This document shows, one piece after another, positions 1-64,000 of a DNA stretch of 64,000 nucleotides. Numbering within the stretch: position 1 is the first letter of the stretch; each line of letters opens with the position of its first letter. The stretch is from assembly GCA_937872225.1 (NCBI GenBank), contig CALMRZ010000049.1, positions 1-64,000 on the forward strand, written 5' to 3'. The notes beneath the pieces are model-generated. The model did no database searches. It was given only the letters and a program-made list of their open reading frames with translations, and was not told the origin of the DNA. The position numbers were made by a program, and so were the translations under genes. This stretch comes from an uncultured Spirochaetota bacterium. GTDB lineage: Bacteria; Spirochaetota; UBA4802; UBA5550.

Positions 1-56
1 GACTTCCCTCGCTGAAGCGCGCGGCGTACAAGATGGCCCGCAAGATGGTCGGATAG
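1..56 (+). CDS. 3' end of an unidentified gene
   Basis: Reading from base 3, the frame encodes a short basic tail (LPSLKRAAYKMARKMVG) ending at a TAG at 54-56. A strong intrinsic terminator follows 25 bases later, which supports this being the true end of a plus-strand gene. Too little remains to identify the product. Confidence 0.45.
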   Translation, partial: LPSLKRAAYKMARKMVG

Positions 57-80
57 AACAGAATTTCATTTGACACAGGA

Positions 81-118
81 GCCCCGCGGAAGGGATTATC
101 CTTCAGCGGGGCTTTTTT
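81..118 (+). terminator. Rho-independent terminator
   Basis: GCCCCGC (81-87) pairs with GCGGGGC (106-112), and a run of six T follows at 113-118. It ends the transcript of the gene that stops at 56 and insulates the MobA-FdhE gene starting at 149. Confidence 0.85.
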
Positions 119-148
119 ATCGCCATTCGCAAGTCAGACAGCGAGCTT

Positions 149-1606
149 ATGCATCAGAATGATATATCAGCCTTTATCATAGCAGGCGGTCAAAGCCGAA
201 GATTCGGCGATGACAAGTCCCTATTCATGTTCCGCGGAAGGCCCCTCATCGAATACGTGGTGGATGCCATACAGCCGGCAATTGACCGTATCGCCATCAT
301 CGGCGACAACTCGGGGAAATTCGCCTATCTTGGCCTTCCCGCCCATGATGATATCATAAGCGGCATCGGCCCCCTGGGGGGCCTTTATACCGCCCTGGAG
401 ATAGCGGAAACAGAAAAAATTTTTGTTTTTGCCTGCGACATGCCCGGTCTCAATACCGGACTCATACGCTACATGTCCGCGCTCGAGATCGGGAACAATG
501 ACGCAATCGTCCCGTTGATAGACGGGTTTTACGAGCCGCTCCATGCGGTGTACTCAAAGAAATGTATTGATAGAGTCGAAAAACGAATCAGCGAAGGCAT
601 TCGACAGGTCGTAAGCCTCATTAAAGAATTCACAATACGAGAAGTCGCCGAAAAGGAAATCACCACCTATGCCGATCCAAAAATGATTTTCAGGAACATC
701 AATTTTAAAAAGGATATACATGATTTACAGCCCAGCAGAACCGGAGACACCGCCATGCATGACCATCTCAAGTACTTCAACGATAACGCTGAAAAAATAA
801 GTTCTGCCGGCATACTGTCCGATGAACTAGTGGAATTCTACCGCAACCTGTTCGATTATATTGACAAATACAGCGACATGCACCTTAACAATCCACAGTT
901 GCCCCTTTTCAGGGCAGAAGACCTTCCGATCAATAATAACGATCATGCCAGAAGTGCCCTGTCAGACGAATCCGTTGCCGTGATGCTCATCCCCGGTTTG
1001 GCACCGCTCATCGATATGGTAACCGCATTCAATCCAGGTCATAATCTCAAGGATATCCACCATGCCCTAGAGACTGATACCGCCAGGATGCAGGATGCAA
1101 TGTACGCGATTCTAGACATGGATATGGAGCGGCTTGAACGGATCGCACGCGCCCATAAAACCGGCACCGATGAAGCACTATTCATAATCATAAACTGGCT
1201 CAAACCCTTATTTATCAGCCTCAGGGAGAAAAATACAACCCTAATTGAAGATAATGATGAAAGCAATCTCTGCCCTTTCTGCGGGAACAGACCCGACATG
1301 GCAGCAATCGTCATGGAAAAAGGAGGAAAACGCTACCTTAACTGCTCATTGTGCGGCCACCGATGGCCTTTCAAGCGCATCGCCTGTGCAGTATGCGGCA
1401 TTGAGGACGCGTCTCAACTGGAATATTTTTCATCAGAAGGCGATACCCGCTATCGCCTGGACGTGTGCGGCTCATGCGGCGGCTACATGAAGACAGTCAG
1501 CCTCCAGAAATTCGAGGAGATCGATGATTTCAACCTTACCGTTGAAAACATTCTTACGGCGCATCTGGACAGCGCGGCGATAAAGAAGGGATATAAAAAA
1601 CCCTGA
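149..1606 (+). CDS. mobA-fdhE: MobA-FdhE fusion: molybdenum cofactor guanylyltransferase joined to formate dehydrogenase accessory protein
   Basis: Residues 1 to about 190 look like MobA, which adds GMP to molybdopterin: the N-terminus has the nucleotide-binding loop IIAGGQSRRFGDDKS, followed by GPLGGL and ACDMP motifs. Residues from about 203 to 475 look like FdhE, the cytoplasmic protein needed to activate formate dehydrogenases. Its zinc-rubredoxin Cys pairs are visible as CPFCG, CSLCGHRW, CAVCG and CGSCGG. Each family is normally a separate protein of about 200 and 300 residues, so this is a true fusion without an intervening stop. A GGAG nine bases before the in-frame ATG at 755 could allow a separate FdhE polypeptide. 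The start at 149 has only a weak ribosome site. No formate dehydrogenase with a recognisable Cys/Sec ligand lies in this window, so the client is probably elsewhere. Confidence 0.88.
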   Translation: MHQNDISAFIIAGGQSRRFGDDKSLFMFRGRPLIEYVVDAIQPAIDRIAIIGDNSGKFAYLGLPAHDDIISGIGPLGGLYTALEIAETEKIFVFACDMPGLNTGLIRYMSALEIGNNDAIVPLIDGFYEPLHAVYSKKCIDRVEKRISEGIRQVVSLIKEFTIREVAEKEITTYADPKMIFRNINFKKDIHDLQPSRTGDTAMHDHLKYFNDNAEKISSAGILSDELVEFYRNLFDYIDKYSDMHLNNPQLPLFRAEDLPINNNDHARSALSDESVAVMLIPGLAPLIDMVTAFNPGHNLKDIHHALETDTARMQDAMYAILDMDMERLERIARAHKTGTDEALFIIINWLKPLFISLREKNTTLIEDNDESNLCPFCGNRPDMAAIVMEKGGKRYLNCSLCGHRWPFKRIACAVCGIEDASQLEYFSSEGDTRYRLDVCGSCGGYMKTVSLQKFEEIDDFNLTVENILTAHLDSAAIKKGYKKP

Positions 1607-1681
1607 TCGTCCTGAAAATAATTTATCATTTCCCGTTTCCATTCGTTCGACTTATAACAGGAATTCCACAGGAGAGGACCC

Positions 1682-2122
1682 ATGGAAACCACGCTGTATA
1701 TTCATTCCGATATCCTTGAAAAAATCAACTACGCCGCGCGTTGCAGCGGGATTTCACGATCGGACATGATTTCCCTGTTGCTGAAAAAAGTCATGGCCCA
1801 AATGCCTGATCCTGCCTGCGCCGGGAAAATGGTGCGGTACCAGAAGAAGGACAAAGCCGAAAATTGGTGCAGATTTCATTTAAGCATGCAGATGGACGAA
1901 TATGAGTATTTTTTGGATCTAAGGAGGCTTTTAAAGATGTCTGTTTCCTTGATCCTTGCCTATGCGGTAAAAAGATATATTAAACTGTTAATAAGAAAAA
2001 ATGATACCGATAACTATCAGTATAAAAATTATGTTCTGGCAAAGACTGTTATTGGTAACATAATATGCTGGAAACTCATCTGGGGATATCCGCCCAACCT
2101 TGAAAATTTCATAACCCTGTGA
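1682..2122 (+). CDS. small hypothetical protein, possible ribbon-helix-helix DNA-binding type
   Basis: A 146-residue protein with a good ribosome site (GGAGAGG, five bases before ATG). The N-terminal 40 residues (strand TTLYIHSDI, then helices with SGISRSDMISLLLKK) have the pattern of a ribbon-helix-helix or CopG-like fold. The middle is basic and the C-terminus is hydrophobic and aromatic. I do not recognise a characterised family. The gene and the lipoprotein after it are visibly AT-richer than the rest of the window, which could mean later acquisition. It stands alone between MobA-FdhE and a convergent lipoprotein gene. Confidence 0.65.
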   Translation: METTLYIHSDILEKINYAARCSGISRSDMISLLLKKVMAQMPDPACAGKMVRYQKKDKAENWCRFHLSMQMDEYEYFLDLRRLLKMSVSLILAYAVKRYIKLLIRKNDTDNYQYKNYVLAKTVIGNIICWKLIWGYPPNLENFITL

Positions 2123-2130
2123 CCCAAACA

Positions 2131-2165
2131 AAGGGAGCTGCCCTTGCGGAGCAGCCCCCTTAATA
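2131..2165 (+). terminator. probable terminator hairpin
   Basis: An 11-bp stem (2131-2141 with 2151-2161) with one A-C mismatch and a 9-base loop lies 9 bases after the stop at 2122. It is followed by AT-rich sequence rather than a clean T run. Confidence 0.5.
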
Positions 2166-2216
2166 ATCAAATTCTAACTAACGTACCGGGTCATCAACTG
2201 CAGACCCTGTCTTTAA

Positions 2217-3176
2217 TTACATCTGATAACCGACCTGCCGAGTAACATAGTTTTCAAAATTAAACATATCCTGACCACTAAACCTATAGCTCACGGAAAC
2301 ATCATTCCTGCCAACGGTACCGGCAACATCCATGGATATTGATCCGGAAATATTCAAGAGAGACAATCTGAAGTTAAATTCTTCAGACACAGCCAGGTCA
2401 ATATTTTCAACAAGAGTTCCACCGATTGTCAGATCACTTGTTATATTAACTCCGCTGGAATTCCTTACCACCAGTTTCAGGCTGGGAGGAAGAACTGAAT
2501 AATCAAAGGAAATATTCGTGGAAAAATTATTCAGGGTAATATCGACAGTGCCATCAACAACGACATCCTTAAAAACGAAGGTTCCATTTGCAATAAAATT
2601 CTCAACATCAAGCACCTGAACGGTCATATTGGTGAAAATTGCCTTAATAGTGCCGGTAGCCCTTATTGACAGATCAAAGGAGCCGGACATAGCATCGGAA
2701 CTATGGCAAGTAAAGGTACCGGTGACATCCACATCAGGTTGTATTGAATAAGTACCGCCAGGGCCATCAGTTATTTCAGAAGATAAATGAGCACTTGCTG
2801 ATTGAGAGCCAGTACATCCCCCATAGACATCATTCATTTTTTCCACTGCCTTTGCATTAACCGCGTTAAGGATGGATTGCCGCAGCTGACCTTTTACATA
2901 GGGGGTGTTAGGGTCAACCATAACGCTCTGCATCATGGTAGTCCCATTGGGATTTGCGGCTATTCGTACTTGAGACATTGCCGAAGCAGCAGCCATGGCC
3001 GCGCTGCCCGCATCAGAAATGTCCTGTGAGCTGCCCGTAACCTCGGCGTACGGCAACGAATACGCCACAGCCATCAACGCCGTCATCTCTTTCTTATTAT
3101 CCTTCTGATCCTCGCAGCCAACGGCCATCAGAGCCGCAGCGATAAAAACAATAGATAAAGCTACCAATTTTTTCAT
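2217..3176 (-). CDS. secreted lipoprotein of unknown function
   Basis: The protein starts MKKLVALSIVFIAAALMAVGC, a short signal peptide with a lipobox (AVGC) that predicts a lipid-anchored Cys near residue 21. The mature part of about 300 residues begins with an Ala/Met-rich segment. It continues with Thr/Val/Ser-rich alternating stretches that suggest beta-structure. No catalytic motif is visible and I do not recognise a family. GAGGG seven bases upstream selects the ATG at 3176 over an upstream in-frame start at 3188. It is a single gene, convergent with the gene ending at 2122. Confidence 0.75.
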   Translation of the reverse strand: MKKLVALSIVFIAAALMAVGCEDQKDNKKEMTALMAVAYSLPYAEVTGSSQDISDAGSAAMAAASAMSQVRIAANPNGTTMMQSVMVDPNTPYVKGQLRQSILNAVNAKAVEKMNDVYGGCTGSQSASAHLSSEITDGPGGTYSIQPDVDVTGTFTCHSSDAMSGSFDLSIRATGTIKAIFTNMTVQVLDVENFIANGTFVFKDVVVDGTVDITLNNFSTNISFDYSVLPPSLKLVVRNSSGVNITSDLTIGGTLVENIDLAVSEEFNFRLSLLNISGSISMDVAGTVGRNDVSVSYRFSGQDMFNFENYVTRQVGYQM

Positions 3177-3550
3177 GTGTGCCCTCAAAAAGATTAATAT
3201 GTATAATCACGAATCATGTAAACAAACAACCCGTTGGTATGTTTTTTTCTCAAAAAAATGATTCCTGATTATATGCAAAGATATTCACTCAATTTCTATA
3301 ATTCAAATAACTCTTTCAGCATGTATGGCAAAATCACCGTCTTTGTGCATAAAACTGAAAAAAATAGCCATTTGTAACTTACATTATTTTATCGGATACT
3401 CGTGTTGCGGCAGCTTTGAGAATCAAAGCCATATTGCAACTTTTTCAGTACGATCAAAATATCATCAATGATCACATTTACTAATTAAGTGTGGTTAATG
3501 CGGGAAAACGCACAAAATTTTCATGATTTTTTCCGTCTGCCGTGCGGTTA
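3177..3550. other. AT-rich intergenic region
   Basis: About 375 bases between the lipoprotein start and the panE stop. It is AT-rich with several A and T tracts and no credible reading frame. It presumably holds the promoter of the lipoprotein gene, but I cannot assign boxes with confidence. Confidence 0.5.
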
Positions 3551-4477
3551 TTATTCCATTATCATTTTTACTTCCAGCCCCTTCACCATCTTCGTCACCG
3601 CGTCATTATAGGGACAGGCCAGCCCAAAGGCCCTCCCCTCCCGCACGATGGCGCCGTTGATAAAATCGATCTCGGTCCTGCGGCCGTGCTTGATGTCGAT
3701 GCACATGGAAGAGTAATTGTCTTCGGTTCGCCGGCATACTTCCTCGACCCTGGACACGGGATCAGTATCTGAAAGCGCAACACCCTTGCGGGCAATCACC
3801 TCGCAGGCTTCCAGAACCAGGTCTTTCATGAGGGTCCGGGCAGTCTCGATTTCCAGGAGCTGCCCGTTCCTCACCTGGAGGATTGCCGTGAGGGCGTTGA
3901 TGCCGGCGTTCACCAGCACCTTTCCCCAGACCAGGGCCTGCGGATCGGCCGAAAGCTCGGCGTCAAGGCCCGCCTTTTTCATGAGTGAGACCAGCTCCTT
4001 CATGAATCCGCTGTCGGGCATCCCCGGCACAACGGGGCCGAAGATCGTTTTCCCTTTGCCGGCATGGCGCACGTGGTTGTCCGCCGCCAGGTTCGCCCCT
4101 TCAGACGTGATCCCCGCGATGACCGGGGAGCCGGGGCAGCCGGTCATGATTGTCTCTGCATTGCCAACGCCGTTCTGCAGGGTCATGACGGGCCCCCGGT
4201 ACCCCGCATCGTAGACCTGGCGCGACGCGGCCTCGGTATGATACGCCTTCACGCAGAGGATGACCAGGTCGGCGCCTGCCACGCCCTTCAGGCCCAGCGT
4301 CACGGGCACGGTAAACCTGAAATCCTCATCAATGCCCTCCCAGCGTATTCCCTCTCGGCCGAAAAGGTCCGCCCGTTCCGGCAGTTCATCAGCCAGCGTT
4401 ACCGCCGCGCCGCCCCTGTGCAGATATCCGGCGAGGAGAAGACCCACCGCCCCGGGACCGACTATGGTGATGTTCAT
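3551..4477 (-). CDS. panE: 2-dehydropantoate 2-reductase (ketopantoate reductase)
   Basis: A 308-residue protein of the usual family length. It should reduce ketopantoate to pantoate with NADPH in pantothenate and coenzyme A synthesis. The N-terminus carries the Rossmann dinucleotide motif GPGAVGLLLAGYL. The middle has LQNGVGN and the catalytic-Lys region WGKVLVNAGINALTA typical of PanE/ApbA. The C-terminal domain contains the substrate-binding segment DIKHGRRTEIDFINGAI. Its ATG overlaps the stop of the upstream flavoprotein gene by four bases (ATGA), so the two are translationally coupled. Paralogues in this family can act on other 2-oxo acids, so pantoate as substrate is likely, not proven. 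Confidence 0.87.
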   Translation of the reverse strand: MNITIVGPGAVGLLLAGYLHRGGAAVTLADELPERADLFGREGIRWEGIDEDFRFTVPVTLGLKGVAGADLVILCVKAYHTEAASRQVYDAGYRGPVMTLQNGVGNAETIMTGCPGSPVIAGITSEGANLAADNHVRHAGKGKTIFGPVVPGMPDSGFMKELVSLMKKAGLDAELSADPQALVWGKVLVNAGINALTAILQVRNGQLLEIETARTLMKDLVLEACEVIARKGVALSDTDPVSRVEEVCRRTEDNYSSMCIDIKHGRRTEIDFINGAIVREGRAFGLACPYNDAVTKMVKGLEVKMIME

Positions 4478-5067
4478 CGCCCGCCTCCTTCCCGTTCCGA
4501 CAGTACCGCGTCAACGCCGCATTGGAACGCCCTCTCCAGGCCGGCGGCATCTTTCGCGATATCGCCCCTGTGCTCCGCCTTGTAGAAAGACCCGCCCCCG
4601 TACGACTTGCCGAGGGCGTCGAAAAAGTATTTCATCGTGAACTCGCTCCCGGTGAAGAGATTCAGCCCGGACGCGGCCCCGGTCATCATGAGGTAGCCGG
4701 TGCCGCCGTCATGGCGCTTCCGCTCCCCCGCGGTTGCGGCGATCCTCCGCCTGTTCCAGAGGGCCTGGCACCGGTCTATGAAGGCCTTGACCTGGGCGCT
4801 CGGGCCATAGAAGAACACCGGCGACGCCACGATCACGATCCGCGCCTCCAGCAGGATATCATAATACCTCTGCATGTCGTCCCGCACCACGCATTCCCCC
4901 GTGCTGTCGCACCCGCCGCATTCAATGCAGCCGGAAAAGACCATGTCACGGACGTAGATCCGCTCCAAGTCCGCGCCGGCGGACGCGGCCCCTGCGAGGG
5001 CCCTGTCAAGTATATGGTCGCTATTCCCGCCCTTCCGGGGGCTGCCGTATATGCCGAGGACTTTCAT
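4474..5067 (-). CDS. iron-sulfur flavoprotein, NADPH-dependent FMN reductase family
   Basis: A 197-residue flavodoxin-fold protein beginning MKVLGIYGSPRKGGNSD, the FMN-phosphate loop of the FMN_red family. The segment CIECGGCDSTGEC (Cys spacing 2, 2 and 5) matches the compact cysteine motif of archaeal and clostridial Isf proteins, which bind a [4Fe-4S] cluster beside FMN. VASPVFFYGPSAQVKAF is the second FMN loop. It probably transfers electrons in redox-stress or ferredoxin-linked reactions. The ATG at 5067 is chosen because the domain begins there; the frame stays open upstream but that extension is not protein-like. It is divergent from the Rrf2 gene, a likely regulator, and coupled to panE by an ATGA overlap. 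Confidence 0.82.
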   Translation of the reverse strand: MKVLGIYGSPRKGGNSDHILDRALAGAASAGADLERIYVRDMVFSGCIECGGCDSTGECVVRDDMQRYYDILLEARIVIVASPVFFYGPSAQVKAFIDRCQALWNRRRIAATAGERKRHDGGTGYLMMTGAASGLNLFTGSEFTMKYFFDALGKSYGGGSFYKAEHRGDIAKDAAGLERAFQCGVDAVLSEREGGGR

Positions 5068-5145
5068 GAATAATACTGCGTATGCCGGCGCAATAAAATC
5101 AAGTATTATTATTACCGCCATGACCTGCAATTTTTTGTAAAAATC

Positions 5146-5174
5146 TTGACATCCAGCTTCTATTAAGGTAATAT
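5146..5174 (+). promoter_or_regulatory. sigma-70-type promoter of the Rrf2 gene
   Basis: TTGACA (5146-5151), a 17-base spacer and TAATAT (5169-5174), giving a start near 5181, 27 bases before the Rrf2 ATG. The AT-rich partly symmetrical stretch 5167-5194 could be an autoregulatory operator. The boxes are read directly; use in vivo is inferred. Confidence 0.65.
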
Positions 5175-5207
5175 GGTACTTAAATACATTATACAAGGAT
5201 CTCAATC

Positions 5208-5633
5208 ATGTCACACGGCATACGGATCTCCGACGCGGCGTCCCTGGCAATGCACGCCATGGCAGTTCTTGCCTCCCGGAACGTACGTGCCAGCGCCCGG
5301 GATATTTCGGTCCGTCTCAACGTATCCGAGAACCACCTTGCCAAGGTGCTCCAGCGGCTTGCCAAGAGCGGACTCATCACATCGACCCGTGGTCCGCGGG
5401 GGGGGTTCTCCATCGCTAAAAAAAGCGGGACCATCACGCTCCTGGATGTGTATGAAGCGATTGAAGGCCCCCTGAAAGACAAGGCCTGCCTGATGCGCAA
5501 AAAGACCTGCAATAAAAAACGCTGCATCCTGGGCGATTCAATGGAAACGATGTGGGACATTTTCCGGAAGCACCTGAACTCCACGAGAATTTCCGACATA
5601 TCCGAAGCCTACGGCACGGAGGCGGCAAGATGA
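5208..5633 (+). CDS. Rrf2-family transcriptional regulator
   Basis: A 141-residue protein with an N-terminal winged helix: ISDAASLAMHAMAVLA, then a recognition region with SENHLAKVLQRLAKSGLI and the wing TRGPRGGF. The C-terminal half has three Cys in CLMRKKTCNKKRC, in the place where IscR, NsrR and RsrR bind an Fe-S cluster, so it probably senses redox state, nitric oxide or Fe-S status. It is divergent from the iron-sulfur flavoprotein/panE operon, which it may control. Its TGA overlaps the ATG of the downstream zinc-ribbon gene. Confidence 0.87.
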   Translation: MSHGIRISDAASLAMHAMAVLASRNVRASARDISVRLNVSENHLAKVLQRLAKSGLITSTRGPRGGFSIAKKSGTITLLDVYEAIEGPLKDKACLMRKKTCNKKRCILGDSMETMWDIFRKHLNSTRISDISEAYGTEAAR

Positions 5634-5869
5634 AAACCATGTGCCCCGGCCAGGATACCCGGTACTGGCGGCCTGGAGACATATTCAATGTCTCCTGCGC
5701 CTCCTGCGGGAGCGAAGTTGAATTCTTCAAGGATGACGCGAAGCGGCGCTGCAGGAAATGCGGCGCCGAGGTCCAGAACCCGCGCCTGTCCGTGGGATGC
5801 GCGCAGTGGTGCGAACACGCGAAAGAATGCCTCGGATACGATCCCGCAGCCATAAAAAAATCCCGGTAA
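5630..5869 (+). CDS. small zinc-ribbon protein
   Basis: A 79-residue protein whose ATG overlaps the Rrf2 stop (ATGA) and is preceded by GGAGG. It contains CASCG and CRKCG, a zinc ribbon or rubredoxin-like knuckle, then a second Cys group GCAQWCEHAKEC. I recall similar modules as free proteins or attached to HD-domain phosphohydrolases in anaerobes, from memory only. Coupling to an Rrf2 regulator suggests a redox or metal-related role. The exact function is unknown. Confidence 0.75.
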   Translation: MKTMCPGQDTRYWRPGDIFNVSCASCGSEVEFFKDDAKRRCRKCGAEVQNPRLSVGCAQWCEHAKECLGYDPAAIKKSR

Positions 5870-5904
5870 ATCCTAGCCTGTATCATTATTGAACCAGCCT
5901 GGAG

Positions 5905-5924
5905 GCGGGGTCACGTAACCCCGC
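5905..5924. terminator. GC hairpin between convergent genes, also a repeat
   Basis: GCGGGGT (5905-5911) and ACCCCGC (5918-5924) form a perfect 7-bp stem with loop CACGTA. It lies between two convergent genes but has no T run on either strand. A near copy sits at 26826-26847. Confidence 0.5.
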
Positions 5925-5935
5925 GTTCAGGCGAT

Positions 5936-6973
5936 TTATCCAACAACCGCGCCGATATTCACATAGTCCCTGACAATCTGCTCCAGGAACTTCATCTTCT
6001 CGTCGCTGTCATGGGTAAGGAGCGCGTCGAAGTTGTCCATCTGCCGCGTCACATCATAGGTGTCGTAGGGCACGAGGAGCAGGGGTATGTTCTTCTCGGA
6101 GGCCTTGCTGATGATCGCCGGGGGCGGTACGATGTTGTTCGTCAGGATAACTCCCACGGTGTCGCTTTCCAGGGCGGCGATGATCATATCGCTCCGGTCT
6201 CCGCTCGTGATGAGGAGCTTCTGATCCTTGTTAAAGAGGGGGTTGCGCATCGATTCGTCGGTTGACATGGCCCCCACGAAAATGTGCTTCACCACGTTGT
6301 TCAGGCCGCCTTCGCCGGCGATGATCCGGGCAAGGAAGCGGTCCGCGAGAAAACTCATGGTAAAAAAAGTGAGTTGCGCCTTGTAGGGTATGATACCGAG
6401 GACCTTCACCCCCAGTGCGTCGATCGCGGGGAGATAGCTGTTCTTGAAATCGTCAACGTCCTGCACCTTGTTGACGATGACCCCGCCGAAATCCACCGAC
6501 GCCGTGTCTATGTACCGCCTAATAAAGCAGATATCGTCCGACACGCGGTCGCCGTCGCCGCTGACCACCAGGACGAAACGCGCCGAAAGCCCCCTGGCCA
6601 CCGACAGGGAATCGAGGTCAACCGACGAGCCCCAGGCAAGATCGCGCCCGCCTTCAATGAAGAGAACATCGCGACCCGCGCCGATGGTATCGGCCATGGC
6701 GACCAGCGCCTCCCGCATACCCTTCTCGTCGTATTTGTATTTGAGCTTTGAATGGGCGAAACCCAGGGAGATGCAGTCCGGTTCGCAATCAATGCCCAGG
6801 AGTTTCAGCAGCACCATGGCGTCATGGTCCACGTTCTTTTTACGCTTGTACTCCAGGCGGTCTCCCAGCGGCTTAATATATCCGATTTTCTTTCCCGCCG
6901 CAGCGGCAATGCCGGCTATGATGCTCGTCTTGCCGGCGCCTTCGCGCATTGATGCGATAACTATCTTTTTCAT
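5936..6973 (-). CDS. P-loop (CobB/BioD-like) protein with DRTGG domain
   Basis: A 345-residue protein. The N-terminal domain has a P-loop (SMREGAGKTSIIAGIA) and the dethiobiotin-synthetase/CobB-type ATPase fold. The C-terminal third (from about residue 215) matches the DRTGG domain, including ITSGDRSDMIIAAL. This pair of domains makes up the N-terminal regulatory part of long phosphotransacetylases and also occurs alone, as here; the catalytic PTA domain is absent. It is the last gene of an operon starting 12 bases after the ADP-forming acyl-CoA synthetase, so a role in sensing or regulating acetyl-CoA metabolism is the best guess. Confidence 0.8.
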   Translation of the reverse strand: MKKIVIASMREGAGKTSIIAGIAAAAGKKIGYIKPLGDRLEYKRKKNVDHDAMVLLKLLGIDCEPDCISLGFAHSKLKYKYDEKGMREALVAMADTIGAGRDVLFIEGGRDLAWGSSVDLDSLSVARGLSARFVLVVSGDGDRVSDDICFIRRYIDTASVDFGGVIVNKVQDVDDFKNSYLPAIDALGVKVLGIIPYKAQLTFFTMSFLADRFLARIIAGEGGLNNVVKHIFVGAMSTDESMRNPLFNKDQKLLITSGDRSDMIIAALESDTVGVILTNNIVPPPAIISKASEKNIPLLLVPYDTYDVTRQMDNFDALLTHDSDEKMKFLEQIVRDYVNIGAVVG

Positions 6974-6985
6974 CGTCGTTCCTCC

Positions 6986-9100
6986 TCAGCCTGTTATCAA
7001 GATGCGGCTGTCCACCGCCTTGTGTCCCCGCGCCTGCTCGTACACGACGACGGGGTTTATCTCTATATCGGTCACCCTCGGGCATTTCCGGATTATGGTG
7101 CCCACTTTTATCATCGCGTCTATGAGCCCCTCGATGTCCTTCCGCGCCTCGCCGCGCACGCCCAGGAGCAGCGGGAACGACCTGAGCTCCTTGAGCATCT
7201 TCATCGCCTCCGCGCGGTTGAAGGGGTATCCCCTGAAGGCGACGTCCTTCATCACCTCCACGTAGATGCCGCCGAAACCGCACATCACGATGGGGCCGAA
7301 GGAGGCGTCCCGCCGCGCCCCCACGATGATCTCGGTGCCCTTCGACACCATTTCGCACACTTCGATGCCGTCTATGACCGCCCCGGGATCATAGGCGCGG
7401 CAGTTATGGATGATCGCCTCGTAGGCGTCCATGACCTCCTCTTTATTGACAATGTCCAGCGCCACGCCGCCGGCGTCGCTCTTGTGCAAAATGTCCCGGG
7501 ACACGACCTTGAGCACCAGGGGATACCCGATCTCCTCCGCGAACTGCACCGCCTCCTCGATCGTATGGGCGACCTTCGTCTGCGGGATGCTGACGCCGGC
7601 CGCGCGCATCACCGCGGACCCCTCGCTGGCGAGGAGGAAGTTCCTTTTATCCGCGAGGGCCCCGTCGATAATCCGGTTTATGGCCGCGATATCTATAGGC
7701 GCTTCATCGGTAATCGCCGACTTCTCGGTCCGGGAACGCTCGAACCGGTACATCATGCCGAGACACGAAACGGCCTGGTACACGTCGCCGTACACCGGCA
7801 CGTTTTCATGGCGGAGCGTGTTGATGGCCTCGTTGACCGACGTTCCGCCCACGATGGCGTAGCACACCGGCTTCCCGGCCCTGACGTGCTTCTCGTGGGT
7901 CGCGCGGATCATCGGGACCAGGTCGGCGGAATCAAAGGTCGCCGTTTCGCAGTAAAGAGCGATGGTGGCGTCCATGCCCGGCGTTGCCGTCGGCACGGTA
8001 AGGGCCAGATCATAGTCCTTCCCCGTGGCGCCGCCGGTCAGGTCGACCGGGTTCTTGGTGGACCCGAAGGACGGCACGACCTTCTCGAAGGACTTCGCCA
8101 GCGCCGCCTGGTCGTCGTACAGGTCGATACCGTAGCGCTCGCACGCGTCCGTGGCCATGACGCCGACGCCGCCGCCGTTGGTGATGATGACGCTCTTGTT
8201 CCCCTTCGGCTTCGGCGAAAAGGCGAGGAACTTGCACCAGTCGAAGGCCTCGTCTATGCTGTCGGCGCGGATAACGCCGCACTGTTTCATGATGGCGTCG
8301 AAGATTTCATCCGACCCCGCAAGCGACCCGGTGTGGGAGGCGGCCGCCATGGCGCCCCGCTTGGACCGCCCCGACTTGATGACCACGACCGGCTTCCGGT
8401 CCGTGGTGCTCATCAGGGCCCGGATAAGCCGGTCCCCGTTCTTGACGCCCTCGATGTACATCAGTATGACATTCGTATCGTCGTTGCCCATGAGGTACTC
8501 GAGCAGGTCGGCTTCGTCGATGTCGCACTTGTTGCCGATGGACACGATCGTGGAAAGCCCGATGTTGTCGACCGCCGTCTTGCCGATGAGGGCGATCCCC
8601 AGGGCGCCGCTCTGGGTAAGTATCGCCACCCGGCCCGGCTGCACCGCCGTCGCCGAAAAGGTCGAATTCAGCGAAGCAGCGGAGGAATAGAGACCGAAGA
8701 TGTTGGGCCCCAGGACCCTCATGCCGTGCTCGCGGGCGATCGCGACGATTTTCCGCTCCTCCTCGACGTTGCCGGTTTCGGCGAAGCCGGAGGTTATGAT
8801 CTGGGCGATTTTCACGCCCTTCCGCGCGCAGGCCGCCACCGAGTCCACCACGAACTTCGCGGGAATCACGATGGACACCATGTCGACATCTCCCGGGATG
8901 TCCTCCACGCTTTTATACACCGGGCGGCCCAGGATCTCTCCTCCCTGGGGATTGACGGGGTAGACATGCCCCCGGTAACCGCCCGATACGATGTTGTTGG
9001 TTATCTTGTACCCGATCTTGTCGGTATCGCGAGACGCGCCGATAACGGCAATGCTGCGGGGCTCAAACAGGTACTGGATGCCGCTGCTATGTGTTTCCAT
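6986..9100 (-). CDS. acyl-CoA (acetyl-CoA) synthetase, ADP-forming, alpha-beta fusion
   Basis: A 704-residue protein interconverting acyl-CoA + ADP + phosphate with acid + CoA + ATP. From the N-terminus it has a CoA-binding domain (IAVIGASRDTDKIG, HVYPVNPQ), two succinyl-CoA-ligase-like domains, and a C-terminal ATP-grasp domain (about residues 490-704). ASHTGSLAGSD contains the His that is phosphorylated in archaeal ACD enzymes, and the C-terminal DIEINPVVV is the ATP-grasp end motif. The ATG at 9100 is where homology begins and it overlaps the CoA-transferase end by 14 bases. In fermenters this enzyme makes ATP while releasing acetate or branched acids. Substrate preference cannot be read from sequence. 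Confidence 0.88.
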   Translation of the reverse strand: METHSSGIQYLFEPRSIAVIGASRDTDKIGYKITNNIVSGGYRGHVYPVNPQGGEILGRPVYKSVEDIPGDVDMVSIVIPAKFVVDSVAACARKGVKIAQIITSGFAETGNVEEERKIVAIAREHGMRVLGPNIFGLYSSAASLNSTFSATAVQPGRVAILTQSGALGIALIGKTAVDNIGLSTIVSIGNKCDIDEADLLEYLMGNDDTNVILMYIEGVKNGDRLIRALMSTTDRKPVVVIKSGRSKRGAMAAASHTGSLAGSDEIFDAIMKQCGVIRADSIDEAFDWCKFLAFSPKPKGNKSVIITNGGGVGVMATDACERYGIDLYDDQAALAKSFEKVVPSFGSTKNPVDLTGGATGKDYDLALTVPTATPGMDATIALYCETATFDSADLVPMIRATHEKHVRAGKPVCYAIVGGTSVNEAINTLRHENVPVYGDVYQAVSCLGMMYRFERSRTEKSAITDEAPIDIAAINRIIDGALADKRNFLLASEGSAVMRAAGVSIPQTKVAHTIEEAVQFAEEIGYPLVLKVVSRDILHKSDAGGVALDIVNKEEVMDAYEAIIHNCRAYDPGAVIDGIEVCEMVSKGTEIIVGARRDASFGPIVMCGFGGIYVEVMKDVAFRGYPFNRAEAMKMLKELRSFPLLLGVRGEARKDIEGLIDAMIKVGTIIRKCPRVTDIEINPVVVYEQARGHKAVDSRILITG

Positions 9101-10982
9101 TTCCTGCCTCAAACGTAATGGTATATTCGTAAACGCCGTCCTCGATCTTTTTTTCGACATGGTAACGCATCTTGTCAAAAAGGTGGAGCATCGGTTTGTT
9201 CTCCCCCAGGACGTCCGCCGTGAAGCCCTGCAGCCCCTCGTTCTTGGCAAGCAGCGTGATATAGTCGAGAAGTTCCGTCCCGATCCCCTTTTTCTGGTAA
9301 TCGTCGCGCACCGCGAAGGCCACGTCGGCGTAGTTCTTGTCATGCCACTTCACGTACTGGCCGATGCCGACGATGATCTCCATGTCGTTCTTGAATATGC
9401 ACGCCAGTATCACCATTTCCTTCGTGTAATCTATCACCACGAACTTCTGCCGCATCTTGTGGGGGATGTCCTTGTGGACCGTCATGAAGCGCCGCTGCAG
9501 GCTCTTGTCTGACATCGAATAAAAGAAATCCTTCACCAGGTCCTCGTCGCTTATCTTGACCGGCCGCAGGAAAAGCTTCACCCCGGACCTGGTGCGCCGG
9601 GTGGTTTCAAGGTGTTCGGGATACTCGCCTTTCTCGCCGGGAATAAAAGCCTGGTCGTGGTAGATGAGATTGAGCCGCTTCGCCTCTTCGATGAGCCAGG
9701 GCCTGAACCGGGGATGCGCGATGCCGATGAGGTCCATGGCCCTCTCCCTGATGTTCTTGCCGTGGATGTAGCAGCTGCCGAACTCGGTCACTATGTAATG
9801 GATGTCGCCGCGGTTCAGCGTGACGCCGGTGCCGGTTTCCAGGAAGGGAACGATGCGCGAGACCTCGCCGTCGCGCGCCGTGGACTGCACCACCAGGATG
9901 CTCTTGCCACCCCGCGAAAGCACGGATCCGCGCATGAAATCGGCGCTGCCGCCGATGCCGCTGTAAAAGGTGCTCCCGATCGATTCCGCCGTCGCCTGCC
10001 CCGTCAGGTCCACCTGGAGCGCGCTGTTTATGGCCACCATGTTGTCAATCCCGGCGATAATCGTCGGGTTGTTGGTGAAATCTATCGAGCGGAAGTCTAT
10101 GAGGGGATTGTCATGTATGAATTCGTAGGTCGGCCTGGTGCCCATGCAGAAGGACGCCACCGTCTTCCCGCGGTCGATGCTCTTCCGGGAATTGTCGATA
10201 ATCCCTTCCTTCATGAACTCCACCATCGAATCGGTGAGGAGCTCGGTGTGCACGCCCAGGTGGCGCTTCTCCTTGAGGTTGTACAGGATCGCGTTGGGAA
10301 GGCTCCCGTAGCCGAGCTGTATCGTGTCCCCGTCGCTCACGATCCGCGACACGTATTTGCCGATCTCCTGCCCGGTATTGCCCGGCACCTTGGGGGAGTA
10401 TTCGAGGAGGTCCTCGTCATGGTGGATGATAAAATCGATGTCCTTTATATTGATAAAGCTGTCGCCGTGGACCCGGGGCATCTTTTCATTGATCTGTGCT
10501 ATGATGATCGAGGCTTTCTCGATGGCGGCCTTGGAGATGTCGACGCTCACGCCCAGGCTCACGAAGCCGTTCAGGTCTGGAAGGGAGGTCTGGATGAGGG
10601 CCACGTCGATATGGATGCGGCCGCTCCGCATGAGGCCGGGAACATTGGAAAGAAAGATCGGGGTATAATCCGCCAGGCCCGTGTTTACCGAGTTCCGCGT
10701 GTTATCGCCGATGAAAAAGGAATTGTGCCTGAAGTTATAGTCGAATTGCTGGTCGGCATAGGGGGCCACCCCGAGGGTCCACACGTGCATTACCTGGGCT
10801 TCCGCGAAGGCCCGGGGGTTGGAGCCGACGTAACGGGTCAGGGCCTGCACCAGGTACTGCGGCTCGCCGCATCCGGTGCTGATGAAGATCCGGTCGCCCC
10901 GCTGGATGCGACTGAATATGTCTTCTTCCGGGGCGAACTTCTTCGGGTACTTTTTTTTCCATTCTTCTACGGGACCCGCCAT
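9087..10982 (-). CDS. acetyl-CoA hydrolase/CoA-transferase fused to a GNAT acetyltransferase
   Basis: Residues 1 to about 455 resemble the acetyl-CoA hydrolase/4-hydroxybutyrate CoA-transferase family (STGCGEPQYL near the N-terminus, GIGGSADFMRG, and VTEFGSCYIHGKNIRERA). Residues from about 480 to 631 form a GNAT domain with the acetyl-CoA loop RDDYQKKGIGTELL. The CoA-transferase half probably moves CoA between carboxylates. The GNAT half may acetylate a partner, and the neighbouring acyl-CoA synthetase is an obvious candidate, since Pat-type GNATs are fused to or paired with such enzymes in other bacteria. It is first in the operon and overlaps the next gene by 14 bases, indicating coupled translation. 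Confidence 0.85.
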   Translation of the reverse strand: MAGPVEEWKKKYPKKFAPEEDIFSRIQRGDRIFISTGCGEPQYLVQALTRYVGSNPRAFAEAQVMHVWTLGVAPYADQQFDYNFRHNSFFIGDNTRNSVNTGLADYTPIFLSNVPGLMRSGRIHIDVALIQTSLPDLNGFVSLGVSVDISKAAIEKASIIIAQINEKMPRVHGDSFINIKDIDFIIHHDEDLLEYSPKVPGNTGQEIGKYVSRIVSDGDTIQLGYGSLPNAILYNLKEKRHLGVHTELLTDSMVEFMKEGIIDNSRKSIDRGKTVASFCMGTRPTYEFIHDNPLIDFRSIDFTNNPTIIAGIDNMVAINSALQVDLTGQATAESIGSTFYSGIGGSADFMRGSVLSRGGKSILVVQSTARDGEVSRIVPFLETGTGVTLNRGDIHYIVTEFGSCYIHGKNIRERAMDLIGIAHPRFRPWLIEEAKRLNLIYHDQAFIPGEKGEYPEHLETTRRTRSGVKLFLRPVKISDEDLVKDFFYSMSDKSLQRRFMTVHKDIPHKMRQKFVVIDYTKEMVILACIFKNDMEIIVGIGQYVKWHDKNYADVAFAVRDDYQKKGIGTELLDYITLLAKNEGLQGFTADVLGENKPMLHLFDKMRYHVEKKIEDGVYEYTITFEAGNGNT

Positions 10983-11302
10983 GGTGACGCCTCCCTTTAT
11001 TTACTAATATACAAAACTTCCAGTCCTTCAGCCATCCTTTATTTTTAGTAAAATTATGCCATGGGAACTGTTACAGCAGAGCCCAGTATCGGTGAGATTG
11101 CAATACAATTTTATTACACACAATAGTGATTATGCAGTTAACTTTTACCCCTGTGACACCTGTAGCATTCAATGATCAGAACTCACCCCCTCGATCCCCC
11201 TCTCCCTGTGGGAGAGGGCGCGCCGGAGGCGGGGTGAGGTCGTTCCCTCAGAATGGTATATCGATAAACGGTTATGGGGGGAGGTGAATTAAACCCTAAA
11301 CC
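10983..11302. other. intergenic region with promoter side and a hairpin repeat
   Basis: About 320 bases upstream of the CoA-transferase operon and downstream of the response-regulator gene. The right half holds the palindromic repeat listed separately; the rest is AT-rich with no reading frame that looks real. Confidence 0.5.
11182..11238. repeat. palindromic intergenic repeat
   Basis: Two nested inverted repeats: CTCACCCC (11182-11189) with GGGGTGAG (11231-11238), and CCCTCTCCC (11198-11206) with GGGAGAGGG (11210-11218). This type of hairpin is widely dispersed between genes in many bacterial genomes. There is no T tract. Confidence 0.7.
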
Positions 11303-11677
11303 CTATTTTCCGAAGTTCTGCCGCACCACGCGCAGCAGCTCTTCCGGGTCAAAGGGCTTCTGGAACGTGCCGTTGCAACCGAGCTCGAAAATATCAATAT
11401 TAGTGGCCGTGAGCCTGCCGATGTCGCTCAGGAGATAGATGGGGACCTTTTTATTTTTATCGCGTATCTCCCGGACAAGGCGTATCCCGGTGTCTATTTT
11501 TTCCATCATGATATCACAGATGACCAGGTCCGGCGTCTGTTCCATGAAGAGCTTGATCCCCTCGGCGCCGTTCCCGGCCGCCCTGACCGCGTATCCTGCC
11601 GATTCGAGGGTCACTTTCAGCGACGACAGAAAATCAGGATCATCATCGATAATCTGTATAACCTTCTTGCTCTGCAT
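11303..11677 (-). CDS. single-domain response regulator
   Basis: A 124-residue receiver domain with the acidic pair (IIDDDPDF), the phosphorylation Asp in DLVICDIMM, and the conserved Lys in FQKPFDPEEL. There is no output domain. The ATG at 11677 is chosen because AAGGAGG lies six bases upstream; the ATG at 11683 would abut the Shine-Dalgarno sequence. It is the last gene of a minus-strand signalling operon and probably receives phosphate from one of the two kinases upstream. Confidence 0.87.
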   Translation of the reverse strand: MQSKKVIQIIDDDPDFLSSLKVTLESAGYAVRAAGNGAEGIKLFMEQTPDLVICDIMMEKIDTGIRLVREIRDKNKKVPIYLLSDIGRLTATNIDIFELGCNGTFQKPFDPEELLRVVRQNFGK

Positions 11678-11712
11678 CAACATCCTCCTTGAGATATGCC
11701 CTTCATGCCGCG

Positions 11713-12780
11713 TTATTTGCCGATGGTGAAGCAGAAGGTGGCGTATTCGCCCACTTTCGATTCCACCCATATCCGGCCATGGTGCTTTTCGACGATCTTC
11801 TTGCAGATATAAAGCCCGAGGCCGGACCCCTTGACGCCCTCGGTGCCTTTCTGCTTCAGGCGGCTGAACTTTTTGAACAGGCGCTGCTCGATGTCCTCCT
11901 TGGATATACCCACGCCCTCGTTCCGTATCGACACTTGGTACTGGCCGTCCGCCTCGGCGACCCTGACACGCACGGGCGTCTCGGGCGTCCCGTACTTGAT
12001 GGCATTGTTGATGAGGTTGGTCACGACGATCTTCAACAAATTGGGGTCTCCGTTGACCCGGGGCCTTACCGCGTAGTCGGTAACGATCGGCATCTTTTTA
12101 AGATTATCCGCATATTCGGGGATCTCGATAACCGGCTGTATGACATCATTCACGAGGTCGATATTCTGGGAAAAGGATTCCAGGTTATCTATGTCCATCT
12201 TCGAAAGGTCGATGTAGCTCCGGATAATGTCCTCCAGGTACTGGCAGTTCCGCAGTATTTTCTCCACGGTTTTCTGCTGTTCCGGATCGAGGTTCCCCAG
12301 GTAGCCGCGGTAGAGCGTCTCGGCGGTCGTGTGCACGGCCGAAACCGGGCTTTTCATTTCATGGGACACGATCGCCATGAGGTCCAGCATGCCGGCATCG
12401 GAATTCTTCTCGCGGGCCTTGACGGCATTGTCCACCACGGTCCGGAGCTCCTCGTTGGTGAACGGCTTCGGAATGTAGTCAAAGGCCCCGTTCTTCAGCG
12501 CATCCCGGGCGTTTTCAACGGTGGCATAGCCGGTAAATATGATAACGGTCACTTCAGGCTTGTTCTTCCGCAGGGCCGCCAGCACCTCCATCCCTCCCAG
12601 GCCCGGCATTTTCAGGTCCGTTATAACGATGTCATATTCCTTTTCGTCTGTCTTCTTGAGGCCCTCCTCGCCTGAATACGCCGTGTCTATCTCATACTCT
12701 TCATTCTTTAAAATCCTGAGGCAGCTTTTCAGCACTATATCCTCGTCATCGATGATGAGTATTCTTGTTTTTGTATCCAT
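11713..12780 (-). CDS. hybrid receiver-histidine kinase
   Basis: A 355-residue soluble protein with an N-terminal receiver (IIDDEDIVLKS, Asp in DIVITDLKMPG, Lys in YIPKPFT). A HisKA domain follows, with the phospho-acceptor His in IVSHEMKSPVSA, then a HATPase domain with NLINNAIKYG and GSGLGLYICKKIVEKH. It lacks membrane segments, so it is likely activated by phosphotransfer from the membrane kinase encoded eight bases upstream. Start at ATG 12780, preceded by GAGGGA. Confidence 0.87.
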   Translation of the reverse strand: MDTKTRILIIDDEDIVLKSCLRILKNEEYEIDTAYSGEEGLKKTDEKEYDIVITDLKMPGLGGMEVLAALRKNKPEVTVIIFTGYATVENARDALKNGAFDYIPKPFTNEELRTVVDNAVKAREKNSDAGMLDLMAIVSHEMKSPVSAVHTTAETLYRGYLGNLDPEQQKTVEKILRNCQYLEDIIRSYIDLSKMDIDNLESFSQNIDLVNDVIQPVIEIPEYADNLKKMPIVTDYAVRPRVNGDPNLLKIVVTNLINNAIKYGTPETPVRVRVAEADGQYQVSIRNEGVGISKEDIEQRLFKKFSRLKQKGTEGVKGSGLGLYICKKIVEKHHGRIWVESKVGEYATFCFTIGK

Positions 12781-12788
12781 GCCGTCCC

Positions 12789-14747
12789 TCAAACCGTAAT
12801 CATTGATTTACTGCCCGTGGTATTGTCGCCCGTGTCAACGGGGAACTCGATCGTGAACGTCGTTCCCTTCCCTTCAACGCTGTCAACCCTGATCGTGCCG
12901 TTGTGGCGCTGCACAATGCTGTAGGTGACCGACAGGCCAAGCCCGGTGCCCTTTCCCGTTTCCTTCGTGGTAAAAAAAGGATCGTATATTTTCGACAGAT
13001 TTTCCTTTTTTATGCCGGTGCCGGTATCCGAGACCGTCACGACTATCTTCCGTTCCGACTCGTCGTATCTCGTCCGTATGGCAAGGTCCCCCCCGTTGTG
13101 CATGGCGTCCGCGGCATTTACCGCGAGATTGTTGAAAACCGATTTGATCTGGTTGACATCTATATTAATTTCCGGAAGATTTTCTGCCAAATCTTTTTTA
13201 ATGCGGATGTTCTGAAAATTGACATGTTTTTCCAGTATCGTCAGCAATTCGTTTATGATCCTGTTCAGGTTCCCCGGCCTCTTGTCGATCCTGGTCTCCC
13301 GGGCGAAATCAAGGATACCCTTGACGATGTCCCTGCACCGTATCGTTTCATCTATGATAACCTTGAGGTCAGCCCGGTATCCCGGGTCCTTGATCTCTTC
13401 GTAGAGAACGGTGCTGTAGGAGAGGACGCCCGTTAAAGGATTATTGATCTCATGGGCGATCCCTGACGCGAGACGCCCCAGGGACGCCAGCTTTTCGGAT
13501 TGGGCCATCTGCATTTCGGTCTGCTCCTTCAGTTTCCGGTCGCGCTCGGATATGGCATCAACCATCCTGTTGAATGTCGTGCACAGGTATCCCATTTCAT
13601 CGGAGCTGGTGATGCTGATCTTTTGAATGTAATTTCCCTCGGCCAGCTGCTGCGAGGCTGAAACGAGCCGCTTGATCGGGGTGATGATCCCACGGATCAG
13701 GTATATCGACAGGACCGCGGCGACACAGCCGGTGATGAGTATGACCAGCAGGGTGAACATGGTGGCGTTCCGCTGGATCTGGTTGTACTTTTCCTCAAGG
13801 ATGCCCACGTACAGGATGCCGACGACCCTTCGGTTGATGTCATAGATGGGGCTGTAACCGGAAAGGTACCAGCTGTCGACGACGAAGGCCTTGTCGAGCC
13901 ATACCTTCCCCAACTCAAAAACCTTGCTGTACACCTCCTCGGAAATCTGGGTGCCCACCGCCCGCTTACCGGAGCTGTCCTTAACGTTCGTGGAAATCCG
14001 CAGATCATCCATGAACAACGTAACCGTCCCTATTTCATGGCTCCCGATGCGCTCGTCTTTGAAAAGGAGATTTTTCAGCGAGTTCACCATGTCAAAATTA
14101 TTATTGAGCAGTTTCGCGCCGTATATGACGCCTATGAGCCTGTCACCGCTGAAAATCGGAGCTGCGGCCTTTTTGCACATGCCCTTTGTTTCGTAGATTC
14201 TGTCCTTGGGACGGGCCCGCAGGGTCGGGACGACCCTGATATACGCCCGGTCAGCGAGATCCTTGCTTTCCCGCAGCAGCTGTTCGCGGGTAACAATATC
14301 GGTGCCGGAGCATGGTTTTCTTTTCTCGAGGACATATTTCACAAAGGCGTCCCCGCTTTCATCATCGCCGAAGCTCTGGGGATTGTTCGCCCGCGCTATG
14401 ACCCTTCCGCTTGCGTCGGTTATGGTCATGATATCGACATTCAGCTCCTTTTTCACCTTGAGGAGCTTCTCGATAAGGAGCGGCCGGTCATTATAGAGTA
14501 TCGCGTTCTGGAGATATTCAAGCGAAGAGAGGTGGTTGATGAACAGGTAAATGATCTTAATGCGTTCGTTATAGAAATAGCGGGCGGTATTGAGGTGGCT
14601 TCGCACCTCCTCATACGCCTGCCCCACCACGTTGTTGTTGATGACATTAAGACCGAGGAATACCGAGCTGAAACCGCTGATGGCTACAACTGACATAAGG
14701 CTGATAACAAGCTTGGTGCTGATTTTCGCCCTGAATCGTGCCTTCAT
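12789..14747 (-). CDS. membrane sensor histidine kinase with Cache-like domain and HAMP
   Basis: A 652-residue kinase. A first membrane helix (about residues 10-33) and a second (about 333-356) bracket an extracytoplasmic region of about 300 residues, probably a Cache-type sensor. A HAMP linker with ITPIKRLV follows, then HisKA with GIAHEINNPLTG (acceptor His) and a HATPase with NNLAVNAADAMH, DTGTGI and GTGLGLSVTYSIV. It belongs to the operon that also encodes a hybrid kinase and two lone receivers, and lies next to the hydrogenase operon on the same strand. The ligand is unknown; Cache domains often bind small organic acids or amino acids. Confidence 0.87.
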   Translation of the reverse strand: MKARFRAKISTKLVISLMSVVAISGFSSVFLGLNVINNNVVGQAYEEVRSHLNTARYFYNERIKIIYLFINHLSSLEYLQNAILYNDRPLLIEKLLKVKKELNVDIMTITDASGRVIARANNPQSFGDDESGDAFVKYVLEKRKPCSGTDIVTREQLLRESKDLADRAYIRVVPTLRARPKDRIYETKGMCKKAAAPIFSGDRLIGVIYGAKLLNNNFDMVNSLKNLLFKDERIGSHEIGTVTLFMDDLRISTNVKDSSGKRAVGTQISEEVYSKVFELGKVWLDKAFVVDSWYLSGYSPIYDINRRVVGILYVGILEEKYNQIQRNATMFTLLVILITGCVAAVLSIYLIRGIITPIKRLVSASQQLAEGNYIQKISITSSDEMGYLCTTFNRMVDAISERDRKLKEQTEMQMAQSEKLASLGRLASGIAHEINNPLTGVLSYSTVLYEEIKDPGYRADLKVIIDETIRCRDIVKGILDFARETRIDKRPGNLNRIINELLTILEKHVNFQNIRIKKDLAENLPEINIDVNQIKSVFNNLAVNAADAMHNGGDLAIRTRYDESERKIVVTVSDTGTGIKKENLSKIYDPFFTTKETGKGTGLGLSVTYSIVQRHNGTIRVDSVEGKGTTFTIEFPVDTGDNTTGSKSMITV

Positions 14748-14773
14748 CAGTTGTAAACCTCAGAGAGGGAGGA

Positions 14774-15175
14774 TTAGATGTATTTCGCCACCTTCTCCAG
14801 CAGTAAATCAAAGTTGACCGGCTTTGTCAAGAAATCATTAACTCCCGGCAAAAAACTGTTTTTATCGTCCAGGGAAAACCTCGAATTAGTGACCTGGTTG
14901 ATGGCGGTAAGAACGATTATCGGCACATTCTTGACTTCTTTGTATTTTGACGTCGGGCGGTCGCTCCGTATCATGTTTGCCACTTCAAAGCCGGCAGTGT
15001 CCTTTTCCATCATGATGTCAAGGATGATCAGGTCAGGCTTGACCGCCAGGACCTTCTTGAGGGCCTCAGCTCCCGAATAGGCCTCCGTCACTTCATAGCC
15101 CTTCGATGAGAGGACTTTTGTTAAATTGGAACAGGTGTCTATATCATCATCGACCATTAATATTTTTTTAGCCAT
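14774..15175 (-). CDS. single-domain response regulator
   Basis: A 133-residue receiver with MVDDDIDTC, the phosphorylation Asp in DLIILDIMMEKD, and Lys in FLTKPVNF. A 15-residue insertion near residues 75-110 (FSLDDKNSFLPGV) separates the usual beta-4 and beta-5 regions. GGAGT upstream supports the ATG at 15175. It is the first gene of the signalling operon and lies downstream of the hydrogenase genes across a 21-bp palindrome. Confidence 0.86.
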   Translation of the reverse strand: MAKKILMVDDDIDTCSNLTKVLSSKGYEVTEAYSGAEALKKVLAVKPDLIILDIMMEKDTAGFEVANMIRSDRPTSKYKEVKNVPIIVLTAINQVTNSRFSLDDKNSFLPGVNDFLTKPVNFDLLLEKVAKYI

Positions 15176-15213
15176 TGAACTACTCCATAATAAAAAAGTA
15201 ATAATTGCGATTC

Positions 15214-15257
15214 CCCCGCCTGCAGGGGCGCGGCGTGCCGCGCCCCTGCAGGCGGGG
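15214..15257. repeat. perfect 21-bp inverted repeat
   Basis: Bases 15214-15234 are exactly complementary to 15237-15257 around a GT centre, making a very stable GC-rich hairpin. It sits between the hydrogenase operon end and the signalling operon start. No T run follows, so simple termination is not obvious; it looks like a dispersed palindromic repeat that could also block readthrough. Confidence 0.75.
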
Positions 15258-15270
15258 ACCAGGCGCTCCC

Positions 15271-15801
15271 CTACTGGTTCAGCACCTGGTATATAACGTT
15301 CCTTTCTTCAAAGGCCTTGTTCTTCAGATACGTGTCGATCGGGAATTCGACCTGCTTCAGCTCGACCGGCGACGCCTTCTTGTCCACGAGGCCAAGGGCA
15401 AGGGCCACGCCGTAAATGATCGCCTCCGGCTTGGGAGGACAGCCCGGGATGATGTAATTTACCGGGACCGCCTTGTCGGCGCCGCCGGTAACATGGTAGC
15501 AGTCAAACCAGCTTCCGCCGCCGGACGCGCATGATCCGATGCCGAACACCAGCTTCGGCTCCGGCATGGCCGCGTAGGCCTTTTTGACCAGGGGCAGGGT
15601 CGGCCGGGTCACGGCGCCGGATATCAGCATGACATCGGCGTGCCGCGGCGAGGCCACCAGCTTCATCCCGAACCGTTCGATATCATAATACGGCGTGAGG
15701 ACGTTCAGTATCTCAATGTCACAGCCGTTGCAGGCGCCCGAGTTGCAGTGATAAACCCAAAGAGACTTGGGGAAAGCTTTTTTACATAATTTGGCCAGCA
15801 T
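15271..15801 (-). CDS. group-4 [NiFe] hydrogenase small subunit (NuoB/EchC/HycG-like)
   Basis: A 176-residue protein carrying the proximal [4Fe-4S] cluster that passes electrons to or from the NiFe site. Likely ligands are C24 and C27 (SGACNGCDIE), C91 (GIGSC) and C121 (PGCPPKPE), the pattern of complex I NuoB and energy-converting hydrogenases. The length is typical of the short group-4 small subunits. It is the last gene of the nine-gene operon, 11 bases after the ferredoxin-like subunit. Confidence 0.9.
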   Translation of the reverse strand: MLAKLCKKAFPKSLWVYHCNSGACNGCDIEILNVLTPYYDIERFGMKLVASPRHADVMLISGAVTRPTLPLVKKAYAAMPEPKLVFGIGSCASGGGSWFDCYHVTGGADKAVPVNYIIPGCPPKPEAIIYGVALALGLVDKKASPVELKQVEFPIDTYLKNKAFEERNVIYQVLNQ

Positions 15802-15812
15802 ATCTATTCTCC

Positions 15813-16352
15813 TTACTTCTGGGGTCTCTTGAAGCGGTCCGATTCTTCCAGCATCTTCGGGTCGAATTGCTCCGTCGTCAGCTTCGATATAACGGCGCGC
15901 GTCTCAAGGTTATCGTACTTGAAGCCCCTGAGCCCCATCTTGTCTATCATATTGGTGGTTTCCATGTTAAAGCATCTGCCGCAGCGCTGACAGGTCAGCA
16001 TGAAGAGCTCCATGTTGACGCCGATATCGTTCTTGTCGTTGGTCGCCAGCTCGTACTGCTCCGTCATGGTGATGGCGTCCTCGGGACAGACATCGGCGCA
16101 GCGGCCGCAGTAGGTACAGCGCGACCCGTCGTAGTACATCACGCGCAGGTCCTGGCACACGTCGCGGATCAGGATCGTCCGCGCCGGACAGTGGGCGGCG
16201 CAGCCGCCGCAGCCCACGCATTTATGGTGATCCCAGGAAGGCTGTCCCCGGAAATCCTTCGCAACCGGATGCGGCTCAAAGGGATACTTCAGGGTGACGA
16301 CACCCGGCTTTAATACCAACAGAACCTGTTTTATTTTACTCATCAAATACAC
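15813..16352 (-). CDS. hydrogenase ferredoxin-like subunit (NuoI/EchF/HycF-like)
   Basis: A 179-residue protein with two [4Fe-4S] motifs, CVGCGGCAAHCP and CTYCGRCADVCP, typical of NuoI-type subunits that wire the peripheral arm of complex I and group-4 hydrogenases. A third Cys group, CQRCGRC, is additional. The GTG at 16352 is preferred over the ATG at 16343: AAGGAG (16360-16365) is seven bases from the GTG but sixteen from the ATG. It sits between the NuoH-like and NuoB-like genes. Confidence 0.87.
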   Translation of the reverse strand: MYLMSKIKQVLLVLKPGVVTLKYPFEPHPVAKDFRGQPSWDHHKCVGCGGCAAHCPARTILIRDVCQDLRVMYYDGSRCTYCGRCADVCPEDAITMTEQYELATNDKNDIGVNMELFMLTCQRCGRCFNMETTNMIDKMGLRGFKYDNLETRAVISKLTTEQFDPKMLEESDRFKRPQK

Positions 16353-16373
16353 AGCAGTTCTCCTTAAATTGAA

Positions 16374-17276
16374 TTATATCCCGTAAACTGACAGCCCGAT
16401 GGCAACCAGGGAAGCGGCTATCAGCACCGCATAAAACTTCTGCGCCTGGTCAATCCGCATCCGCGGGTGGGTTGAACCCAGGACCGCTATCAGGACATAC
16501 ACCAGTGAAACAAAGGCAAGCTGTATCAGAACATCAAAACCGTAGTACCCGGTCTTGATTGCCGGTATGAAAACGACCACGAAGAGCGCCGCGTAGAACA
16601 TCTGCTTCATCAGCATGTAATACTTGAACAACGCCAAGTTGGGGCCGCTGAACTCGATGAAGGGCCCTTCCAGGATCTCGACTTCCGCTTCAGCTATGTC
16701 AAAGGGCTGGCGACCCACGAAGGCCTGCAGGGCGGCGAGGTAGACCACCAGCATGATGATGACCGAAGCGCCGTAGCCGCCGCCCGCCACGCTGGCCACC
16801 GAGGCGCCGATGCCCAGGCTCTTGATCTTGACGGCGCCGAGGATGAAGGTCATGGCCAGGACCGGTTCGACCATGATCATGGTTATCATTTCACGGCTTG
16901 ACCCGAGGGAGGCATAGGTGTTCTTGCTGGACAGCGCGCCCAGGAGAACGGCGACGCCGCCGAGGGTCAGCAGGTATATGACGGTGATGATATCGGCATA
17001 CCCGGCAAGGACGTTCACTTCATGCCCCAGCGGGAAGAAGACGATGACGCTGATGATAGAAGCAAGGGCGACCAGGGGCGCGATCTTGAATCCGACATTG
17101 CCGGGAGTCAGGTTCTGCTTTCCCAGGAGCTTGAATATATCGTAGTAGGTCTGCATCAGGGGGGGGCCCTGCCGCGACTGCACTACCCGTGCCGTTATCC
17201 GCCGCACCACGCCGTCAAAGAACGGCGCCAGCAGTAAAAATACCAATATATTGACCGCGACGTACAGAATGTCCAT
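16374..17276 (-). CDS. hydrogenase membrane subunit (NuoH/EchB/HycD-like)
   Basis: A 300-residue integral membrane protein with about eight hydrophobic segments. It has the NuoH signatures GPPLMQTYYDIFKLLGK and PFDIAEAEVEILEGP, the charged loop that contacts the peripheral arm and helps form the proton/sodium path at the quinone-like junction. The ATG at 17276 follows GGTGAG and begins right before the first membrane helix. It is four bases from the end of the fused large-subunit gene. Confidence 0.9.
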   Translation of the reverse strand: MDILYVAVNILVFLLLAPFFDGVVRRITARVVQSRQGPPLMQTYYDIFKLLGKQNLTPGNVGFKIAPLVALASIISVIVFFPLGHEVNVLAGYADIITVIYLLTLGGVAVLLGALSSKNTYASLGSSREMITMIMVEPVLAMTFILGAVKIKSLGIGASVASVAGGGYGASVIIMLVVYLAALQAFVGRQPFDIAEAEVEILEGPFIEFSGPNLALFKYYMLMKQMFYAALFVVVFIPAIKTGYYGFDVLIQLAFVSLVYVLIAVLGSTHPRMRIDQAQKFYAVLIAASLVAIGLSVYGI

Positions 17277-17280
17277 GTTC

Positions 17281-18963
17281 TCACCTTCCCGCGAATTTTT
17301 TAGCCCGAGATATCTTTTCCAGGTCCATCTTGGTGAGACGGCTCTTCTCACCGGTCCTGATGTCAACTTTCACGACCCTGTCAGTGCAGGAGAAGCAGGG
17401 GTCGATGCTGCCGATGATGATCGGCAGGTCCGCGAACTGGTCGTTGAGGAGCATCGCCGGGACGCCCTGCAGGTTCGGATACGTCGGGGCGCGGACGCGC
17501 CACCGTTCCGGCCTGTTCTCCTCGCCGGTGATCAGGTAATGCACCACTTCGCCCCGGGGGGCCTCGACCGCGGCAATGGCGTGCTGCAGCGGCTTGACGT
17601 CCTCGGCGAATTCGGTCATGATCGGGCCCGCCGGCATCTTGTCTAGGGCCTGACGGATGATCTTGATCGCTTCAAAGGTCTCGAGGATACGGACGACCAC
17701 GGTGCCCCACACGTCGCAGGAATCCACGACCGGAACGTCGAACTGCATTTCGTCGTAGGCCGCGTAGGGGTGGTCGCGGCGGACGTCGATGTCGACCCCG
17801 CGCGCCCGGGCCACCGGGCCGACCAGGCTCCAGAGCTCCGTCTCCTGCTTGGTGATGCATCCGACGCCCTTGGTGCGGCGGTGTATGGAACCGTCGCCGA
17901 CAATGGCCTTGTGTATGGTAATGAGCTCCTTTTCAATCGTCTTGAGAATGCCCAGGAGCTCGTCCCCGAGTTCGGGGGTGATGTCCCGGCGTACCCCGCC
18001 GGCGACGATCATGCCGTAGGTCTTCCGGTTTCCGGTCAGTTTCTCGCCATACCACATGATGGCCTCGCGGACCCGCCATGCCTGCATGAAGACCGTGTCA
18101 AAGCCGATCAGGTGCCCCGCTATCCCCAGCCAGAGGAGGTGGGAGTGGATGCGCTCGATCTCCAGCATGATGGTGCGGATATATTCCGCGCGGCGGGAGA
18201 TCTTCAAGCCCGCGGCAAGTTCCAGCGCCTGGGAATAAGACGTTGCGTGCACGGAGCCGCAGATACCGCAGATCCGCTCGGCGATAAAGGGTATTTCGTT
18301 GTAGGTTACCTGGGTCTGGCAGAGCTTTTCCAGGCCGCGGTGCACCATGAAGCCGCGATAGTCACAGCCCTTGATGGTCTCTCCGTCGACGAAGACCGCG
18401 AAGTGCGCCGGCTCGTGCAGGGTCGGATGGAACGGACCCACCGGAATGGTGGTGCAGCCCTCGGGGGCCTCGTCAAGCTGATAGGCCACGTTTTCCGCCG
18501 CAGGGGGCATCAGGTTATAGGGCACCTCCTTCCGGAGGGGATACACGCCCTCGGGCCAGTCATCGGCGAGGATCAGCCGCTTCGGCTTCGGGTGTCCCTT
18601 GAATTTCATCCCCAGCAGGTCCATGTATTCCCGCTCGGACCAGCCGGCGTTGGGAATGTCGGGCGTGATGGAGTCGAACTCTGGATTGTCCACCGGTGCG
18701 GAAGTGCGGATGCAGACAAAGAGGTCGTCCCGGTCAAGGCTGAAGTTGTGGATGAGTCCCAGCGTTTTGTCCCGGGCAATGTTGTCGTACCCTACGCTCA
18801 CCAGGTAGCGGCCGCCCATCTTGATTATCTCGTTGGATATTTCCCTGACCTTGCTCTTGTCGATGTCCACGAACAGCCGCGTGCTGTAGGGAGCCTCGAA
18901 GTTTTTGACTGCGGCCTGGTATTTATCTTTTAACTGTTTTTTTACATCATCAATCGTAAGCAT
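17281..18963 (-). CDS. group-4 [NiFe] hydrogenase large subunit, NuoC-NuoD fusion (HycE-like)
   Basis: A 560-residue protein. Residues 1 to about 150 are NuoC-like (30 kDa subunit); the rest is the NuoD-like catalytic domain. The NiFe ligands are present: ICGIC (C232, C235) and DPCFSC (C523, C526). The chain ends with 31 more residues after DPCFSCTDR. In HycE the same place, after the Arg of DPCxSCTER, is cut by the HycI protease once nickel is inserted, so cleavage after R529 is likely. The protease gene in this operon fits. All four Cys argue for an active hydrogenase, not an Ehr or complex I homologue. Confidence 0.92.
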   Translation of the reverse strand: MLTIDDVKKQLKDKYQAAVKNFEAPYSTRLFVDIDKSKVREISNEIIKMGGRYLVSVGYDNIARDKTLGLIHNFSLDRDDLFVCIRTSAPVDNPEFDSITPDIPNAGWSEREYMDLLGMKFKGHPKPKRLILADDWPEGVYPLRKEVPYNLMPPAAENVAYQLDEAPEGCTTIPVGPFHPTLHEPAHFAVFVDGETIKGCDYRGFMVHRGLEKLCQTQVTYNEIPFIAERICGICGSVHATSYSQALELAAGLKISRRAEYIRTIMLEIERIHSHLLWLGIAGHLIGFDTVFMQAWRVREAIMWYGEKLTGNRKTYGMIVAGGVRRDITPELGDELLGILKTIEKELITIHKAIVGDGSIHRRTKGVGCITKQETELWSLVGPVARARGVDIDVRRDHPYAAYDEMQFDVPVVDSCDVWGTVVVRILETFEAIKIIRQALDKMPAGPIMTEFAEDVKPLQHAIAAVEAPRGEVVHYLITGEENRPERWRVRAPTYPNLQGVPAMLLNDQFADLPIIIGSIDPCFSCTDRVVKVDIRTGEKSRLTKMDLEKISRAKKFAGR

Positions 18964-18989
18964 GATTTACCTCTTGTAAATAATGTGCC

Positions 18990-20837
18990 TTATTTTTTAA
19001 CGTTGCCCCCGGTCCACTTGACCGCCTTCTTGAATGCGGAGTACATATTGTGGGCCACGTACCTGTTATTATTATTGAGATCCTGATATCCGCACAGCCA
19101 GGTGGGGACTTCCTTCTCTTCCGCTCCGCCCGATTTCTTCAGGAGCCACGCGAAGAGGTAAGCCGCCGCCAGGATGATCAGCACCACCAGCGGAACGGCC
19201 ACCGAGGATACCGCGCCTTCAAGGCCGGGGACGGTCACCGACACGCCCATGGCTGAATTGACAATGTAATTGTCGAGGCTGACGTCCCCGAACACGGCCT
19301 GCAGGCTTGATCCTGCCGAGTTCTTGAATATCCCTATGAACGTCTCGAAATAGAGGATGGGGAGCAGGCCCTGCGCCAGGCAGAGCATGGCGAGGATGAC
19401 CTTCGGGAGCAGCATGGTCCAGGGGACTTCCTTGATCTCCTTCTTCACGGTCCATTCAACGCCGGAGGAAGTGAAGGTCATGCCGAAGAACTTGACGTAC
19501 GACGCCAGGGTGACGGCGCTCGTGAAGAGGGCGATGATGCCGAAGATGGCCAGCATCAGTGACTGGTTTCCCGCCAGGATATCGGAGGAGATGATCGTCC
19601 ACTTGCTGGCGAAGCCGCTGAAGGACGGCATACCGGCGATCGAGAGTGAGGCGATGCCGGCCACCAGCGCGGTCACCGGCATGATCTTGATAAGGCCGCC
19701 CAGCTTGTTCAGGTCCTTGGTGCCGGTGGCGTAGAGAACGCTGCCGGTGGAAAGAAAGAGGAGGCCCTTGAACACGGTGTGGTTCAGGGTGTGGTACATG
19801 GCGCCTATGATGGCCAGCACCGACAGGGCCTTCACGAACACGCTCGGGCTGTTCAGCATGACCAGGGCCGAGCCGATGCCGAGTATGATATATCCCATCT
19901 GTCCGATGGAGTGGTACGCATGGAGGCGTTTCGCGTCATGCTGTTTCAGCGCCTGGGTCGTACCGACGAAGAGGGTGACGGCGCCGAAGCTCGCTATGAT
20001 GATGCCCCAGACCATGCCGTTGAATCCCTCCTTGGGGACCATCCAGAAAAAGGTCCGGATGATGCCGTACACGCCGGTCTTGATCATGACGCCGGAAAGG
20101 AGGGCGCTGATCGGGGACGGCGCAATGGAGTGCGCGTCGGGCAGCCAGAGCTGTCCGAAGGGGAACATACCGGCCTTGAAGCCGAACCCTATGAGGATCA
20201 GGCCGTAGACGATGAAGAGGGACGCGCCCGAAGTGGCGCCCAGTTTCTCGACCAGTGAGTGGAGCGAATCGCCCCAGGAGAACCCGCTTATGAAGAAGGT
20301 GCCGGCCAGGATCAGGACCCATGCCAGCTCCATCAGGATGAGGTACTTGTTGGCGTTCCGGATATTCCCTTTTTCCTTGTATTCAAACCGGATCAGGAAA
20401 TAGGAGGCGACGGTCATGATCTGCCAGGCTATGGTGAAGCCGGTGGACAGGTCGTCGACGGTCACGATGCCGATCATCCCCAGTATGAAGAGGGGGAAGC
20501 AGAGGTAATAGCTCCAGAGCTTGTAGTCGGCATAGTGTTCCATGTACTGGATCGAATAGAAGGAACTCATGATCGCCAGGAACGAAATGATGCCGATGAA
20601 GAACCCGGAGAAGCCGTCTATGAGCATGTATACGCCCAGAACCTTCTGCGTCGCGGCCCCCCCCTGGAAAATGGATACAAAACTAATATTCAAGAGCACA
20701 ACAGCGGCGGCGGTGACCAGAATGAAATTCAGCCAGCCCGCCAGCTTCCGTTTGCCCGACAATAGCGGCACGATGACGGCTGAGCCGAGCAGTATTGCCA
20801 TTGCTATTTGCAAGCTAGAATAGAGATCAATGTTCAT
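18990..20837 (-). CDS. hydrogenase antiporter-like membrane subunit (NuoL/EchA/HyfB-like)
   Basis: A 615-residue protein with about 14-16 membrane helices and the proton-translocating core of Mrp/NuoL antiporters. Conserved parts include the Lys-bearing helix in GFGFKAGMFPFGQLWLPDAH and HTLNHTVFKGLLFLSTGS. It is the only antiporter-type subunit in the operon, so the membrane arm is minimal, as in Ech, with NuoH as the other piece. It should pump H+ or Na+ when electrons flow between the soluble module and protons. Its start overlaps the end of the protease gene by 11 bases. Confidence 0.9.
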   Translation of the reverse strand: MNIDLYSSLQIAMAILLGSAVIVPLLSGKRKLAGWLNFILVTAAAVVLLNISFVSIFQGGAATQKVLGVYMLIDGFSGFFIGIISFLAIMSSFYSIQYMEHYADYKLWSYYLCFPLFILGMIGIVTVDDLSTGFTIAWQIMTVASYFLIRFEYKEKGNIRNANKYLILMELAWVLILAGTFFISGFSWGDSLHSLVEKLGATSGASLFIVYGLILIGFGFKAGMFPFGQLWLPDAHSIAPSPISALLSGVMIKTGVYGIIRTFFWMVPKEGFNGMVWGIIIASFGAVTLFVGTTQALKQHDAKRLHAYHSIGQMGYIILGIGSALVMLNSPSVFVKALSVLAIIGAMYHTLNHTVFKGLLFLSTGSVLYATGTKDLNKLGGLIKIMPVTALVAGIASLSIAGMPSFSGFASKWTIISSDILAGNQSLMLAIFGIIALFTSAVTLASYVKFFGMTFTSSGVEWTVKKEIKEVPWTMLLPKVILAMLCLAQGLLPILYFETFIGIFKNSAGSSLQAVFGDVSLDNYIVNSAMGVSVTVPGLEGAVSSVAVPLVVLIILAAAYLFAWLLKKSGGAEEKEVPTWLCGYQDLNNNNRYVAHNMYSAFKKAVKWTGGNVKK

Positions 20838-21336
20838 AAACGAGCTCCTTTTGATCGCAGTTAATATACGATAGTAATAGATCGCGGATTATATCAGCGC
20901 TTTTCTTAACGTCCTCGGAAAGACCCGTGCCGTAATCGACATCCCCGACTTCAATGCCGAGGAACCAGGTCTTCTTGTTATATTGCTCCAGCACCTTCCC
21001 GGACAGAAACAGGGAAAGCTTGTGGGTCGAATAATTATTGTTGAACGTCTCCTCAAACTCATGCAGCCGGCCGAAATAGACGGAGCCTTTTTCCGCGCCG
21101 GACTGCATCGCGTCGATGACGACCACGTTGTCGCAGTCGCTGTCGGCTATTTTGTACACATAGTTTTCTATCACGTCCTCGACATTCAAAACCGAGACCG
21201 TGGGCGAATCGATCTGTTCCCTGATCCCGTCAACGACGTACACGCCGGCCGCGTCGTCGCCCATGAGGGGGTTCCCCATGCCGACGAAGCAGGTCTTCTC
21301 GCGGGCCAGCCGCTCTATGACGGGGAGGAATTCCAT
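20827..21336 (-). CDS. hydrogenase maturation protease (HycI/HyaD family)
   Basis: A 169-residue peptidase. The N-terminal GMGNPLMGDDAAG and the later VVVIDAMQSG and YSTHKLS supply the acidic residues and His that bind nickel in HybD/HycI proteases. It should trim the C-terminal tail of the large subunit after NiFe assembly. Its ATG (21336) overlaps the preceding stop by one base (TGATG) and its end overlaps the NuoL-like gene, so it is embedded in the operon. A dedicated protease supports a functional NiFe site. Confidence 0.88.
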   Translation of the reverse strand: MEFLPVIERLAREKTCFVGMGNPLMGDDAAGVYVVDGIREQIDSPTVSVLNVEDVIENYVYKIADSDCDNVVVIDAMQSGAEKGSVYFGRLHEFEETFNNNYSTHKLSLFLSGKVLEQYNKKTWFLGIEVGDVDYGTGLSEDVKKSADIIRDLLLSYINCDQKELVYEH

Positions 21337-22169
21337 CAAAACTGCTCTCCCAGGGTCTTGAGCTGCTTGTAGTTGTACACCGGTCCGTCGGTGCACACCA
21401 GGGTACGGCCGACGGCGCAGTGCTGGCACTTGCCGATGCCGCACTTCATGTGCCGCTCGAGGGTGGAGATGATGTTCTCCTCCTTGATACCGAGCTCGGT
21501 GAGCTCCTTGATGACGGCGTTGAACATCATCGGGGGGCCGCACACGAAGGCCACCGTGTTCTCCACGGGAATGTTCTTTTTCTTCAGAAGCGTGTGAACG
21601 AACCCCGTGTCGCCGTCCCAGCCGGGAACCGGATTGTCGATGGTAAGGTTCATCTCAAAACCCGGGGTGTTCTTCCACTCCTTGATGTTATATGCGTACA
21701 TGTGCTCCTGCGGGGTCCTGGCGCCCAGGAATATAAGGACGCGGCCGAACTGGTCTTTGTTCTGCATGACCCGCATGATGGACGAACGCAGCGGAATGAA
21801 CCCGATGCCGCCCGCCACGTATATGACGTTCTTGCCCTTGATCTCCTCGAAGGGGAACCCGTTGCCGAAGGGGCCGCGGATCCCGACCTTGTCGCCGACC
21901 TTCAGCGAGTGCAGCGCGTTGGTGACCTTGCCGACCCGGCGCACCGTCAGGTGGAACCTGTCGTTCTCGGGGCTGGGCGGAAGCGAGACCGCGAACTCAC
22001 CGGACCCGAAGACCGTGCACATGACGAACTGGCCCGACGTGAATTTCGGAGGCTGCCCCCCCTGTCTTTCATCAAAGGAAAGATAGAAGGTCTTGACTTC
22101 AATGATCTCATCCTTGATTTCGGTGATCGTTGCTATTTCAGGTATTGTTATGTTGTTTAATTCGCTCAT
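21336..22169 (-). CDS. FAD/NAD(P)-binding oxidoreductase subunit (sulfhydrogenase gamma / AsrB-like)
   Basis: A 277-residue ferredoxin-NADP-reductase-fold protein. RGPFGNGFP and VAGGIGFIPLRS are the flavin and pyridine-nucleotide regions, and CGPPMMF is the NAD(P) motif. The C-terminus has four Cys (CGIGKCQHCAVG with a later Cys before TDGP), the [2Fe-2S] site of HydG, AsrB and dihydroorotate dehydrogenase PyrK. It would connect NAD(P)H to the hydrogenase complex. The ATG at 22169 is chosen because AGGTGG lies just upstream; a GTG nine bases earlier is the alternative. Confidence 0.88.
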   Translation of the reverse strand: MSELNNITIPEIATITEIKDEIIEVKTFYLSFDERQGGQPPKFTSGQFVMCTVFGSGEFAVSLPPSPENDRFHLTVRRVGKVTNALHSLKVGDKVGIRGPFGNGFPFEEIKGKNVIYVAGGIGFIPLRSSIMRVMQNKDQFGRVLIFLGARTPQEHMYAYNIKEWKNTPGFEMNLTIDNPVPGWDGDTGFVHTLLKKKNIPVENTVAFVCGPPMMFNAVIKELTELGIKEENIISTLERHMKCGIGKCQHCAVGRTLVCTDGPVYNYKQLKTLGEQF

Positions 22170-22178
22170 GTCACCCAC

Positions 22179-23234
22179 CTACTTTTGAATGTCTCGTCTG
22201 ATATACGTGACAACATTGGGCAGGCCGATATCGCCCGGGCATACCCACTGACACCGCCCGCAGCCGACGCAGCCGGGACGAAGATACTTCTTGGATTGCG
22301 AATACGAAAGCTTGCAGAAGAACCGCTTGCTCCGCCGGTCCTCGACCGGTTTCCGCGGATTATGGCCGCCCGCCATCCGGGAATAGCCCTCGTAGGAGCA
22401 GGAATCCCAGGTGCGCATCCGGTCGGCCGTTTCAGGGCCCGTCACCGGGTCGACGATATTGAAGCAGGTGCAGCTGGGGCACACGAAGGAGCAGGCGCCG
22501 CATTCGATGCACTGGTTGCCGATGTATTCCCAGACCTTTTCGTCGATGAGGCCGGTCGTTACCCGGTTCACCACCCGCGATATCCAGGCCTTGTTGTCCT
22601 TCGCTATCGCGTCGAACGCATTGATCGATTTATCAATAACTTCTGATTTAGCCTTCTTGTGGGAATCGTCCGAATTTTTAAGCCCGAGTTTCTCAGCCAG
22701 CGCTTTGCCCTTGTCGCTGCCGGCCTCGACCAGGTACTGGTCGCCGAGGTCGGTAAGGTTAAGGTCGTATCCCTCCTGGGCGCTGGGGCCGCTGTCGGTG
22801 CACACACAGAAGCACTGCTTGAAAGGCACGTTGCAGGTGTTGGTCACGATGAACATGTTCTTGCGATGGTTCTTGTACACGTCATCGACGAACTCCTGGC
22901 CCAGGAAGAAGCGGTCCATGCAGAGCACGCCGGTGAGGTCGCATGACCGGAGGCCGAAGAGGGCCTTTTTCGAACTGTCGAAGTCCGGCTTGATCTCTAC
23001 CTTCTGGTTCTTCTTGTCATACTGGTACGACATGATCCGTTCGAACTGGGGGAACAGCGCGTGCTTCGGCGGCTTCGCGGGTATGGGCGCGTTCAGGTCA
23101 AGTTCGGCAATGTCATCGACCTTGACGAACATGCACTGCTTCGCTTCCTTCTCCATTACCGGGCCGTACACCTGGTATTCCTTCTGCAGTTCCTTGGCAA
23201 TATCCAATACTTGGCTTTTGTTTATCAAATACAT
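22179..23234 (-). CDS. Fe-S electron-transfer subunit (sulfhydrogenase beta / AsrA-like)
   Basis: A 351-residue protein with two C-terminal [4Fe-4S] motifs, CIECGACSFVCPSC and CVGCGRCQWVCP. The N-terminal part has GLRSCDLTG and NTCNVPFKQCFC, shared by AsrA of anaerobic sulfite reductase and HydB of archaeal sulfhydrogenase. It should relay electrons between the AsrB-like flavoprotein and the rest of the complex. It is two bases downstream of the MopB-type gene and nine upstream of its flavoprotein partner. Confidence 0.87.
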   Translation of the reverse strand: MYLINKSQVLDIAKELQKEYQVYGPVMEKEAKQCMFVKVDDIAELDLNAPIPAKPPKHALFPQFERIMSYQYDKKNQKVEIKPDFDSSKKALFGLRSCDLTGVLCMDRFFLGQEFVDDVYKNHRKNMFIVTNTCNVPFKQCFCVCTDSGPSAQEGYDLNLTDLGDQYLVEAGSDKGKALAEKLGLKNSDDSHKKAKSEVIDKSINAFDAIAKDNKAWISRVVNRVTTGLIDEKVWEYIGNQCIECGACSFVCPSCTCFNIVDPVTGPETADRMRTWDSCSYEGYSRMAGGHNPRKPVEDRRSKRFFCKLSYSQSKKYLRPGCVGCGRCQWVCPGDIGLPNVVTYIRRDIQK

Positions 23235-23236
23235 GG

Positions 23237-25207
23237 TTATACCTTCACAATTCTTACTGGGATTGTTGTGTCTTCGCCTCTCTTCAGGACATCCTTGTGT
23301 TCCATGAAGAACTTGGTGACCATTTCATCGACAAAGTAAGCAACGTAGGCCGTGTTCGGCTTCACCTTGTCGGTCACCTGCGCCAGCGTCTCCATCGAGC
23401 CGTAGGGCGATACGATCTTGACCGGGAACCGGTCTCGGACGTTCAGCTCCTTGGCCTTCTGCGGAGATATGGCGACATAACCCTGCGGATAGAGGAGCAG
23501 CGTCGCGTTGTATTCGCGCAGGGGTATGTGGGTCTTTTTCATCAGATTGTTCTGGTGCCAGTAATGCTGGGATTCGCCTATGAGCAGAAGGACCGGGTAT
23601 TCCTCGCTCGCCAGGGGAACGGCGAAATTGGCGTCAACGGGGGCGAAGGCCGCCTTGTTCGCGGCTTTTTCCGCGTCATAGCGGTCAAGGCCGTAGGTTT
23701 TGACGCCGCCGATCCCCAGCTTGTCGTGGGAAACGGCCGAATAGCTCGGCGTGAGCTTGGCGATCTCCTTCATGACGTCCGCCGGTGATCCATAGCTCCA
23801 CGTGGCGCCGGCCTTTTCCGCTATCTTCGAAAAGACCTGCCAGCAGGCCAGGATGTTCTTCGGGGGCTCAACCTTCTTCTTCGCCAGCTGGACGCGCCGC
23901 TCGGTGTTGGTGAAGGTGCCGTCGGTCTCGGCATAGGTGGCTACGGGAAGCACCACGTGGGCGTAATCCATGAAACCGTTCTGGTATGAGCCTATGTAGG
24001 CGACGAAATCCGTCTTCTTGATATCGTCCACGTTGCGGATGATGGTTTCGTCATGATCGACGGCGACAAAGGCCCTCAGCTTGCTTCCCATCTCGTTGGG
24101 CGACTTGCCCGCCTGCGTGTTCAGCTTCACCCCCCACTCCTTGTTGAACTTGTCAACAGCGGCGCTGTCGGACAGCTTCTGGAACCCGGTGAGGAGATCA
24201 GGGGCGATGCCCATATCCTTGCTCCCCTGCAGGTTGTTGATACCGGTGATGGGATTGACGCCGCATCCTTCCTTGCCGATCTTGCCGGCCATCAGGTAGA
24301 GGTTGTAGATGTAGCTGACGGTTTCCCTGTCGAATCCGGAGATGCCGGAGGAGTAGAACACCATGGCCGACCTGGAAAGGGCCAGGTCCCGCGCCAGGGT
24401 CTTCAGTACTTCTATATCGACGCCGGTCTTCTCGACGACTTCGCTTTCCTTCAGGGAGGAAAGGACCTTGGTGAAGGAATCGTATCCTTCGGTGTGCTTC
24501 TTTATGAAATCGACATCGGCGAGGTTCTCGTCCAGGAGCACCTTCGCCATGTAGGCTATGGCAATCTTGTAGGCCCCGGGCTGTATCTGGAGGAAACCGT
24601 TGGACAGCCGGGCTATCTGGGTGACCCGGGTATCGATGGTGAACACGCGCGACCCCTTGCGGGCGGCCATGTGAATCTCGCTGCCGATGATCGGGTTCTG
24701 CTTGGTGATATCGATGCCCACGACGAGCATGAAGTCGGCCCTGGATATCTCCTCAAGGGACCCGAGCATGCCCGCCATGCCGGTGCCCTTGTGCAGGACG
24801 TCAAGGCTGATCCGGTGGCCGGGATCGCAGTCAAGGCTGATGTTATTGGTATTGAACACGGACCGGGCCAGCCTCATGAGAAGGTAATTGTCCTCGTTGG
24901 AGGAACGGGGCGAGGCAAGGAATCCGATCTCATCCGGGGAAACCTTTTTGAGTTTTTCCACCAGATAGGAAACCGCTTCGTCATAGGACGCCTCGACCAG
25001 TTTGCCGTCCTTCCTGATGAGCGGGGTCGTTATTTTTTCAGGTGTGTTTAACAGCTCATGCACATTCCATCCCCGAACACAGAGCCGACCCTTGCTGACC
25101 GGGTGGTTTTGCATCGGGAAGACGCCGCACACCTTATCATCCCTGACATCCAGGAGATGACCGCATCCCGTACCACAAAATGTGCAAATACCGGATTTAT
25201 AATTCAT
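23237..25207 (-). CDS. molybdopterin-oxidoreductase-family subunit (FdhA/NuoG-like) lacking the usual Cys/Sec ligand
   Basis: A 656-residue protein, first in the operon, with GAGGAG before its ATG. The N-terminal [4Fe-4S] motif is complete (C8, C11, C15, C43), and the MopB fold and C-terminal dinucleotide-binding domain are recognisable. In formate dehydrogenases the metal ligand lies in a CxRxCH or UH motif after the NN(V/I)D segment. Here that segment reads NNISLDCDPGHRISLDVLHKGTG, and Leu occupies the expected Cys/Sec place. The protein therefore resembles NuoG or other electron-conduit members more than an active formate dehydrogenase. Automatic annotation would probably call it FdhA. No in-frame TGA is present that could encode Sec. 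Confidence 0.8.
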   Translation of the reverse strand: MNYKSGICTFCGTGCGHLLDVRDDKVCGVFPMQNHPVSKGRLCVRGWNVHELLNTPEKITTPLIRKDGKLVEASYDEAVSYLVEKLKKVSPDEIGFLASPRSSNEDNYLLMRLARSVFNTNNISLDCDPGHRISLDVLHKGTGMAGMLGSLEEISRADFMLVVGIDITKQNPIIGSEIHMAARKGSRVFTIDTRVTQIARLSNGFLQIQPGAYKIAIAYMAKVLLDENLADVDFIKKHTEGYDSFTKVLSSLKESEVVEKTGVDIEVLKTLARDLALSRSAMVFYSSGISGFDRETVSYIYNLYLMAGKIGKEGCGVNPITGINNLQGSKDMGIAPDLLTGFQKLSDSAAVDKFNKEWGVKLNTQAGKSPNEMGSKLRAFVAVDHDETIIRNVDDIKKTDFVAYIGSYQNGFMDYAHVVLPVATYAETDGTFTNTERRVQLAKKKVEPPKNILACWQVFSKIAEKAGATWSYGSPADVMKEIAKLTPSYSAVSHDKLGIGGVKTYGLDRYDAEKAANKAAFAPVDANFAVPLASEEYPVLLLIGESQHYWHQNNLMKKTHIPLREYNATLLLYPQGYVAISPQKAKELNVRDRFPVKIVSPYGSMETLAQVTDKVKPNTAYVAYFVDEMVTKFFMEHKDVLKRGEDTTIPVRIVKV

Positions 25208-25749
25208 ACGAAAAGCTCCTCATCCTAAAAGTATTTTTATCCGCAGTACACTCAAGTCATAGTCAATGCTTGCTAATAATGCACCCGAGCGAGCTGCCGT
25301 GTCCGTTTCAACAACGATTTAACCGCCTGGATCGAATTCTGCAGCGGAGACTTCACAATAGCTTTTTCAGGCCCACCTACAACCTATCATATCTATTGGC
25401 CGCAGGTCAACTCCCGATAATTGCTAATTCCATATAACAAAATTTGGTGATTGTCTGCTGTTTCAAGATTATTCCCGGATGGGGGAGTGTTTGAAATAGG
25501 CGCCTCCTGGATAATTTGACCCGTTGGCCCCAGATATACCCGGGTGTGAATAATTCTATACCCGGCGATTATTTTTCCACCACTTTTTACCTGAGCCGCT
25601 GATTAATGGTGAAAATACTCCACTCAATAAGGCTTTCCTTGACTGGTGCGGGAAAAAAAGTGTTTTACCCTGAACAAAGGAGCTTGTATTGATTATTCGG
25701 TTTTACACATGCAAGGATTGACATGGCGGGACTGAGGCCCGCCATGCCG
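25208..25749. other. intergenic region upstream of the hydrogenase operon
   Basis: About 540 bases between the hydrogenase operon start and the end of the NarL-type regulator gene, both on the minus strand. It must contain the operon promoter, but I see no clear sigma-54 or sigma-70 pair. The only distinct structure is the direct repeat at 25535-25565. Confidence 0.5.
25535..25565. promoter_or_regulatory. direct repeat, possible regulator-binding site
   Basis: TATACCCGG occurs at 25535-25543 and again at 25557-25565, 22 bases apart start to start, about two helical turns. Two sites on the same face of DNA suit a dimeric activator. Function is inferred only. Confidence 0.35.
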
Positions 25750-26421
25750 CTACTTGTTCTGCATGATGACCCACTGGATGGCGTACTTGGAAAGGTCGGA
25801 GGAATTCTTGAGCTTCAGCTTCTCTTTGATGTTCTTTTTGTGACTTTCAACGGTATAGATGCTGAGATTCAGCTTTTTCGCCATTTCCTTGGTGCTGAAG
25901 CCGTTGCCGATGAGCTGGAATATCTCGAATTCCCGGTTGCTCAGGTTCTCAACGGAAATGCCGATGGTGTCCGCCGACCCGCGGACCAGCTTGTCGATTA
26001 TCTTTTTCGATATGTTCTCGCTTAAATAGAGCTCGTCATTGATGATGGTCCGGATGGCATTGATGATGTTTTTCGAGGCAACCTCTTTCATGATGTAGCC
26101 CCGGGCGCCCGCCCGGATGGCCCGCTCGGCGTAAAGGGACTCGTCGTGCATGGTCAGCACCAGGGCCTTGATGTCGGGGAACCGCTCGTTGATCGACTTG
26201 ACCAGCTCGATGCCGCTCACGTTACCCGCCAGGGTGATGTCCACGATGGCAATGTCCGGCTTGTCGCGGTTGATCATGTCTATGGCCTCGTTGGCGCTCG
26301 AGGCCTCGCCGGTGACCTTCAGGTCCTCTTCCAGCTCTATGACCTGCTTGATGCCCTGCCGGAGCAGCGGATGATCATCGACAATCAGGATTTTCTTGTG
26401 TTCAATCGCTTTTTCTGACAT
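25750..26421 (-). CDS. NarL/LuxR-family response regulator
   Basis: A protein of about 223 residues with an N-terminal receiver (ILIVDDHPLLRQ, Asp in DIAIVDITLAG, Lys in GYIMKEV) and a C-terminal LuxR-type helix-turn-helix (LSNREFEIFQLIGNGFSTKEMAKKL, STVE-like segment IYTVESHKKNIKEKL). It should bind DNA when phosphorylated, probably by the PAS kinase encoded at 28702-31341, whose HisKA_3 type pairs with NarL regulators. The ATG at 26421 is the conventional start; a GTG at 26463 is possible. Neither has a strong ribosome site. Confidence 0.86.
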   Translation of the reverse strand: MSEKAIEHKKILIVDDHPLLRQGIKQVIELEEDLKVTGEASSANEAIDMINRDKPDIAIVDITLAGNVSGIELVKSINERFPDIKALVLTMHDESLYAERAIRAGARGYIMKEVASKNIINAIRTIINDELYLSENISKKIIDKLVRGSADTIGISVENLSNREFEIFQLIGNGFSTKEMAKKLNLSIYTVESHKKNIKEKLKLKNSSDLSKYAIQWVIMQNK

Positions 26422-26876
26422 ATTCGGTACTGCGTTTTTGTCTGAAACTGTCTGGTGCTGCACTGAATGGACCGCCCGATACCCATGATCCCCGGGCCAC
26501 CGCCTGTGACCCTAACCGAAAATATGCATTACATATCTTCATGGGTATAATACTACCGGGCTTCCGTAAAGTCAATCCCAAGTTTTTGCTATTTTTATTC
26601 CATTATTCCAAGGTTATGGTTACCGGCAGCGGTGTCATTTTATACAATGGGACATGGCGCGGGCAAATCCAGCGCAACCGGACACGCCGCCTTAATTTTC
26701 GGCGAGAACGGCCCCCGAAGCGGGGTGTAACGGCTGAAGCCGGACGTACCCGGCCGCCTGATAAGCTACAGGGCGCGGATGAAAACCTCGCCCATTTCGA
26801 ATTCCCTGAGATCACGTTGTTTAAAGGCGGGGCCACGCGACCCCGGCTTCAAGCATGCTACACTAGTCGCGGAACG
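26422..26876. other. intergenic region
   Basis: About 450 bases between the acyl-CoA synthetase stop and the NarL regulator start. It includes a GC-rich part (26640-26870) with a hairpin repeat. No reading frame looks like a protein. Confidence 0.45.
26826..26847. repeat. second copy of the GGCGGGG-CACG-CCCC hairpin
   Basis: This stretch reads GGCGGGGCCACGCGACCCCGG and closely resembles 5904-5926 (GGCGGGGTCACGTAACCCCGC), including the following TTCA. Both lie just downstream of minus-strand genes or between gene ends, suggesting a short dispersed repeat that may act as a 3' hairpin. Confidence 0.5.
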
Positions 26877-28439
26877 CTACTTCATCCTGAATTCCCTGCT
26901 TATCTCCTCGTAGAGGTCGAGCTTCTTCACCTTGCCGACAGGCGTCAGCGGCAGATTGTTCCGGAAGATGATGTCTTCCGGTATTTTATACCGGGCGAGC
27001 TTGTCGGAGAGGAAGGCCTTGATCTCGTCGGGGGTGATGGCCGCGCCCGGCTTGGGTATGATATAGGCGCGCCCCACCTCGCCCATGACCGGGTCGGGCC
27101 GCCCCACCACGGCGGACATCATCACGTTGGGATGCCGGGCGATGGCCTCCTCCACCTCGGGCGGATACACGTTCTCGCCGCCGCGGATGTACATCTCCTT
27201 TTTCCTGCCGCTCAGGACCAGGAACCCGGCCTCGTCGATCATCCCCATGTCGCCGGTGCGGAAGTACCCCCGTTCGTCAAAGGCCTTTTTATTTTCATCC
27301 GGCCGGTTCCAGTATCCCTTCATGACCGTGTCGCCCGCCACCGCAATCTCACCTATGCTATTGGGCGGCAGGATGTTGTTCTTCTCGTCCATGACGGCGA
27401 TGGTGGTCCCCTCCATGGGCCTGCCCACGCTGTTGCGGACCCTGTCTTCGCCGTCCTCGGGCCGCGTGAAGGTAATGGCGCCGCTTGACTCGGTGAGACC
27501 GTAGGCGTTGCGCGGCAGAACCCCCATGCGGTCCCTGATCTTAGCGATAAGGTCCGCCGGGCACGACTGCCCGGAGACAAGGGCTATTTTCACTGAGCCG
27601 AGATTGTATTTTCCCACGTTGGGATTGAGGAGCTCGATGGCGTACTGCGCCGGGACCTGGCCGATGATGGCGATTTTTTCCCGCTCGATCACCTTCAGCG
27701 TCTCCTCCGGCACGAAGGCGTCCATCAGGACGAGCTTGTTCCCGAGGAAGAGGCAGCACATCAGGGCCATGACCGCGCCCCCGACGTGGTTCATGGGCAC
27801 GTTGAGGAGCAGGGAGTCGCCCTGTTCCGCCCCCGACGAGGAGAGCATCCCCCGGGCGTAGGCTACCAGGTTGCCGTGGGTGAGCATCGCCGCCTTGGGG
27901 ACCCCCGTGGTCCCCGATGTGTAGAGGAGCAGCACCGTGTCGTCGGGTGTAACCGCGGCGGCAGCCTTCCTGAGGGAATGGTCGGGTTCCCGCAACAGGT
28001 GAACGTAGGGGACCATGTCGTTCCCCGCGGGGCCCCCGTCAAGGAGCACCACATGCTTCAGGCAGGGAACCTCCTGCCGTATCTGGTCGAGGTTCCCGAT
28101 GAAATCCATGCCGGAAAAGCCCGGCATGGTGCAGAGGAGCGATATGCCGGCGTCGTTGATGACGAACCTGATCTCCGGGGGGGTGAAGCGCCAGCTCACG
28201 GGCACCGCGATGGCGCCGATCTTCGCCGCCGCAAGGTATATGAAGAGGAACTCGGGCCTGCTGGAAAGATATATTCCGATCCGGTCCCCCTTGGCGACCC
28301 CCATTTTCAGGAGTCCCGCGGCTATGCGGTCGGTTTCGCGGTTAAAGGTGCCGTAGTTCAGCCTGACTTCCCTGAAGACAATGGCCTCAGCGGCGGGATT
28401 CTCCTTCGCGTGTTTCGTCAATAGATCGCCCAGGACCAT
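26877..28439 (-). CDS. AMP-forming acyl-CoA synthetase / ligase
   Basis: A 520-residue ANL-superfamily enzyme that activates a carboxylic acid with ATP to an acyl-adenylate and then acyl-CoA. The A3 motif is YTSGTTGVPKAAMLTHGN, A5 is NAYGLTESSG, and the A7-A8 region is YFRTGDMG with SGRKKEMYIRGGENVYP. The C-terminal A10 Lys lies in LTPVGKVKKLDL. The ATG at 28439 follows AAGGGGGA. It lies between a NarL regulator and a sensor kinase on the same strand, perhaps one regulon. The acid is not predictable; medium or long-chain or aromatic acids are possible. Confidence 0.88.
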   Translation of the reverse strand: MVLGDLLTKHAKENPAAEAIVFREVRLNYGTFNRETDRIAAGLLKMGVAKGDRIGIYLSSRPEFLFIYLAAAKIGAIAVPVSWRFTPPEIRFVINDAGISLLCTMPGFSGMDFIGNLDQIRQEVPCLKHVVLLDGGPAGNDMVPYVHLLREPDHSLRKAAAAVTPDDTVLLLYTSGTTGVPKAAMLTHGNLVAYARGMLSSSGAEQGDSLLLNVPMNHVGGAVMALMCCLFLGNKLVLMDAFVPEETLKVIEREKIAIIGQVPAQYAIELLNPNVGKYNLGSVKIALVSGQSCPADLIAKIRDRMGVLPRNAYGLTESSGAITFTRPEDGEDRVRNSVGRPMEGTTIAVMDEKNNILPPNSIGEIAVAGDTVMKGYWNRPDENKKAFDERGYFRTGDMGMIDEAGFLVLSGRKKEMYIRGGENVYPPEVEEAIARHPNVMMSAVVGRPDPVMGEVGRAYIIPKPGAAITPDEIKAFLSDKLARYKIPEDIIFRNNLPLTPVGKVKKLDLYEEISREFRMK

Positions 28440-28701
28440 GGCCGTCCCCCTTGCCCACACCTCGCGTCCCGGCCGGCCGCGGTCACCCGGGCGCGGATGC
28501 ACCGGTGCCGGCACTGTCCGTATTGACGAATAAACCATCGCCGGTACAGAATCAATCATTTTTTGATTTCATGGTGACCATAAACGGAAGATACTATTGG
28601 TTTTTTGACAAACGGCACGGGGGCCGTCAACGCGAGGCGGACAAGGGGACAGCTCCATGCCGCCACGTACCATTAATCGTGAGGCCGCTGCCCCTGGCGG
28701 C

Positions 28702-31341
28702 TCACTGCTTCATCTGGACGCGCACCTCGAAGCCTCCGCCCTCGCGGTTGCCCGCCTGGAACTCGGCGCCGATGATTCCCGCGCGGTACCGCATGATGCG
28801 CAGCCCGAGGCCGGTGTTCTTCTTCTCCTGGGCGCCGACGCCGTCGTCCTGGATCACGATCCTGAGGAACTCGCTGTTGGCGACCAGGTGGATGTGGATG
28901 CTCGCCGCCCTGCCGTGCTTGATGGAGTTGGTGACCGCCTCGCGGGCGATGTAAAAGAGGTGGGTCGCGGCCTGGTTGTCGCTGACGAAGAAATTCCCGT
29001 CCTGGTAGATCTTGCACGACACGTGGAAAATCTTCTCCGTCGAGGAGGCCATCTCGTCCAGGGCGGACCTGAGTCCGTTCTTTTCCATCTCGACGGGGCT
29101 CAGCATCCGCGACAGGCTCCGCGTCTGCACGATGGCGTCCCGGATCATGGACTCGATGTTTTCGATGTCCGGGATGCCGACCTTGAAGCGCTCCGCGGTC
29201 TTCTCCTTGAGGGCCTCGATGAGGAAGGTGACCGCCGTCAGGTTCTGTCCCAGGCCGTCATGGAGGTCCTGGCCGATGCGCTGGCGCTCGATCTCGGCGA
29301 TGCGCATGATGCCGTTTTGAAGGCTCCGCATCTCGGTTATATTGGTGAAGTTCTCGATCACGCCGATGACGTTCCCGTCCTTCGAAAAATAGGGGGACGC
29401 GTGGACGATGAACACGGCCTCGTCCTCGTTGACGGCGGTCCGCAGCTCGTACTCGACATAGCGCTCGCCGGCAAGGATCCGCTTCATGAGCACCCGGTCG
29501 GCCTGGATGATCTCCCGGTCCCAGTCCGCCTGGCCGCTCCGGGCGAAGTGGCGCGAATCCAGGTCGAACATCTCCATGAAGCGGCGGTTCAGGTGGAGGA
29601 TGGCATAGTTCCGGTCGATAACGCGCATCCCCACCGGGGTGGAATTGAAAATCTGCTCGAGTTCCGTGTAGGCCCTGATCTTTTCGTCCTCGGCCCTCTT
29701 GCGCTCGGTGACGTCCTGGAGGGTCTCGATGGCGCCGCTGATGTTCCCCTCCGCGTCGCGGAGGAGCGCGGCGGTGAAGGAGAGCCACTTGCCCCGCGAA
29801 CCCAGGGCCGCGAAGAACCTCTCGCCCTCGGCGGCCTCCTCCAGCACCGGGGACTTGCGGTATTCGCCCCCGTACTGACCGGCCGTTTCCGGCTCCAGGA
29901 CCGTGCTGATGATGATGTCCGCCAGGGTCGGGCGCTCCCCTCGGTAGAAGGGCTCCCACTGCCGCCGCGTGCCGATCATGTCGTCGGAGGAGTAGCCGGT
30001 GAGGATCTCGCAGGCCCTGTTCCAGTGGGTTATGCGGTGCTCCTCGTCGATGACGAAGGTGGGGATGGGGCTCCCCTCGACGATCTGCGACAGGAGCCGC
30101 CGGCTCCTCCGGAGCGCCATCTCGGCGCTCTTACGCTCGGTGATGTCGTTGAGAAAGCCTTCCGCCCCGACGATCTCGCCGCGGTGATACAGCGGCTGGC
30201 TGTAATAGGTCTGGTACACCATCATGCCGTCCTTGCGGCGCATGCCGAACTCGCCCCGGACCGTCTCGCCCGCCAGCACCCTGCCGATCTGGTCCTCGGT
30301 CTGTTTTCTTCCCTCCCCCGACTGGGTTATGGAAAAATGCCTTCCGATGACGTCGTCGCGGGAAAGGCCGAACATCCGCTCCCACTCCGTGTTGATGTAT
30401 TCAAAAAGCCCGCGCAGGTCGACGCGGTAATACCCGAAGGGGGCGTTCTCGATGATGGAGCGGAAGCGCTCCTCGCTCTCCTTCAGCTCCTCCAGGGTGA
30501 CCTCGTGCTCGCCCCGGAGTTCGATGCCGCTCAGGGCGTATTCGATATCGTCGGCGATCTCCTCAAAGAGGACCTGCTCGTCGCGGTCCGTGATCAGGTC
30601 CTCCGGGACCGAAACCGAAAGGATGCCCCGGAGGCGGCCGCTGGGGTTGACGCGGATGGTCATCTTCCCCTGGTCTGCGTGCAGTGACGACAGGGGACAC
30701 CCGGCGCAGTCGATGGACGGGTCCTTGGTGACGATAACGCCCCGCTGGTACACCGACCGATGGGCGCACAGGGGCATGGTGCCGTTGACGAGCATGTCAG
30801 CCATGGGATGGAATTTTTCCGCCAGGCCCGCTTCGGCCGCCCAGAGGAGGCGGGAATTCTCGTCCACCAGGGCTATCCAGGCGTAATTATAACTGCGGTT
30901 CTTGATAAGGTTGTCGCAGATCCCCTTGAGAAGCCGGTACAGGTCCTTCTCCTTGGTAATGAGATGGTTGATGTCGCGGATCGACCGGAGCACCAGGTTG
31001 AAATGCCTCATGCGCTCACGGGCCCTGGTGATGCGCTCGCTCAAAATGGCAACCACCACGGATATGATGATAAACATGAGGGCCCTGATATAATCGTCGA
31101 CCGTTGACAGTTCAGGCTTCAGGATCAGGTGGGCCGCAATAAGCGACATGGAAAGGACGACCGCAACAAATATCCCCCTCCTTCCCCACCAGAGGGAGGC
31201 AATGATGATCGGGATATAGAAAAAATGGGAAAAAACGGTGCCGGTCTGGAGTATGCCGTAGAAAACAATGATTGAGGAAAGGCACATCAGAGTCAGGATG
31301 GTGACAATTGCCATTTTATAACGATCCAGAATCCTTCCCAT
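28702..31341 (-). CDS. multi-PAS sensor histidine kinase (HisKA_3 type)
   Basis: An 879-residue kinase. Residues about 8-105 contain about four membrane helices; residues about 120-265 look like a GAF domain with an extra Cys pair (SIDCAGCPLSS). Three PAS domains follow at about 285-405, 410-545 and 550-665. The dimerisation/phospho-acceptor motif is ERQRIGQDLHDGLGQNL, a HisKA_3 signature, and the C-terminal HATPase ends with DDGVGAQEKKNTGLGLRIMRYRA. It should phosphorylate the NarL-type regulator at 25750. The Cys in the GAF domain could hold a cofactor or sense redox state, which is inference. Confidence 0.87.
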   Translation of the reverse strand: MGRILDRYKMAIVTILTLMCLSSIIVFYGILQTGTVFSHFFYIPIIIASLWWGRRGIFVAVVLSMSLIAAHLILKPELSTVDDYIRALMFIIISVVVAILSERITRARERMRHFNLVLRSIRDINHLITKEKDLYRLLKGICDNLIKNRSYNYAWIALVDENSRLLWAAEAGLAEKFHPMADMLVNGTMPLCAHRSVYQRGVIVTKDPSIDCAGCPLSSLHADQGKMTIRVNPSGRLRGILSVSVPEDLITDRDEQVLFEEIADDIEYALSGIELRGEHEVTLEELKESEERFRSIIENAPFGYYRVDLRGLFEYINTEWERMFGLSRDDVIGRHFSITQSGEGRKQTEDQIGRVLAGETVRGEFGMRRKDGMMVYQTYYSQPLYHRGEIVGAEGFLNDITERKSAEMALRRSRRLLSQIVEGSPIPTFVIDEEHRITHWNRACEILTGYSSDDMIGTRRQWEPFYRGERPTLADIIISTVLEPETAGQYGGEYRKSPVLEEAAEGERFFAALGSRGKWLSFTAALLRDAEGNISGAIETLQDVTERKRAEDEKIRAYTELEQIFNSTPVGMRVIDRNYAILHLNRRFMEMFDLDSRHFARSGQADWDREIIQADRVLMKRILAGERYVEYELRTAVNEDEAVFIVHASPYFSKDGNVIGVIENFTNITEMRSLQNGIMRIAEIERQRIGQDLHDGLGQNLTAVTFLIEALKEKTAERFKVGIPDIENIESMIRDAIVQTRSLSRMLSPVEMEKNGLRSALDEMASSTEKIFHVSCKIYQDGNFFVSDNQAATHLFYIAREAVTNSIKHGRAASIHIHLVANSEFLRIVIQDDGVGAQEKKNTGLGLRIMRYRAGIIGAEFQAGNREGGGFEVRVQMKQ

Positions 31342-32255
31342 CAGTCCGGCACTCCTGATCTAAACAAAAATCTCAATGTGGCTACTATTTATCAGGGAAG
31401 GAATACGTCAAGATATAAACTTTTCTGCAAACGGTATAAAAAAAGAAAGCTCTGTTTGGAGACCGCACCATCATGGTAAACACGCCCCCCGCAGGGGATC
31501 GTGGGATTTTCACCGTTTGCCCCCATAAAAAATGGTCCGCTCCCTGCCGATTGGAGGCGCGGCCTGGGGCGGACCGATCACACATGCAGAACCTATTAAG
31601 GAAGGATGTCAGTTATGCTCTTCGCCGCCGGCTCTCACATGGCAACGATAACTCCTTTTCTACTTTAAAATATCGCTCTATCTTATAGCCATCTTATGCC
31701 GCCGGGCATAAGACCGATACGGGCTGGGAGACTCCATTCACATAGGGGGGAAAGAGGCGTCCGTCATCCCCCAGCCCGGGTCTTTTCAATTTTAACAGCA
31801 ACCGCCCTGGGGCCTTCAAAATGAACAGATCCGCCAAAGCGTTTAATCAAAATAAACGTTTCCTTTTTAATGTATGCAATTGATGTCAGAAACAGTATCA
31901 TCATCATCTCTCGTTACCTATTCAATAAACATAATTAATTTCCAACGGTCAATCACCGATACGGACTAAAACATAATAACAAAAAGCAGGGTTGCCGGGT
32001 ATCACGGTTTCAATGGCGAGGGTAACAGGATAACCATTCTTCCGGCGGTCAGTAAGACAAATTGTACTCCCCTGTCCACCCGACGGGGCACAAACAATTG
32101 CCCTTGATTTTTATAAATTTTTTAGGTACAAATTAGTTCCCGTCTTCTATTTTGATTATTATCCTTAACGCCCCTATAGGGGATGGGGAAACCAAAAAAC
32201 AAAAAAATGTTACCTGACTGTAACATGAAATATTAGTGCCGCTAAATATTTGTCC
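31342..32255. other. long intergenic region (about 910 bases)
   Basis: No convincing protein-coding frame. The first half contains a GC-rich segment with GTCCGC/GCGGAC complementarity (31535-31575) and the double hairpin listed at 31692-31782. The second half is AT-rich and leads to the promoter at 32256. A small 71-residue frame at 31473-31688 has no ribosome site and looks spurious. Confidence 0.5.
31692..31782. other. two adjacent perfect hairpins, possible structured RNA
   Basis: TCTTATGCC (31692-31700) pairs with GGCATAAGA (31705-31713) around a GCCG loop. Then CGGGCTGGG (31720-31728) pairs with CCCAGCCCG (31770-31778), enclosing a 41-base segment with its own GGGGG/CCCCC pairing. GACC at 31712-31715 can extend the second stem by pairing with GGTC at 31779-31782, but only by opening the base of the first, so the two could be alternative structures. 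TCTTTT follows. I do not recognise a known riboswitch class. Confidence 0.4.
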
Positions 32256-32282
32256 TTGACAGCATTTTTCTTCATTTATAAT
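32256..32282 (+). promoter_or_regulatory. promoter of nfnAB, apparently leaderless
   Basis: TTGACA (32256-32261) and TATAAT (32277-32282) are exact consensus boxes with a 15-base spacer. A start seven or eight bases later falls at 32289-32290, next to the ATG at 32291. There is no Shine-Dalgarno sequence in front of that ATG, so the message would be leaderless or nearly so. Confidence 0.6.
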
Positions 32283-32290
32283 CAAAAACC

Positions 32291-33127
32291 ATGAATACAA
32301 TACTGGAAAAAGAATTTCTCTCTCCCCAGGTCTTCCGCATGAAAGTGGAAGCGCCGGAAATAGCGAAAAAACGCAAAGCGGGGCAGTTCATCATCCTGCG
32401 CGTCAACGAATCCGGGGAGCGGATACCCCTGACCATAGCCGACGCGGACCCTGCCGCCGGGTGGATAGAGCTGGTCGTGCAGGCGGTGGGCGCCACCACG
32501 AAAGCGCTCTCCGAGAAGAAGGCCGGAGATTCCATCATCGACATGGCCGGCCCCCTGGGAAGGCCCACCCACATAGAGAAGCACGGGACCGTGGTCATGG
32601 TGGGCGGCGGCATCGGCATCGCGCCGGCGCACCCCATCGCCCAGGCCATGAAAGCGGCCGGGAACACCGTCATATCCATCCTGGGCGGCCGCTCGAAAGA
32701 ACTCGTGATCATGGAAGACAAGATGCGGGCCGCCAGCGACGAGGTGATCATCACCACCGATGACGGCTCCTACGGCACCAAAGGCCTGGTGACCGACGCC
32801 ATCCAGAAGCTCATCGACGGGGGAAGGAAGATCGACATGGTCATCGCCATCGGCCCGCCCGTCATGATGAAATTCGTGAGCCTCCTCACGAAGAAGTACA
32901 ACATCCCCACCCAGGTGAGCCTGAACACCATCATGATCGACGGGACCGGGATGTGCGGCGGCTGCCGCGTCACCGTGGGGAACGAATCAAAATTCGTCTG
33001 CGTCGACGGCCCGGAGTTCGACGGCCACCTGGTGAATTTCGATGAGATGATCCAGCGGCTGGGCATGTACCGTGATCTGGAGAAGGAATCCCTCGACCAC
33101 GCCTGCAAGATCGGGCTGGACCGGTAG
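32291..33127 (+). CDS. nfnA: ferredoxin-NADP oxidoreductase subunit NfnA (SudB-like)
   Basis: A 278-residue FAD- and NAD-binding protein of the NfnA/SudB family. The flavin and nucleotide regions are MVGGGIGIAPAHPIAQAM and AIGPPVMMKFV, and the C-terminal DGTGMCGGCRV with a later FVCVDGPEFDGH supplies the [2Fe-2S] ligands (one Asp and three Cys in Nfn). With NfnB it forms NADH-dependent reduced ferredoxin:NADP oxidoreductase, which balances NADH, NADPH and ferredoxin by electron bifurcation. In some organisms the same pair is called sulfide dehydrogenase. No ribosome site precedes the ATG. Confidence 0.9.
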   Translation: MNTILEKEFLSPQVFRMKVEAPEIAKKRKAGQFIILRVNESGERIPLTIADADPAAGWIELVVQAVGATTKALSEKKAGDSIIDMAGPLGRPTHIEKHGTVVMVGGGIGIAPAHPIAQAMKAAGNTVISILGGRSKELVIMEDKMRAASDEVIITTDDGSYGTKGLVTDAIQKLIDGGRKIDMVIAIGPPVMMKFVSLLTKKYNIPTQVSLNTIMIDGTGMCGGCRVTVGNESKFVCVDGPEFDGHLVNFDEMIQRLGMYRDLEKESLDHACKIGLDR

Positions 33128-33130
33128 GGA

Positions 33131-33224
33131 CGCCCCCTAAATCCCCCGGAGGGGGACTTTAGCATTACAGTTTTAAAAACATACCTGTTACAACATAAGC
33201 CCCCCTCCGGGGGGTTGGGGGGCC
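33131..33224. repeat. MITE-like element between nfnA and nfnB
   Basis: The left end (33131-33158) and the inverted right end (33196-33224) are imperfect inverted copies, each itself a CCCCC-GGA-GGGGG hairpin. They flank about 37 AT-rich bases. This class of C-rich/G-rich terminal repeat is common between genes in environmental genomes. It has inserted inside the nfn operon, stretching the gap to 117 bases. Confidence 0.7.
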
Positions 33225-33244
33225 AAAGAGGACATGAGTACATT

Positions 33245-34681
33245 ATGGAAAACACGAAATTAACCAACAAGGAGCGGCTGGCCATACCGCCGCAGAAAAT
33301 GCCGGAGCAGGAGCCCTCCGAGCGGATCCATAACGTGAACGAAGTGCCCCTCGGCTTCACCGAGGAGATGGCCGTCGCCGAGGCGGAGCGCTGCCTCCAG
33401 TGCAAGAACGCCCCCTGCGTCAAGGGGTGCCCCGTGGAAGTCAACATCCCGGTTTTCATACAGTTCATCGCCGAGCGGAAGTTCCGCGAAGCCGTGGACG
33501 CCATCAAGGTCACCAACGTCCTCCCCGCCGTGTGCGGCCGCGTGTGCCCGCAGGAGGAGCAGTGCCAGAAGCCGTGCACCGTTGGCAAGAGCCTCAAGTC
33601 AGTGGACAGGGCCGTCCAGATCGGCAAATTGGAGCGCTTCGTGGCTGACTGGGAAATGGCGCAGAACACCGCCGTGACGCCGGAGATAAAGACCGAGACC
33701 GGAAAGAAAATAGCCATCATCGGGTGCGGACCGGCGGGCATCACCGTCGCCGCCGACTGCCGCCGCGAGGGCCACACGGTCACCATCTTCGAAGCCCTGC
33801 ACAAGCCGGGCGGCGTGCTGGCCTACGGAATACCCGAGTTCCGCCTCCCCAAGAAGATCGTGGGCCGCGAGGTGGACAACCTGGTGCGCATGGGCGTCGA
33901 GCTGCGCGCCAACATGGTCATCGGCAAGATATACACCATCGACGAGCTCATGGAAAACGGCTATGACGCCGTGTTCGTGGGCACCGGCGCCGGGCTCCCG
34001 GTGTTCCTGAACATCCCCGGGGAAAACCTGAACGGCGTCTACTCGGCCAACGAGTACCTGACCAGGGCCAACCTGATGCAGGCCTACTCGTTCCCGAATA
34101 CGGCCACGCCCATCGCGCGGTCGAAAAACGTGGCGGTCTTCGGCGGCGGCAACGTCGCCATGGACGCGGCGCGCACCGCCCTGCGCCTTGGCGCGAAGAA
34201 CGTGTACCTGGTCTACCGCCGCTCCCGCGACGAGATGCCGGCCCGGAAAGAGGAGATACACCACGCCGAGGAGGAAGGGGTGCAGATGAACTACCTGCAG
34301 AACCCGGTGCGCTTCATCGGCGACGACAAGGGCTGGGTCAGCGGCGTGGAATGCCTCCTCATGGAGCTGGGCGAGCCTGACGATTCGGGACGGCGCCGGC
34401 CGGTGCCGGTCAAGGGAAGCGAATTCGTCATACCCGTGGACACCTGCATCGTGGCCATAGGGAACGCTTCCAATCCCCTCATCCCGCACACTTCGCCGGA
34501 CATCAAGGTGACCAGGTGGGGCAACATCATTGCCGATGAGGAGACCCTGAAGACGAGCAAGAAGGGCGTCTTTGCCGGCGGCGATATCGTCCTCGGCGCG
34601 GCCACGGTCATCCTGGCCATGGGCCAGGGGCGCAGGGCCGCCCGGGCCATCAACGAGTACCTGGCCACGGGGCAGTGGTAA
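33245..34681 (+). CDS. nfnB: NADPH-binding subunit NfnB (GltA/SudA-like)
   Basis: A 478-residue protein. The N-terminal Cys-rich domain (CLQCKNAPCVKGCPVEVNIP and later CGRVCPQEEQCQKPC) holds two [4Fe-4S] clusters. Two Rossmann domains follow: IIGCGPAGITVAADC with FEALHKPGG for FAD, and VFGGGNVAMDAARTALRLG for NADPH. A C-terminal FAGGDIVLGAATVILAMGQG is the FAD end motif. It is the catalytic partner of NfnA. It can also resemble glutamate synthase small subunit, but the adjacent nfnA decides. The ATG at 33245 has only a distant purine-rich AGAGGA upstream. Confidence 0.9.
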   Translation: MENTKLTNKERLAIPPQKMPEQEPSERIHNVNEVPLGFTEEMAVAEAERCLQCKNAPCVKGCPVEVNIPVFIQFIAERKFREAVDAIKVTNVLPAVCGRVCPQEEQCQKPCTVGKSLKSVDRAVQIGKLERFVADWEMAQNTAVTPEIKTETGKKIAIIGCGPAGITVAADCRREGHTVTIFEALHKPGGVLAYGIPEFRLPKKIVGREVDNLVRMGVELRANMVIGKIYTIDELMENGYDAVFVGTGAGLPVFLNIPGENLNGVYSANEYLTRANLMQAYSFPNTATPIARSKNVAVFGGGNVAMDAARTALRLGAKNVYLVYRRSRDEMPARKEEIHHAEEEGVQMNYLQNPVRFIGDDKGWVSGVECLLMELGEPDDSGRRRPVPVKGSEFVIPVDTCIVAIGNASNPLIPHTSPDIKVTRWGNIIADEETLKTSKKGVFAGGDIVLGAATVILAMGQGRRAARAINEYLATGQW

Positions 34682-34724
34682 TCATATCTGGAATTATCAC
34701 CCGCACACTCAAGGCCAGACATTG

Positions 34725-34754
34725 AAAAACTCCCGATTATTCCGGGAGTTTTTT
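34725..34754 (+). terminator. Rho-independent terminator of nfnAB
   Basis: AACTCCCG (34728-34735) pairs with CGGGAGTT (34743-34750), followed by TTTT; five A precede the stem, so it could work in both directions. It lies 45 bases after the nfnB stop. Confidence 0.85.
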
Positions 34755-34974
34755 ACAATCAGCGCCAGTAGTATTTCCCCGTAATACAGGAACGATGATA
34801 GTCATCAGCATTCAACCGACAGGTTCCCTGTTATCATGGATTGCCGCAAAAAAACCCGCCCTGAAAAGAATTCTTTTTGACAGACGGCACCGGGTAACAT
34901 TTCTTGGTATCTACAGACCCACGCTGCACTGGCATCAATGAATAGCTTACAATTCTTAACACCGAGGTGATTAT

Positions 34975-35169
34975 ATGCTGACAAAAAGCGGAAAAACACT
35001 GGAACAGGTAATAAAGAAGGCCATCGAAGATCATCAGATAACCAACGCCGAGTACGAGGAAATTATACATCTAGCCCACGATGATGGTCACATCGACAAG
35101 CATGAAAAGATACTTCTTCAAGAGCTGAAAAACATGATAGCCGATAAATCGGTGAAACGCGTTCCGTAA
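34975..35169 (+). CDS. small acidic helical protein of unknown function
   Basis: A 64-residue protein with a strong ribosome site (GAGGTGA, five bases upstream) and its own terminator, so it is probably real. It is predicted to be all helix, with ITNAEYEEIIHLAHDDGHIDKHEKILLQEL resembling short TerB-like or EF-hand-like helical repeats. I do not assign a family. It converges on the P-type ATPase gene. Confidence 0.7.
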   Translation: MLTKSGKTLEQVIKKAIEDHQITNAEYEEIIHLAHDDGHIDKHEKILLQELKNMIADKSVKRVP

Positions 35170-35187
35170 GACATAAAAAAAAGCGTC

Positions 35188-35222
35188 AAAGCCGGGCGTT
35201 CAATCATCACCCGGCTTTTTTA
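35188..35222. terminator. bidirectional terminator
   Basis: AAAGCCGGG (35188-35196) pairs with CCCGGCTTT (35210-35218), with TTTTTT after and A-rich sequence before. It serves the small gene ending at 35169 and, in reverse, overlaps the stop codon of the ATPase gene. Confidence 0.85.
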
Positions 35223-37930
35223 TTGCCCCGCCGTCTCAGCAATCCGCCGATCATCTTCTCCATCCCCACCAGGGCATAGATCGCAAAGGCGCATACCATG
35301 ATATAGCCCCACCGCGCAAGAGTAATCGGGGCGCTGTTAAAAAGAGTATTCATCGCGGGGACATAGGTAAATCCAAGCTGGAGAAGCGCCATGGCGGCAA
35401 CGCCGGCGAAAAGGAGCGGGTTGGAGAAAAACCCCACTCTGAATATCGACTCGGTGAGGGACCGGCAGTTGAAAAGATACAGAAGCTCACCCATGACGAA
35501 GACATTCACCGCCGCCGTCCGGGCGACCGCCAGGTTCCCCGTCGCCGACATTTCAAGCTCGAAAAGGCCGAAGGCCCCCGCGAGCAGAAGCGCGCCCACC
35601 AGCATGATACGGAATATCAGCGCGCCGGTTATGATCGGCGAAGCGGGATCGCGGGGCGGCCGCGTCATAAGCCCCGGCTCCTTCGGCTCGAAGGCGAGCA
35701 TGAGCCCGAGCAGGACGGCGGTGGTCATGTTGATCCAGAGGATCTGCACCGGCAGGACCGGCATGGCGACGCCGGCGAAAATGGCCGCGAGTATCACCAG
35801 GCCCTCCCCCAGGTTCGTGGGGATGGTCCAGACGATGAATTTCGTGATATTATCGAAGACGCCGCGGCCCTCCTCCACGGCGGCCTCTATGGTGGCGAAA
35901 TTGTCGTCCGTGAGGAGCATGTCCGCGGCCTCGCGGGCCACCTCGGTGCCGGCGACCCCCATGGCGATGCCGATGTCGGCGGTCTTGAGCGCCGGCGCGT
36001 CATTCACGCCGTCGCCGGTCATGGCGACCACGTGCCCCCGGTCCTGGAGCGCGTCCACCAGGCGCAGCTTCTGTTCCGGAGTAACGCGGGCGAACACCGC
36101 AATGTCCTCGATCCGGCCGGACAGGGCTTCATCGCTCAGGGCTTCGATCTCCGCCCCGGCCATTGCCCCCGCCGGAGCCGCCGGGTTGGTGTCCCCCGCC
36201 AGGATGCCCAGTCGCCCGGCAATGGACCGGGCCGTGGACAGGTGGTCGCCGGTGATCATCTTCACGGCGATACCCGCCCGCTGGCAGGCCTTTACCGCCG
36301 CAAGGGCCTCGGGACGCGGCGGGTCTATCATGCCCTGGAGCCCGAGGAGCGTCATGCCGGCAAGGGCATCCCGGGCGAGGCCCTCGCCGCCGTTCAATTT
36401 CTTCCCGGCGAAAGCTATGACCCTGAGTCCCTGTCCGGCCATCAATTCGGCCTCCGCCGTCACGGCGCCGGCGTCGAGGGACGTCCCGGACCCGTCGGAG
36501 GCCATGGCGGTGCCGCAGAAACCGAGGACGACCTCGATGGCCCCCTTGACATAGATCTGAGGCCCGCCGCCGGCTTCATGGAGGGTCGCCATGAACTGGT
36601 TCTGCGATTCGAAGGGTATGACGTCTTTCCGCGGCATCGACTTCTTCAAGGCGCCGGTATCGACGCCGCCCTTGACTGCCGCCGTGATAAGAGCTATCTC
36701 CGTCGGATCGCCGTGGACCGTCCACGAGCCTTCGGTATTTCTCAGGTCGCTGTCGTTGCACAGGAGCCCGGCGACAAGGCATTCCCGGAGCGCCTGCTCC
36801 CGGTCGACATCAGCGGCAGAACCGCCGCGGAGTATGGAACCCTCGGGGACATAGCCGATGCCGGTCACCTCGTACCGCGCGCCGCCGGCGTACAACGCCT
36901 GCACCGTCATCTGGTTCTGCGTGAGGGTGCCGGTCTTGTCGGAGCAGATCACGGTGGTGCTTCCCAGGGTCTCGACCGCGGGAAGGCGCCGGATCACGGC
37001 CCTGCGGCGCGCCATGCGGGACACGCCGATGGCAAGGCTGATGGTCAGGGCGGCGGGCAGTCCCTCGGGAATGGCGCCCACGGCAAGGGCCACGGCGGAC
37101 ATGAACATGTCGATGGCCGGCTCCCCCCGCCACACGCCGACGGCAAAGGTCGCGCCGGCCAGCACCAGGATCAGGAAAAGGAGCAGCCTGCTGAAGCGCG
37201 CCATTTTCTTCGTCAGCGGCGTCTGCAGGTCCGGGGCTGCGGCGATGAGTCCCGATATGGCGCCCACCTCGGTGCGGTCGCCGGTGGCCGTGACGATCCC
37301 TTCGGCCTGGCCGTAAGTGACCAGGGACGACGCGAAGGCCATGTTGCGGCGGTCCGCCAGGGTCGTGTCCTTCGGCAGGGCCTCCGCTATTTTGTCGACG
37401 GGGAGGGACTCGCCGGTCAGGGCGGATTCATCGGCGCGGAACTCTTTCACGGAAAAGAGGCGCATGTCCGCGGGCACCTTGTCGCCCGACTGGAGAAAAA
37501 CGATGTCACCGGGGACGACGTCCGAAGCGTCCACCCGCTCGCGCACGCCCGCGCGCAGCACCGTGGCCACGGTCCTGACGGTTCCCGCCAGGGCCTCAAT
37601 GGCTGAAACCGCCTTCGCCTCCTGTAAAAACCCGATTATGGCATTGACCAGGACCACACCGAAGATGACGCTTGAGTCGACCCATTCTCCAAGGACCCCG
37701 GTAACGATGCCGGCGGCAATGAGGATGTAGACCAGGGGCTGATGGAACTGCAGGAGGAAACGGACCAGGGGCCCCTTCCCTTTTTTCGGGGTGAGGACGT
37801 TCGGCCCGAAATGCTCAAGCCGGCGCTTGTGCTCATGCACATCGAGGCCGCGGACGGTGTCGGTCCCCAGGAGGCCGGCCGCCTCCGCAGGGTCAATATG
37901 ATGCCAGTGTTTGCCTATGATTGTTTCCAT
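35207..37930 (-). CDS. P2-type cation-transporting ATPase
   Basis: A 907-residue pump with an N-terminal cation-ATPase domain, TGES in the actuator domain, the phosphorylation motif SDKTGTLTQNQM, MTGDGVNDAPALK in the hinge, and about ten membrane helices. The fourth helix has IPEGLPAALT, shared with calcium and sodium pumps. In the sixth helix, LWINMTTA aligns with the calcium-site LWVNLVTD, so the key Asp is replaced by Ala. Calcium is therefore uncertain as substrate; sodium, magnesium or H+ are alternatives. It stands alone, ending at a shared terminator. Confidence 0.88.
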   Translation of the reverse strand: METIIGKHWHHIDPAEAAGLLGTDTVRGLDVHEHKRRLEHFGPNVLTPKKGKGPLVRFLLQFHQPLVYILIAAGIVTGVLGEWVDSSVIFGVVLVNAIIGFLQEAKAVSAIEALAGTVRTVATVLRAGVRERVDASDVVPGDIVFLQSGDKVPADMRLFSVKEFRADESALTGESLPVDKIAEALPKDTTLADRRNMAFASSLVTYGQAEGIVTATGDRTEVGAISGLIAAAPDLQTPLTKKMARFSRLLLFLILVLAGATFAVGVWRGEPAIDMFMSAVALAVGAIPEGLPAALTISLAIGVSRMARRRAVIRRLPAVETLGSTTVICSDKTGTLTQNQMTVQALYAGGARYEVTGIGYVPEGSILRGGSAADVDREQALRECLVAGLLCNDSDLRNTEGSWTVHGDPTEIALITAAVKGGVDTGALKKSMPRKDVIPFESQNQFMATLHEAGGGPQIYVKGAIEVVLGFCGTAMASDGSGTSLDAGAVTAEAELMAGQGLRVIAFAGKKLNGGEGLARDALAGMTLLGLQGMIDPPRPEALAAVKACQRAGIAVKMITGDHLSTARSIAGRLGILAGDTNPAAPAGAMAGAEIEALSDEALSGRIEDIAVFARVTPEQKLRLVDALQDRGHVVAMTGDGVNDAPALKTADIGIAMGVAGTEVAREAADMLLTDDNFATIEAAVEEGRGVFDNITKFIVWTIPTNLGEGLVILAAIFAGVAMPVLPVQILWINMTTAVLLGLMLAFEPKEPGLMTRPPRDPASPIITGALIFRIMLVGALLLAGAFGLFELEMSATGNLAVARTAAVNVFVMGELLYLFNCRSLTESIFRVGFFSNPLLFAGVAAMALLQLGFTYVPAMNTLFNSAPITLARWGYIMVCAFAIYALVGMEKMIGGLLRRRGNKKAG

Positions 37931-37983
37931 TACGTTACCCTTAGTATTATTTCTTCGACGAGTAGAACCTTCGGCCTCTCCTG

Positions 37984-39348
37984 CTACTTTGATTGTTTTT
38001 TTAAATAGGACCCGATCGCCTTCCGCTGCGCCGGCTCGATCCTGTCAAAGGCCATGCCCTGAACGTCAAAAATCTTGTTACCCTCTTCACTGATGCCGAT
38101 CGACATGAAGGAAAAAACCGCCAGTTTCTTCGCTACGGTGTTTTTCTTTTTGTCCCTGTATTTTACCTCGATTTCAAAGGCGTCCTTGCCCATTTGGTAG
38201 GCGATATCGGCAAGCTGCTTCATCTTCCGCGGGTCCTTGCCGGATATGTTCAGGGCCACATCGATGCTGTACTCGCTCTCCCTGACCTCCGGCCTGGTCC
38301 AGCCGGTCACCGGCATCCGCAGCTCGATGCTTTTCGCGTCGATGCCGCTGATATCGATGCTCGTTGACGGTATCGAAAAGGACATGCTGAGCTCAATATA
38401 ATTGTTCGCGCCGCCCCGGTAGGTGCCCATGGTCAGCACCACGGTGCCGCTCATGCCGATCAGCCGTTTCTCGTATTCGAGGAGCACGGCGGCCTTCTTG
38501 AGGGCCGCCGCCGAATCGGCAAGCTCGCGGTCGGTCACCTCCTTTATCTCCTTGTTCAGGATGCTTATCGAGGGGCCGCCCCCCAGGGAGGCCGTCATGG
38601 TCAGCTTTTCCAGGGCGAGGGACCTGATCTCCTCCTTCCCGTTGCCGGGGTTCTTGAATTTGATCTCCACCGGCGCGGCACGGTGCTCGAGGAAATAGAC
38701 AATGTCGTCGACATAGTGCGGGGACGCCATGTTCTTGGGATCGATGGTTTCGCCCATCATGATCAGGTTCGCCAGGCCCGACTTGGTTATACGGGGCTTT
38801 ATCCATCCCTTTTTGGGGAGCTTCATCTGGATCGAATCTATCTCGATGGTGGGATCATTGATCATGATCATGATGGTGGTCGTGAGGTTATAGAACCGGT
38901 TGCCGCTGGTCATGGCGGAGGCGATGATCGTGAAGGTGCTGAACAGGTTCTTCTCCACGAATTTCGAAAGGCGCCGGCTGAAGGCGTCATCAAGCTTTTC
39001 GCTCGACACCTCGGCCTCGATCTCCACGGAATAGACGCCATCCTCGGTCTTTTCCTTGAGTATCTTGTAATTTTTCACGAACCCTGACGATTCGCTCAGG
39101 ATCTTATTATAGGTCATCTCAAAGTTCTCGACCTTGGATTTTGCCTTTATGTACACACCCACGGCCTTCTGCAGCGTATTCTTGAAAGCTTCGGTAAGGG
39201 CGTCGCTCTTGGCCTTGGGCAGGTCGTTGTTCACGATGAGGGCCTCGCCCCGCCCCTTGTATTTCGGGGCGTCCTCTCCCCCTGAAACGGCGGAAAACAC
39301 AAGCGCGGATACAATAACAGCCATCATTACAGACACGGTTTTTTTCAT
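37984..39348 (-). CDS. exported protein with FlgT-N-like domain
   Basis: A 454-residue protein with an N-terminal signal peptide (MKKTVSVMMAVIVSALVFSAVSG). The region from about residue 30 to 125 (GRGEALIVNNDLPKAKSDAL, then KAVGVYIKAKSKVEN and SSGFVKNYKIL) matches the FlgT N-terminal / LPP20-like alpha-beta domain found in flagellar and surface proteins. The rest appears to alternate strands with helices and has no catalytic motif. It is probably periplasmic or outer-membrane-associated. AAGGA eight bases upstream supports the ATG at 39348. The gene lies 53 bases upstream of the ATPase gene on the same strand. Confidence 0.72.
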   Translation of the reverse strand: MKKTVSVMMAVIVSALVFSAVSGGEDAPKYKGRGEALIVNNDLPKAKSDALTEAFKNTLQKAVGVYIKAKSKVENFEMTYNKILSESSGFVKNYKILKEKTEDGVYSVEIEAEVSSEKLDDAFSRRLSKFVEKNLFSTFTIIASAMTSGNRFYNLTTTIMIMINDPTIEIDSIQMKLPKKGWIKPRITKSGLANLIMMGETIDPKNMASPHYVDDIVYFLEHRAAPVEIKFKNPGNGKEEIRSLALEKLTMTASLGGGPSISILNKEIKEVTDRELADSAAALKKAAVLLEYEKRLIGMSGTVVLTMGTYRGGANNYIELSMSFSIPSTSIDISGIDAKSIELRMPVTGWTRPEVRESEYSIDVALNISGKDPRKMKQLADIAYQMGKDAFEIEVKYRDKKKNTVAKKLAVFSFMSIGISEEGNKIFDVQGMAFDRIEPAQRKAIGSYLKKQSK

Positions 39349-39819
39349 ATGGATATCCTTGAATTCTTACATCGCATTGTATTAACACGAGTATCAGGAT
39401 GATTGCAGTTTATCAAGTTAAAAAATATCCCCTTCCCTCATCCTGGGCACAAATTATATTTCAATCCATTTTTCCCGTACCCCCCCTGTCCCTAAAGGGG
39501 GCACGACTGCATGTAATTATTACATCTGTCATCGCGAGGAGTGAAACGACTGACCGATCTGGCAATTGAACCCACTAACGGGATATGGGCTCAATTGCAT
39601 TCTTAAGAAAGACACGATTGCTTCGCTGCGTCCACAATGACATGCCAGCTTCATCAATCGCGTCCATTGTCCGTATTAATATTGACAAAACCGGACGGCC
39701 CCCCCATCCTTATTATGATTATGCGTTCACCATGCCGGCGCATGAAGGTACGCCGTCGCACCATATAAATAAAGATACAATCCAAGACCGGGACTGCATC
39801 CATAAACAAGAAGGTTACC
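39349..39819. other. intergenic region with repeat remnants
   Basis: About 470 bases between divergent genes. It contains a CCCCCC/GGGGG hairpin near 39478-39502 and the MITE-like element at 39527-39642. No credible reading frame of its own. Confidence 0.5.
39527..39642. repeat. MITE-like repeat of the TGTCAT-GCGAGGAG family
   Basis: The left end TGTCATCGCGAGGAGTGAAA and the inverse of the right end (TGTCATTGTGGACGCAGCGA) are degenerate inverted copies. Inside lies a second inverted repeat, CAATTGAACCC (39563-39573) with GGGCTCAATTG (39587-39597). Elements with such TGTCATTGCGAGGAGCGAAGC ends and GATTGCTTCG are widely dispersed in genomes of uncultured anaerobes. Confidence 0.7.
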
Positions 39820-40935
39820 ATGAACTACAACAATGCCGCATACCGGAAGCTGGCGAAAAAATTCAGCCTCGAGGCCATGATAGGACCCGACGAAAGCGAA
39901 TCGCTCCTGCTGGAACTCCTCGTCCACTGCTTCACCATCGAGGAAGCCGAGCTGGCCGCCCATCTTCCCTTTTTTTATAAGACCCATACGCTGGAAAAGG
40001 TCGCCCGCACGGCGGGCAAAGATCCGTCAGACATCAGGCCGCTCCTTGACGCCATGGTTTCCCGGGGCGTGATCCGCGGCCGCGGCAGGGGCTACGCCCT
40101 CCTCCCCATCCTGCCCGGCATGTTCGAGAACGTGCTCATGGACAACCACGATACGCCGTGGCACCGGGAGTTCGCCCGCATCGCCAACCGGCTCTATGAA
40201 ACGGGATATGTCAGGAAATACCTGGAGCACCCGACACGGGTCGTGCGGAGCGTCCCCCTGAACCTGGAGCAGGGCCCAGCCGGGACGGCCATTGACCCGG
40301 ACCGGGTCGAGCAGATGATCCGCTCCCACGACCTGATGGCGGTGCTCAACAACTGCCAGTGCCGCCATGCCCGTCACCTGGAGGGACATGAGTGCAGGCG
40401 CGCCGATCGACTCGACGGGTGCTTTGCCTTCGGGAATATCGCGACACTGTACATAGACCGCGGCGCGGCCAAAGCGTTCGACCGCGACTCCATGCGCTCC
40501 ATCGTGAAGGACCGCATCAGCAAGAACCTGACCTTTTTCGCCGGCAATGTCGCGGCCGGGAGCGCGAACCAGATCTGCACCTGCTGCGACTGCTGCTGTC
40601 ACATGCTGGGGCAGATCATCGGCGTTGATCCGGGCCTGATCGTCACCACGCCCAAGTTCCGCGCCGTCGTGGACGAAGCGCGGTGCACCGACTGCGCCAG
40701 GTGCCTGGCGTCGTGCAACCTCCGGGCCCATACCATGGAGGGAAAGCGTCACCGCTACGACCCGGCCCGCTGCGTCGGCTGCGGCCTCTGCGTGAGGGCC
40801 TGCCCGGCCGCTGCCATCGACATGGTCGAGGCGGACGGATACCGGAAGCCGGCGGCGGACCTAAAGCGACTGGCCATCAGGCTCGCCCCGGCGAAGATGC
40901 TGGCCGTGATAAAGGGAAAGCTCGTCCGAAAATAA
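39820..40935 (+). CDS. Cys-rich ferredoxin-type protein with N-terminal helical domain
   Basis: A 371-residue protein. Residues 1-110 are helical with a winged-helix-like pattern (EEAELAAHLPF, DIRPLLDAMVSRGVI). The middle has the unusual clusters NNCQCRHARHLEGHEC and ICTCCDCCCHML. The C-terminus has two classic [4Fe-4S] motifs, CTDCARCLASCN and CVGCGLCVRACP. It probably carries three or more Fe-S clusters and transfers electrons or senses redox state in the cytoplasm; the substrate is unknown. AAGG lies just before the ATG. It is transcribed alone, with a convergent hydrolase downstream. Confidence 0.78.
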   Translation: MNYNNAAYRKLAKKFSLEAMIGPDESESLLLELLVHCFTIEEAELAAHLPFFYKTHTLEKVARTAGKDPSDIRPLLDAMVSRGVIRGRGRGYALLPILPGMFENVLMDNHDTPWHREFARIANRLYETGYVRKYLEHPTRVVRSVPLNLEQGPAGTAIDPDRVEQMIRSHDLMAVLNNCQCRHARHLEGHECRRADRLDGCFAFGNIATLYIDRGAAKAFDRDSMRSIVKDRISKNLTFFAGNVAAGSANQICTCCDCCCHMLGQIIGVDPGLIVTTPKFRAVVDEARCTDCARCLASCNLRAHTMEGKRHRYDPARCVGCGLCVRACPAAAIDMVEADGYRKPAADLKRLAIRLAPAKMLAVIKGKLVRK

Positions 40936-40962
40936 AAGGACACGGCTGTCACCTCCGTGTCC
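40927..40962 (-). terminator. terminator of the alpha/beta-hydrolase gene
   Basis: On the minus strand GGACACGG (complement of 40955-40962) pairs with CCGTGTCC (complement of 40938-40945), followed by TTTTATTTT. It lies 34 bases after the hydrolase stop and may also slow plus-strand transcripts from 39820. Confidence 0.7.
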
Positions 40963-40995
40963 CTGTTCCGCCGGAAAATTGTTGCCGGCCCCGGC

Positions 40996-42642
40996 CTACC
41001 GCCGCGTACGCCTCCGGCGCCCCAGCTGAATTACGCCTAAGACAGCCGCGCCCATGATGGCCAGCTCAAGCCATGAAGAGGCCGAAACCGTCCCGCCCGT
41101 CGTCGAGGCGTTGGCCGCGCTGCCGCATCCGGCGCCGGAAGCGGCAATGCTTGACAACAGGGGGGCCAGATAATTCCCAGTATCATTTCCACTGTTGTCT
41201 GCCGCAGTGCCGCCGCTGCCGGTGGAATTATCCTCGACCTCATCAGCACCGGCATCTTCAGGCTTCTGGGCGTTAAGCGCCGCCAGCCATTTCCCGATGA
41301 GGGGATAGGCGACACATGATGTCGCGTAGCCGCACACCACGTCCGCATGGGCCGTGCCGGGTATCTGGTGCCATTCGTCGAGGCGGTGGGGCGTCTTCTT
41401 CCCGTAGACGTCCCTGATGATTTCCCGCGCGTCCACCAGTGCACCCCGGTCAGAGAATATGGAAAAGGCCGGCGAGGTGATCCTCGCCATGTTCGCATCG
41501 TCGTCGTAATAATAATATCCGTCATTGCCGCGGTCAGGCTCCGGTCCCTCGACCAGGTACCTGTTTTCCGGGCCGTTCCTCCAGTCCTCCCGCATCGCGT
41601 TGTGGAGAGAATTATCGCCGAACTCGGTGAGGGCCCGCAGGTAGGTGCTGGAAACACAGTAGCGCGCGAAATAATCAGCCACATGGACATCCGTGTTTTC
41701 AGGTACCCATATATCAAGGAACCCGAATAGATCCAGTTCCTTCGAATAAAGCCAGTCAGGGTATGAGGCGTATATCAGATGCAGATAATCAACAATCCCG
41801 AAGATTGCCTCAATGGCCTCTCCGCCCAGAAGGGTATGCCCCAGAAGGGGATTGACGATGTTTACCATGATCCCGTCAAAATCGAGATATATGGGGTATC
41901 CCGTGATTTTCCAGATTGCGTAATAGTCAATCATTTTCGGAAGCGGCGGGATTCCGCCCGGATCAAGGAGCAGGAGTCCCCTGACGTCGCGGTTCCGCTG
42001 CTTCGCAATTTCCGGATCAGCCTTGACATGGGGAATATAATCCCCGCCCATCTCTGATGCGTCAATGTAAATCCCCTGCATGAAATTGTGACAGACCCTG
42101 CCGCCGGTGCTATGGCCCCCGATAACCAGGGCCTTACCTGTCGCAGATCGCACGAGACGGACACAGGCCGGGACATCCAGCGCAGCCCACACGTCAAGGT
42201 TCGTGTACACCGAGCCTTTCTCGCTTTTACAGTCACCACGGCCGACACCGCGATAATTGGCGAACCAGGGGTCATATCCCTGGAGCCAGAGGTAATGGGC
42301 TATGCTGTAGTAGAGCATGGGGTCTTCGGCAATATAGGGATCGCCCTTGGCCCACTCCGCCAGGGGCTCCGGCAGCTTCATATTCTTGTAATCAGATTTC
42401 CGGCCCTCCGGCGTGTACATCATGAACTGGTTCATGTTGGCAACGATCCCGGGGAACAGCAGGACCGGCTGCCCGTTCGAATTGAATTGTGCGCTGGTTG
42501 ACGGCCTGTACCGCTTTACTTTAAGATTGATGCCGTCGTCGGTAACCGCTGTAAACACTCCGTCCTCAGCGCCTGCATTCATTGGGAAAAACAGAGATAG
42601 GATGAAACAGATGCTTGCCAGAATTAAAAACAGTTTACCCAT
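40996..42642 (-). CDS. exported alpha/beta hydrolase with C-terminal sorting tail
   Basis: A 548-residue protein with a signal peptide (MGKLFLILASICFILSLFFP, cut near NAGA-ED). The hydrolase core has GHSTGG with the nucleophile Ser, preceded by a lid-like region and followed by possible Asp (FSDRGALVD) and His (GTAHADV) residues. This suits a lipase or esterase. The C-terminus is a low-complexity Asn/Thr/Gly linker, then GAGCGSA, a hydrophobic helix and a basic end (GRRRRTRR), the layout of CTERM-type sorting signals such as MYXO- or Synerg-CTERM. It is thus likely surface-anchored or processed by a rhombosortase-like enzyme. GGAGG precedes the ATG. Confidence 0.8.
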   Translation of the reverse strand: MGKLFLILASICFILSLFFPMNAGAEDGVFTAVTDDGINLKVKRYRPSTSAQFNSNGQPVLLFPGIVANMNQFMMYTPEGRKSDYKNMKLPEPLAEWAKGDPYIAEDPMLYYSIAHYLWLQGYDPWFANYRGVGRGDCKSEKGSVYTNLDVWAALDVPACVRLVRSATGKALVIGGHSTGGRVCHNFMQGIYIDASEMGGDYIPHVKADPEIAKQRNRDVRGLLLLDPGGIPPLPKMIDYYAIWKITGYPIYLDFDGIMVNIVNPLLGHTLLGGEAIEAIFGIVDYLHLIYASYPDWLYSKELDLFGFLDIWVPENTDVHVADYFARYCVSSTYLRALTEFGDNSLHNAMREDWRNGPENRYLVEGPEPDRGNDGYYYYDDDANMARITSPAFSIFSDRGALVDAREIIRDVYGKKTPHRLDEWHQIPGTAHADVVCGYATSCVAYPLIGKWLAALNAQKPEDAGADEVEDNSTGSGGTAADNSGNDTGNYLAPLLSSIAASGAGCGSAANASTTGGTVSASSWLELAIMGAAVLGVIQLGRRRRTRR

Positions 42643-42691
42643 TATTATCTTTCCTCCATGTCATCGGCATCTATTTTTACACATGTAACAA

Positions 42692-42720
42692 TGTTTAGCT
42701 CCTCTATTTATTTATGTCAA
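42692..42720 (-). promoter_or_regulatory. promoter of the hydrolase gene
   Basis: On the minus strand TTGACA (complement of 42715-42720) is followed by a 17-base spacer and TAAACA (complement of 42692-42697). The start would be near 42685, about 43 bases before the ATG. Confidence 0.6.
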
Positions 42721-42727
42721 TATAAAT

Positions 42728-42741
42728 ACCGTCTGGACGGT
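42728..42741. promoter_or_regulatory. palindromic operator candidate
   Basis: ACCGTC-TG-GACGGT is a perfect 6-bp inverted repeat with a 2-base centre. It lies seven bases upstream of the -35 box of the hydrolase promoter. The form resembles operators of TetR-family regulators, but no TetR gene is in this window. Confidence 0.5.
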
Positions 42742-42968
42742 CGCCAAATTATTGAACACAAAACGGTGCGTTCAAAAAGAAATATCAGTTATCGGTCAAG
42801 ATAGGTGTCAGAGTAACCGCAGGGCCGATTGTTATCGGTAAAAATTCCTCCACTTGACACTACTCTGCACCGGAAAGGCAGAATGAATAATAAATCGCTT
42901 GAAAAATCCAAATCCCACGGAGAAAAGTATCCAATTCGGAATAAACATCACACATACTGGAATCATAC

Positions 42969-43238
42969 ATGAAAGCAATCATAACCGTCGTCGGAAAGGA
43001 CCGTGTCGGCATCATCGCCGCGGTAAGCGCCAAACTGGCCGCCAACAGCGTCAACATCCTCGACATCAGCCAGACCATCATGCATGACAACTTCACCATG
43101 ATGATGTCCGTCGACCTGGCCGGCAGTTCCGTGTCCCTGAAGGAGCTCAAGCTACAGCTGGCGGAAATCGGGAACGCCATGGGACTGGTCATCAACATGT
43201 ACAACGAAGAGCTCTTCAATTCAATGCACCGGGTGTAG
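42969..43238 (+). CDS. ACT-domain protein (UPF0237 family)
   Basis: An 89-residue protein starting [24 protein letters not shown], the ligand-binding strand-helix of an ACT domain, and ending in a second similar half. The length and sequence match the UPF0237 family of small regulatory ACT proteins that sense amino acids. It is two bases upstream of the DUF711 gene, its conserved neighbour in many genomes. No clear ribosome site is visible. Confidence 0.88.
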
Positions 43239-43240
43239 CC

Positions 43241-44596
43241 ATGAACCAGCATGAAGTCATTGAGACCCTGAAGATGATCCAGGAGGAAAAGCTGGACATC
43301 CGCACCATCACCATGGGGATATCGCTCCGGGACTGCGCGGACGAGAGCGTGAAGAAATCGTGCGGCAGGATCCGCGATAAGATCGGCCGTCTCGCCGGCA
43401 GGCTCGCCGCCGTGGGCGACGAGATAGAGGAGAGCTACGGCGTGCCCATCATCAACAAGCGGATCTCGGTGACCCCGATCTCCATCGTCGCCGAAAGCTC
43501 GGCCACCGAAGACTACTTCCCCTTCGCCCGGGCTCTGGAGGAAGCGGCCCGCGACGCGGACGTGAACTTCATCGGCGGCTTCTCAGCCCTGGTCCAGAAG
43601 GGGATGACCCCCGGCGACCGGAAGCTCATGAACGCGATCCCCCGGGCCCTTTCAGAAACCGAGCGCGTCTGCTCGTCGGTCAACGTGGCCACGTCCCGGT
43701 CCGGCATCAACATGGACGGCATCAGGCTCATGGGGTCGATCATAAAAGATATAGCAGCCGCCACGAAGGACCGCGAGAGCGTGGGCTGCGCCAAGCTCGT
43801 GGTCTTCGCCAACGCGCCGGACGACAACCCCTTCATGGCCGGCGCCTTTCACGGCATCGGCGAGGCCGAGGCGGTGATCAACGTGGGCATCAGCGGCCCC
43901 GGCGTCATCAAGAGCGCGCTCGAAAAAATAAAGGGCAGCGACCTGGAGACCGTGGCCGAGACCATCAAGAGAACATCCTTCAAGATCACCCGCGTGGGGC
44001 AGCTGGTGGCCCGCGAGGCCGCCCGTCGCCTGGGAATTCCCTTCGGCATCGTGGACGTGTCCCTGGCGCCGACGCCCTTCGTCGGGGACAGCGTCGCCTA
44101 CATACTCGAGGAGATGGGGTTGGAGCGCTGCGGCGCGCCGGGGTCCACGGCCGCACTCATGCTCCTGAATGACGCGGTCAAGAAGGGCGGCCTCATGGCG
44201 TCCTCTTTCGTGGGAGGGCTCTCCGGCGCCTTCATCCCCGTGAGCGAGGACCTGGGCATGATCGAGGCGGCCGAACAGGGCGCCCTCTCCATCGAGAAGC
44301 TCGAGGCCATGACCGCGGTCTGCTCCGTGGGCCTGGACATGATCGCCGTGCCCGGGGACACCGATGCCGACACCATCGCGGCCATTATCGCCGACGAGGC
44401 TGCCATCGGCGTGGCGAACAACAAGACCACGGCGGTGCGGATCATCCCCGTCTTCGGGAAAAAGGCGGGCGATTTCGTGGAATTCGGCGGGCTCCTCGGC
44501 AGGGCCCCGGTCATGCCGGTGAGCCGCTTCGGATCGTCGGTCTTCATAGGCCGCGGCGGCAGGATACCGGCGCCGCTCCAGAGCTACCGGAACTGA
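43241..44596 (+). CDS. PFL-like protein of the UPF0210/DUF711 family
   Basis: A 451-residue cytoplasmic protein matching the UPF0210 family in length and sequence ([45 protein letters not shown]). The fold is related to pyruvate-formate-lyase-like barrels, but no radical Gly motif is evident and its reaction is unknown. It is paired with the ACT-domain gene just upstream, which probably regulates it. Confidence 0.87.
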
Positions 44597-44653
44597 CGGG
44601 ACCGATAACGACTCGTTCATGACAGCCTGTACATCTCAGGACGGATACCAACC

Positions 44654-45439
44654 ATGATAAACCGGAATGCGTTCATATCGAAGCTGACCAGGCGCTTTTC
44701 CCTGCGCCTCCACATGACGCTGATACTCATGGCCACGGCGATGGCCGGGGCCACCGCGTCCAAGCTGCTGCTCATGGCCGGGCTGGGCAATCCGGCGATA
44801 CGGTATCCCCTCACGGTTCTCCTCGCCTATGGCGTGTTCTTTATCGCGATCAAGTTCTGGCTCCGGATAGTCGTGGGTGCCGCCGCGGTTCATGCTAAAA
44901 CATCGGGCTCTTCTCTCCCCGACCTTTCCTCGCTGTCACCGTCCGACGTATCCGCGGGCGGGGGACCATCGGGGACGGGCGGCACATTCAGCGGCGGGGG
45001 AGGAAAATTTTCCGGCGCGGGGGCTTCCGGATCATACGGGGACGCTGTCCCGGCGTCCCCGTCATCCGGCGGTTCATCATCGGGCGGAGGTTCCGGGTCC
45101 TTTGACCTTGACCTGGACGAAGGCATCGGCGTGGTCATCGTCCTGATCGCCCTGGCCCTCTTTCTGGCGGCGGTGTTTGGCGCCGGCGCATACCTCATCT
45201 ACCAGGCGCCGTCGATACTCTCCGAAGTGGCCTTTGACTCGGTCCTTGCCATGACCCTCACGGGGAAGTCAAAATCAATGATGGGCCCCGAGTGGATCGG
45301 CAGCGTATTCAAGGCCACTTGGAAGCAGTTCGCCATCATATTTGCCGTGGCGGCCGCAGCCGGAATAACGATGCATCTTATTTTTCCGCAGGTGACGAGA
45401 ATAGCCGAGTTCGCGCAAATCCTGATGAAGCACCTGTGA
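44654..45439 (+). CDS. membrane protein with Gly/Ser-rich linker
   Basis: A 261-residue protein. Two hydrophobic helices lie near residues 20-80. A flexible Gly/Ser/Pro linker of about 65 residues (85-150) follows. Another helix (VVIVLIALALFLAAVFGAGAYLI) lies near 156-180, with a hydrophobic stretch close to the C-terminus. I know no characterised homologue. The linker suggests two membrane-anchored parts held apart. It lies 57 bases after the DUF711 gene. Confidence 0.65.
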   Translation: MINRNAFISKLTRRFSLRLHMTLILMATAMAGATASKLLLMAGLGNPAIRYPLTVLLAYGVFFIAIKFWLRIVVGAAAVHAKTSGSSLPDLSSLSPSDVSAGGGPSGTGGTFSGGGGKFSGAGASGSYGDAVPASPSSGGSSSGGGSGSFDLDLDEGIGVVIVLIALALFLAAVFGAGAYLIYQAPSILSEVAFDSVLAMTLTGKSKSMMGPEWIGSVFKATWKQFAIIFAVAAAAGITMHLIFPQVTRIAEFAQILMKHL

Positions 45440-45466
45440 TGTCCCGCATCACGGGGCCGGCGGTCA

Positions 45467-46042
45467 TCAGGTAACGCGCCGTTCCACTTTCCGCAGATCG
45501 ACCTCGCCGCCGCAGGCCCGGTCGAATTTCATGGCGGTGAGCACCGCCCGCCGGGCGATCGTCTCCGCGTCGGGCTCCCGGTCATAGAGCGCGTCAAGGG
45601 CGCCCAGGCTGTAGCTCGACCCGGAGCCGATGGCGTAATACTTTTCAAACTTCCTTACGCTCAGGTTGTTGCCCACGTGGAAGATGCCGGACGGGTTGGC
45701 GATCAGAAACTTCGCGTCAAGGTCGCCGAAGGGGGATTCCTTGCCGCCGCTTTGGTCGTTCACGAAGGGGTACCGCCTGTGCAGCTCCTGCCAGAAATCG
45801 AGGAAAAAATTAAAGATGGAGGAGACGTCGTCCAGCGCGACATCCTCCCGGCGGCTGACGTAATCGGTCATGATGTTGTCGTACAGCCCCCATCCGGAAG
45901 AACCGATAAAGGACGAGCCAGCCCTGATGATTTTTTCCACGCGCAGGTTGTCCCCGGGTATTATCTCGCCTCCGAAAGATATCCGCGTGTCCGCGGCTAT
46001 GACGGTCTCATCGTCCTTGTGCACCGCCAGAATTATCGTCAT
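45467..46042 (-). CDS. proteasome/HslV-like Ntn-hydrolase
   Basis: A 191-residue protein beginning MTIILAVHKDDETVIAADTRISFGG. This matches the start of HslV and proteasome beta subunits, where Thr2 becomes the N-terminal nucleophile after Met removal. Later motifs include GSSGWGLYDN and YYAIGSGSSYSLGALDAL, the typical GSG turn. HslV normally works with the ATPase HslU, but no such gene is nearby. It may be a self-standing or Anbu-like peptidase, or an acylase. GGAGG precedes its ATG, and a lipoprotein gene lies 28 bases upstream. Confidence 0.78.
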   Translation of the reverse strand: MTIILAVHKDDETVIAADTRISFGGEIIPGDNLRVEKIIRAGSSFIGSSGWGLYDNIMTDYVSRREDVALDDVSSIFNFFLDFWQELHRRYPFVNDQSGGKESPFGDLDAKFLIANPSGIFHVGNNLSVRKFEKYYAIGSGSSYSLGALDALYDREPDAETIARRAVLTAMKFDRACGGEVDLRKVERRVT

Positions 46043-46070
46043 GCGTTGGCCTCCGGGAGCGCCCGCGGAC

Positions 46071-46934
46071 CTATTTCATCCTGCCGAGGAGCTCCTTCTT
46101 TAATTTCATGATCTCCCCGAAGCGCTGCTGGTCATACCGCTCCATCAGCGAAAGGCCTTCCTGCAGGGAGATGATCTTCTTCATAACATCGGGCCGTTCC
46201 TGCTGGTAACGCCCCCTGCGCCTGTCCAGCTTTTCGGTAAGGACCGCGTTGCTCGAGCGCAGGGCCTTCATCTCGCTGTCGCCGACCACGGCCAGGAGGA
46301 ACACCAGCGGCTGTTTTTCCTTCATCCACTGGAGCAGAAAATAGGTCCTGTTGATGACCATGATTTTCTCAGGCGATTTTTTATACAGGGCGGTCAGCTC
46401 GGGTTTCTCCTGGGCGCTGAACTCGCCGGAGGCGGGCATGCGCACCCCGCTGACGAGCATCAGACGGCCCGTCGCGACATCGATGGCCTTCAATTCGATC
46501 CTGACCGTCCCCATGTCCTGCATCAGGGTCCCGATGACGATGACATCGACCGGCAGTTCTCTCCGCGTAATGCGCATGGCGTCAATGTCGAAAATCCTGG
46601 CCTGTTCAATAGCCTGGGTCTTCATTTTCGCGTCAGCCTCGATACGCGGAATAATGGTCAGTTCGCGCTTGGAAGTGAGGTAATCGATCAGCTTGCCTGA
46701 TATGCGCTTTCCGGCGTCTATTATCTGCCAGTCCAAAGTTGTAAAATAAAAAATACCGATTTTTTTATCCTTAAGAACCAGCCTGATCGAACGGATATCG
46801 TCGCCAAGCTTTTCCACAGCCGCGTCCTCCGTCCCTATGACGCCGACGGCCGGCCGGTAAACGGTGGTGACGCAGCCCGCAAGGGCCATCGCCAGCATTA
46901 TTGACAGGGAAACAAGCACTTTTCCTGACTTCAT
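46071..46934 (-). CDS. lipoprotein with FlgO/CsgG-like domain
   Basis: A 287-residue protein with a signal peptide ending in a lipobox (ALAGC at about residues 17-21). The mature region has KIGIFYFTTLDWQIIDAGKRISGKLIDYL and later VIVIGTLMQDMGTVRIELKAIDVATGRLMLVSGV. This is the pattern of FlgO/CsgG-type periplasmic domains in which the protein finds targets by name-like nucleotide-fold repeats; these are often outer-membrane or flagellar accessory lipoproteins. The C-terminal 80 residues are basic and probably coiled coil. GAGGTGAG precedes the start. It is transcribed with the HslV-like gene. Confidence 0.72.
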   Translation of the reverse strand: MKSGKVLVSLSIMLAMALAGCVTTVYRPAVGVIGTEDAAVEKLGDDIRSIRLVLKDKKIGIFYFTTLDWQIIDAGKRISGKLIDYLTSKRELTIIPRIEADAKMKTQAIEQARIFDIDAMRITRRELPVDVIVIGTLMQDMGTVRIELKAIDVATGRLMLVSGVRMPASGEFSAQEKPELTALYKKSPEKIMVINRTYFLLQWMKEKQPLVFLLAVVGDSEMKALRSSNAVLTEKLDRRRGRYQQERPDVMKKIISLQEGLSLMERYDQQRFGEIMKLKKELLGRMK

Positions 46935-47407
46935 GGAATTCTCACCTCGTAATGGACATATCGATTATTATGACACGAAACCCGCCAGGCACGTTAAACC
47001 AGCATACCGCGGGTCCCCTTCATGAGAAAAACCGCCTTACCTGAAGCCGGCGGATAAACCGTCAATTTTTCCCACCCCCCTGGGCCCTCTGAACATTCAT
47101 TGGAAACATCCTTCACCCTGAAAGTTACAATTTATATACCACCGAATAATTTTAACAAACACAATTCAGGCCGGATGATATTTTTTCAAACACGCAAAAG
47201 CCGGCCGGCGTGGACAGGCCGGATCGCGTCATGAAGGCAGGGAGTTCCCGTATCACATGGCATACGCCGGTCTTTTCCAACGATACACGCAAAATAATAA
47301 TGTAATTGACGTCACGCCCCCCCCTGATTTTTATTTCATTGTTTCAGGAAACCGCCGGGCCCCCTATTCCGTCCTTGCAAGGAGCCCGGCCATCAAGGAA
47401 TAACCCC
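46935..47407. other. divergent intergenic region
   Basis: About 470 bases between the FlgO-like lipoprotein and the phosphoesterase-like lipoprotein. Apart from GC-rich inverted stretches near 47195-47225 I see no assignable element; both promoters must lie here. Confidence 0.45.
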
Positions 47408-48277
47408 ATGGAGCCATATCGCATAACACGCACAATCCGCGCCCTCCTGGCGGCCCTTCTCGTCGCCGCCGGATGCGCCGCCCCGCAGCAGAAACCGGGC
47501 CACGAGATAAAATTCGTGGTACTGGGAAACACGAGCCCCGCGTCGCCCTTTACCGGCTATGCCGAGAAGCTCGAGTTCGTGTTCCAGGCCATCAACCAGG
47601 AAAACCCGATGATGGTCATACACACCGGCAACATCATCCAGGGGGGCACCGAATGGATGGGCGTAACGAGGAATGACATCGACCGCCAATACGAGACGTT
47701 CCTCGGGCAGAAGAAACTGCTGAGGCCCCTCATCCACATCCTTGCCGGGGAGAAGGACCTGTACAACAATTCCCTGGAGCTGTTCACGCGCTATACCGGG
47801 GAGCGTCTCTACTACTCCTTCAACTACGGCAATATCCATTTCATACTGCTCCACGTTCTCTCCCGGGACCACCGCATCGACCGGGACCAGATCAAATGGC
47901 TGAAGCGCGACCTTGAAACGAACCGGTACGCGGCGGCCATCTTCGTCTTCACCCACTACCCGGTCCTCTCCTCCCCGCAGAGCGGGATACGCCACAAGGA
48001 CGGTGACGAACTGCACAGGCTCTTCGTCCAGTACCCCGTCAAGGCGGTCATATCCGGGAGCGTCAAAAACACCTACGAGTACGACAAGGACGGCATCCGC
48101 TACGCCGCCGCGGGGTGCTACGGCTACAACTACGAGGACTGGCACTGGAGCTACACCCAGTATTATGTCGCGGCATATGACGGAACGAAGCTTAACCTGA
48201 AGGGCGTGCGGGTCAATTTCCCCGGTAACGCCTACCGGCCCAAGGTGTTTAAGGACGAGACGGAGAAAAAAAATTGA
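47408..48277 (+). CDS. metallophosphoesterase-like lipoprotein with lost metal ligands
   Basis: A 289-residue protein with a lipobox (LLVAAGC). The sequence after it follows the calcineurin-like phosphoesterase layout, but most metal ligands are missing: the first motif is VVLGNTSPAS instead of DxH, IHTGNIIQGG instead of GDxxD, LAGEKD instead of GNHD, and ISGSVKN instead of GHxH. Only THYP keeps its His. It is therefore probably a noncatalytic or altered surface protein. AAGGAA precedes the ATG at 47408. It is followed at 87 bases by class III fructose-bisphosphatase, which is in the same superfamily. Confidence 0.75.
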   Translation: MEPYRITRTIRALLAALLVAAGCAAPQQKPGHEIKFVVLGNTSPASPFTGYAEKLEFVFQAINQENPMMVIHTGNIIQGGTEWMGVTRNDIDRQYETFLGQKKLLRPLIHILAGEKDLYNNSLELFTRYTGERLYYSFNYGNIHFILLHVLSRDHRIDRDQIKWLKRDLETNRYAAAIFVFTHYPVLSSPQSGIRHKDGDELHRLFVQYPVKAVISGSVKNTYEYDKDGIRYAAAGCYGYNYEDWHWSYTQYYVAAYDGTKLNLKGVRVNFPGNAYRPKVFKDETEKKN

Positions 48278-48363
48278 CACGCCGCGAAATCTGATAAACC
48301 ATGGGGTCATGCGGCGGACGACGTCCCGCGCCCGCATACATCCAGACCTGCAGGGAGAACGCC

Positions 48364-50166
48364 ATGGCCTCCAAACTGAGCCTCACCGAAATCCACGATA
48401 CCATCCGGGAACTGACCCAGATCGAGTCCGAGCTCGAGCGCAACATCAACACCACCATGTGGATCAGCGATACCCACGGCGCGGGCGAGCGCTTCACCAC
48501 GATCCTGAAAGGGCGCTTCGGGCTCATCTGGAGGACGGCGCAGGAGGCCCTTTCAAAAAACTTTTCCAATGAAAAGCTCGACTACCTCGACAAGGTCATC
48601 CAGCGCGAGCGGTATCTTACCAGAAGCGACGACGACGAGTACTCCCTGGAACGGCAGGACGTCATTTCGGCCCTGGTGAAAATAATCCGCTACAAGGTCG
48701 AAGACATCACCGATTTCGACCTGATCAGGTCCGACATCAACATGGACCTGAAGACCGTCATCGAAAACCTGATACTGGGATTCCATGTCCCCAATCTTGT
48801 GTACGAGGACGAGTTCATCGCCGACAAGGTCATCACCGCCCTGGCGAAAATCGTGAAGCAGGTCATCCTGGGGCAGCTGGTGGTCCTGGGCGACGTGTTC
48901 GACCGCGGCGACGAGCCGGACAAGATCCTCCGCATCCTCATGAGCCCGTCGATACGGCCCTACGTGCAGTTCGTCTGGGGAAACCACGACATCCTCTGGA
49001 TGGGGGCGGCGGCCGGCAACAGGTCCCTCATCGCCGAGGCGCTCCGCATCAGCGTGCGCTACGACAACCTGGCCTTCCTCGAGCGCCTGGGGATCAACCT
49101 GGACAAGCTGAAGGCCTTCGCGGAGAAGCTCTATCCCGGGGCGATAACCGGCCTCTTCAAGGCGAAGATGGAAATCTCCCGGAAGATGGAAAAGACCCTG
49201 GCCATGATACAGTTCAAGCTGGAAGAGAAGACCATCAAGCAGTTCCCTGAGCTCCAGATGGAGTCGCGCCTGAACCTGGAAAAATTCGCGGAGATGCTGA
49301 AGAAAAAAGAAACCGAGGGCCTTACCGACACCGATTTCCCGACCCTGGACCTTGACAACCCCCTGGAGCTCACGCAGGAGGAGGAGGACGTGATCAACGA
49401 CCTCGTGCGCCAGTTCACATCAAGCCCCAAGATCAGGGACCTCATGAAATACCTCTTCGAGGACGGCAAGCTGTACCACATCAACAACTACATCCTGAAC
49501 ATACACGCCCTTATCCCCAGCACCGAGGACGGCAAGTTCGACAAGCTCTTCGGCAAAAAGGGGCGCGAGCTTCTGAAGCACATCGAGACGATGGTGAAGA
49601 ACGTGGGACGCCGCTACCTCGAGGGCACGGAGCAGGACCCCTTCGAGCTCGCGGTCATGTTCTACCTCTGGTGCGGGCCCAAGTCGCCCTTCTTCGGCAA
49701 GCACGCCATGAAGACCTTCGAGCGCTATTTCTTCAAGGACAAGGTGACCCACAAGGAGAAGACCCTCCACTGGGGCGAGAATTTAAAGAAGAAAGAGTTC
49801 ATGGACCTCATCATGGAGGAGTTCGGCGCGGAGCGGATCGTGTACGGCCACACGCCGGTGGACATCCTGAAAGGCGAAAAGATCGCCTCCCCCGACGGCC
49901 GCTCGATCAACATCGACGGCGGATTTTCCGAAGCGTACCTGGGACGGGGCCATTCCCTGATCCACACCCCCTACTCCCTCTACGCCATCATCCTGCCTTC
50001 CCTTGATGAAATCAAAGAGGCCAAGTACGCGAGCCTCAAGTTCGAGGAGATAGCCCGGTTTGAAAGGCCCATCAAGGTCAGGGACGTGTATAAGGGGACC
50101 GAGCTTCAGAAGAGGCGCGACGAGCTTCAGAAGAAACTCCGGGAGTATATCAAAAAGTCAAAATAA
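48364..50166 (+). CDS. fbp: fructose-1,6-bisphosphatase class III
   Basis: A 600-residue protein hydrolysing fructose 1,6-bisphosphate in gluconeogenesis. The binuclear metal-site motifs of the metallophosphoesterase fold are intact: ISDTHG, VVLGDVFDRGDE, WGNHD and YGHTPVD. The extra inserted helical region (about residues 240-380) is typical of this class, known mainly from Bacillota but present elsewhere. AGGGAGA lies just before the chosen ATG at 48364; an earlier in-frame start has no homology. The window also has gpmI, another sugar-phosphate enzyme. Confidence 0.9.
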   Translation: MASKLSLTEIHDTIRELTQIESELERNINTTMWISDTHGAGERFTTILKGRFGLIWRTAQEALSKNFSNEKLDYLDKVIQRERYLTRSDDDEYSLERQDVISALVKIIRYKVEDITDFDLIRSDINMDLKTVIENLILGFHVPNLVYEDEFIADKVITALAKIVKQVILGQLVVLGDVFDRGDEPDKILRILMSPSIRPYVQFVWGNHDILWMGAAAGNRSLIAEALRISVRYDNLAFLERLGINLDKLKAFAEKLYPGAITGLFKAKMEISRKMEKTLAMIQFKLEEKTIKQFPELQMESRLNLEKFAEMLKKKETEGLTDTDFPTLDLDNPLELTQEEEDVINDLVRQFTSSPKIRDLMKYLFEDGKLYHINNYILNIHALIPSTEDGKFDKLFGKKGRELLKHIETMVKNVGRRYLEGTEQDPFELAVMFYLWCGPKSPFFGKHAMKTFERYFFKDKVTHKEKTLHWGENLKKKEFMDLIMEEFGAERIVYGHTPVDILKGEKIASPDGRSINIDGGFSEAYLGRGHSLIHTPYSLYAIILPSLDEIKEAKYASLKFEEIARFERPIKVRDVYKGTELQKRRDELQKKLREYIKKSK

Positions 50167-50356
50167 ATCAGTGACCTCCCCGGGCTGATGATGACTCATC
50201 TTTATCTTTGGAATATTGTATACTGACATGGTCAGGTGCGAAAAATGTTTCCGCATTATTCCACCTTGATATTATTAAATATTTACTTTCGTTAAAAATT
50301 TTATTCTTGAAATTAATTAAACAGCGTTCACAGTAGACAGCACGGGGTTAGGCTTC

Positions 50357-50614
50357 ATGGCACAGATGATTACCGTCCGGATAAAATTCTTCTCCGGCAT
50401 CGACAAGGAACTCAAGCTCGAAAACTACGATCCGTCAAAAGGGATGTCCCTGAGCATTCCCTCGGGGAAGCGTCTCAAGTGGGCCCTGAAGCACGCCGGC
50501 CTTACCGATTTTTCCAGTTATGCTTATTTCCGCAGCGGCGAACGCATCAGCACCTGGTCCAAGCTGAAACAGGGTGATGAAGTGAGCTGCCTCAAGCCAT
50601 CCGGAGGCGGCTGA
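50357..50614 (+). CDS. MoaD/ThiS-like beta-grasp protein
   Basis: An 85-residue protein with a ubiquitin-like pattern (ITVRIKFFSGIDKELKLE, then LKQGDEVSCLKPSGGG). It ends in GGG, and a C-terminal Gly-Gly is the activation site of sulfur-carrier proteins such as MoaD. It lies 109 bases before the aldehyde:ferredoxin oxidoreductase gene. MoaD-like proteins are common partners of AOR genes, where they supply sulfur for the tungsten-pterin dithiolene. Assignment rests on size, ending and context. Confidence 0.7.
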   Translation: MAQMITVRIKFFSGIDKELKLENYDPSKGMSLSIPSGKRLKWALKHAGLTDFSSYAYFRSGERISTWSKLKQGDEVSCLKPSGGG

Positions 50615-50723
50615 TTCTTCCCGGTACCGCTGCTGCGTTTCTTTCTAATTGATTATAGCTCCTCAAACAGATATGCGTATATCGTATCTGTAACACTATA
50701 AACATCATTTCAGGAGAAGAAAC

Positions 50724-52598
50724 ATGCAGGAAGTCATCGGCACCAATAATCGAATGCTTGAAATCGATCTCACCGCGAAGAAATTCCAGGTAACAGAAGT
50801 GGATAAAAAAGACCGCGACCTCTATCTCGGCGGCAAGGGCCTGGGGCTCAAGCTCCTCTATGACCGGATGGAACCGGGCCTTGATCCCCTGGGACCCGAC
50901 AACATGATCGCCTTCACCATGGGCATTTTGATGGGAACCGGCGCTCCCTGCTCCGGGCGCTTCGAGGCCATCACCAAATCGCCCCTCACCGGGGCCATGG
51001 TCACCGGCACATGCGGCGGCCCCTTCGGCATGGCCGTCAAGACCTCAGGCTGGGACGCCATTATCGTCAAGGGAAAATGCAGCGCCCCCACGTACCTGTA
51101 CATCGATTCCAAGGGAGTCCAGTTCAAGCCGGCCAAGGGCATATGGGGGAAGGATACCGAGGCGGCCCAGGCCGCGCTTCTCAAAGAGGGCGCCGGCGCC
51201 ATTGTAATCGGCCCTGCCGGGGAAAACCTTGTCAAATACGCGAACATAGCCTCGGGCCACCGTTTCCTGGGAAGGGGCGGCATCGGCGCCGTGATGGGAT
51301 CGAAGAACCTGAAGGGGATCGTCGCCAGGGGGAACGAATTCAAAATAGTACCCGCGAACAAGAAGAAGTTCGCCAAGGCCAACAAGCGGTTCTTCAAGTT
51401 CATCAACAAGAACCCCATCACGTCCGGCTCCTACCGTTCCTTCGGCACCAACGCCAACGTGAACCTCTCCAACGCGTCGGGCATCCTCCCGGTGCGCAAC
51501 TTCACCGGCGGCTCTCACGGCGAAGCCCACAAGATCTCCGGCGAAACCATGGCCGAGCGGTTCCATACCAAGTATGACACCTGCAAGCCCTGCGCCATAC
51601 TCTGCGGCCATCGCGGCACGATCAACGGCAAGGAACATCATATCCCCGAATACGAAACCATCGGCCTCATGGGGTCCAACCTGGAGATCTTCGACCCGGC
51701 GCAGATCGTGGAATGGAACGAGCTCTGCTCGAAGTACGGCATGGACACCATCTCCACCGGCGGCACCCTGGCATGGGCCATGGAAGCGACCGAAAAGGGT
51801 CTCATCAAGACGAACCTGAAATTCGGGTCGCCGTCGGGCGTATCGGAAATGATCAGGGACATAGCGTACCGCAAGGGGATGGGAAACGACCTGGCGGAAG
51901 GATCAAGAGCTGCTTCGAAAAAATACGGCGGCGAGGACTTCGCCATCCACGTCAAGGGCCTGGAAATGGCCGCCTATGACCCGCGGGGATGCGTCGGCCA
52001 CGGACTCTCCTACGCCACAGCGAACCGGGGCGCCTGCCACCTGTCATCGGTCCTCTTCTCCCTCGAGGCCTACCTGGGCATGGCCAGTCCCTACGCGACC
52101 CGGTGGAAGCCCTTCATGGTCAAGTTCATGGAAAACGTGCTCTCTGCGGTGAACTCCCTCCACATTTGTCTCTTTACCGCATACGCCGTATTCCTGGAGC
52201 CGCCTCTCATTAAACTGACGCCGGTGCCGCTGATCAAGCAGCTGAACCAGAACCTGTCGCTGGTGGCGCTGAACCTCATGGACGTGAGTCTCTGGCCCGA
52301 ACTCTGGCACGCGGTGCTGGGCAAGACCTACATCCCCTACCTGGGGATGCTGAAGTTCATCAAGGCGGGAGAGCGGGTCCACGTCCTGGAGCGGTACATG
52401 AATACGAGGGAGGGCATATCCAGAAAGGACGACACCCTTCCCCGGCGCTTCCTCACCGAAGGACGCAAGTGCGACCAGAAGGAGCACACGGTGCCGCTGG
52501 AAAAAATGCTCGGAAAATACTACCGGCTGAGGGGATACGATGCCAACGGCATCCCAAAGAAGCGGACCCTGAAGCGTCTCAACATAGCAATACAATAA
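50724..52598 (+). CDS. aor: aldehyde:ferredoxin oxidoreductase (tungsten enzyme)
   Basis: A 624-residue AOR-family protein. The pterin-binding N-terminal domain has YLGGKGLGLKLLYD and TGAPCSGRFEAITKSPLTG. The [4Fe-4S] motif is CKPCAILCGH with a fourth Cys near residue 480 (SLHICLF). CVGHGLSYATANRGACH is the second pterin region. It interconverts aldehydes and carboxylates using ferredoxin. Placed before two alcohol-dehydrogenase-family genes it could reduce acids to aldehydes and on to alcohols. GGAGAAG precedes the ATG. The acid cannot be deduced. Confidence 0.92.
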   Translation: MQEVIGTNNRMLEIDLTAKKFQVTEVDKKDRDLYLGGKGLGLKLLYDRMEPGLDPLGPDNMIAFTMGILMGTGAPCSGRFEAITKSPLTGAMVTGTCGGPFGMAVKTSGWDAIIVKGKCSAPTYLYIDSKGVQFKPAKGIWGKDTEAAQAALLKEGAGAIVIGPAGENLVKYANIASGHRFLGRGGIGAVMGSKNLKGIVARGNEFKIVPANKKKFAKANKRFFKFINKNPITSGSYRSFGTNANVNLSNASGILPVRNFTGGSHGEAHKISGETMAERFHTKYDTCKPCAILCGHRGTINGKEHHIPEYETIGLMGSNLEIFDPAQIVEWNELCSKYGMDTISTGGTLAWAMEATEKGLIKTNLKFGSPSGVSEMIRDIAYRKGMGNDLAEGSRAASKKYGGEDFAIHVKGLEMAAYDPRGCVGHGLSYATANRGACHLSSVLFSLEAYLGMASPYATRWKPFMVKFMENVLSAVNSLHICLFTAYAVFLEPPLIKLTPVPLIKQLNQNLSLVALNLMDVSLWPELWHAVLGKTYIPYLGMLKFIKAGERVHVLERYMNTREGISRKDDTLPRRFLTEGRKCDQKEHTVPLEKMLGKYYRLRGYDANGIPKKRTLKRLNIAIQ

Positions 52599-52611
52599 CA
52601 ACTGCCGCCAC

Positions 52612-52642
52612 GGCCCGCCGGTTTCACACGCGCCGGCGGGCC
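52612..52642. other. perfect 10-bp GC hairpin in the AOR operon
   Basis: GGCCCGCCGG (52612-52621) pairs with CCGGCGGGCC (52633-52642) around an 11-base loop. There is no T run. It lies between AOR and the next gene and may tune their relative expression or stabilise the upstream message. Confidence 0.6.
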
Positions 52643-52671
52643 TGTACAAAAAACATCAGCGAGGAGCGATT

Positions 52672-53832
52672 ATGCAGATACCAGATTATTACGAATTCCT
52701 TAATCAGGCTAAAATAATCTCCGGCAAAAAAGCCATGGAGCACATCCCCTTCGAACTGAGGGGCTATGACGCCCAGAAACCCCTGGTGGTAACCAGCAGG
52801 GCGCTGTCCGAAAGCGGTTTAATAAAGAAGTTCATCGGCGCCTTCAAGGACTCGGCGGTAACGCTGGGGGGAATTTTCAATGACGTGCGCGACTACGCCG
52901 GCATCGGCCTTGCCCGGGACGCGGCGTTCCTGTACAGGGAGCGCGGGTGCGATTCGATCATAGCCGTGGGAAACGGCCCGGAGGTGGACGTTGCCAAGGC
53001 GGTGAACATTCTGGTCGCGGAAAAGACCGACGACCTCTTCAAGTACTTTGAAGGGACCCCGCTGAAGCGACACCTGAAGCCGCTCATCGTGGTGCCGGCA
53101 TGCTGCTCGTCCGGCATGGAATTCACGAACACCGTGACCGTGGACAACCGTTCCCTCACGTCGAACTTCCTCTACCCGGACCTTGCCGTCCTCGACCCGC
53201 GCATGACGCCGGCCAAAAGCAGGGATTGCGTGGCCGAGTCGACCGTCATCGCCATGGCCCACGCCGTCGGCGCGGCCCTCACGGACATCCACAGCCCCAT
53301 GATCGAGGCCTACGCCCATTCGGCCCTGCGCTACCTCGGCCTGCACATGACGAAGGGCCTGAAGAAGCCCGGCCATGTCGAAACGAGCCTGGCACTGCAC
53401 AACGCCTACGCCCTGGCGGCCCTCGCCTTTTCCAACGCCCCTGCCGGCATGGTGCACCTGCTGGCCGTGGAGCTGGCCCGGGCCACCGACATATCCGCGG
53501 GCAAGTTTATGAGGATTCTCCTTCCGTACAAAATGGCCCACATGATGCACAAAAAAATGAAGATACGGGACGAGCTGTTCCTTGCCCTGGCGGGCTACGA
53601 TGAATACGCGGCAACACCCGCGAAGGACAGGAGCAGAGCCGGCGTGGAGCGGGTCCTGGCCCTCCTGGCCGGCCTGAAGGGAATGATGCCGGAGACCATG
53701 AAGGACCTGAAGGTCCCGAAGTACAAGCTGGGCGACATCGCGAAGGCGGCGTCGGCCCGGAGCGGAAAGCGCTATTCGGAAGCCGACTGCAAGACGGTGC
53801 TCGAGCACGCCTGGGAAGGCAGGGCGTTTTAA
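52672..53832 (+). CDS. iron alcohol dehydrogenase paralogue, probably inactive
   Basis: A 386-residue relative of the intact enzyme at 54458 (both start with a YY-E motif, GCDS, LDPRMT, GMVH and end EHAWEG). The catalytic features are broken. The NAD glycine loop GGGSAID is GNGPEVD. TTSGTGSE is ACCSSGME. Of the metal ligands D198, H202, H267 and H281 of the intact paralogue, only the two His equivalents of H202 and H267 remain; D198 is I193 and H281 is A276. The frame is intact and well conserved with a good ribosome site, so it is kept for some purpose. It may be a regulatory or structural partner of the active ADH. Confidence 0.83.
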   Translation: MQIPDYYEFLNQAKIISGKKAMEHIPFELRGYDAQKPLVVTSRALSESGLIKKFIGAFKDSAVTLGGIFNDVRDYAGIGLARDAAFLYRERGCDSIIAVGNGPEVDVAKAVNILVAEKTDDLFKYFEGTPLKRHLKPLIVVPACCSSGMEFTNTVTVDNRSLTSNFLYPDLAVLDPRMTPAKSRDCVAESTVIAMAHAVGAALTDIHSPMIEAYAHSALRYLGLHMTKGLKKPGHVETSLALHNAYALAALAFSNAPAGMVHLLAVELARATDISAGKFMRILLPYKMAHMMHKKMKIRDELFLALAGYDEYAATPAKDRSRAGVERVLALLAGLKGMMPETMKDLKVPKYKLGDIAKAASARSGKRYSEADCKTVLEHAWEGRAF

Positions 53833-53860
53833 TCCATCACACACTGAAAAGGAGCAGACC

Positions 53861-54403
53861 ATGAACATAAACAACTATCCCGAGATAAAGGCGGGCAAGG
53901 ATTTCATCAGTAAAATCTACGTGGCCATAATGCTGTGGATCGTGGGACGGGCCATACAGGCGGCGTCGCGGGTCGACAAAGAAGTCAAGAAGGAATTCGC
54001 CGAGTTCCCCGCCGACTTCATGATGTGCATGAGCATACTTCCCTTCGGCCCCCACATGGTGGTCGGTAAGGACAAGAACGGCAAGGTCAAATACATGGGA
54101 TGGAATCCCCAGGGCAAGAAAATCACCCTCACCATGAACATCAAGAGCATGGCCGCGGCGATGCAGGTCTTCACCTTCCAGGAGTCGACCACCACGGCCT
54201 TCGCCCATGACCGGTTCACGGTGGACGGGGACATCGTCCAGGGCCTGGCCGTGGTGCGGGTGCTCAACATCGTCGAGGTGTACCTGCTGCCGAAGATCAT
54301 CACGAAACTGGCCGTGAAGCGGTATCCCAAGTGGTCCGAGATGTCGCCGCTGCGCAAATGGGTCGGGCGGATCATCATCTACGTCCGGGCCTTCACCTTT
54401 TAA
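53861..54403 (+). CDS. SCP2-like lipid-binding protein
   Basis: A 180-residue protein. The middle (about 60-150) resembles SCP2 sterol-carrier domains, which bind acyl chains or other hydrophobic molecules: YMGWNPQGKKITLTMNIKSMAAAMQVFTFQ and FAHDRFTVDGDIVQGLAVVRVLNIVEVYLLP. The N-terminal helix (SKIYVAIMLWIVGRAI) is hydrophobic and could touch the membrane. AAGGAGC precedes the ATG. It is sandwiched between the two ADH-family genes and downstream of AOR, so it may present long-chain substrates. I am not sure of the family. Confidence 0.6.
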   Translation: MNINNYPEIKAGKDFISKIYVAIMLWIVGRAIQAASRVDKEVKKEFAEFPADFMMCMSILPFGPHMVVGKDKNGKVKYMGWNPQGKKITLTMNIKSMAAAMQVFTFQESTTTAFAHDRFTVDGDIVQGLAVVRVLNIVEVYLLPKIITKLAVKRYPKWSEMSPLRKWVGRIIIYVRAFTF

Positions 54404-54457
54404 CAGGGTCACGACAATGACCATGAACCACACTATTACACGATAAGGGGAAACACC

Positions 54458-55723
54458 ATGATACTGCCAAGCTATTATGAATACTGCTGCCGCGTTAAGA
54501 CCATATCGGGGTACAAGGCCCTGGAACAGATACCGGCCATGCTGGAGTCAATGCATGTCAAGAAGCCGATGATCATAACCGACAAGGGGGTCGTCGGGGC
54601 CGGGCTCATAGGCATCGTGAAGAAAGCCATGGGCGCCAAGGTCAAGATCGGCGTGACATACGACAGCGTTCCCGTCGATTCAGAGTACAAGGTCGTCAAC
54701 GAGGCGGCCGAGATATACCGTAAAAAGGGATGCGACTCCCTCATAGCCGTCGGCGGCGGTTCCGCCATCGACACCGCCAAGGGCGTGAACATCCTCGTGT
54801 CCCTGGGCGGCAACAACCTGCTCAACTATGCCGGGGCCCACAACATCAAACAGAAGCTCAACCCGTTCATCATCATCCCCACCACCTCGGGCACCGGGTC
54901 GGAGATGACCAACGCCGCGGTCATCGCCAACCATGACAAGAACATCAAAATGCTCTTCGCGTCCTATTTCCTTCTGCCGGACATAGGGATCCTGGACCCG
55001 CGCATGACCAAGACCCTGCCGCCGTTCCTGACGGCCCTGACCGGGATGGACGCCCTGACCCACGCCTGCGAGGCCTATTTCTGCCTCGGCAAGAACCCGG
55101 TCAGCGATTCCCACGCCTACCTGGCCATCAAGGGTATCAGCGAGAACCTTCTCCACGCGGTCAAGAACCCGGGAGACATGAAGGCGCGCCTGGCCATGGC
55201 CAACGCGGCCACCATGGCGGGCGCGGCGTTCTCCAATTCGACCTGCGGCATGGTCCACGGCCTGGGCCACTCCGTGGGCGGCGTGTGCCGCGTTCCCCAC
55301 GGGAACTGCATGGCCATCTTCCTCCCCTACGGCCTCGAGTACAACCTGCACAAGTGCGCCGACATCATCGGGGAGATCCTCTTCCCCCTGGCGGGGCCGG
55401 AAGTGTACAACTCGACGCCGAAAAAGGAACGCCCGGAGCGCGTCATCGAGCTGGTGCGCAAGATGAACCAGGACCTCCATGACGCCACCGGCGGAAGGCA
55501 CCCGCGCTTCCTGAAGGAGATCCTCGACCGGAACGGCGCCCAGCAGGTTCCGAAGTCGGCGCTGCCGGCCATAGCGAAGACCACCATAGGGGACGGCACC
55601 CTGGTGTACAACCCCGAGGAGCTCACCTATGACGACGCCATGCTGGTACTGGAACACGCCTGGGAAGGAACGCCCCTTAACCGGAAAAAGATCAAGAAGG
55701 GAAGAAAAAAGGTGAAATGGTAG
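54458..55723 (+). CDS. iron-containing alcohol dehydrogenase
   Basis: A 421-residue group III (Fe-ADH) enzyme. The NAD(P) loop is GGGSAIDTAKG, then TTSGTGSEMTN. The metal ligands are complete: D198 and H202 in TGMDALTHACEAY, and H267 and H281 in GMVHGLGHSVGG and VPHGN. It should reduce aldehydes to alcohols or the reverse. It ends the AOR operon after the inactive paralogue and the SCP2-like gene. AAGGGG precedes the ATG. The substrate is unknown; butanol, lactaldehyde or long-chain aldehydes are possible. Confidence 0.9.
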   Translation: MILPSYYEYCCRVKTISGYKALEQIPAMLESMHVKKPMIITDKGVVGAGLIGIVKKAMGAKVKIGVTYDSVPVDSEYKVVNEAAEIYRKKGCDSLIAVGGGSAIDTAKGVNILVSLGGNNLLNYAGAHNIKQKLNPFIIIPTTSGTGSEMTNAAVIANHDKNIKMLFASYFLLPDIGILDPRMTKTLPPFLTALTGMDALTHACEAYFCLGKNPVSDSHAYLAIKGISENLLHAVKNPGDMKARLAMANAATMAGAAFSNSTCGMVHGLGHSVGGVCRVPHGNCMAIFLPYGLEYNLHKCADIIGEILFPLAGPEVYNSTPKKERPERVIELVRKMNQDLHDATGGRHPRFLKEILDRNGAQQVPKSALPAIAKTTIGDGTLVYNPEELTYDDAMLVLEHAWEGTPLNRKKIKKGRKKVKW

Positions 55724-55740
55724 GATGAAACTGCATAGAC

Positions 55741-55774
55741 GCAACAAGCGCGGTCCCCGGACCGCGCTTGTTGC
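55741..55774. terminator. strong GC hairpin between convergent genes
   Basis: Fourteen bases (55741-55754) pair perfectly with 55761-55774; two more C-G pairs extend the stem into the loop. There is no T run, but it lies right between the AOR operon end and the plsB end, so it probably terminates or protects both transcripts. Confidence 0.65.
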
Positions 55775-55794
55775 AGACGGGACAGCCGGTACGG

Positions 55795-58386
55795 CTACAT
55801 CTTCTGGAGCGGCTTGAGGTAGCGCTCGACCCTTCCTTTCAACTCGCCGGCCCTGGTTTCGTTTTTCACCAGCATGTCCACCTGTTTCTTCCCGGTCGGG
55901 ACCTTTTCGAACACGTCGTCCCTGTCGAGGCGCGCGATCGCGTTTTCGTAGTTGGGCATGGAGAGCGATTCCGTGAGCTTCACCTCTCCCAGGTGGAACA
56001 GCTTAATGCCGTTTTTTCTCACCTCGAAAATGAGCTCCTTGCGGCTCATTCTCTTTTTCACCTGGAGAACGCAGTCGCACACGACCAGGTACGACTCGAG
56101 GAAGTCCTGCACGGCCTTGGCGAAAAGGACCAGTTCATCGCGCTTATCCGGCTGGATCCGCACCCTGCCGCCGCCCCGGGACACGGCCGACCGCTTCTCG
56201 AGGTATTCAAGCCCCTTCTGCACCGTGGCTGCCGTGTCGAGGAAGCTCTCGGGATAGATGAATTCCAGGCTGAACAGGTCCGTGAGATCGGAAAAGGCCT
56301 CGGACAGCTTCGCCTCATCCATTTCATCGTTTTCGGCCCGGCAGAGGAGCGCCAGGGATATGAAGATGACGGGCAGGAAATAATGGATCGTGTTGTTCTT
56401 GTAGAAATTTATCCTCGCCCGTTCGTTCTCATTGAGGGTATAGAGCCCCTCCAGGACCTCGCGGGACCCCTTGCCCACGCCGGCGGTCGGCTCGCCCACG
56501 ATGTTGTCCTGGAGATAGGACTCGAGGACGTAATCGATGATCTCGTCGTAGTTGGCCGCGGCGGCAAGGTGGTCGCTCATCCTGACGCCGGCAAAGGCGC
56601 AGTAATCGAGGAGCAGGGTGATGCGCTTCTTCAGGATCTCCCGGGTGAAGCCGTGGGCCGACGACTGGAGCATCGCCGCAGACGTGACCGAGAAGGGCGT
56701 GGCCATCACGATCTCGTTGATCCGCCGGGTTATGAAGTGCCCCAGGGAATCGGCGATGTCCTCGCCCTCCTTCAGGCTGTCCCGGTATTCCCTGTAGCTG
56801 AAGGGCTGGTTGAAGGAGAGGTAGACCTTGCCGTACTTGCGCTTCAGGAGCTTGCGGCTCTTGACGAAGGCGGAGGTGGTCTCGGTCTCCTTTTCCTTTC
56901 CCTTCAATTCCATGTGGTATGACGACTCCTCCAGGATGCGGTCATAGGTGATGGTGATGGGGACAAAGATCATGTCGCTGCTATATCCCTCGTCGACGGC
57001 ATCGATGAGATAGCTCAGGATGCCCATCTTCGGCGTCGAGAGCTTGCCGGTGCGGGTGCGGGTCCCCTCGATGAAGAACTCGATCGGATACCCTTCGCTT
57101 ATGAGGGTCTTGATGTACTGCTTGAAGACCGTGGGATAGAGCTTCAGCCCCCTGAAGGAACGGCGCATGAAAAAGGCGCCCGACTTCCTGAAGATGGTCC
57201 CCATGGGAAAAAAGGACAGGTTCTGCCCTGCCACGATGTGGGGCGGTATGATCTTGTTCTCGTAAAATATGCTGGAGATGAGCAGGTAATCGATGTGGCT
57301 CTTATGGCTCGGCACCAGGATGATGGGCGCCTTCTGGGCCGCCTCGCGCACGAGCTTCAGGTCGTCGATATTGAAATAGATGCCGTCGAAGATCTTGGTG
57401 AACATGTACTGGACAGACCAGTTGAACCACCGGATGTTGATGATGGAAAAATCCGCCGCGATCTCGCGGAAATACTTGTACGCCTTCTTCCGCAGCTTGT
57501 TCTCGGACTGGTGCTCGGTCTCCTTCAGCGTCCTGATCTCGTCCAGGACGTTCTTGTGGTAGAGGACCTTTTCCATCATCTCCTGCTGTGACTTGATGGT
57601 GGGGCCCAGCACGGTCCGCTTCTCGTTGTTGTACGTCTCCAGGAGCTTGTTCCGGATCTTCCGGGCGATCTGCCGGGGGTCGTCTGCGGGAGACTGGGCG
57701 ATTTCCTCCTTTAAATTGAGGGGGGGAGGGATGCGCATGAAGGCGGGGGTCCCGCTCTTCATCACGGTGAAAAGGCCCGAGAAGAAGCCGCGGTCGCCGG
57801 TCGCCCGTGACGTTATGAGGGCCCTGGTCCGCTCCGGGTTCCGGTTCCAGAACATGATCTGGGGGAACACGTAGATCGGCTCGTCGATGAGCTTCTGCGC
57901 CTCCACGAGATACTGGAGGGTGTCCGCCTTTATCTCAATGTACCGCCTGATGAACAGTTTCCGCGACAGGAGCGACACTATGATGGCCCTGTCGCCGCGC
58001 AGCTGGTCCAGGACATAATCAAAGTCGGAGATCTTTTCGATTCTCTTTTTCCCGGTCAGCCTGTTGAAATATATCGAAACGGCATTGAAAAAATTGACCG
58101 TCATCTGCAACAGGTTCGGGGTGAAATCCAGGGCCAGCACGGGGGTGCGGAACCCGTGCCGTTTCAGCAGGTTCACCAGGATCATGAGGGGGGTGTTGGC
58201 GCTCTGGTACGAGGCGTACACGACGCGGCCTTTGCCTTGGTATTCCTGCAGGGTTTTAAGGCTCTCGCTGTCGAATTCAATGTTTCTGAAAAAGACGGCG
58301 CTCGCCTTTTCGGCGAAGATGTTAACGTCCGTATCCAGCATTGAATTCTTGATATAGAGCGATCGTACAACCTGAGTCTTATCCAT
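55795..58386 (-). CDS. plsB: glycerol-3-phosphate 1-acyltransferase PlsB-like
   Basis: An 863-residue protein. The acyltransferase core is near the middle (residues about 360-500): VPSHKSHIDYLLIS with the HxxxxD catalytic motif, then FFIEGTRTRTGKLSTPK. It should acylate glycerol 3-phosphate as the first step of phospholipid synthesis at the inner membrane. The N-terminal third is the long regulatory region typical of PlsB. Length and layout match the PlsB family (about 800). It is four bases downstream of a STAS-domain gene. Confidence 0.88.
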   Translation of the reverse strand: MDKTQVVRSLYIKNSMLDTDVNIFAEKASAVFFRNIEFDSESLKTLQEYQGKGRVVYASYQSANTPLMILVNLLKRHGFRTPVLALDFTPNLLQMTVNFFNAVSIYFNRLTGKKRIEKISDFDYVLDQLRGDRAIIVSLLSRKLFIRRYIEIKADTLQYLVEAQKLIDEPIYVFPQIMFWNRNPERTRALITSRATGDRGFFSGLFTVMKSGTPAFMRIPPPLNLKEEIAQSPADDPRQIARKIRNKLLETYNNEKRTVLGPTIKSQQEMMEKVLYHKNVLDEIRTLKETEHQSENKLRKKAYKYFREIAADFSIINIRWFNWSVQYMFTKIFDGIYFNIDDLKLVREAAQKAPIILVPSHKSHIDYLLISSIFYENKIIPPHIVAGQNLSFFPMGTIFRKSGAFFMRRSFRGLKLYPTVFKQYIKTLISEGYPIEFFIEGTRTRTGKLSTPKMGILSYLIDAVDEGYSSDMIFVPITITYDRILEESSYHMELKGKEKETETTSAFVKSRKLLKRKYGKVYLSFNQPFSYREYRDSLKEGEDIADSLGHFITRRINEIVMATPFSVTSAAMLQSSAHGFTREILKKRITLLLDYCAFAGVRMSDHLAAAANYDEIIDYVLESYLQDNIVGEPTAGVGKGSREVLEGLYTLNENERARINFYKNNTIHYFLPVIFISLALLCRAENDEMDEAKLSEAFSDLTDLFSLEFIYPESFLDTAATVQKGLEYLEKRSAVSRGGGRVRIQPDKRDELVLFAKAVQDFLESYLVVCDCVLQVKKRMSRKELIFEVRKNGIKLFHLGEVKLTESLSMPNYENAIARLDRDDVFEKVPTGKKQVDMLVKNETRAGELKGRVERYLKPLQKM

Positions 58387-58389
58387 ATC

Positions 58390-58698
58390 CTACCTCTTTA
58401 AAAGTTCATCCTCACTGCGGACCACGGTGAAAAACCGGTCCACGCCGGCCACGGTTATCAGTGAAGCCGCCCGAGGAGCGCAATTGCTCAGGGCAGGTTC
58501 GATTCTACGGTCAACCAGCCTGTCTTTCACCTTAACCATTTCCCCCGGGCCGACACTGTTAAGGAATTCCTGCCGTGAAAGAACACAAGCAATCGTCGTT
58601 GTCGAAGGCTTTGCGGCTCCAAAGATCCCCTGGATGAAGGCATCACCGTCAAGGTACGCAAGCCGCCCCGTTCCTTCCGGCACATCCACGACAAGCAC
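58390..58698 (-). CDS. STAS-domain protein, apparently frameshifted at its start
   Basis: This frame encodes about 102 residues ending in FLNSVGPGEMVKVKDRLV and ITVAGVDRFFTVVRSEDELLKR, which match the helix with the phosphorylatable Ser and the C-terminal end of anti-sigma-factor-antagonist (STAS) domains. Its only start here is a GTG without a ribosome site. An ideal GGAGAGGTG followed by ATG lies at 58725-58727 but in another frame, which would give an unrelated peptide. One missing base between 58698 and 58727 would restore a normal start (about 115 residues). It may be a pseudogene, a sequencing error or a frameshifting gene. The stop lies four bases before plsB. Confidence 0.55.
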   Translation of the reverse strand: MLVVDVPEGTGRLAYLDGDAFIQGIFGAAKPSTTTIACVLSRQEFLNSVGPGEMVKVKDRLVDRRIEPALSNCAPRAASLITVAGVDRFFTVVRSEDELLKR

Positions 58699-58727
58699 GC
58701 TGCCAGCGGTATGATAGTTCCATCCAT

Positions 58728-59115
58728 TTTCACCTCTCCAATGAACAAAGAGAGCCCCTTGTTACCGGATTATGCCGTATTAGAACAATTTGTAAGCCCC
58801 ATTAAGCGCGGGACGAACTGTACAAAAACTCATCTCACCCTGCAAGTATTTTTTTCTAAACTGGACAGTTAACCACATTAAAACAGCCGGCCTTGATATT
58901 AACATTCACGGCAACATGTAACATTACAATCTGCAGGAAAAAAGTGAACTCCCACTCATTACCGAGCATGTATCCCCTGTGCCATATAGTCTTTAATCAT
59001 ACCTGAAACTATTGCATCTTATAACAATAATAATAAGTTCCTCGAATATTAAAAAATTTTTATTGCAAATATAATTATACTGTACATAGAATGTCCAATA
59101 GTCATTTTTGACTGA
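58728..59115. other. AT-rich intergenic region
   Basis: About 390 bases between the STAS/plsB genes and the tRNA. The right end holds the tRNA promoter. The remainder is AT-rich without a reading frame of note. Confidence 0.5.
59063..59092 (+). promoter_or_regulatory. promoter of the tRNA-Pro gene
   Basis: TTGCAA (59063-59068), an 18-base spacer and TAGAAT (59087-59092), with a start near 59099, 17 bases before the tRNA. Confidence 0.5.
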
Positions 59116-59190
59116 CGGGATGTAGCGCAGCCCGGTTAGCGCGCTTCGTTCGGGACGAAGAAGTCGGGAGTTCAAATCTCCCCATCCCGA
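59116..59190 (+). tRNA. tRNA-Pro (anticodon CGG)
   Basis: A complete cloverleaf can be drawn by hand. Acceptor stem CGGGATG/CATCCCG, D stem GCGC/GCGC, anticodon stem CTTCG/CGAAG with loop TTCGGGA (anticodon CGG at 59151-59153), a five-base variable loop, T stem GGGAG/CTCCC with loop TTCAAAT, and discriminator A at 59190. The CCA end is not encoded. It reads the CCG proline codon. Confidence 0.93.
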
Positions 59191-59201
59191 CATATAAACA
59201 A

Positions 59202-59235
59202 TAGAATAGATATGTTTAATTATTCTAGATTTTTT
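59202..59235 (+). terminator. possible tRNA terminator
   Basis: TAGAATA (59202-59208) pairs with TATTCTA (59221-59227), and a T6 run follows at 59230-59235. The stem is AT-rich and weak. Confidence 0.4.
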
Positions 59236-59309
59236 CTCAACCTTCAGCTCTTTTTGAAAAACGAAAAACGTTATCTTTCACACGGGATATGTCCATGTAG
59301 TGTAATGAT

Positions 59310-59735
59310 ATGGCGCAACATGAAAAAACATCTATTATTTTGAACGAATCATTTCCATCGGACCAGAGCAAAAGAAAGGAAATAATCGATTCATTGTGCC
59401 ATAAAATCATCAAAAGTCCCGTACCCATGGCCATAACGCCGGAGGAACTCTACCTGTCCCTTGATGAAGCAATCACCAACGCCATGGAACATGGCAACAG
59501 GTGGGACCCCCGCAAGACCATCAATGTCACCGTTCTGGCTGAGGATGACGAAATCCACATCCTGATCACGGACCAGGGCAAGGGATTCGACACCAGCGAG
59601 ATCGAGGCCCAGCTTAACAACAGGGACATCCTGAGAAACCGGGGCCGCGGGATATACATCATCAACCAGTTCTGCAGGATTTCCTGGAACAAGAAGGGAA
59701 ACCAGATCGACCTCCACATAAAACGAAGAGCCTGA
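59310..59735 (+). CDS. RsbW-like serine kinase / anti-sigma factor
   Basis: A 141-residue GHKL ATPase of the RsbW/SpoIIAB type. The N box is SLDEAITNAMEHGN, the G1 box DQGKGFD and the G2 box RNRGRGIYII. Such proteins bind a sigma factor or partner and phosphorylate a STAS antagonist. Here a STAS protein is encoded at 62163 and another at 58390. No sigma factor is in the window, so the output is unknown. It begins a plus-strand cluster with a membrane protein, a chemoreceptor and the STAS gene. No strong ribosome site precedes it. Confidence 0.86.
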   Translation: MAQHEKTSIILNESFPSDQSKRKEIIDSLCHKIIKSPVPMAITPEELYLSLDEAITNAMEHGNRWDPRKTINVTVLAEDDEIHILITDQGKGFDTSEIEAQLNNRDILRNRGRGIYIINQFCRISWNKKGNQIDLHIKRRA

Positions 59736-59745
59736 GATACCCGGC

Positions 59746-60453
59746 ATGACAGGACGGCACCGCGCAGACATACTAACGATAGTACTCGCAGCGGCCGTCC
59801 CGCCGATGACTGGTCAACGTCCAACTGCCGGAAATCCGGGCCTGGCCGCCCTTGCCGACATGACCGACATCACCGGGTCATTGAAGGAACTGTCGAACGT
59901 AATCCAGGGGATCAATTCCTTTCTTTCCGGTGTAACCATCATTTCCCAGACAATCGGCTTCGGCACGATACTTCTCTTCGTCGCGGTCCTCCTGTTCTCC
60001 GCCGGATATTCTGCCATGGGCATGCCGAAGGGAAAGGCGGCCTTCCTGTCCTCGCTGGTCACGGCGGACGCCCTCTGGGCGGCATGGAACGTGAGCCTCA
60101 ACACGGCGCTGTCAGACTACCTGGCGCCGATGATCAAGTCGAACCTGATAGTCCTGTGCCCCCTTATCATCGTTGCGGTCATGTCCCGCGCGTTTCCCGC
60201 GGCGGGCAGGATGATCGGCTCGGCGCTGTCGTCCCTCATCGGCAGGAAACAGAAAATCAGCGCCGGCACGGCCGCCGACCTCTTCGGCGAATACCGCGAA
60301 CGCTGCGCGCGCCTTGACCGGGCCGTCCTGGAAGACATTATCGCGGCAGGCGGGGGCGGAAAACCGGTGAACCTCTCGCCGGAAACAAGGAAAAGAGCCG
60401 AAGAGCTGAGGGAAACGCTGGCAAAAATGGAAGCGGCCCGGGCCGAAGACTGA
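59746..60453 (+). CDS. membrane protein of unknown function
   Basis: A 235-residue protein, ten bases after the RsbW-like gene. It has three hydrophobic stretches (about residues 65-88, 95-120 and 130-150), then a C-terminal charged helix (RKRAEELRETLAKMEAARAE). The N-terminal 40 residues are signal-like and Pro-rich. I recognise no family. Gene position suggests a membrane partner of the partner-switching or chemosensory proteins. Confidence 0.65.
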   Translation: MTGRHRADILTIVLAAAVPPMTGQRPTAGNPGLAALADMTDITGSLKELSNVIQGINSFLSGVTIISQTIGFGTILLFVAVLLFSAGYSAMGMPKGKAAFLSSLVTADALWAAWNVSLNTALSDYLAPMIKSNLIVLCPLIIVAVMSRAFPAAGRMIGSALSSLIGRKQKISAGTAADLFGEYRERCARLDRAVLEDIIAAGGGGKPVNLSPETRKRAEELRETLAKMEAARAED

Positions 60454-60492
60454 ATAATTACTTCAAATGTTCCTGATCAAGGGAGATGAAGA

Positions 60493-62049
60493 ATGAGTTC
60501 ACTGCAGACCGAATCATTGATCAACAAGACGCGGTTCGTGTTCACCCTCATGTTCGTGTTCACCGCCGTGACGTCATATTTCCAAGGCTCCTCCGCCTCG
60601 ACATGGATGGGCGTTCTCGCCACCAGCTTCGTCTATGTCGCCCTCGCCTTAGTCAACCAGGTCTTCATAGCCAGAAAAATAGTATCCGTGCCGCTGATTT
60701 ACGTATCGGTAACGATCGAGTTTATCCTCGTTGCCGTCCTCAAGTATGTCATGCATTTCGATGAACGCGTCGGCTTCGGCATGACGATCAAGGAACAGGC
60801 GTCCTTCCTGGTATACTTCCTCTTCTTCATCCTGGTGGCGCTGCGCTACAGCAAGCGCCTGAACTACTATGCCGGCGCGCTGGCCATCGTCACCTACGTG
60901 ACCCTCCTGGTCCTCGCGATTACCCAGGGAGGCATGTACGTGACCCAGGATGTCTCCAAGGCGTTTGACAAAGATACGCTGCGCCTGGGCAGCGAGATAC
61001 CGAAGATAATTTTCCTCGGCGCGTTCTCGTTTTTCATGTCGAAGATGGCCGAATTCACCACCGGCAACATGCGGCAGCTGGCCGAGGCGGAAACGAACGC
61101 CAAGGCGAACTATTACGAGCTCAAGGGCATGCTCGCCACCATCGACCGGACGGCGAAGGACCTCCTTGACGGAAGCAACGAGCTGGCGGAATCGTCCGGC
61201 AGCATCGACGACGTCCTTGCCGAACACGGCGAGCTCATGGGCCAGGTCGAGAAGATCACCAGGGACTTCACCGCGAGCATCGATGACATCCGGGGCAAGG
61301 CCAGCTTCCAGTACCGGACCGTTGAGGACAACTCCGCCCGGATCAAGGCCATATCGTCGCTCATGGACACGATAAACTCCGACAGTTCCTCCCAGCGGAC
61401 GAAGGCCGAGAACGCGCTCCGCCTTGCCGACGCGAACGAGCAGCATATTAGCCGCACCATCGCCGCCATCACCGCCATGAAGGACAATTCGGAGAAGATA
61501 GAGGAAATCTCAAAAACCATCAGCGAGATAGCGGACAAGACCAACCTCCTGTCACTGAACGCGGCCATCGAATCGGCCCGCGCCGGGGAGCACGGCCGGG
61601 GCTTCGCCGTGGTCGCCGACGAGATCTCGAAGCTGGCGACCATGAGCATCGATTCATCGAAGGAGATAGCGGCCATCATCAAGGACACTGTCGGCACCAT
61701 AGAGAACTCGTCCGTCATGATCGGCACCCTGGCGCAGAACCTGGGGCAGATCATATCCTTCGTGAAGGAGAACTCGACCTTCATGAAGGCCCTGAACGAC
61801 AAGACACTGAACGAATCGAGCGAGACCCGGGTCCTGCACGAGTCTTTCGTCGAGGTGGAAAAGGCCGCGAAGGGCGTCTTCGACCTGGCCGACCGGCAGA
61901 CCGAATTCATCCGGGAACTGCAGGACTGGTTCACCAACATGAACCGGCTGGGGGGCGTCGTCTCAGAGAGCCTCCGCGGCCTCCAGTCCCTCTCCTCGCG
62001 GCTCAGGGAGCGGTCGGAGGAGATGAAAACCACGCTGGAGCAGAAATAA
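60493..62049 (+). CDS. methyl-accepting chemotaxis protein with multi-pass membrane sensor
   Basis: A 518-residue protein. The N-terminal 195 residues have about six membrane helices rather than the usual two flanking a periplasmic domain, so the signal is sensed in or near the membrane. No HAMP domain is evident. The signalling hairpin is DKTNLLSLNAAIESARAGEHGRGFAVVADEISKLA at about residues 350-385, a slightly divergent form of the CheW/CheA-binding tip. It is clustered with RsbW- and STAS-type proteins, which is unusual and may tie chemoreception to partner switching. Confidence 0.87.
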   Translation: MSSLQTESLINKTRFVFTLMFVFTAVTSYFQGSSASTWMGVLATSFVYVALALVNQVFIARKIVSVPLIYVSVTIEFILVAVLKYVMHFDERVGFGMTIKEQASFLVYFLFFILVALRYSKRLNYYAGALAIVTYVTLLVLAITQGGMYVTQDVSKAFDKDTLRLGSEIPKIIFLGAFSFFMSKMAEFTTGNMRQLAEAETNAKANYYELKGMLATIDRTAKDLLDGSNELAESSGSIDDVLAEHGELMGQVEKITRDFTASIDDIRGKASFQYRTVEDNSARIKAISSLMDTINSDSSSQRTKAENALRLADANEQHISRTIAAITAMKDNSEKIEEISKTISEIADKTNLLSLNAAIESARAGEHGRGFAVVADEISKLATMSIDSSKEIAAIIKDTVGTIENSSVMIGTLAQNLGQIISFVKENSTFMKALNDKTLNESSETRVLHESFVEVEKAAKGVFDLADRQTEFIRELQDWFTNMNRLGGVVSESLRGLQSLSSRLRERSEEMKTTLEQK

Positions 62050-62051
62050 AA

Positions 62052-62072
62052 GCCGCCCGGCAGGCCGGCGGC
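62052..62072. terminator. GC hairpin after the chemoreceptor gene
   Basis: GCCGCCCGG (62052-62060) pairs with CCGGCGGC (62065-62072) with one bulged base. There is no T run. It lies two bases after the chemoreceptor stop and could limit readthrough. Confidence 0.45.
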
Positions 62073-62162
62073 AGTATTTAATTGACAATATCGTCCCCTG
62101 CTGCGATTATGAGCACAGGACCGGGAGAGTGCCGGTTACTACTACCGAAAATCATCCGAACC

Positions 62163-62462
62163 ATGAACATTGAACGAAAAGACAGTGAATACGAGAGCAC
62201 CTTCCTGATCATGGACGAGCTGGTATCCCAGAATGTCACGTCCCTGACCGATGAACTGGCCCAGTTCATCAGGAACGACACCCGGGACGCCATCATCGAC
62301 CTGTCCTACGTGCGGAAGATCGATTCCGTTTCCATCGCCACCCTGATCCGCATAAAGAACTCCCTTGCAGAGAAAGGGAGGTCCATGCACCTGGTCAATC
62401 CCAACGAAACGGTGCTCAGGGTCCTGGAGCTTTCAGGCCTGGAAAAATTCCTGCTGGAATAA
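62163..62462 (+). CDS. STAS-domain anti-sigma-factor antagonist
   Basis: A STAS domain of about 99 residues. AIIDLSYVRKIDSVSIATLIRIKNSL contains the helix with the phosphorylatable Ser (S in IDSVS), and VLRVLELSGLEKFLLE is the end of the fold. Partner of the RsbW-like kinase at 59310: unphosphorylated it would bind the kinase and free the target. The ATG at 62163 starts just before the domain, but no ribosome site is visible; ATG 62109 or TTG 62082 in the same frame are alternatives. It is ten bases upstream of gpmI. Confidence 0.83.
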   Translation: MNIERKDSEYESTFLIMDELVSQNVTSLTDELAQFIRNDTRDAIIDLSYVRKIDSVSIATLIRIKNSLAEKGRSMHLVNPNETVLRVLELSGLEKFLLE

Positions 62463-62472
62463 AGGAGCGCCC

Positions 62473-64000
<1,528 letters not shown>

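Follow-up and report, generated by a model that had tools for sequence, protein, structure and literature searches.

A widespread operon for a formate-hydrogenlyase-related [NiFe] hydrogenase with a probable formate dehydrogenase relic and a putative NAD(P)H-type input arm

The window analysed here comprises 64,000 nucleotides (contig CALMRZ010000049.1, assembly GCA_937872225.1) of an uncultured Spirochaetota bacterium. Nine genes are tightly packed on its minus strand, and the coordinates and families assigned to them by the initial annotation were borne out by open reading frame and family-profile checks. The first gene product is a molybdopterin-fold subunit (MopB, 25207–23237; Pfam/NCBIfam), followed after a gap of 2 bp by a HydB/AsrA-like Fe-S subunit, a putative electron relay (23234–22179), and by a HydG/AsrB-like FAD- and NAD(P)-binding subunit with a [2Fe-2S] cluster (ATG at 22169, or GTG at 22178, to 21336). 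A fast-evolving hydrogenase maturation protease of the HycI type is encoded next (21336–20827; TIGR00072, 99.5 bits); its ATG shares one base with the asrB stop codon, and the mechanically called reading frame starting at 21543 is overlong. The protease gene is overlapped by that of a NuoL/HyfB-like, antiporter-like membrane subunit (20837–18990; Proton_antipo_M). The remaining genes encode a fused NuoCD/HycE-like [NiFe] hydrogenase large subunit with a C-terminal tail (18963–17281), a NuoH/HycD-like membrane subunit (17276–16374; NADHdh, 35% identity to HyfC), a NuoI/HycF-like ferredoxin subunit (16343, or GTG at 16352, to 15813) and a NuoB/HycG-like small subunit (15801–15271; Oxidored_q6, 50% identity to HycG). 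No terminator-like hairpin was found on the minus strand in any gap between the nine genes, which form a single operon in this genome.

The same gene order was found in 18 to 20 genomes of the taxonomic order to which the source genome belongs. Nearly all of 61 loci taken from other species and phyla share it as well, and this recurrence far exceeds chance. Carriers include Spirochaetota, Aminicenantes/Acidobacteriota, Beta- and Gammaproteobacteria and Oligoflexia, among them cultured members of Chitinibacter, Chitinilyticum, Deefgea, Rhodocyclus and Lamprocystis. The protease is not supported as a universal member of the operon: three loci (L079, L086 and L104) leave no room for its gene, and the reading frames at this position matched the family in L068 and L083 and gave no family match at 1e-6 in L094 and L105. 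In Chitinibacter tainanensis, Deefgea chitinilytica, Chitiniphilus eburneus and Rhodocyclus purpureus, the operon encodes the sole hydrogenase detected in a search for NiFe and FeFe families. The source genome contains no further Complex1_49kDa match, hence complex I was undetected there, and no second MopB-like protein at E<=1e-25.

NuoB, NuoH, NuoI, NuoC and an antiporter-like subunit share one operon, the gene content by which group 4 [NiFe] hydrogenases are recognized. The nickel ligands are intact, with RICGICGSVH and DPCFSCTDR conserved in all large subunits; the two CxxC pairs (RxCGxCxxxH and DPCxxC) were present as C232/C235 in 56/56 and as C523/C526 in 55/55 sequences. These ligands, together with the lack of NuoEF in the operon, exclude an identity as complex I. 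The cluster cysteines of NuoB are likewise conserved (C24, C27 and C91 in 55/55, C121 in 54/55), and NuoI contains 12 invariant cysteines (55/55), which provide for two clusters and a possible third site. The large subunit is 39% identical to HycE. All large subunits of the operon form one clade (support 100/99), which is sister to, and outside of, the HycE/HyfG/FHL clade (100/99) in a tree calculated without CooH and EchE references. The core is probably of a formate-hydrogenlyase-related type rather than Ech, since both the fused NuoCD and the sister relationship speak against an Ech-type (group 4e) enzyme. The earlier designation "Ech-type" fits the parts list and probably not the ancestry, while the hybrid architecture proposed along with it, a membrane NiFe core with an intact active site joined to MopB and a sulfhydrogenase-type pair, was recovered.

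Proton pumping by this core is less certain than the initial annotation held, because the glutamate in transmembrane helix 5 of NuoL, one half of the pumping Glu/Lys pair, is replaced by glutamine in 54/54 sequences. The lysines in helices 7 and 8 and that of the LNHxxFK motif are retained (54/54). With the Lys of helix 7 kept and the Glu of helix 5 lost, NuoL is the mirror image of HycC (PMC9474812).

MopB was previously described as NuoG/FdhA-like, of which the second half holds. Its score was 429 bits for TIGR01591, the alpha subunit of formate dehydrogenase and its top-scoring annotated family (below the cut-off of 666 bits), compared to 136 bits for NuoG, and the best fold matches of the predicted structure (AF2, pLDDT 83.5) are formate dehydrogenases; scores and folds rule out descent from NuoG. 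All four cysteines of the N-terminal [4Fe-4S] cluster are kept in 56/56 sequences. The Sec/Cys ligand of the molybdenum (Sec140) is replaced by glycine in 54 and by tryptophan in two of the 56 sequences, while the catalytic Arg333 (T, A, V, S or P) and Gln335 (I, L or V) are absent from all of them, and His141, beside the lost ligand, is present in only 37/56, with Q, L or Y also occurring at this position. MopB forms a clade apart from the catalytic formate dehydrogenases, most of which retain ARLCH and NPLRGQNN and many of which contain an in-frame TGA. It is therefore assigned to the formate dehydrogenase lineage without being an ordinary formate dehydrogenase.

Since these residues were lost throughout, formate is an unlikely donor. 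A plain formate hydrogenlyase, in which MopB oxidizes formate and feeds H2 production, would fit the sister position of the large subunit and the family assignment of MopB and is nevertheless highly improbable: besides the missing residues, which rule out ordinary formate dehydrogenase chemistry, no gene for a HycB-type ferredoxin linking formate dehydrogenase and hydrogenase is found within the nine-gene set, and related genomes carry separate Sec-containing formate dehydrogenases as well as a true FdhF-HyfA-Hyf operon (L120/L121). Somewhat less improbable, though still unlikely, is that MopB has stayed an active Mo/W enzyme with a bis-MGD metal devoid of a protein ligand. It would then oxidize some other substrate, and electrons would either be split between NAD(P)+ and H+ or be pooled with those from NAD(P)H for H2 formation. 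The retained fold, the intact [4Fe-4S] site and the strong conservation of W550, H551 and N553 in the predicted cofactor region are in favour of such an activity. MoaC was found in 30/31 carriers; as the carriers make the molybdenum cofactor, its biosynthesis is compatible with an active MopB and at the same time uninformative on whether MopB binds it. An active MopB is opposed by the loss or variability of every formate dehydrogenase catalytic residue inspected, including the drifting position beside the lost ligand, and by the rate of evolution: MopB diverges fastest among the soluble subunits, with a cross-phylum identity of 42–45% compared to approximately 59% for AsrA and 63–66% for AsrB.

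The HydB/AsrA-like subunit scored 169 bits for ShyB, 152 for HydB and 143 for AsrA, and was aligned with the beta subunit of Pyrococcus furiosus SH1 (9nez_B) at E=3e-40; 17 of its cysteines are invariant (61/61). The HydG-like subunit combines NAD_binding_1, FAD_binding_6 and DHODB_Fe-S_bind domains, matches 9nez_C at E=5e-51 and retains all four cluster cysteines (60/60). An anaerobic sulfite reductase AsrAB was rejected, as the scores were under the cut-offs (143 vs 323 bits for AsrA, 187 vs 289 bits for AsrB). Because the scores of the pair lie under the curated equivalog cut-offs, it constitutes a distinct subfamily. It is the homology of the HydG-like subunit that points to NAD(P) as a substrate of the complex, and of the functions suggested initially, an H2:NAD(P) complex requires the fewest assumptions. 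A flavin-based bifurcating or confurcating enzyme, in which NAD(P)H and reduced ferredoxin would jointly drive H2 formation with ferredoxin docking on MopB or at the additional NuoI cysteines, has a small probability, below that of an active MopB. There are more clusters than a linear chain needs (that of MopB and the extra invariant cysteines C66, C121, C124 and C127 of NuoI), and the bifurcating Nfn-ABC has a MopB-like domain (9bov). Against this, the HydG-like subunit belongs, like that of 9nez, to the FNR/PyrK type, the operon encodes no second flavin subunit, and RnfC homologues are present in most of the carriers scanned, so that exchange between ferredoxin and NAD may run elsewhere.

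The conserved unit extends beyond nuoB, where a stand-alone REC response regulator, a constant companion of the operon, is encoded (15175–14774; Response_reg). This gene, which is absent from the initial annotation, adjoins nuoB in 52/52 loci. Among 393 genomes of the phylum, REC protein and AsrA subunit were found in the same 32 (32/32 with the hydrogenase, 0/361 without). In the window it is followed on the same strand by a Cache-HAMP-HisKA sensor kinase (14747–12789), which usually adjoins the REC protein, a REC-HisKA hybrid kinase conserved across phyla (12792–11713) and a second single-REC protein (11770–11303; Response_reg), which closes the signalling cassette. A sensor kinase was detected in 29 of the 44 loci with room for one. 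Given that kinases adjoin the REC protein in most lineages and that Spirochaetota loci have a LuxR-type regulator upstream, it could be an ordinary signalling element on the side of transcription that travels with the operon; this is a possibility of some weight, albeit short of an even chance, and is compatible with the preferred explanation of the enzyme. However, the REC protein has no output domain, is conserved at the level of the core subunits in Aminicenantes/Acidobacteriota and is kept in seven betaproteobacterial loci without a kinase match alongside, where the phospho-accepting aspartate is replaced by glutamate. While ordinary regulation is possible, the REC protein may act directly on the complex.

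Taken together, the product of the operon is probably a membrane-bound NAD(P)H/H2 oxidoreductase of group 4 from the formate hydrogenlyase branch, with MopB as a dead formate dehydrogenase and the REC protein as a dedicated partner. For substrate, electron path, direction, coupling and the target of the REC protein we infer the following. Electrons from NAD(P)H would enter at the FAD and [2Fe-2S] cluster of the HydG-like subunit, pass the [4Fe-4S] chain of the HydB-like subunit and proceed via or beside MopB to the clusters of NuoI, the NuoB cluster and the NiFe site, with the reverse path being taken when NAD(P)+ is reduced by H2. MopB would be kept as a scaffold and/or one-cluster conduit at the position of E. 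coli FdhF and HycB, a role for which complex I offers a parallel in NuoG. Proton movement is probably coupled to turnover through the membrane arm, which is made up of one antiporter-like subunit and NuoH. The single-REC protein would act as a gate on the complex or on its assembly, under the control of kinases where linked ones exist and independently of phosphorylation (Asp to Glu) where there are none.

Among the closest known systems is E. coli formate hydrogenlyase-1 (FdhF-HycBCDEFG, HydDB group 4a), which has a HycE-like fused NuoCD, one NuoL-like and one NuoH-like subunit, HycF and HycG homologues, a formate dehydrogenase-lineage subunit and a HycI-type protease in common with the operon, the large subunits being sister clades. 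In contrast, the formate dehydrogenase subunit of the present complex is devoid of catalytic residues, HycB is missing and a HydB/HydG pair is present in addition, NuoI has another set of extra cysteines, and the REC protein accompanies the complex. Sulfhydrogenases (group 3b NADP hydrogenases, e.g. P. furiosus SH1, 9nez) contain HydB/HydG-like subunits with the same cluster cysteines, but these serve a soluble group 3 enzyme instead of a membrane-bound group 4 core. The NADP-dependent formate dehydrogenase Fdh3 of Thermococcus (PMC8965080) similarly has a formate dehydrogenase-type subunit whose partners bind Fe-S clusters and NAD(P); it differs in being soluble, with an active Cys-His-Arg site, another flavoprotein and no hydrogenase core.

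In the accessible part of the HydDB description (PMC5037454), none of the classes named for group 4 is coupled to NAD(P). Outside subscription journals one related report was found, in which, according to the part available, a group 4 hydrogenase of Saganbacteria RX5A with an unclassified MopB, cooF, asrA and asrB was termed "enigmatic" in 2019 (PMC6349859). By this published description RX5A shares group 4 hydrogenase, MopB and AsrAB with the present operon and differs in cooF and Mrp-type subunits. A gene set of this kind is thus not wholly unseen. Spirochaetota loci with AsrAB and CooF form a separate large-subunit clade (100/100), and no MopB was present in the loci checked.

Like respiratory complex I, the complex would combine an NAD(P)H-type input with a NuoBCDHIL core and a non-catalytic subunit of MopB fold. 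It differs in its active-type NiFe site, in HydB/HydG replacing NuoEF, and in a MopB that is of formate dehydrogenase lineage and lacks the N-terminal ferredoxin part of NuoG. NDUFS1/NuoG was described as a relative of FdhF, with an input pathway that is a relic in some species (PMC9474812). It is conceivable, though we hold it only tentatively, that a formate hydrogenlyase ancestor swapped formate for NAD(P)H by gaining the HydB/HydG arm while its formate dehydrogenase decayed, that the complex I/NuoG step was thereby replayed independently with a working NiFe site, and that the REC protein gates the complex as a subunit and not via transcription. The association with the REC protein would then represent possible post-translational control of an energy-converting complex by a two-component system. 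If the overall interpretation is correct, a formate-hydrogenlyase-related hydrogenase with a dead formate dehydrogenase and an NAD(P)H-type arm is a living parallel to the gain of the NADH arm by complex I, and the step that left NuoG as a relic becomes testable; in carriers in which one hydrogenase was found, deletion should give a clean answer.

The nine minus-strand genes described in the initial annotation (15271–25207) are present. According to start-codon inspection, they are separated by gaps of 2, 0–9, 26, 4, 21–30 and 11 bases or overlap by 1 and 11 bases, and no minus-strand terminator-like hairpin was found in any gap of the nine-gene operon. The host genome (4.7 Mb, 97.7% complete) has its named relatives among Spirochaetota MAGs. 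When the order MopB-HydB-HydG-(protease)-NuoL-NuoCD-NuoH-NuoI-NuoB was sought in other genomes, it was found again within the order of the host and in several other lineages; a species-genome scan detected it in Spirochaetota, Aminicenantes/Acidobacteriota, Chitinibacteraceae, Rhodocyclus, Chromatiaceae and Oligoflexia. Among 393 sampled Spirochaetota genomes, 32 carry the operon, 30 of them within one order and two from another family. The operon is rearranged in two loci of deltaproteobacterial MAGs (L058 and L061), in which NuoH is encoded upstream (5′) of MopB and NuoL is missing between HydG and NuoCD.

By sequence comparison, the family is a group 4 NiFe hydrogenase and a sister of formate hydrogenlyase (FHL); the family, unlike FHL, would have given up the formate site and gained an NAD(P)H-type input arm, and the comparative evidence for this reading is strong. 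The large subunits share 67–100% identity inside the family, whereas identity to the next best relatives in the phylum is 31–48%, and the nickel cysteines do not vary across the family. In the maximum likelihood tree, the 21 sampled family members form a single clade (100/99), which groups with HycE, HyfG and two Spirochaetota FHL operons (100/99), while Mbh and other group 4 types are placed outside this grouping; a HydDB class is not assigned, since the references of the tree do not include CooH and EchE.

The molybdopterin-fold subunit MopB (23237–25207, minus strand) had been described as NuoG/FdhA-like, of which the formate dehydrogenase (FDH) side holds. The FDH alpha profile scored 429 bits (cut-off 666), far above the 136 bits obtained with the NuoG profile, and the best fold matches of an AF2 model (pLDDT 83.5, pTM 0.88) are FDHs, with NuoG of complex I lower in the ranking. 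The catalytic residues of FDHs are Cys-His-Arg (PMC8965080). When 56 MopB sequences are mapped onto E. coli FdhF numbering, each of the four cysteines of the cluster is present throughout (56/56), but Sec140 is replaced by Gly (54) or Trp (2), Arg333 by Thr, Ala, Val, Ser or Pro, and Gln335 by an aliphatic residue; His141 is retained in 37 of the sequences. FDHs from related genomes, most of which have an in-frame TGA and the motifs ARLCH and NPLRGQNN, form a clade apart from MopB, and among the soluble subunits conservation is lowest in MopB. Due to this separate clade, the low conservation and the loss of the active-site residues at positions 140, 333 and 335, an ordinary FDH is ruled out for MopB. 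MopB might conceivably carry out another chemistry.

The HydB- and HydG-like subunits match sulfhydrogenase 1 of P. furiosus (9nez), and all of their cluster cysteines are invariant. In E. coli FHL, the ferredoxin HycB connects FdhF to the hydrogenase (PMC9474812), whereas HycB is not encoded in the operon described here. NuoI (15813–16343) contains 12 cysteines invariant in 55/55 sequences, among them C66 and a CxxCxxC motif at 121–127, which would be enough for two clusters and a third cluster or metal site. This putative third site would lie near the position of the metal ion in HycF and may substitute for HycB. In the membrane arm, three lysines of NuoL are retained in all 54 sequences, while the TM5 glutamate is changed to glutamine in each of them. 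The mirror case is found in E. coli HycC, where a leucine takes the place of the TMH7 lysine and Glu135 is retained (PMC9474812). With the lysines kept but the TM5 glutamate replaced, proton pumping by the complex is plausible rather than certain.

A single-domain response regulator (REC protein, 14774–15175, minus strand) of 133 residues, which has no output domain, is encoded directly after nuoB in 52 of the 52 loci with enough sequence. It was found (E ≤ 1e-24) in the same 32 of 393 genomes as the HydB-like subunit; these carriers are not independent owing to shared ancestry, although two separate families and several phyla are concordant. On the 3′ side, the REC gene is usually followed by genes for a sensor kinase with a Cache domain and for a hybrid of REC and kinase domains. 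In six Chitinibacteraceae loci and in Rhodocyclus, no kinase match adjoins it, the phospho-acceptor aspartate is changed to glutamate and the acidic pocket is altered, which may represent only one or two evolutionary events. As the REC protein persists in these loci without the kinase and is fixed in a phospho-mimic-like form, we infer that partnership with the complex accounts for it better than a role in transcriptional signalling. Upstream of the operon, a LuxR-type response regulator (25750–26463) and a PAS histidine kinase (28702–31341) are encoded, as also seen in Spirochaetota loci.

A partial precedent is the Saganbacteria group 4 hydrogenase that Matheus Carnevali et al. (2019) called enigmatic; besides Mrp-like subunits, it has cooF, asrA and asrB and a molybdopterin oxidoreductase that could not be classified (PMC6349859). 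In the searchable literature, covering few subscription journals, no report of the present family, the lost active site or the REC partner was found. Another group 4 class in Spirochaetota (loci L122–L124, L130 and L131) has the order AsrA-AsrB-CooF/HycB-NuoH-NuoB-NuoC-NuoD-NuoI. This AsrAB and CooF-containing hydrogenase forms a clade of its own in the tree, and MopB was not found beside it in the loci checked. One of its loci encodes a related single-REC protein (L131:79–477).

No other Complex1_49kDa match and no FeFe hydrogenase match was detected in the host genome, which encodes an RnfC homologue and two further NiFe hydrogenases. Genes near the operon (5936–10982), encoding an ADP-forming acyl-CoA synthetase-like protein, a DRTGG/AAA protein and an acetyl-CoA hydrolase-GNAT ORF, suggest an acetate-forming energy metabolism. 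Since H2 formation from NAD(P)H is uphill at standard potentials, two options are considered for the complex: it would either release H2 where H2 pressure is low, with the membrane potential as a possible driving force, or use H2 as the reductant of NAD(P)+, in which case energy would be conserved.
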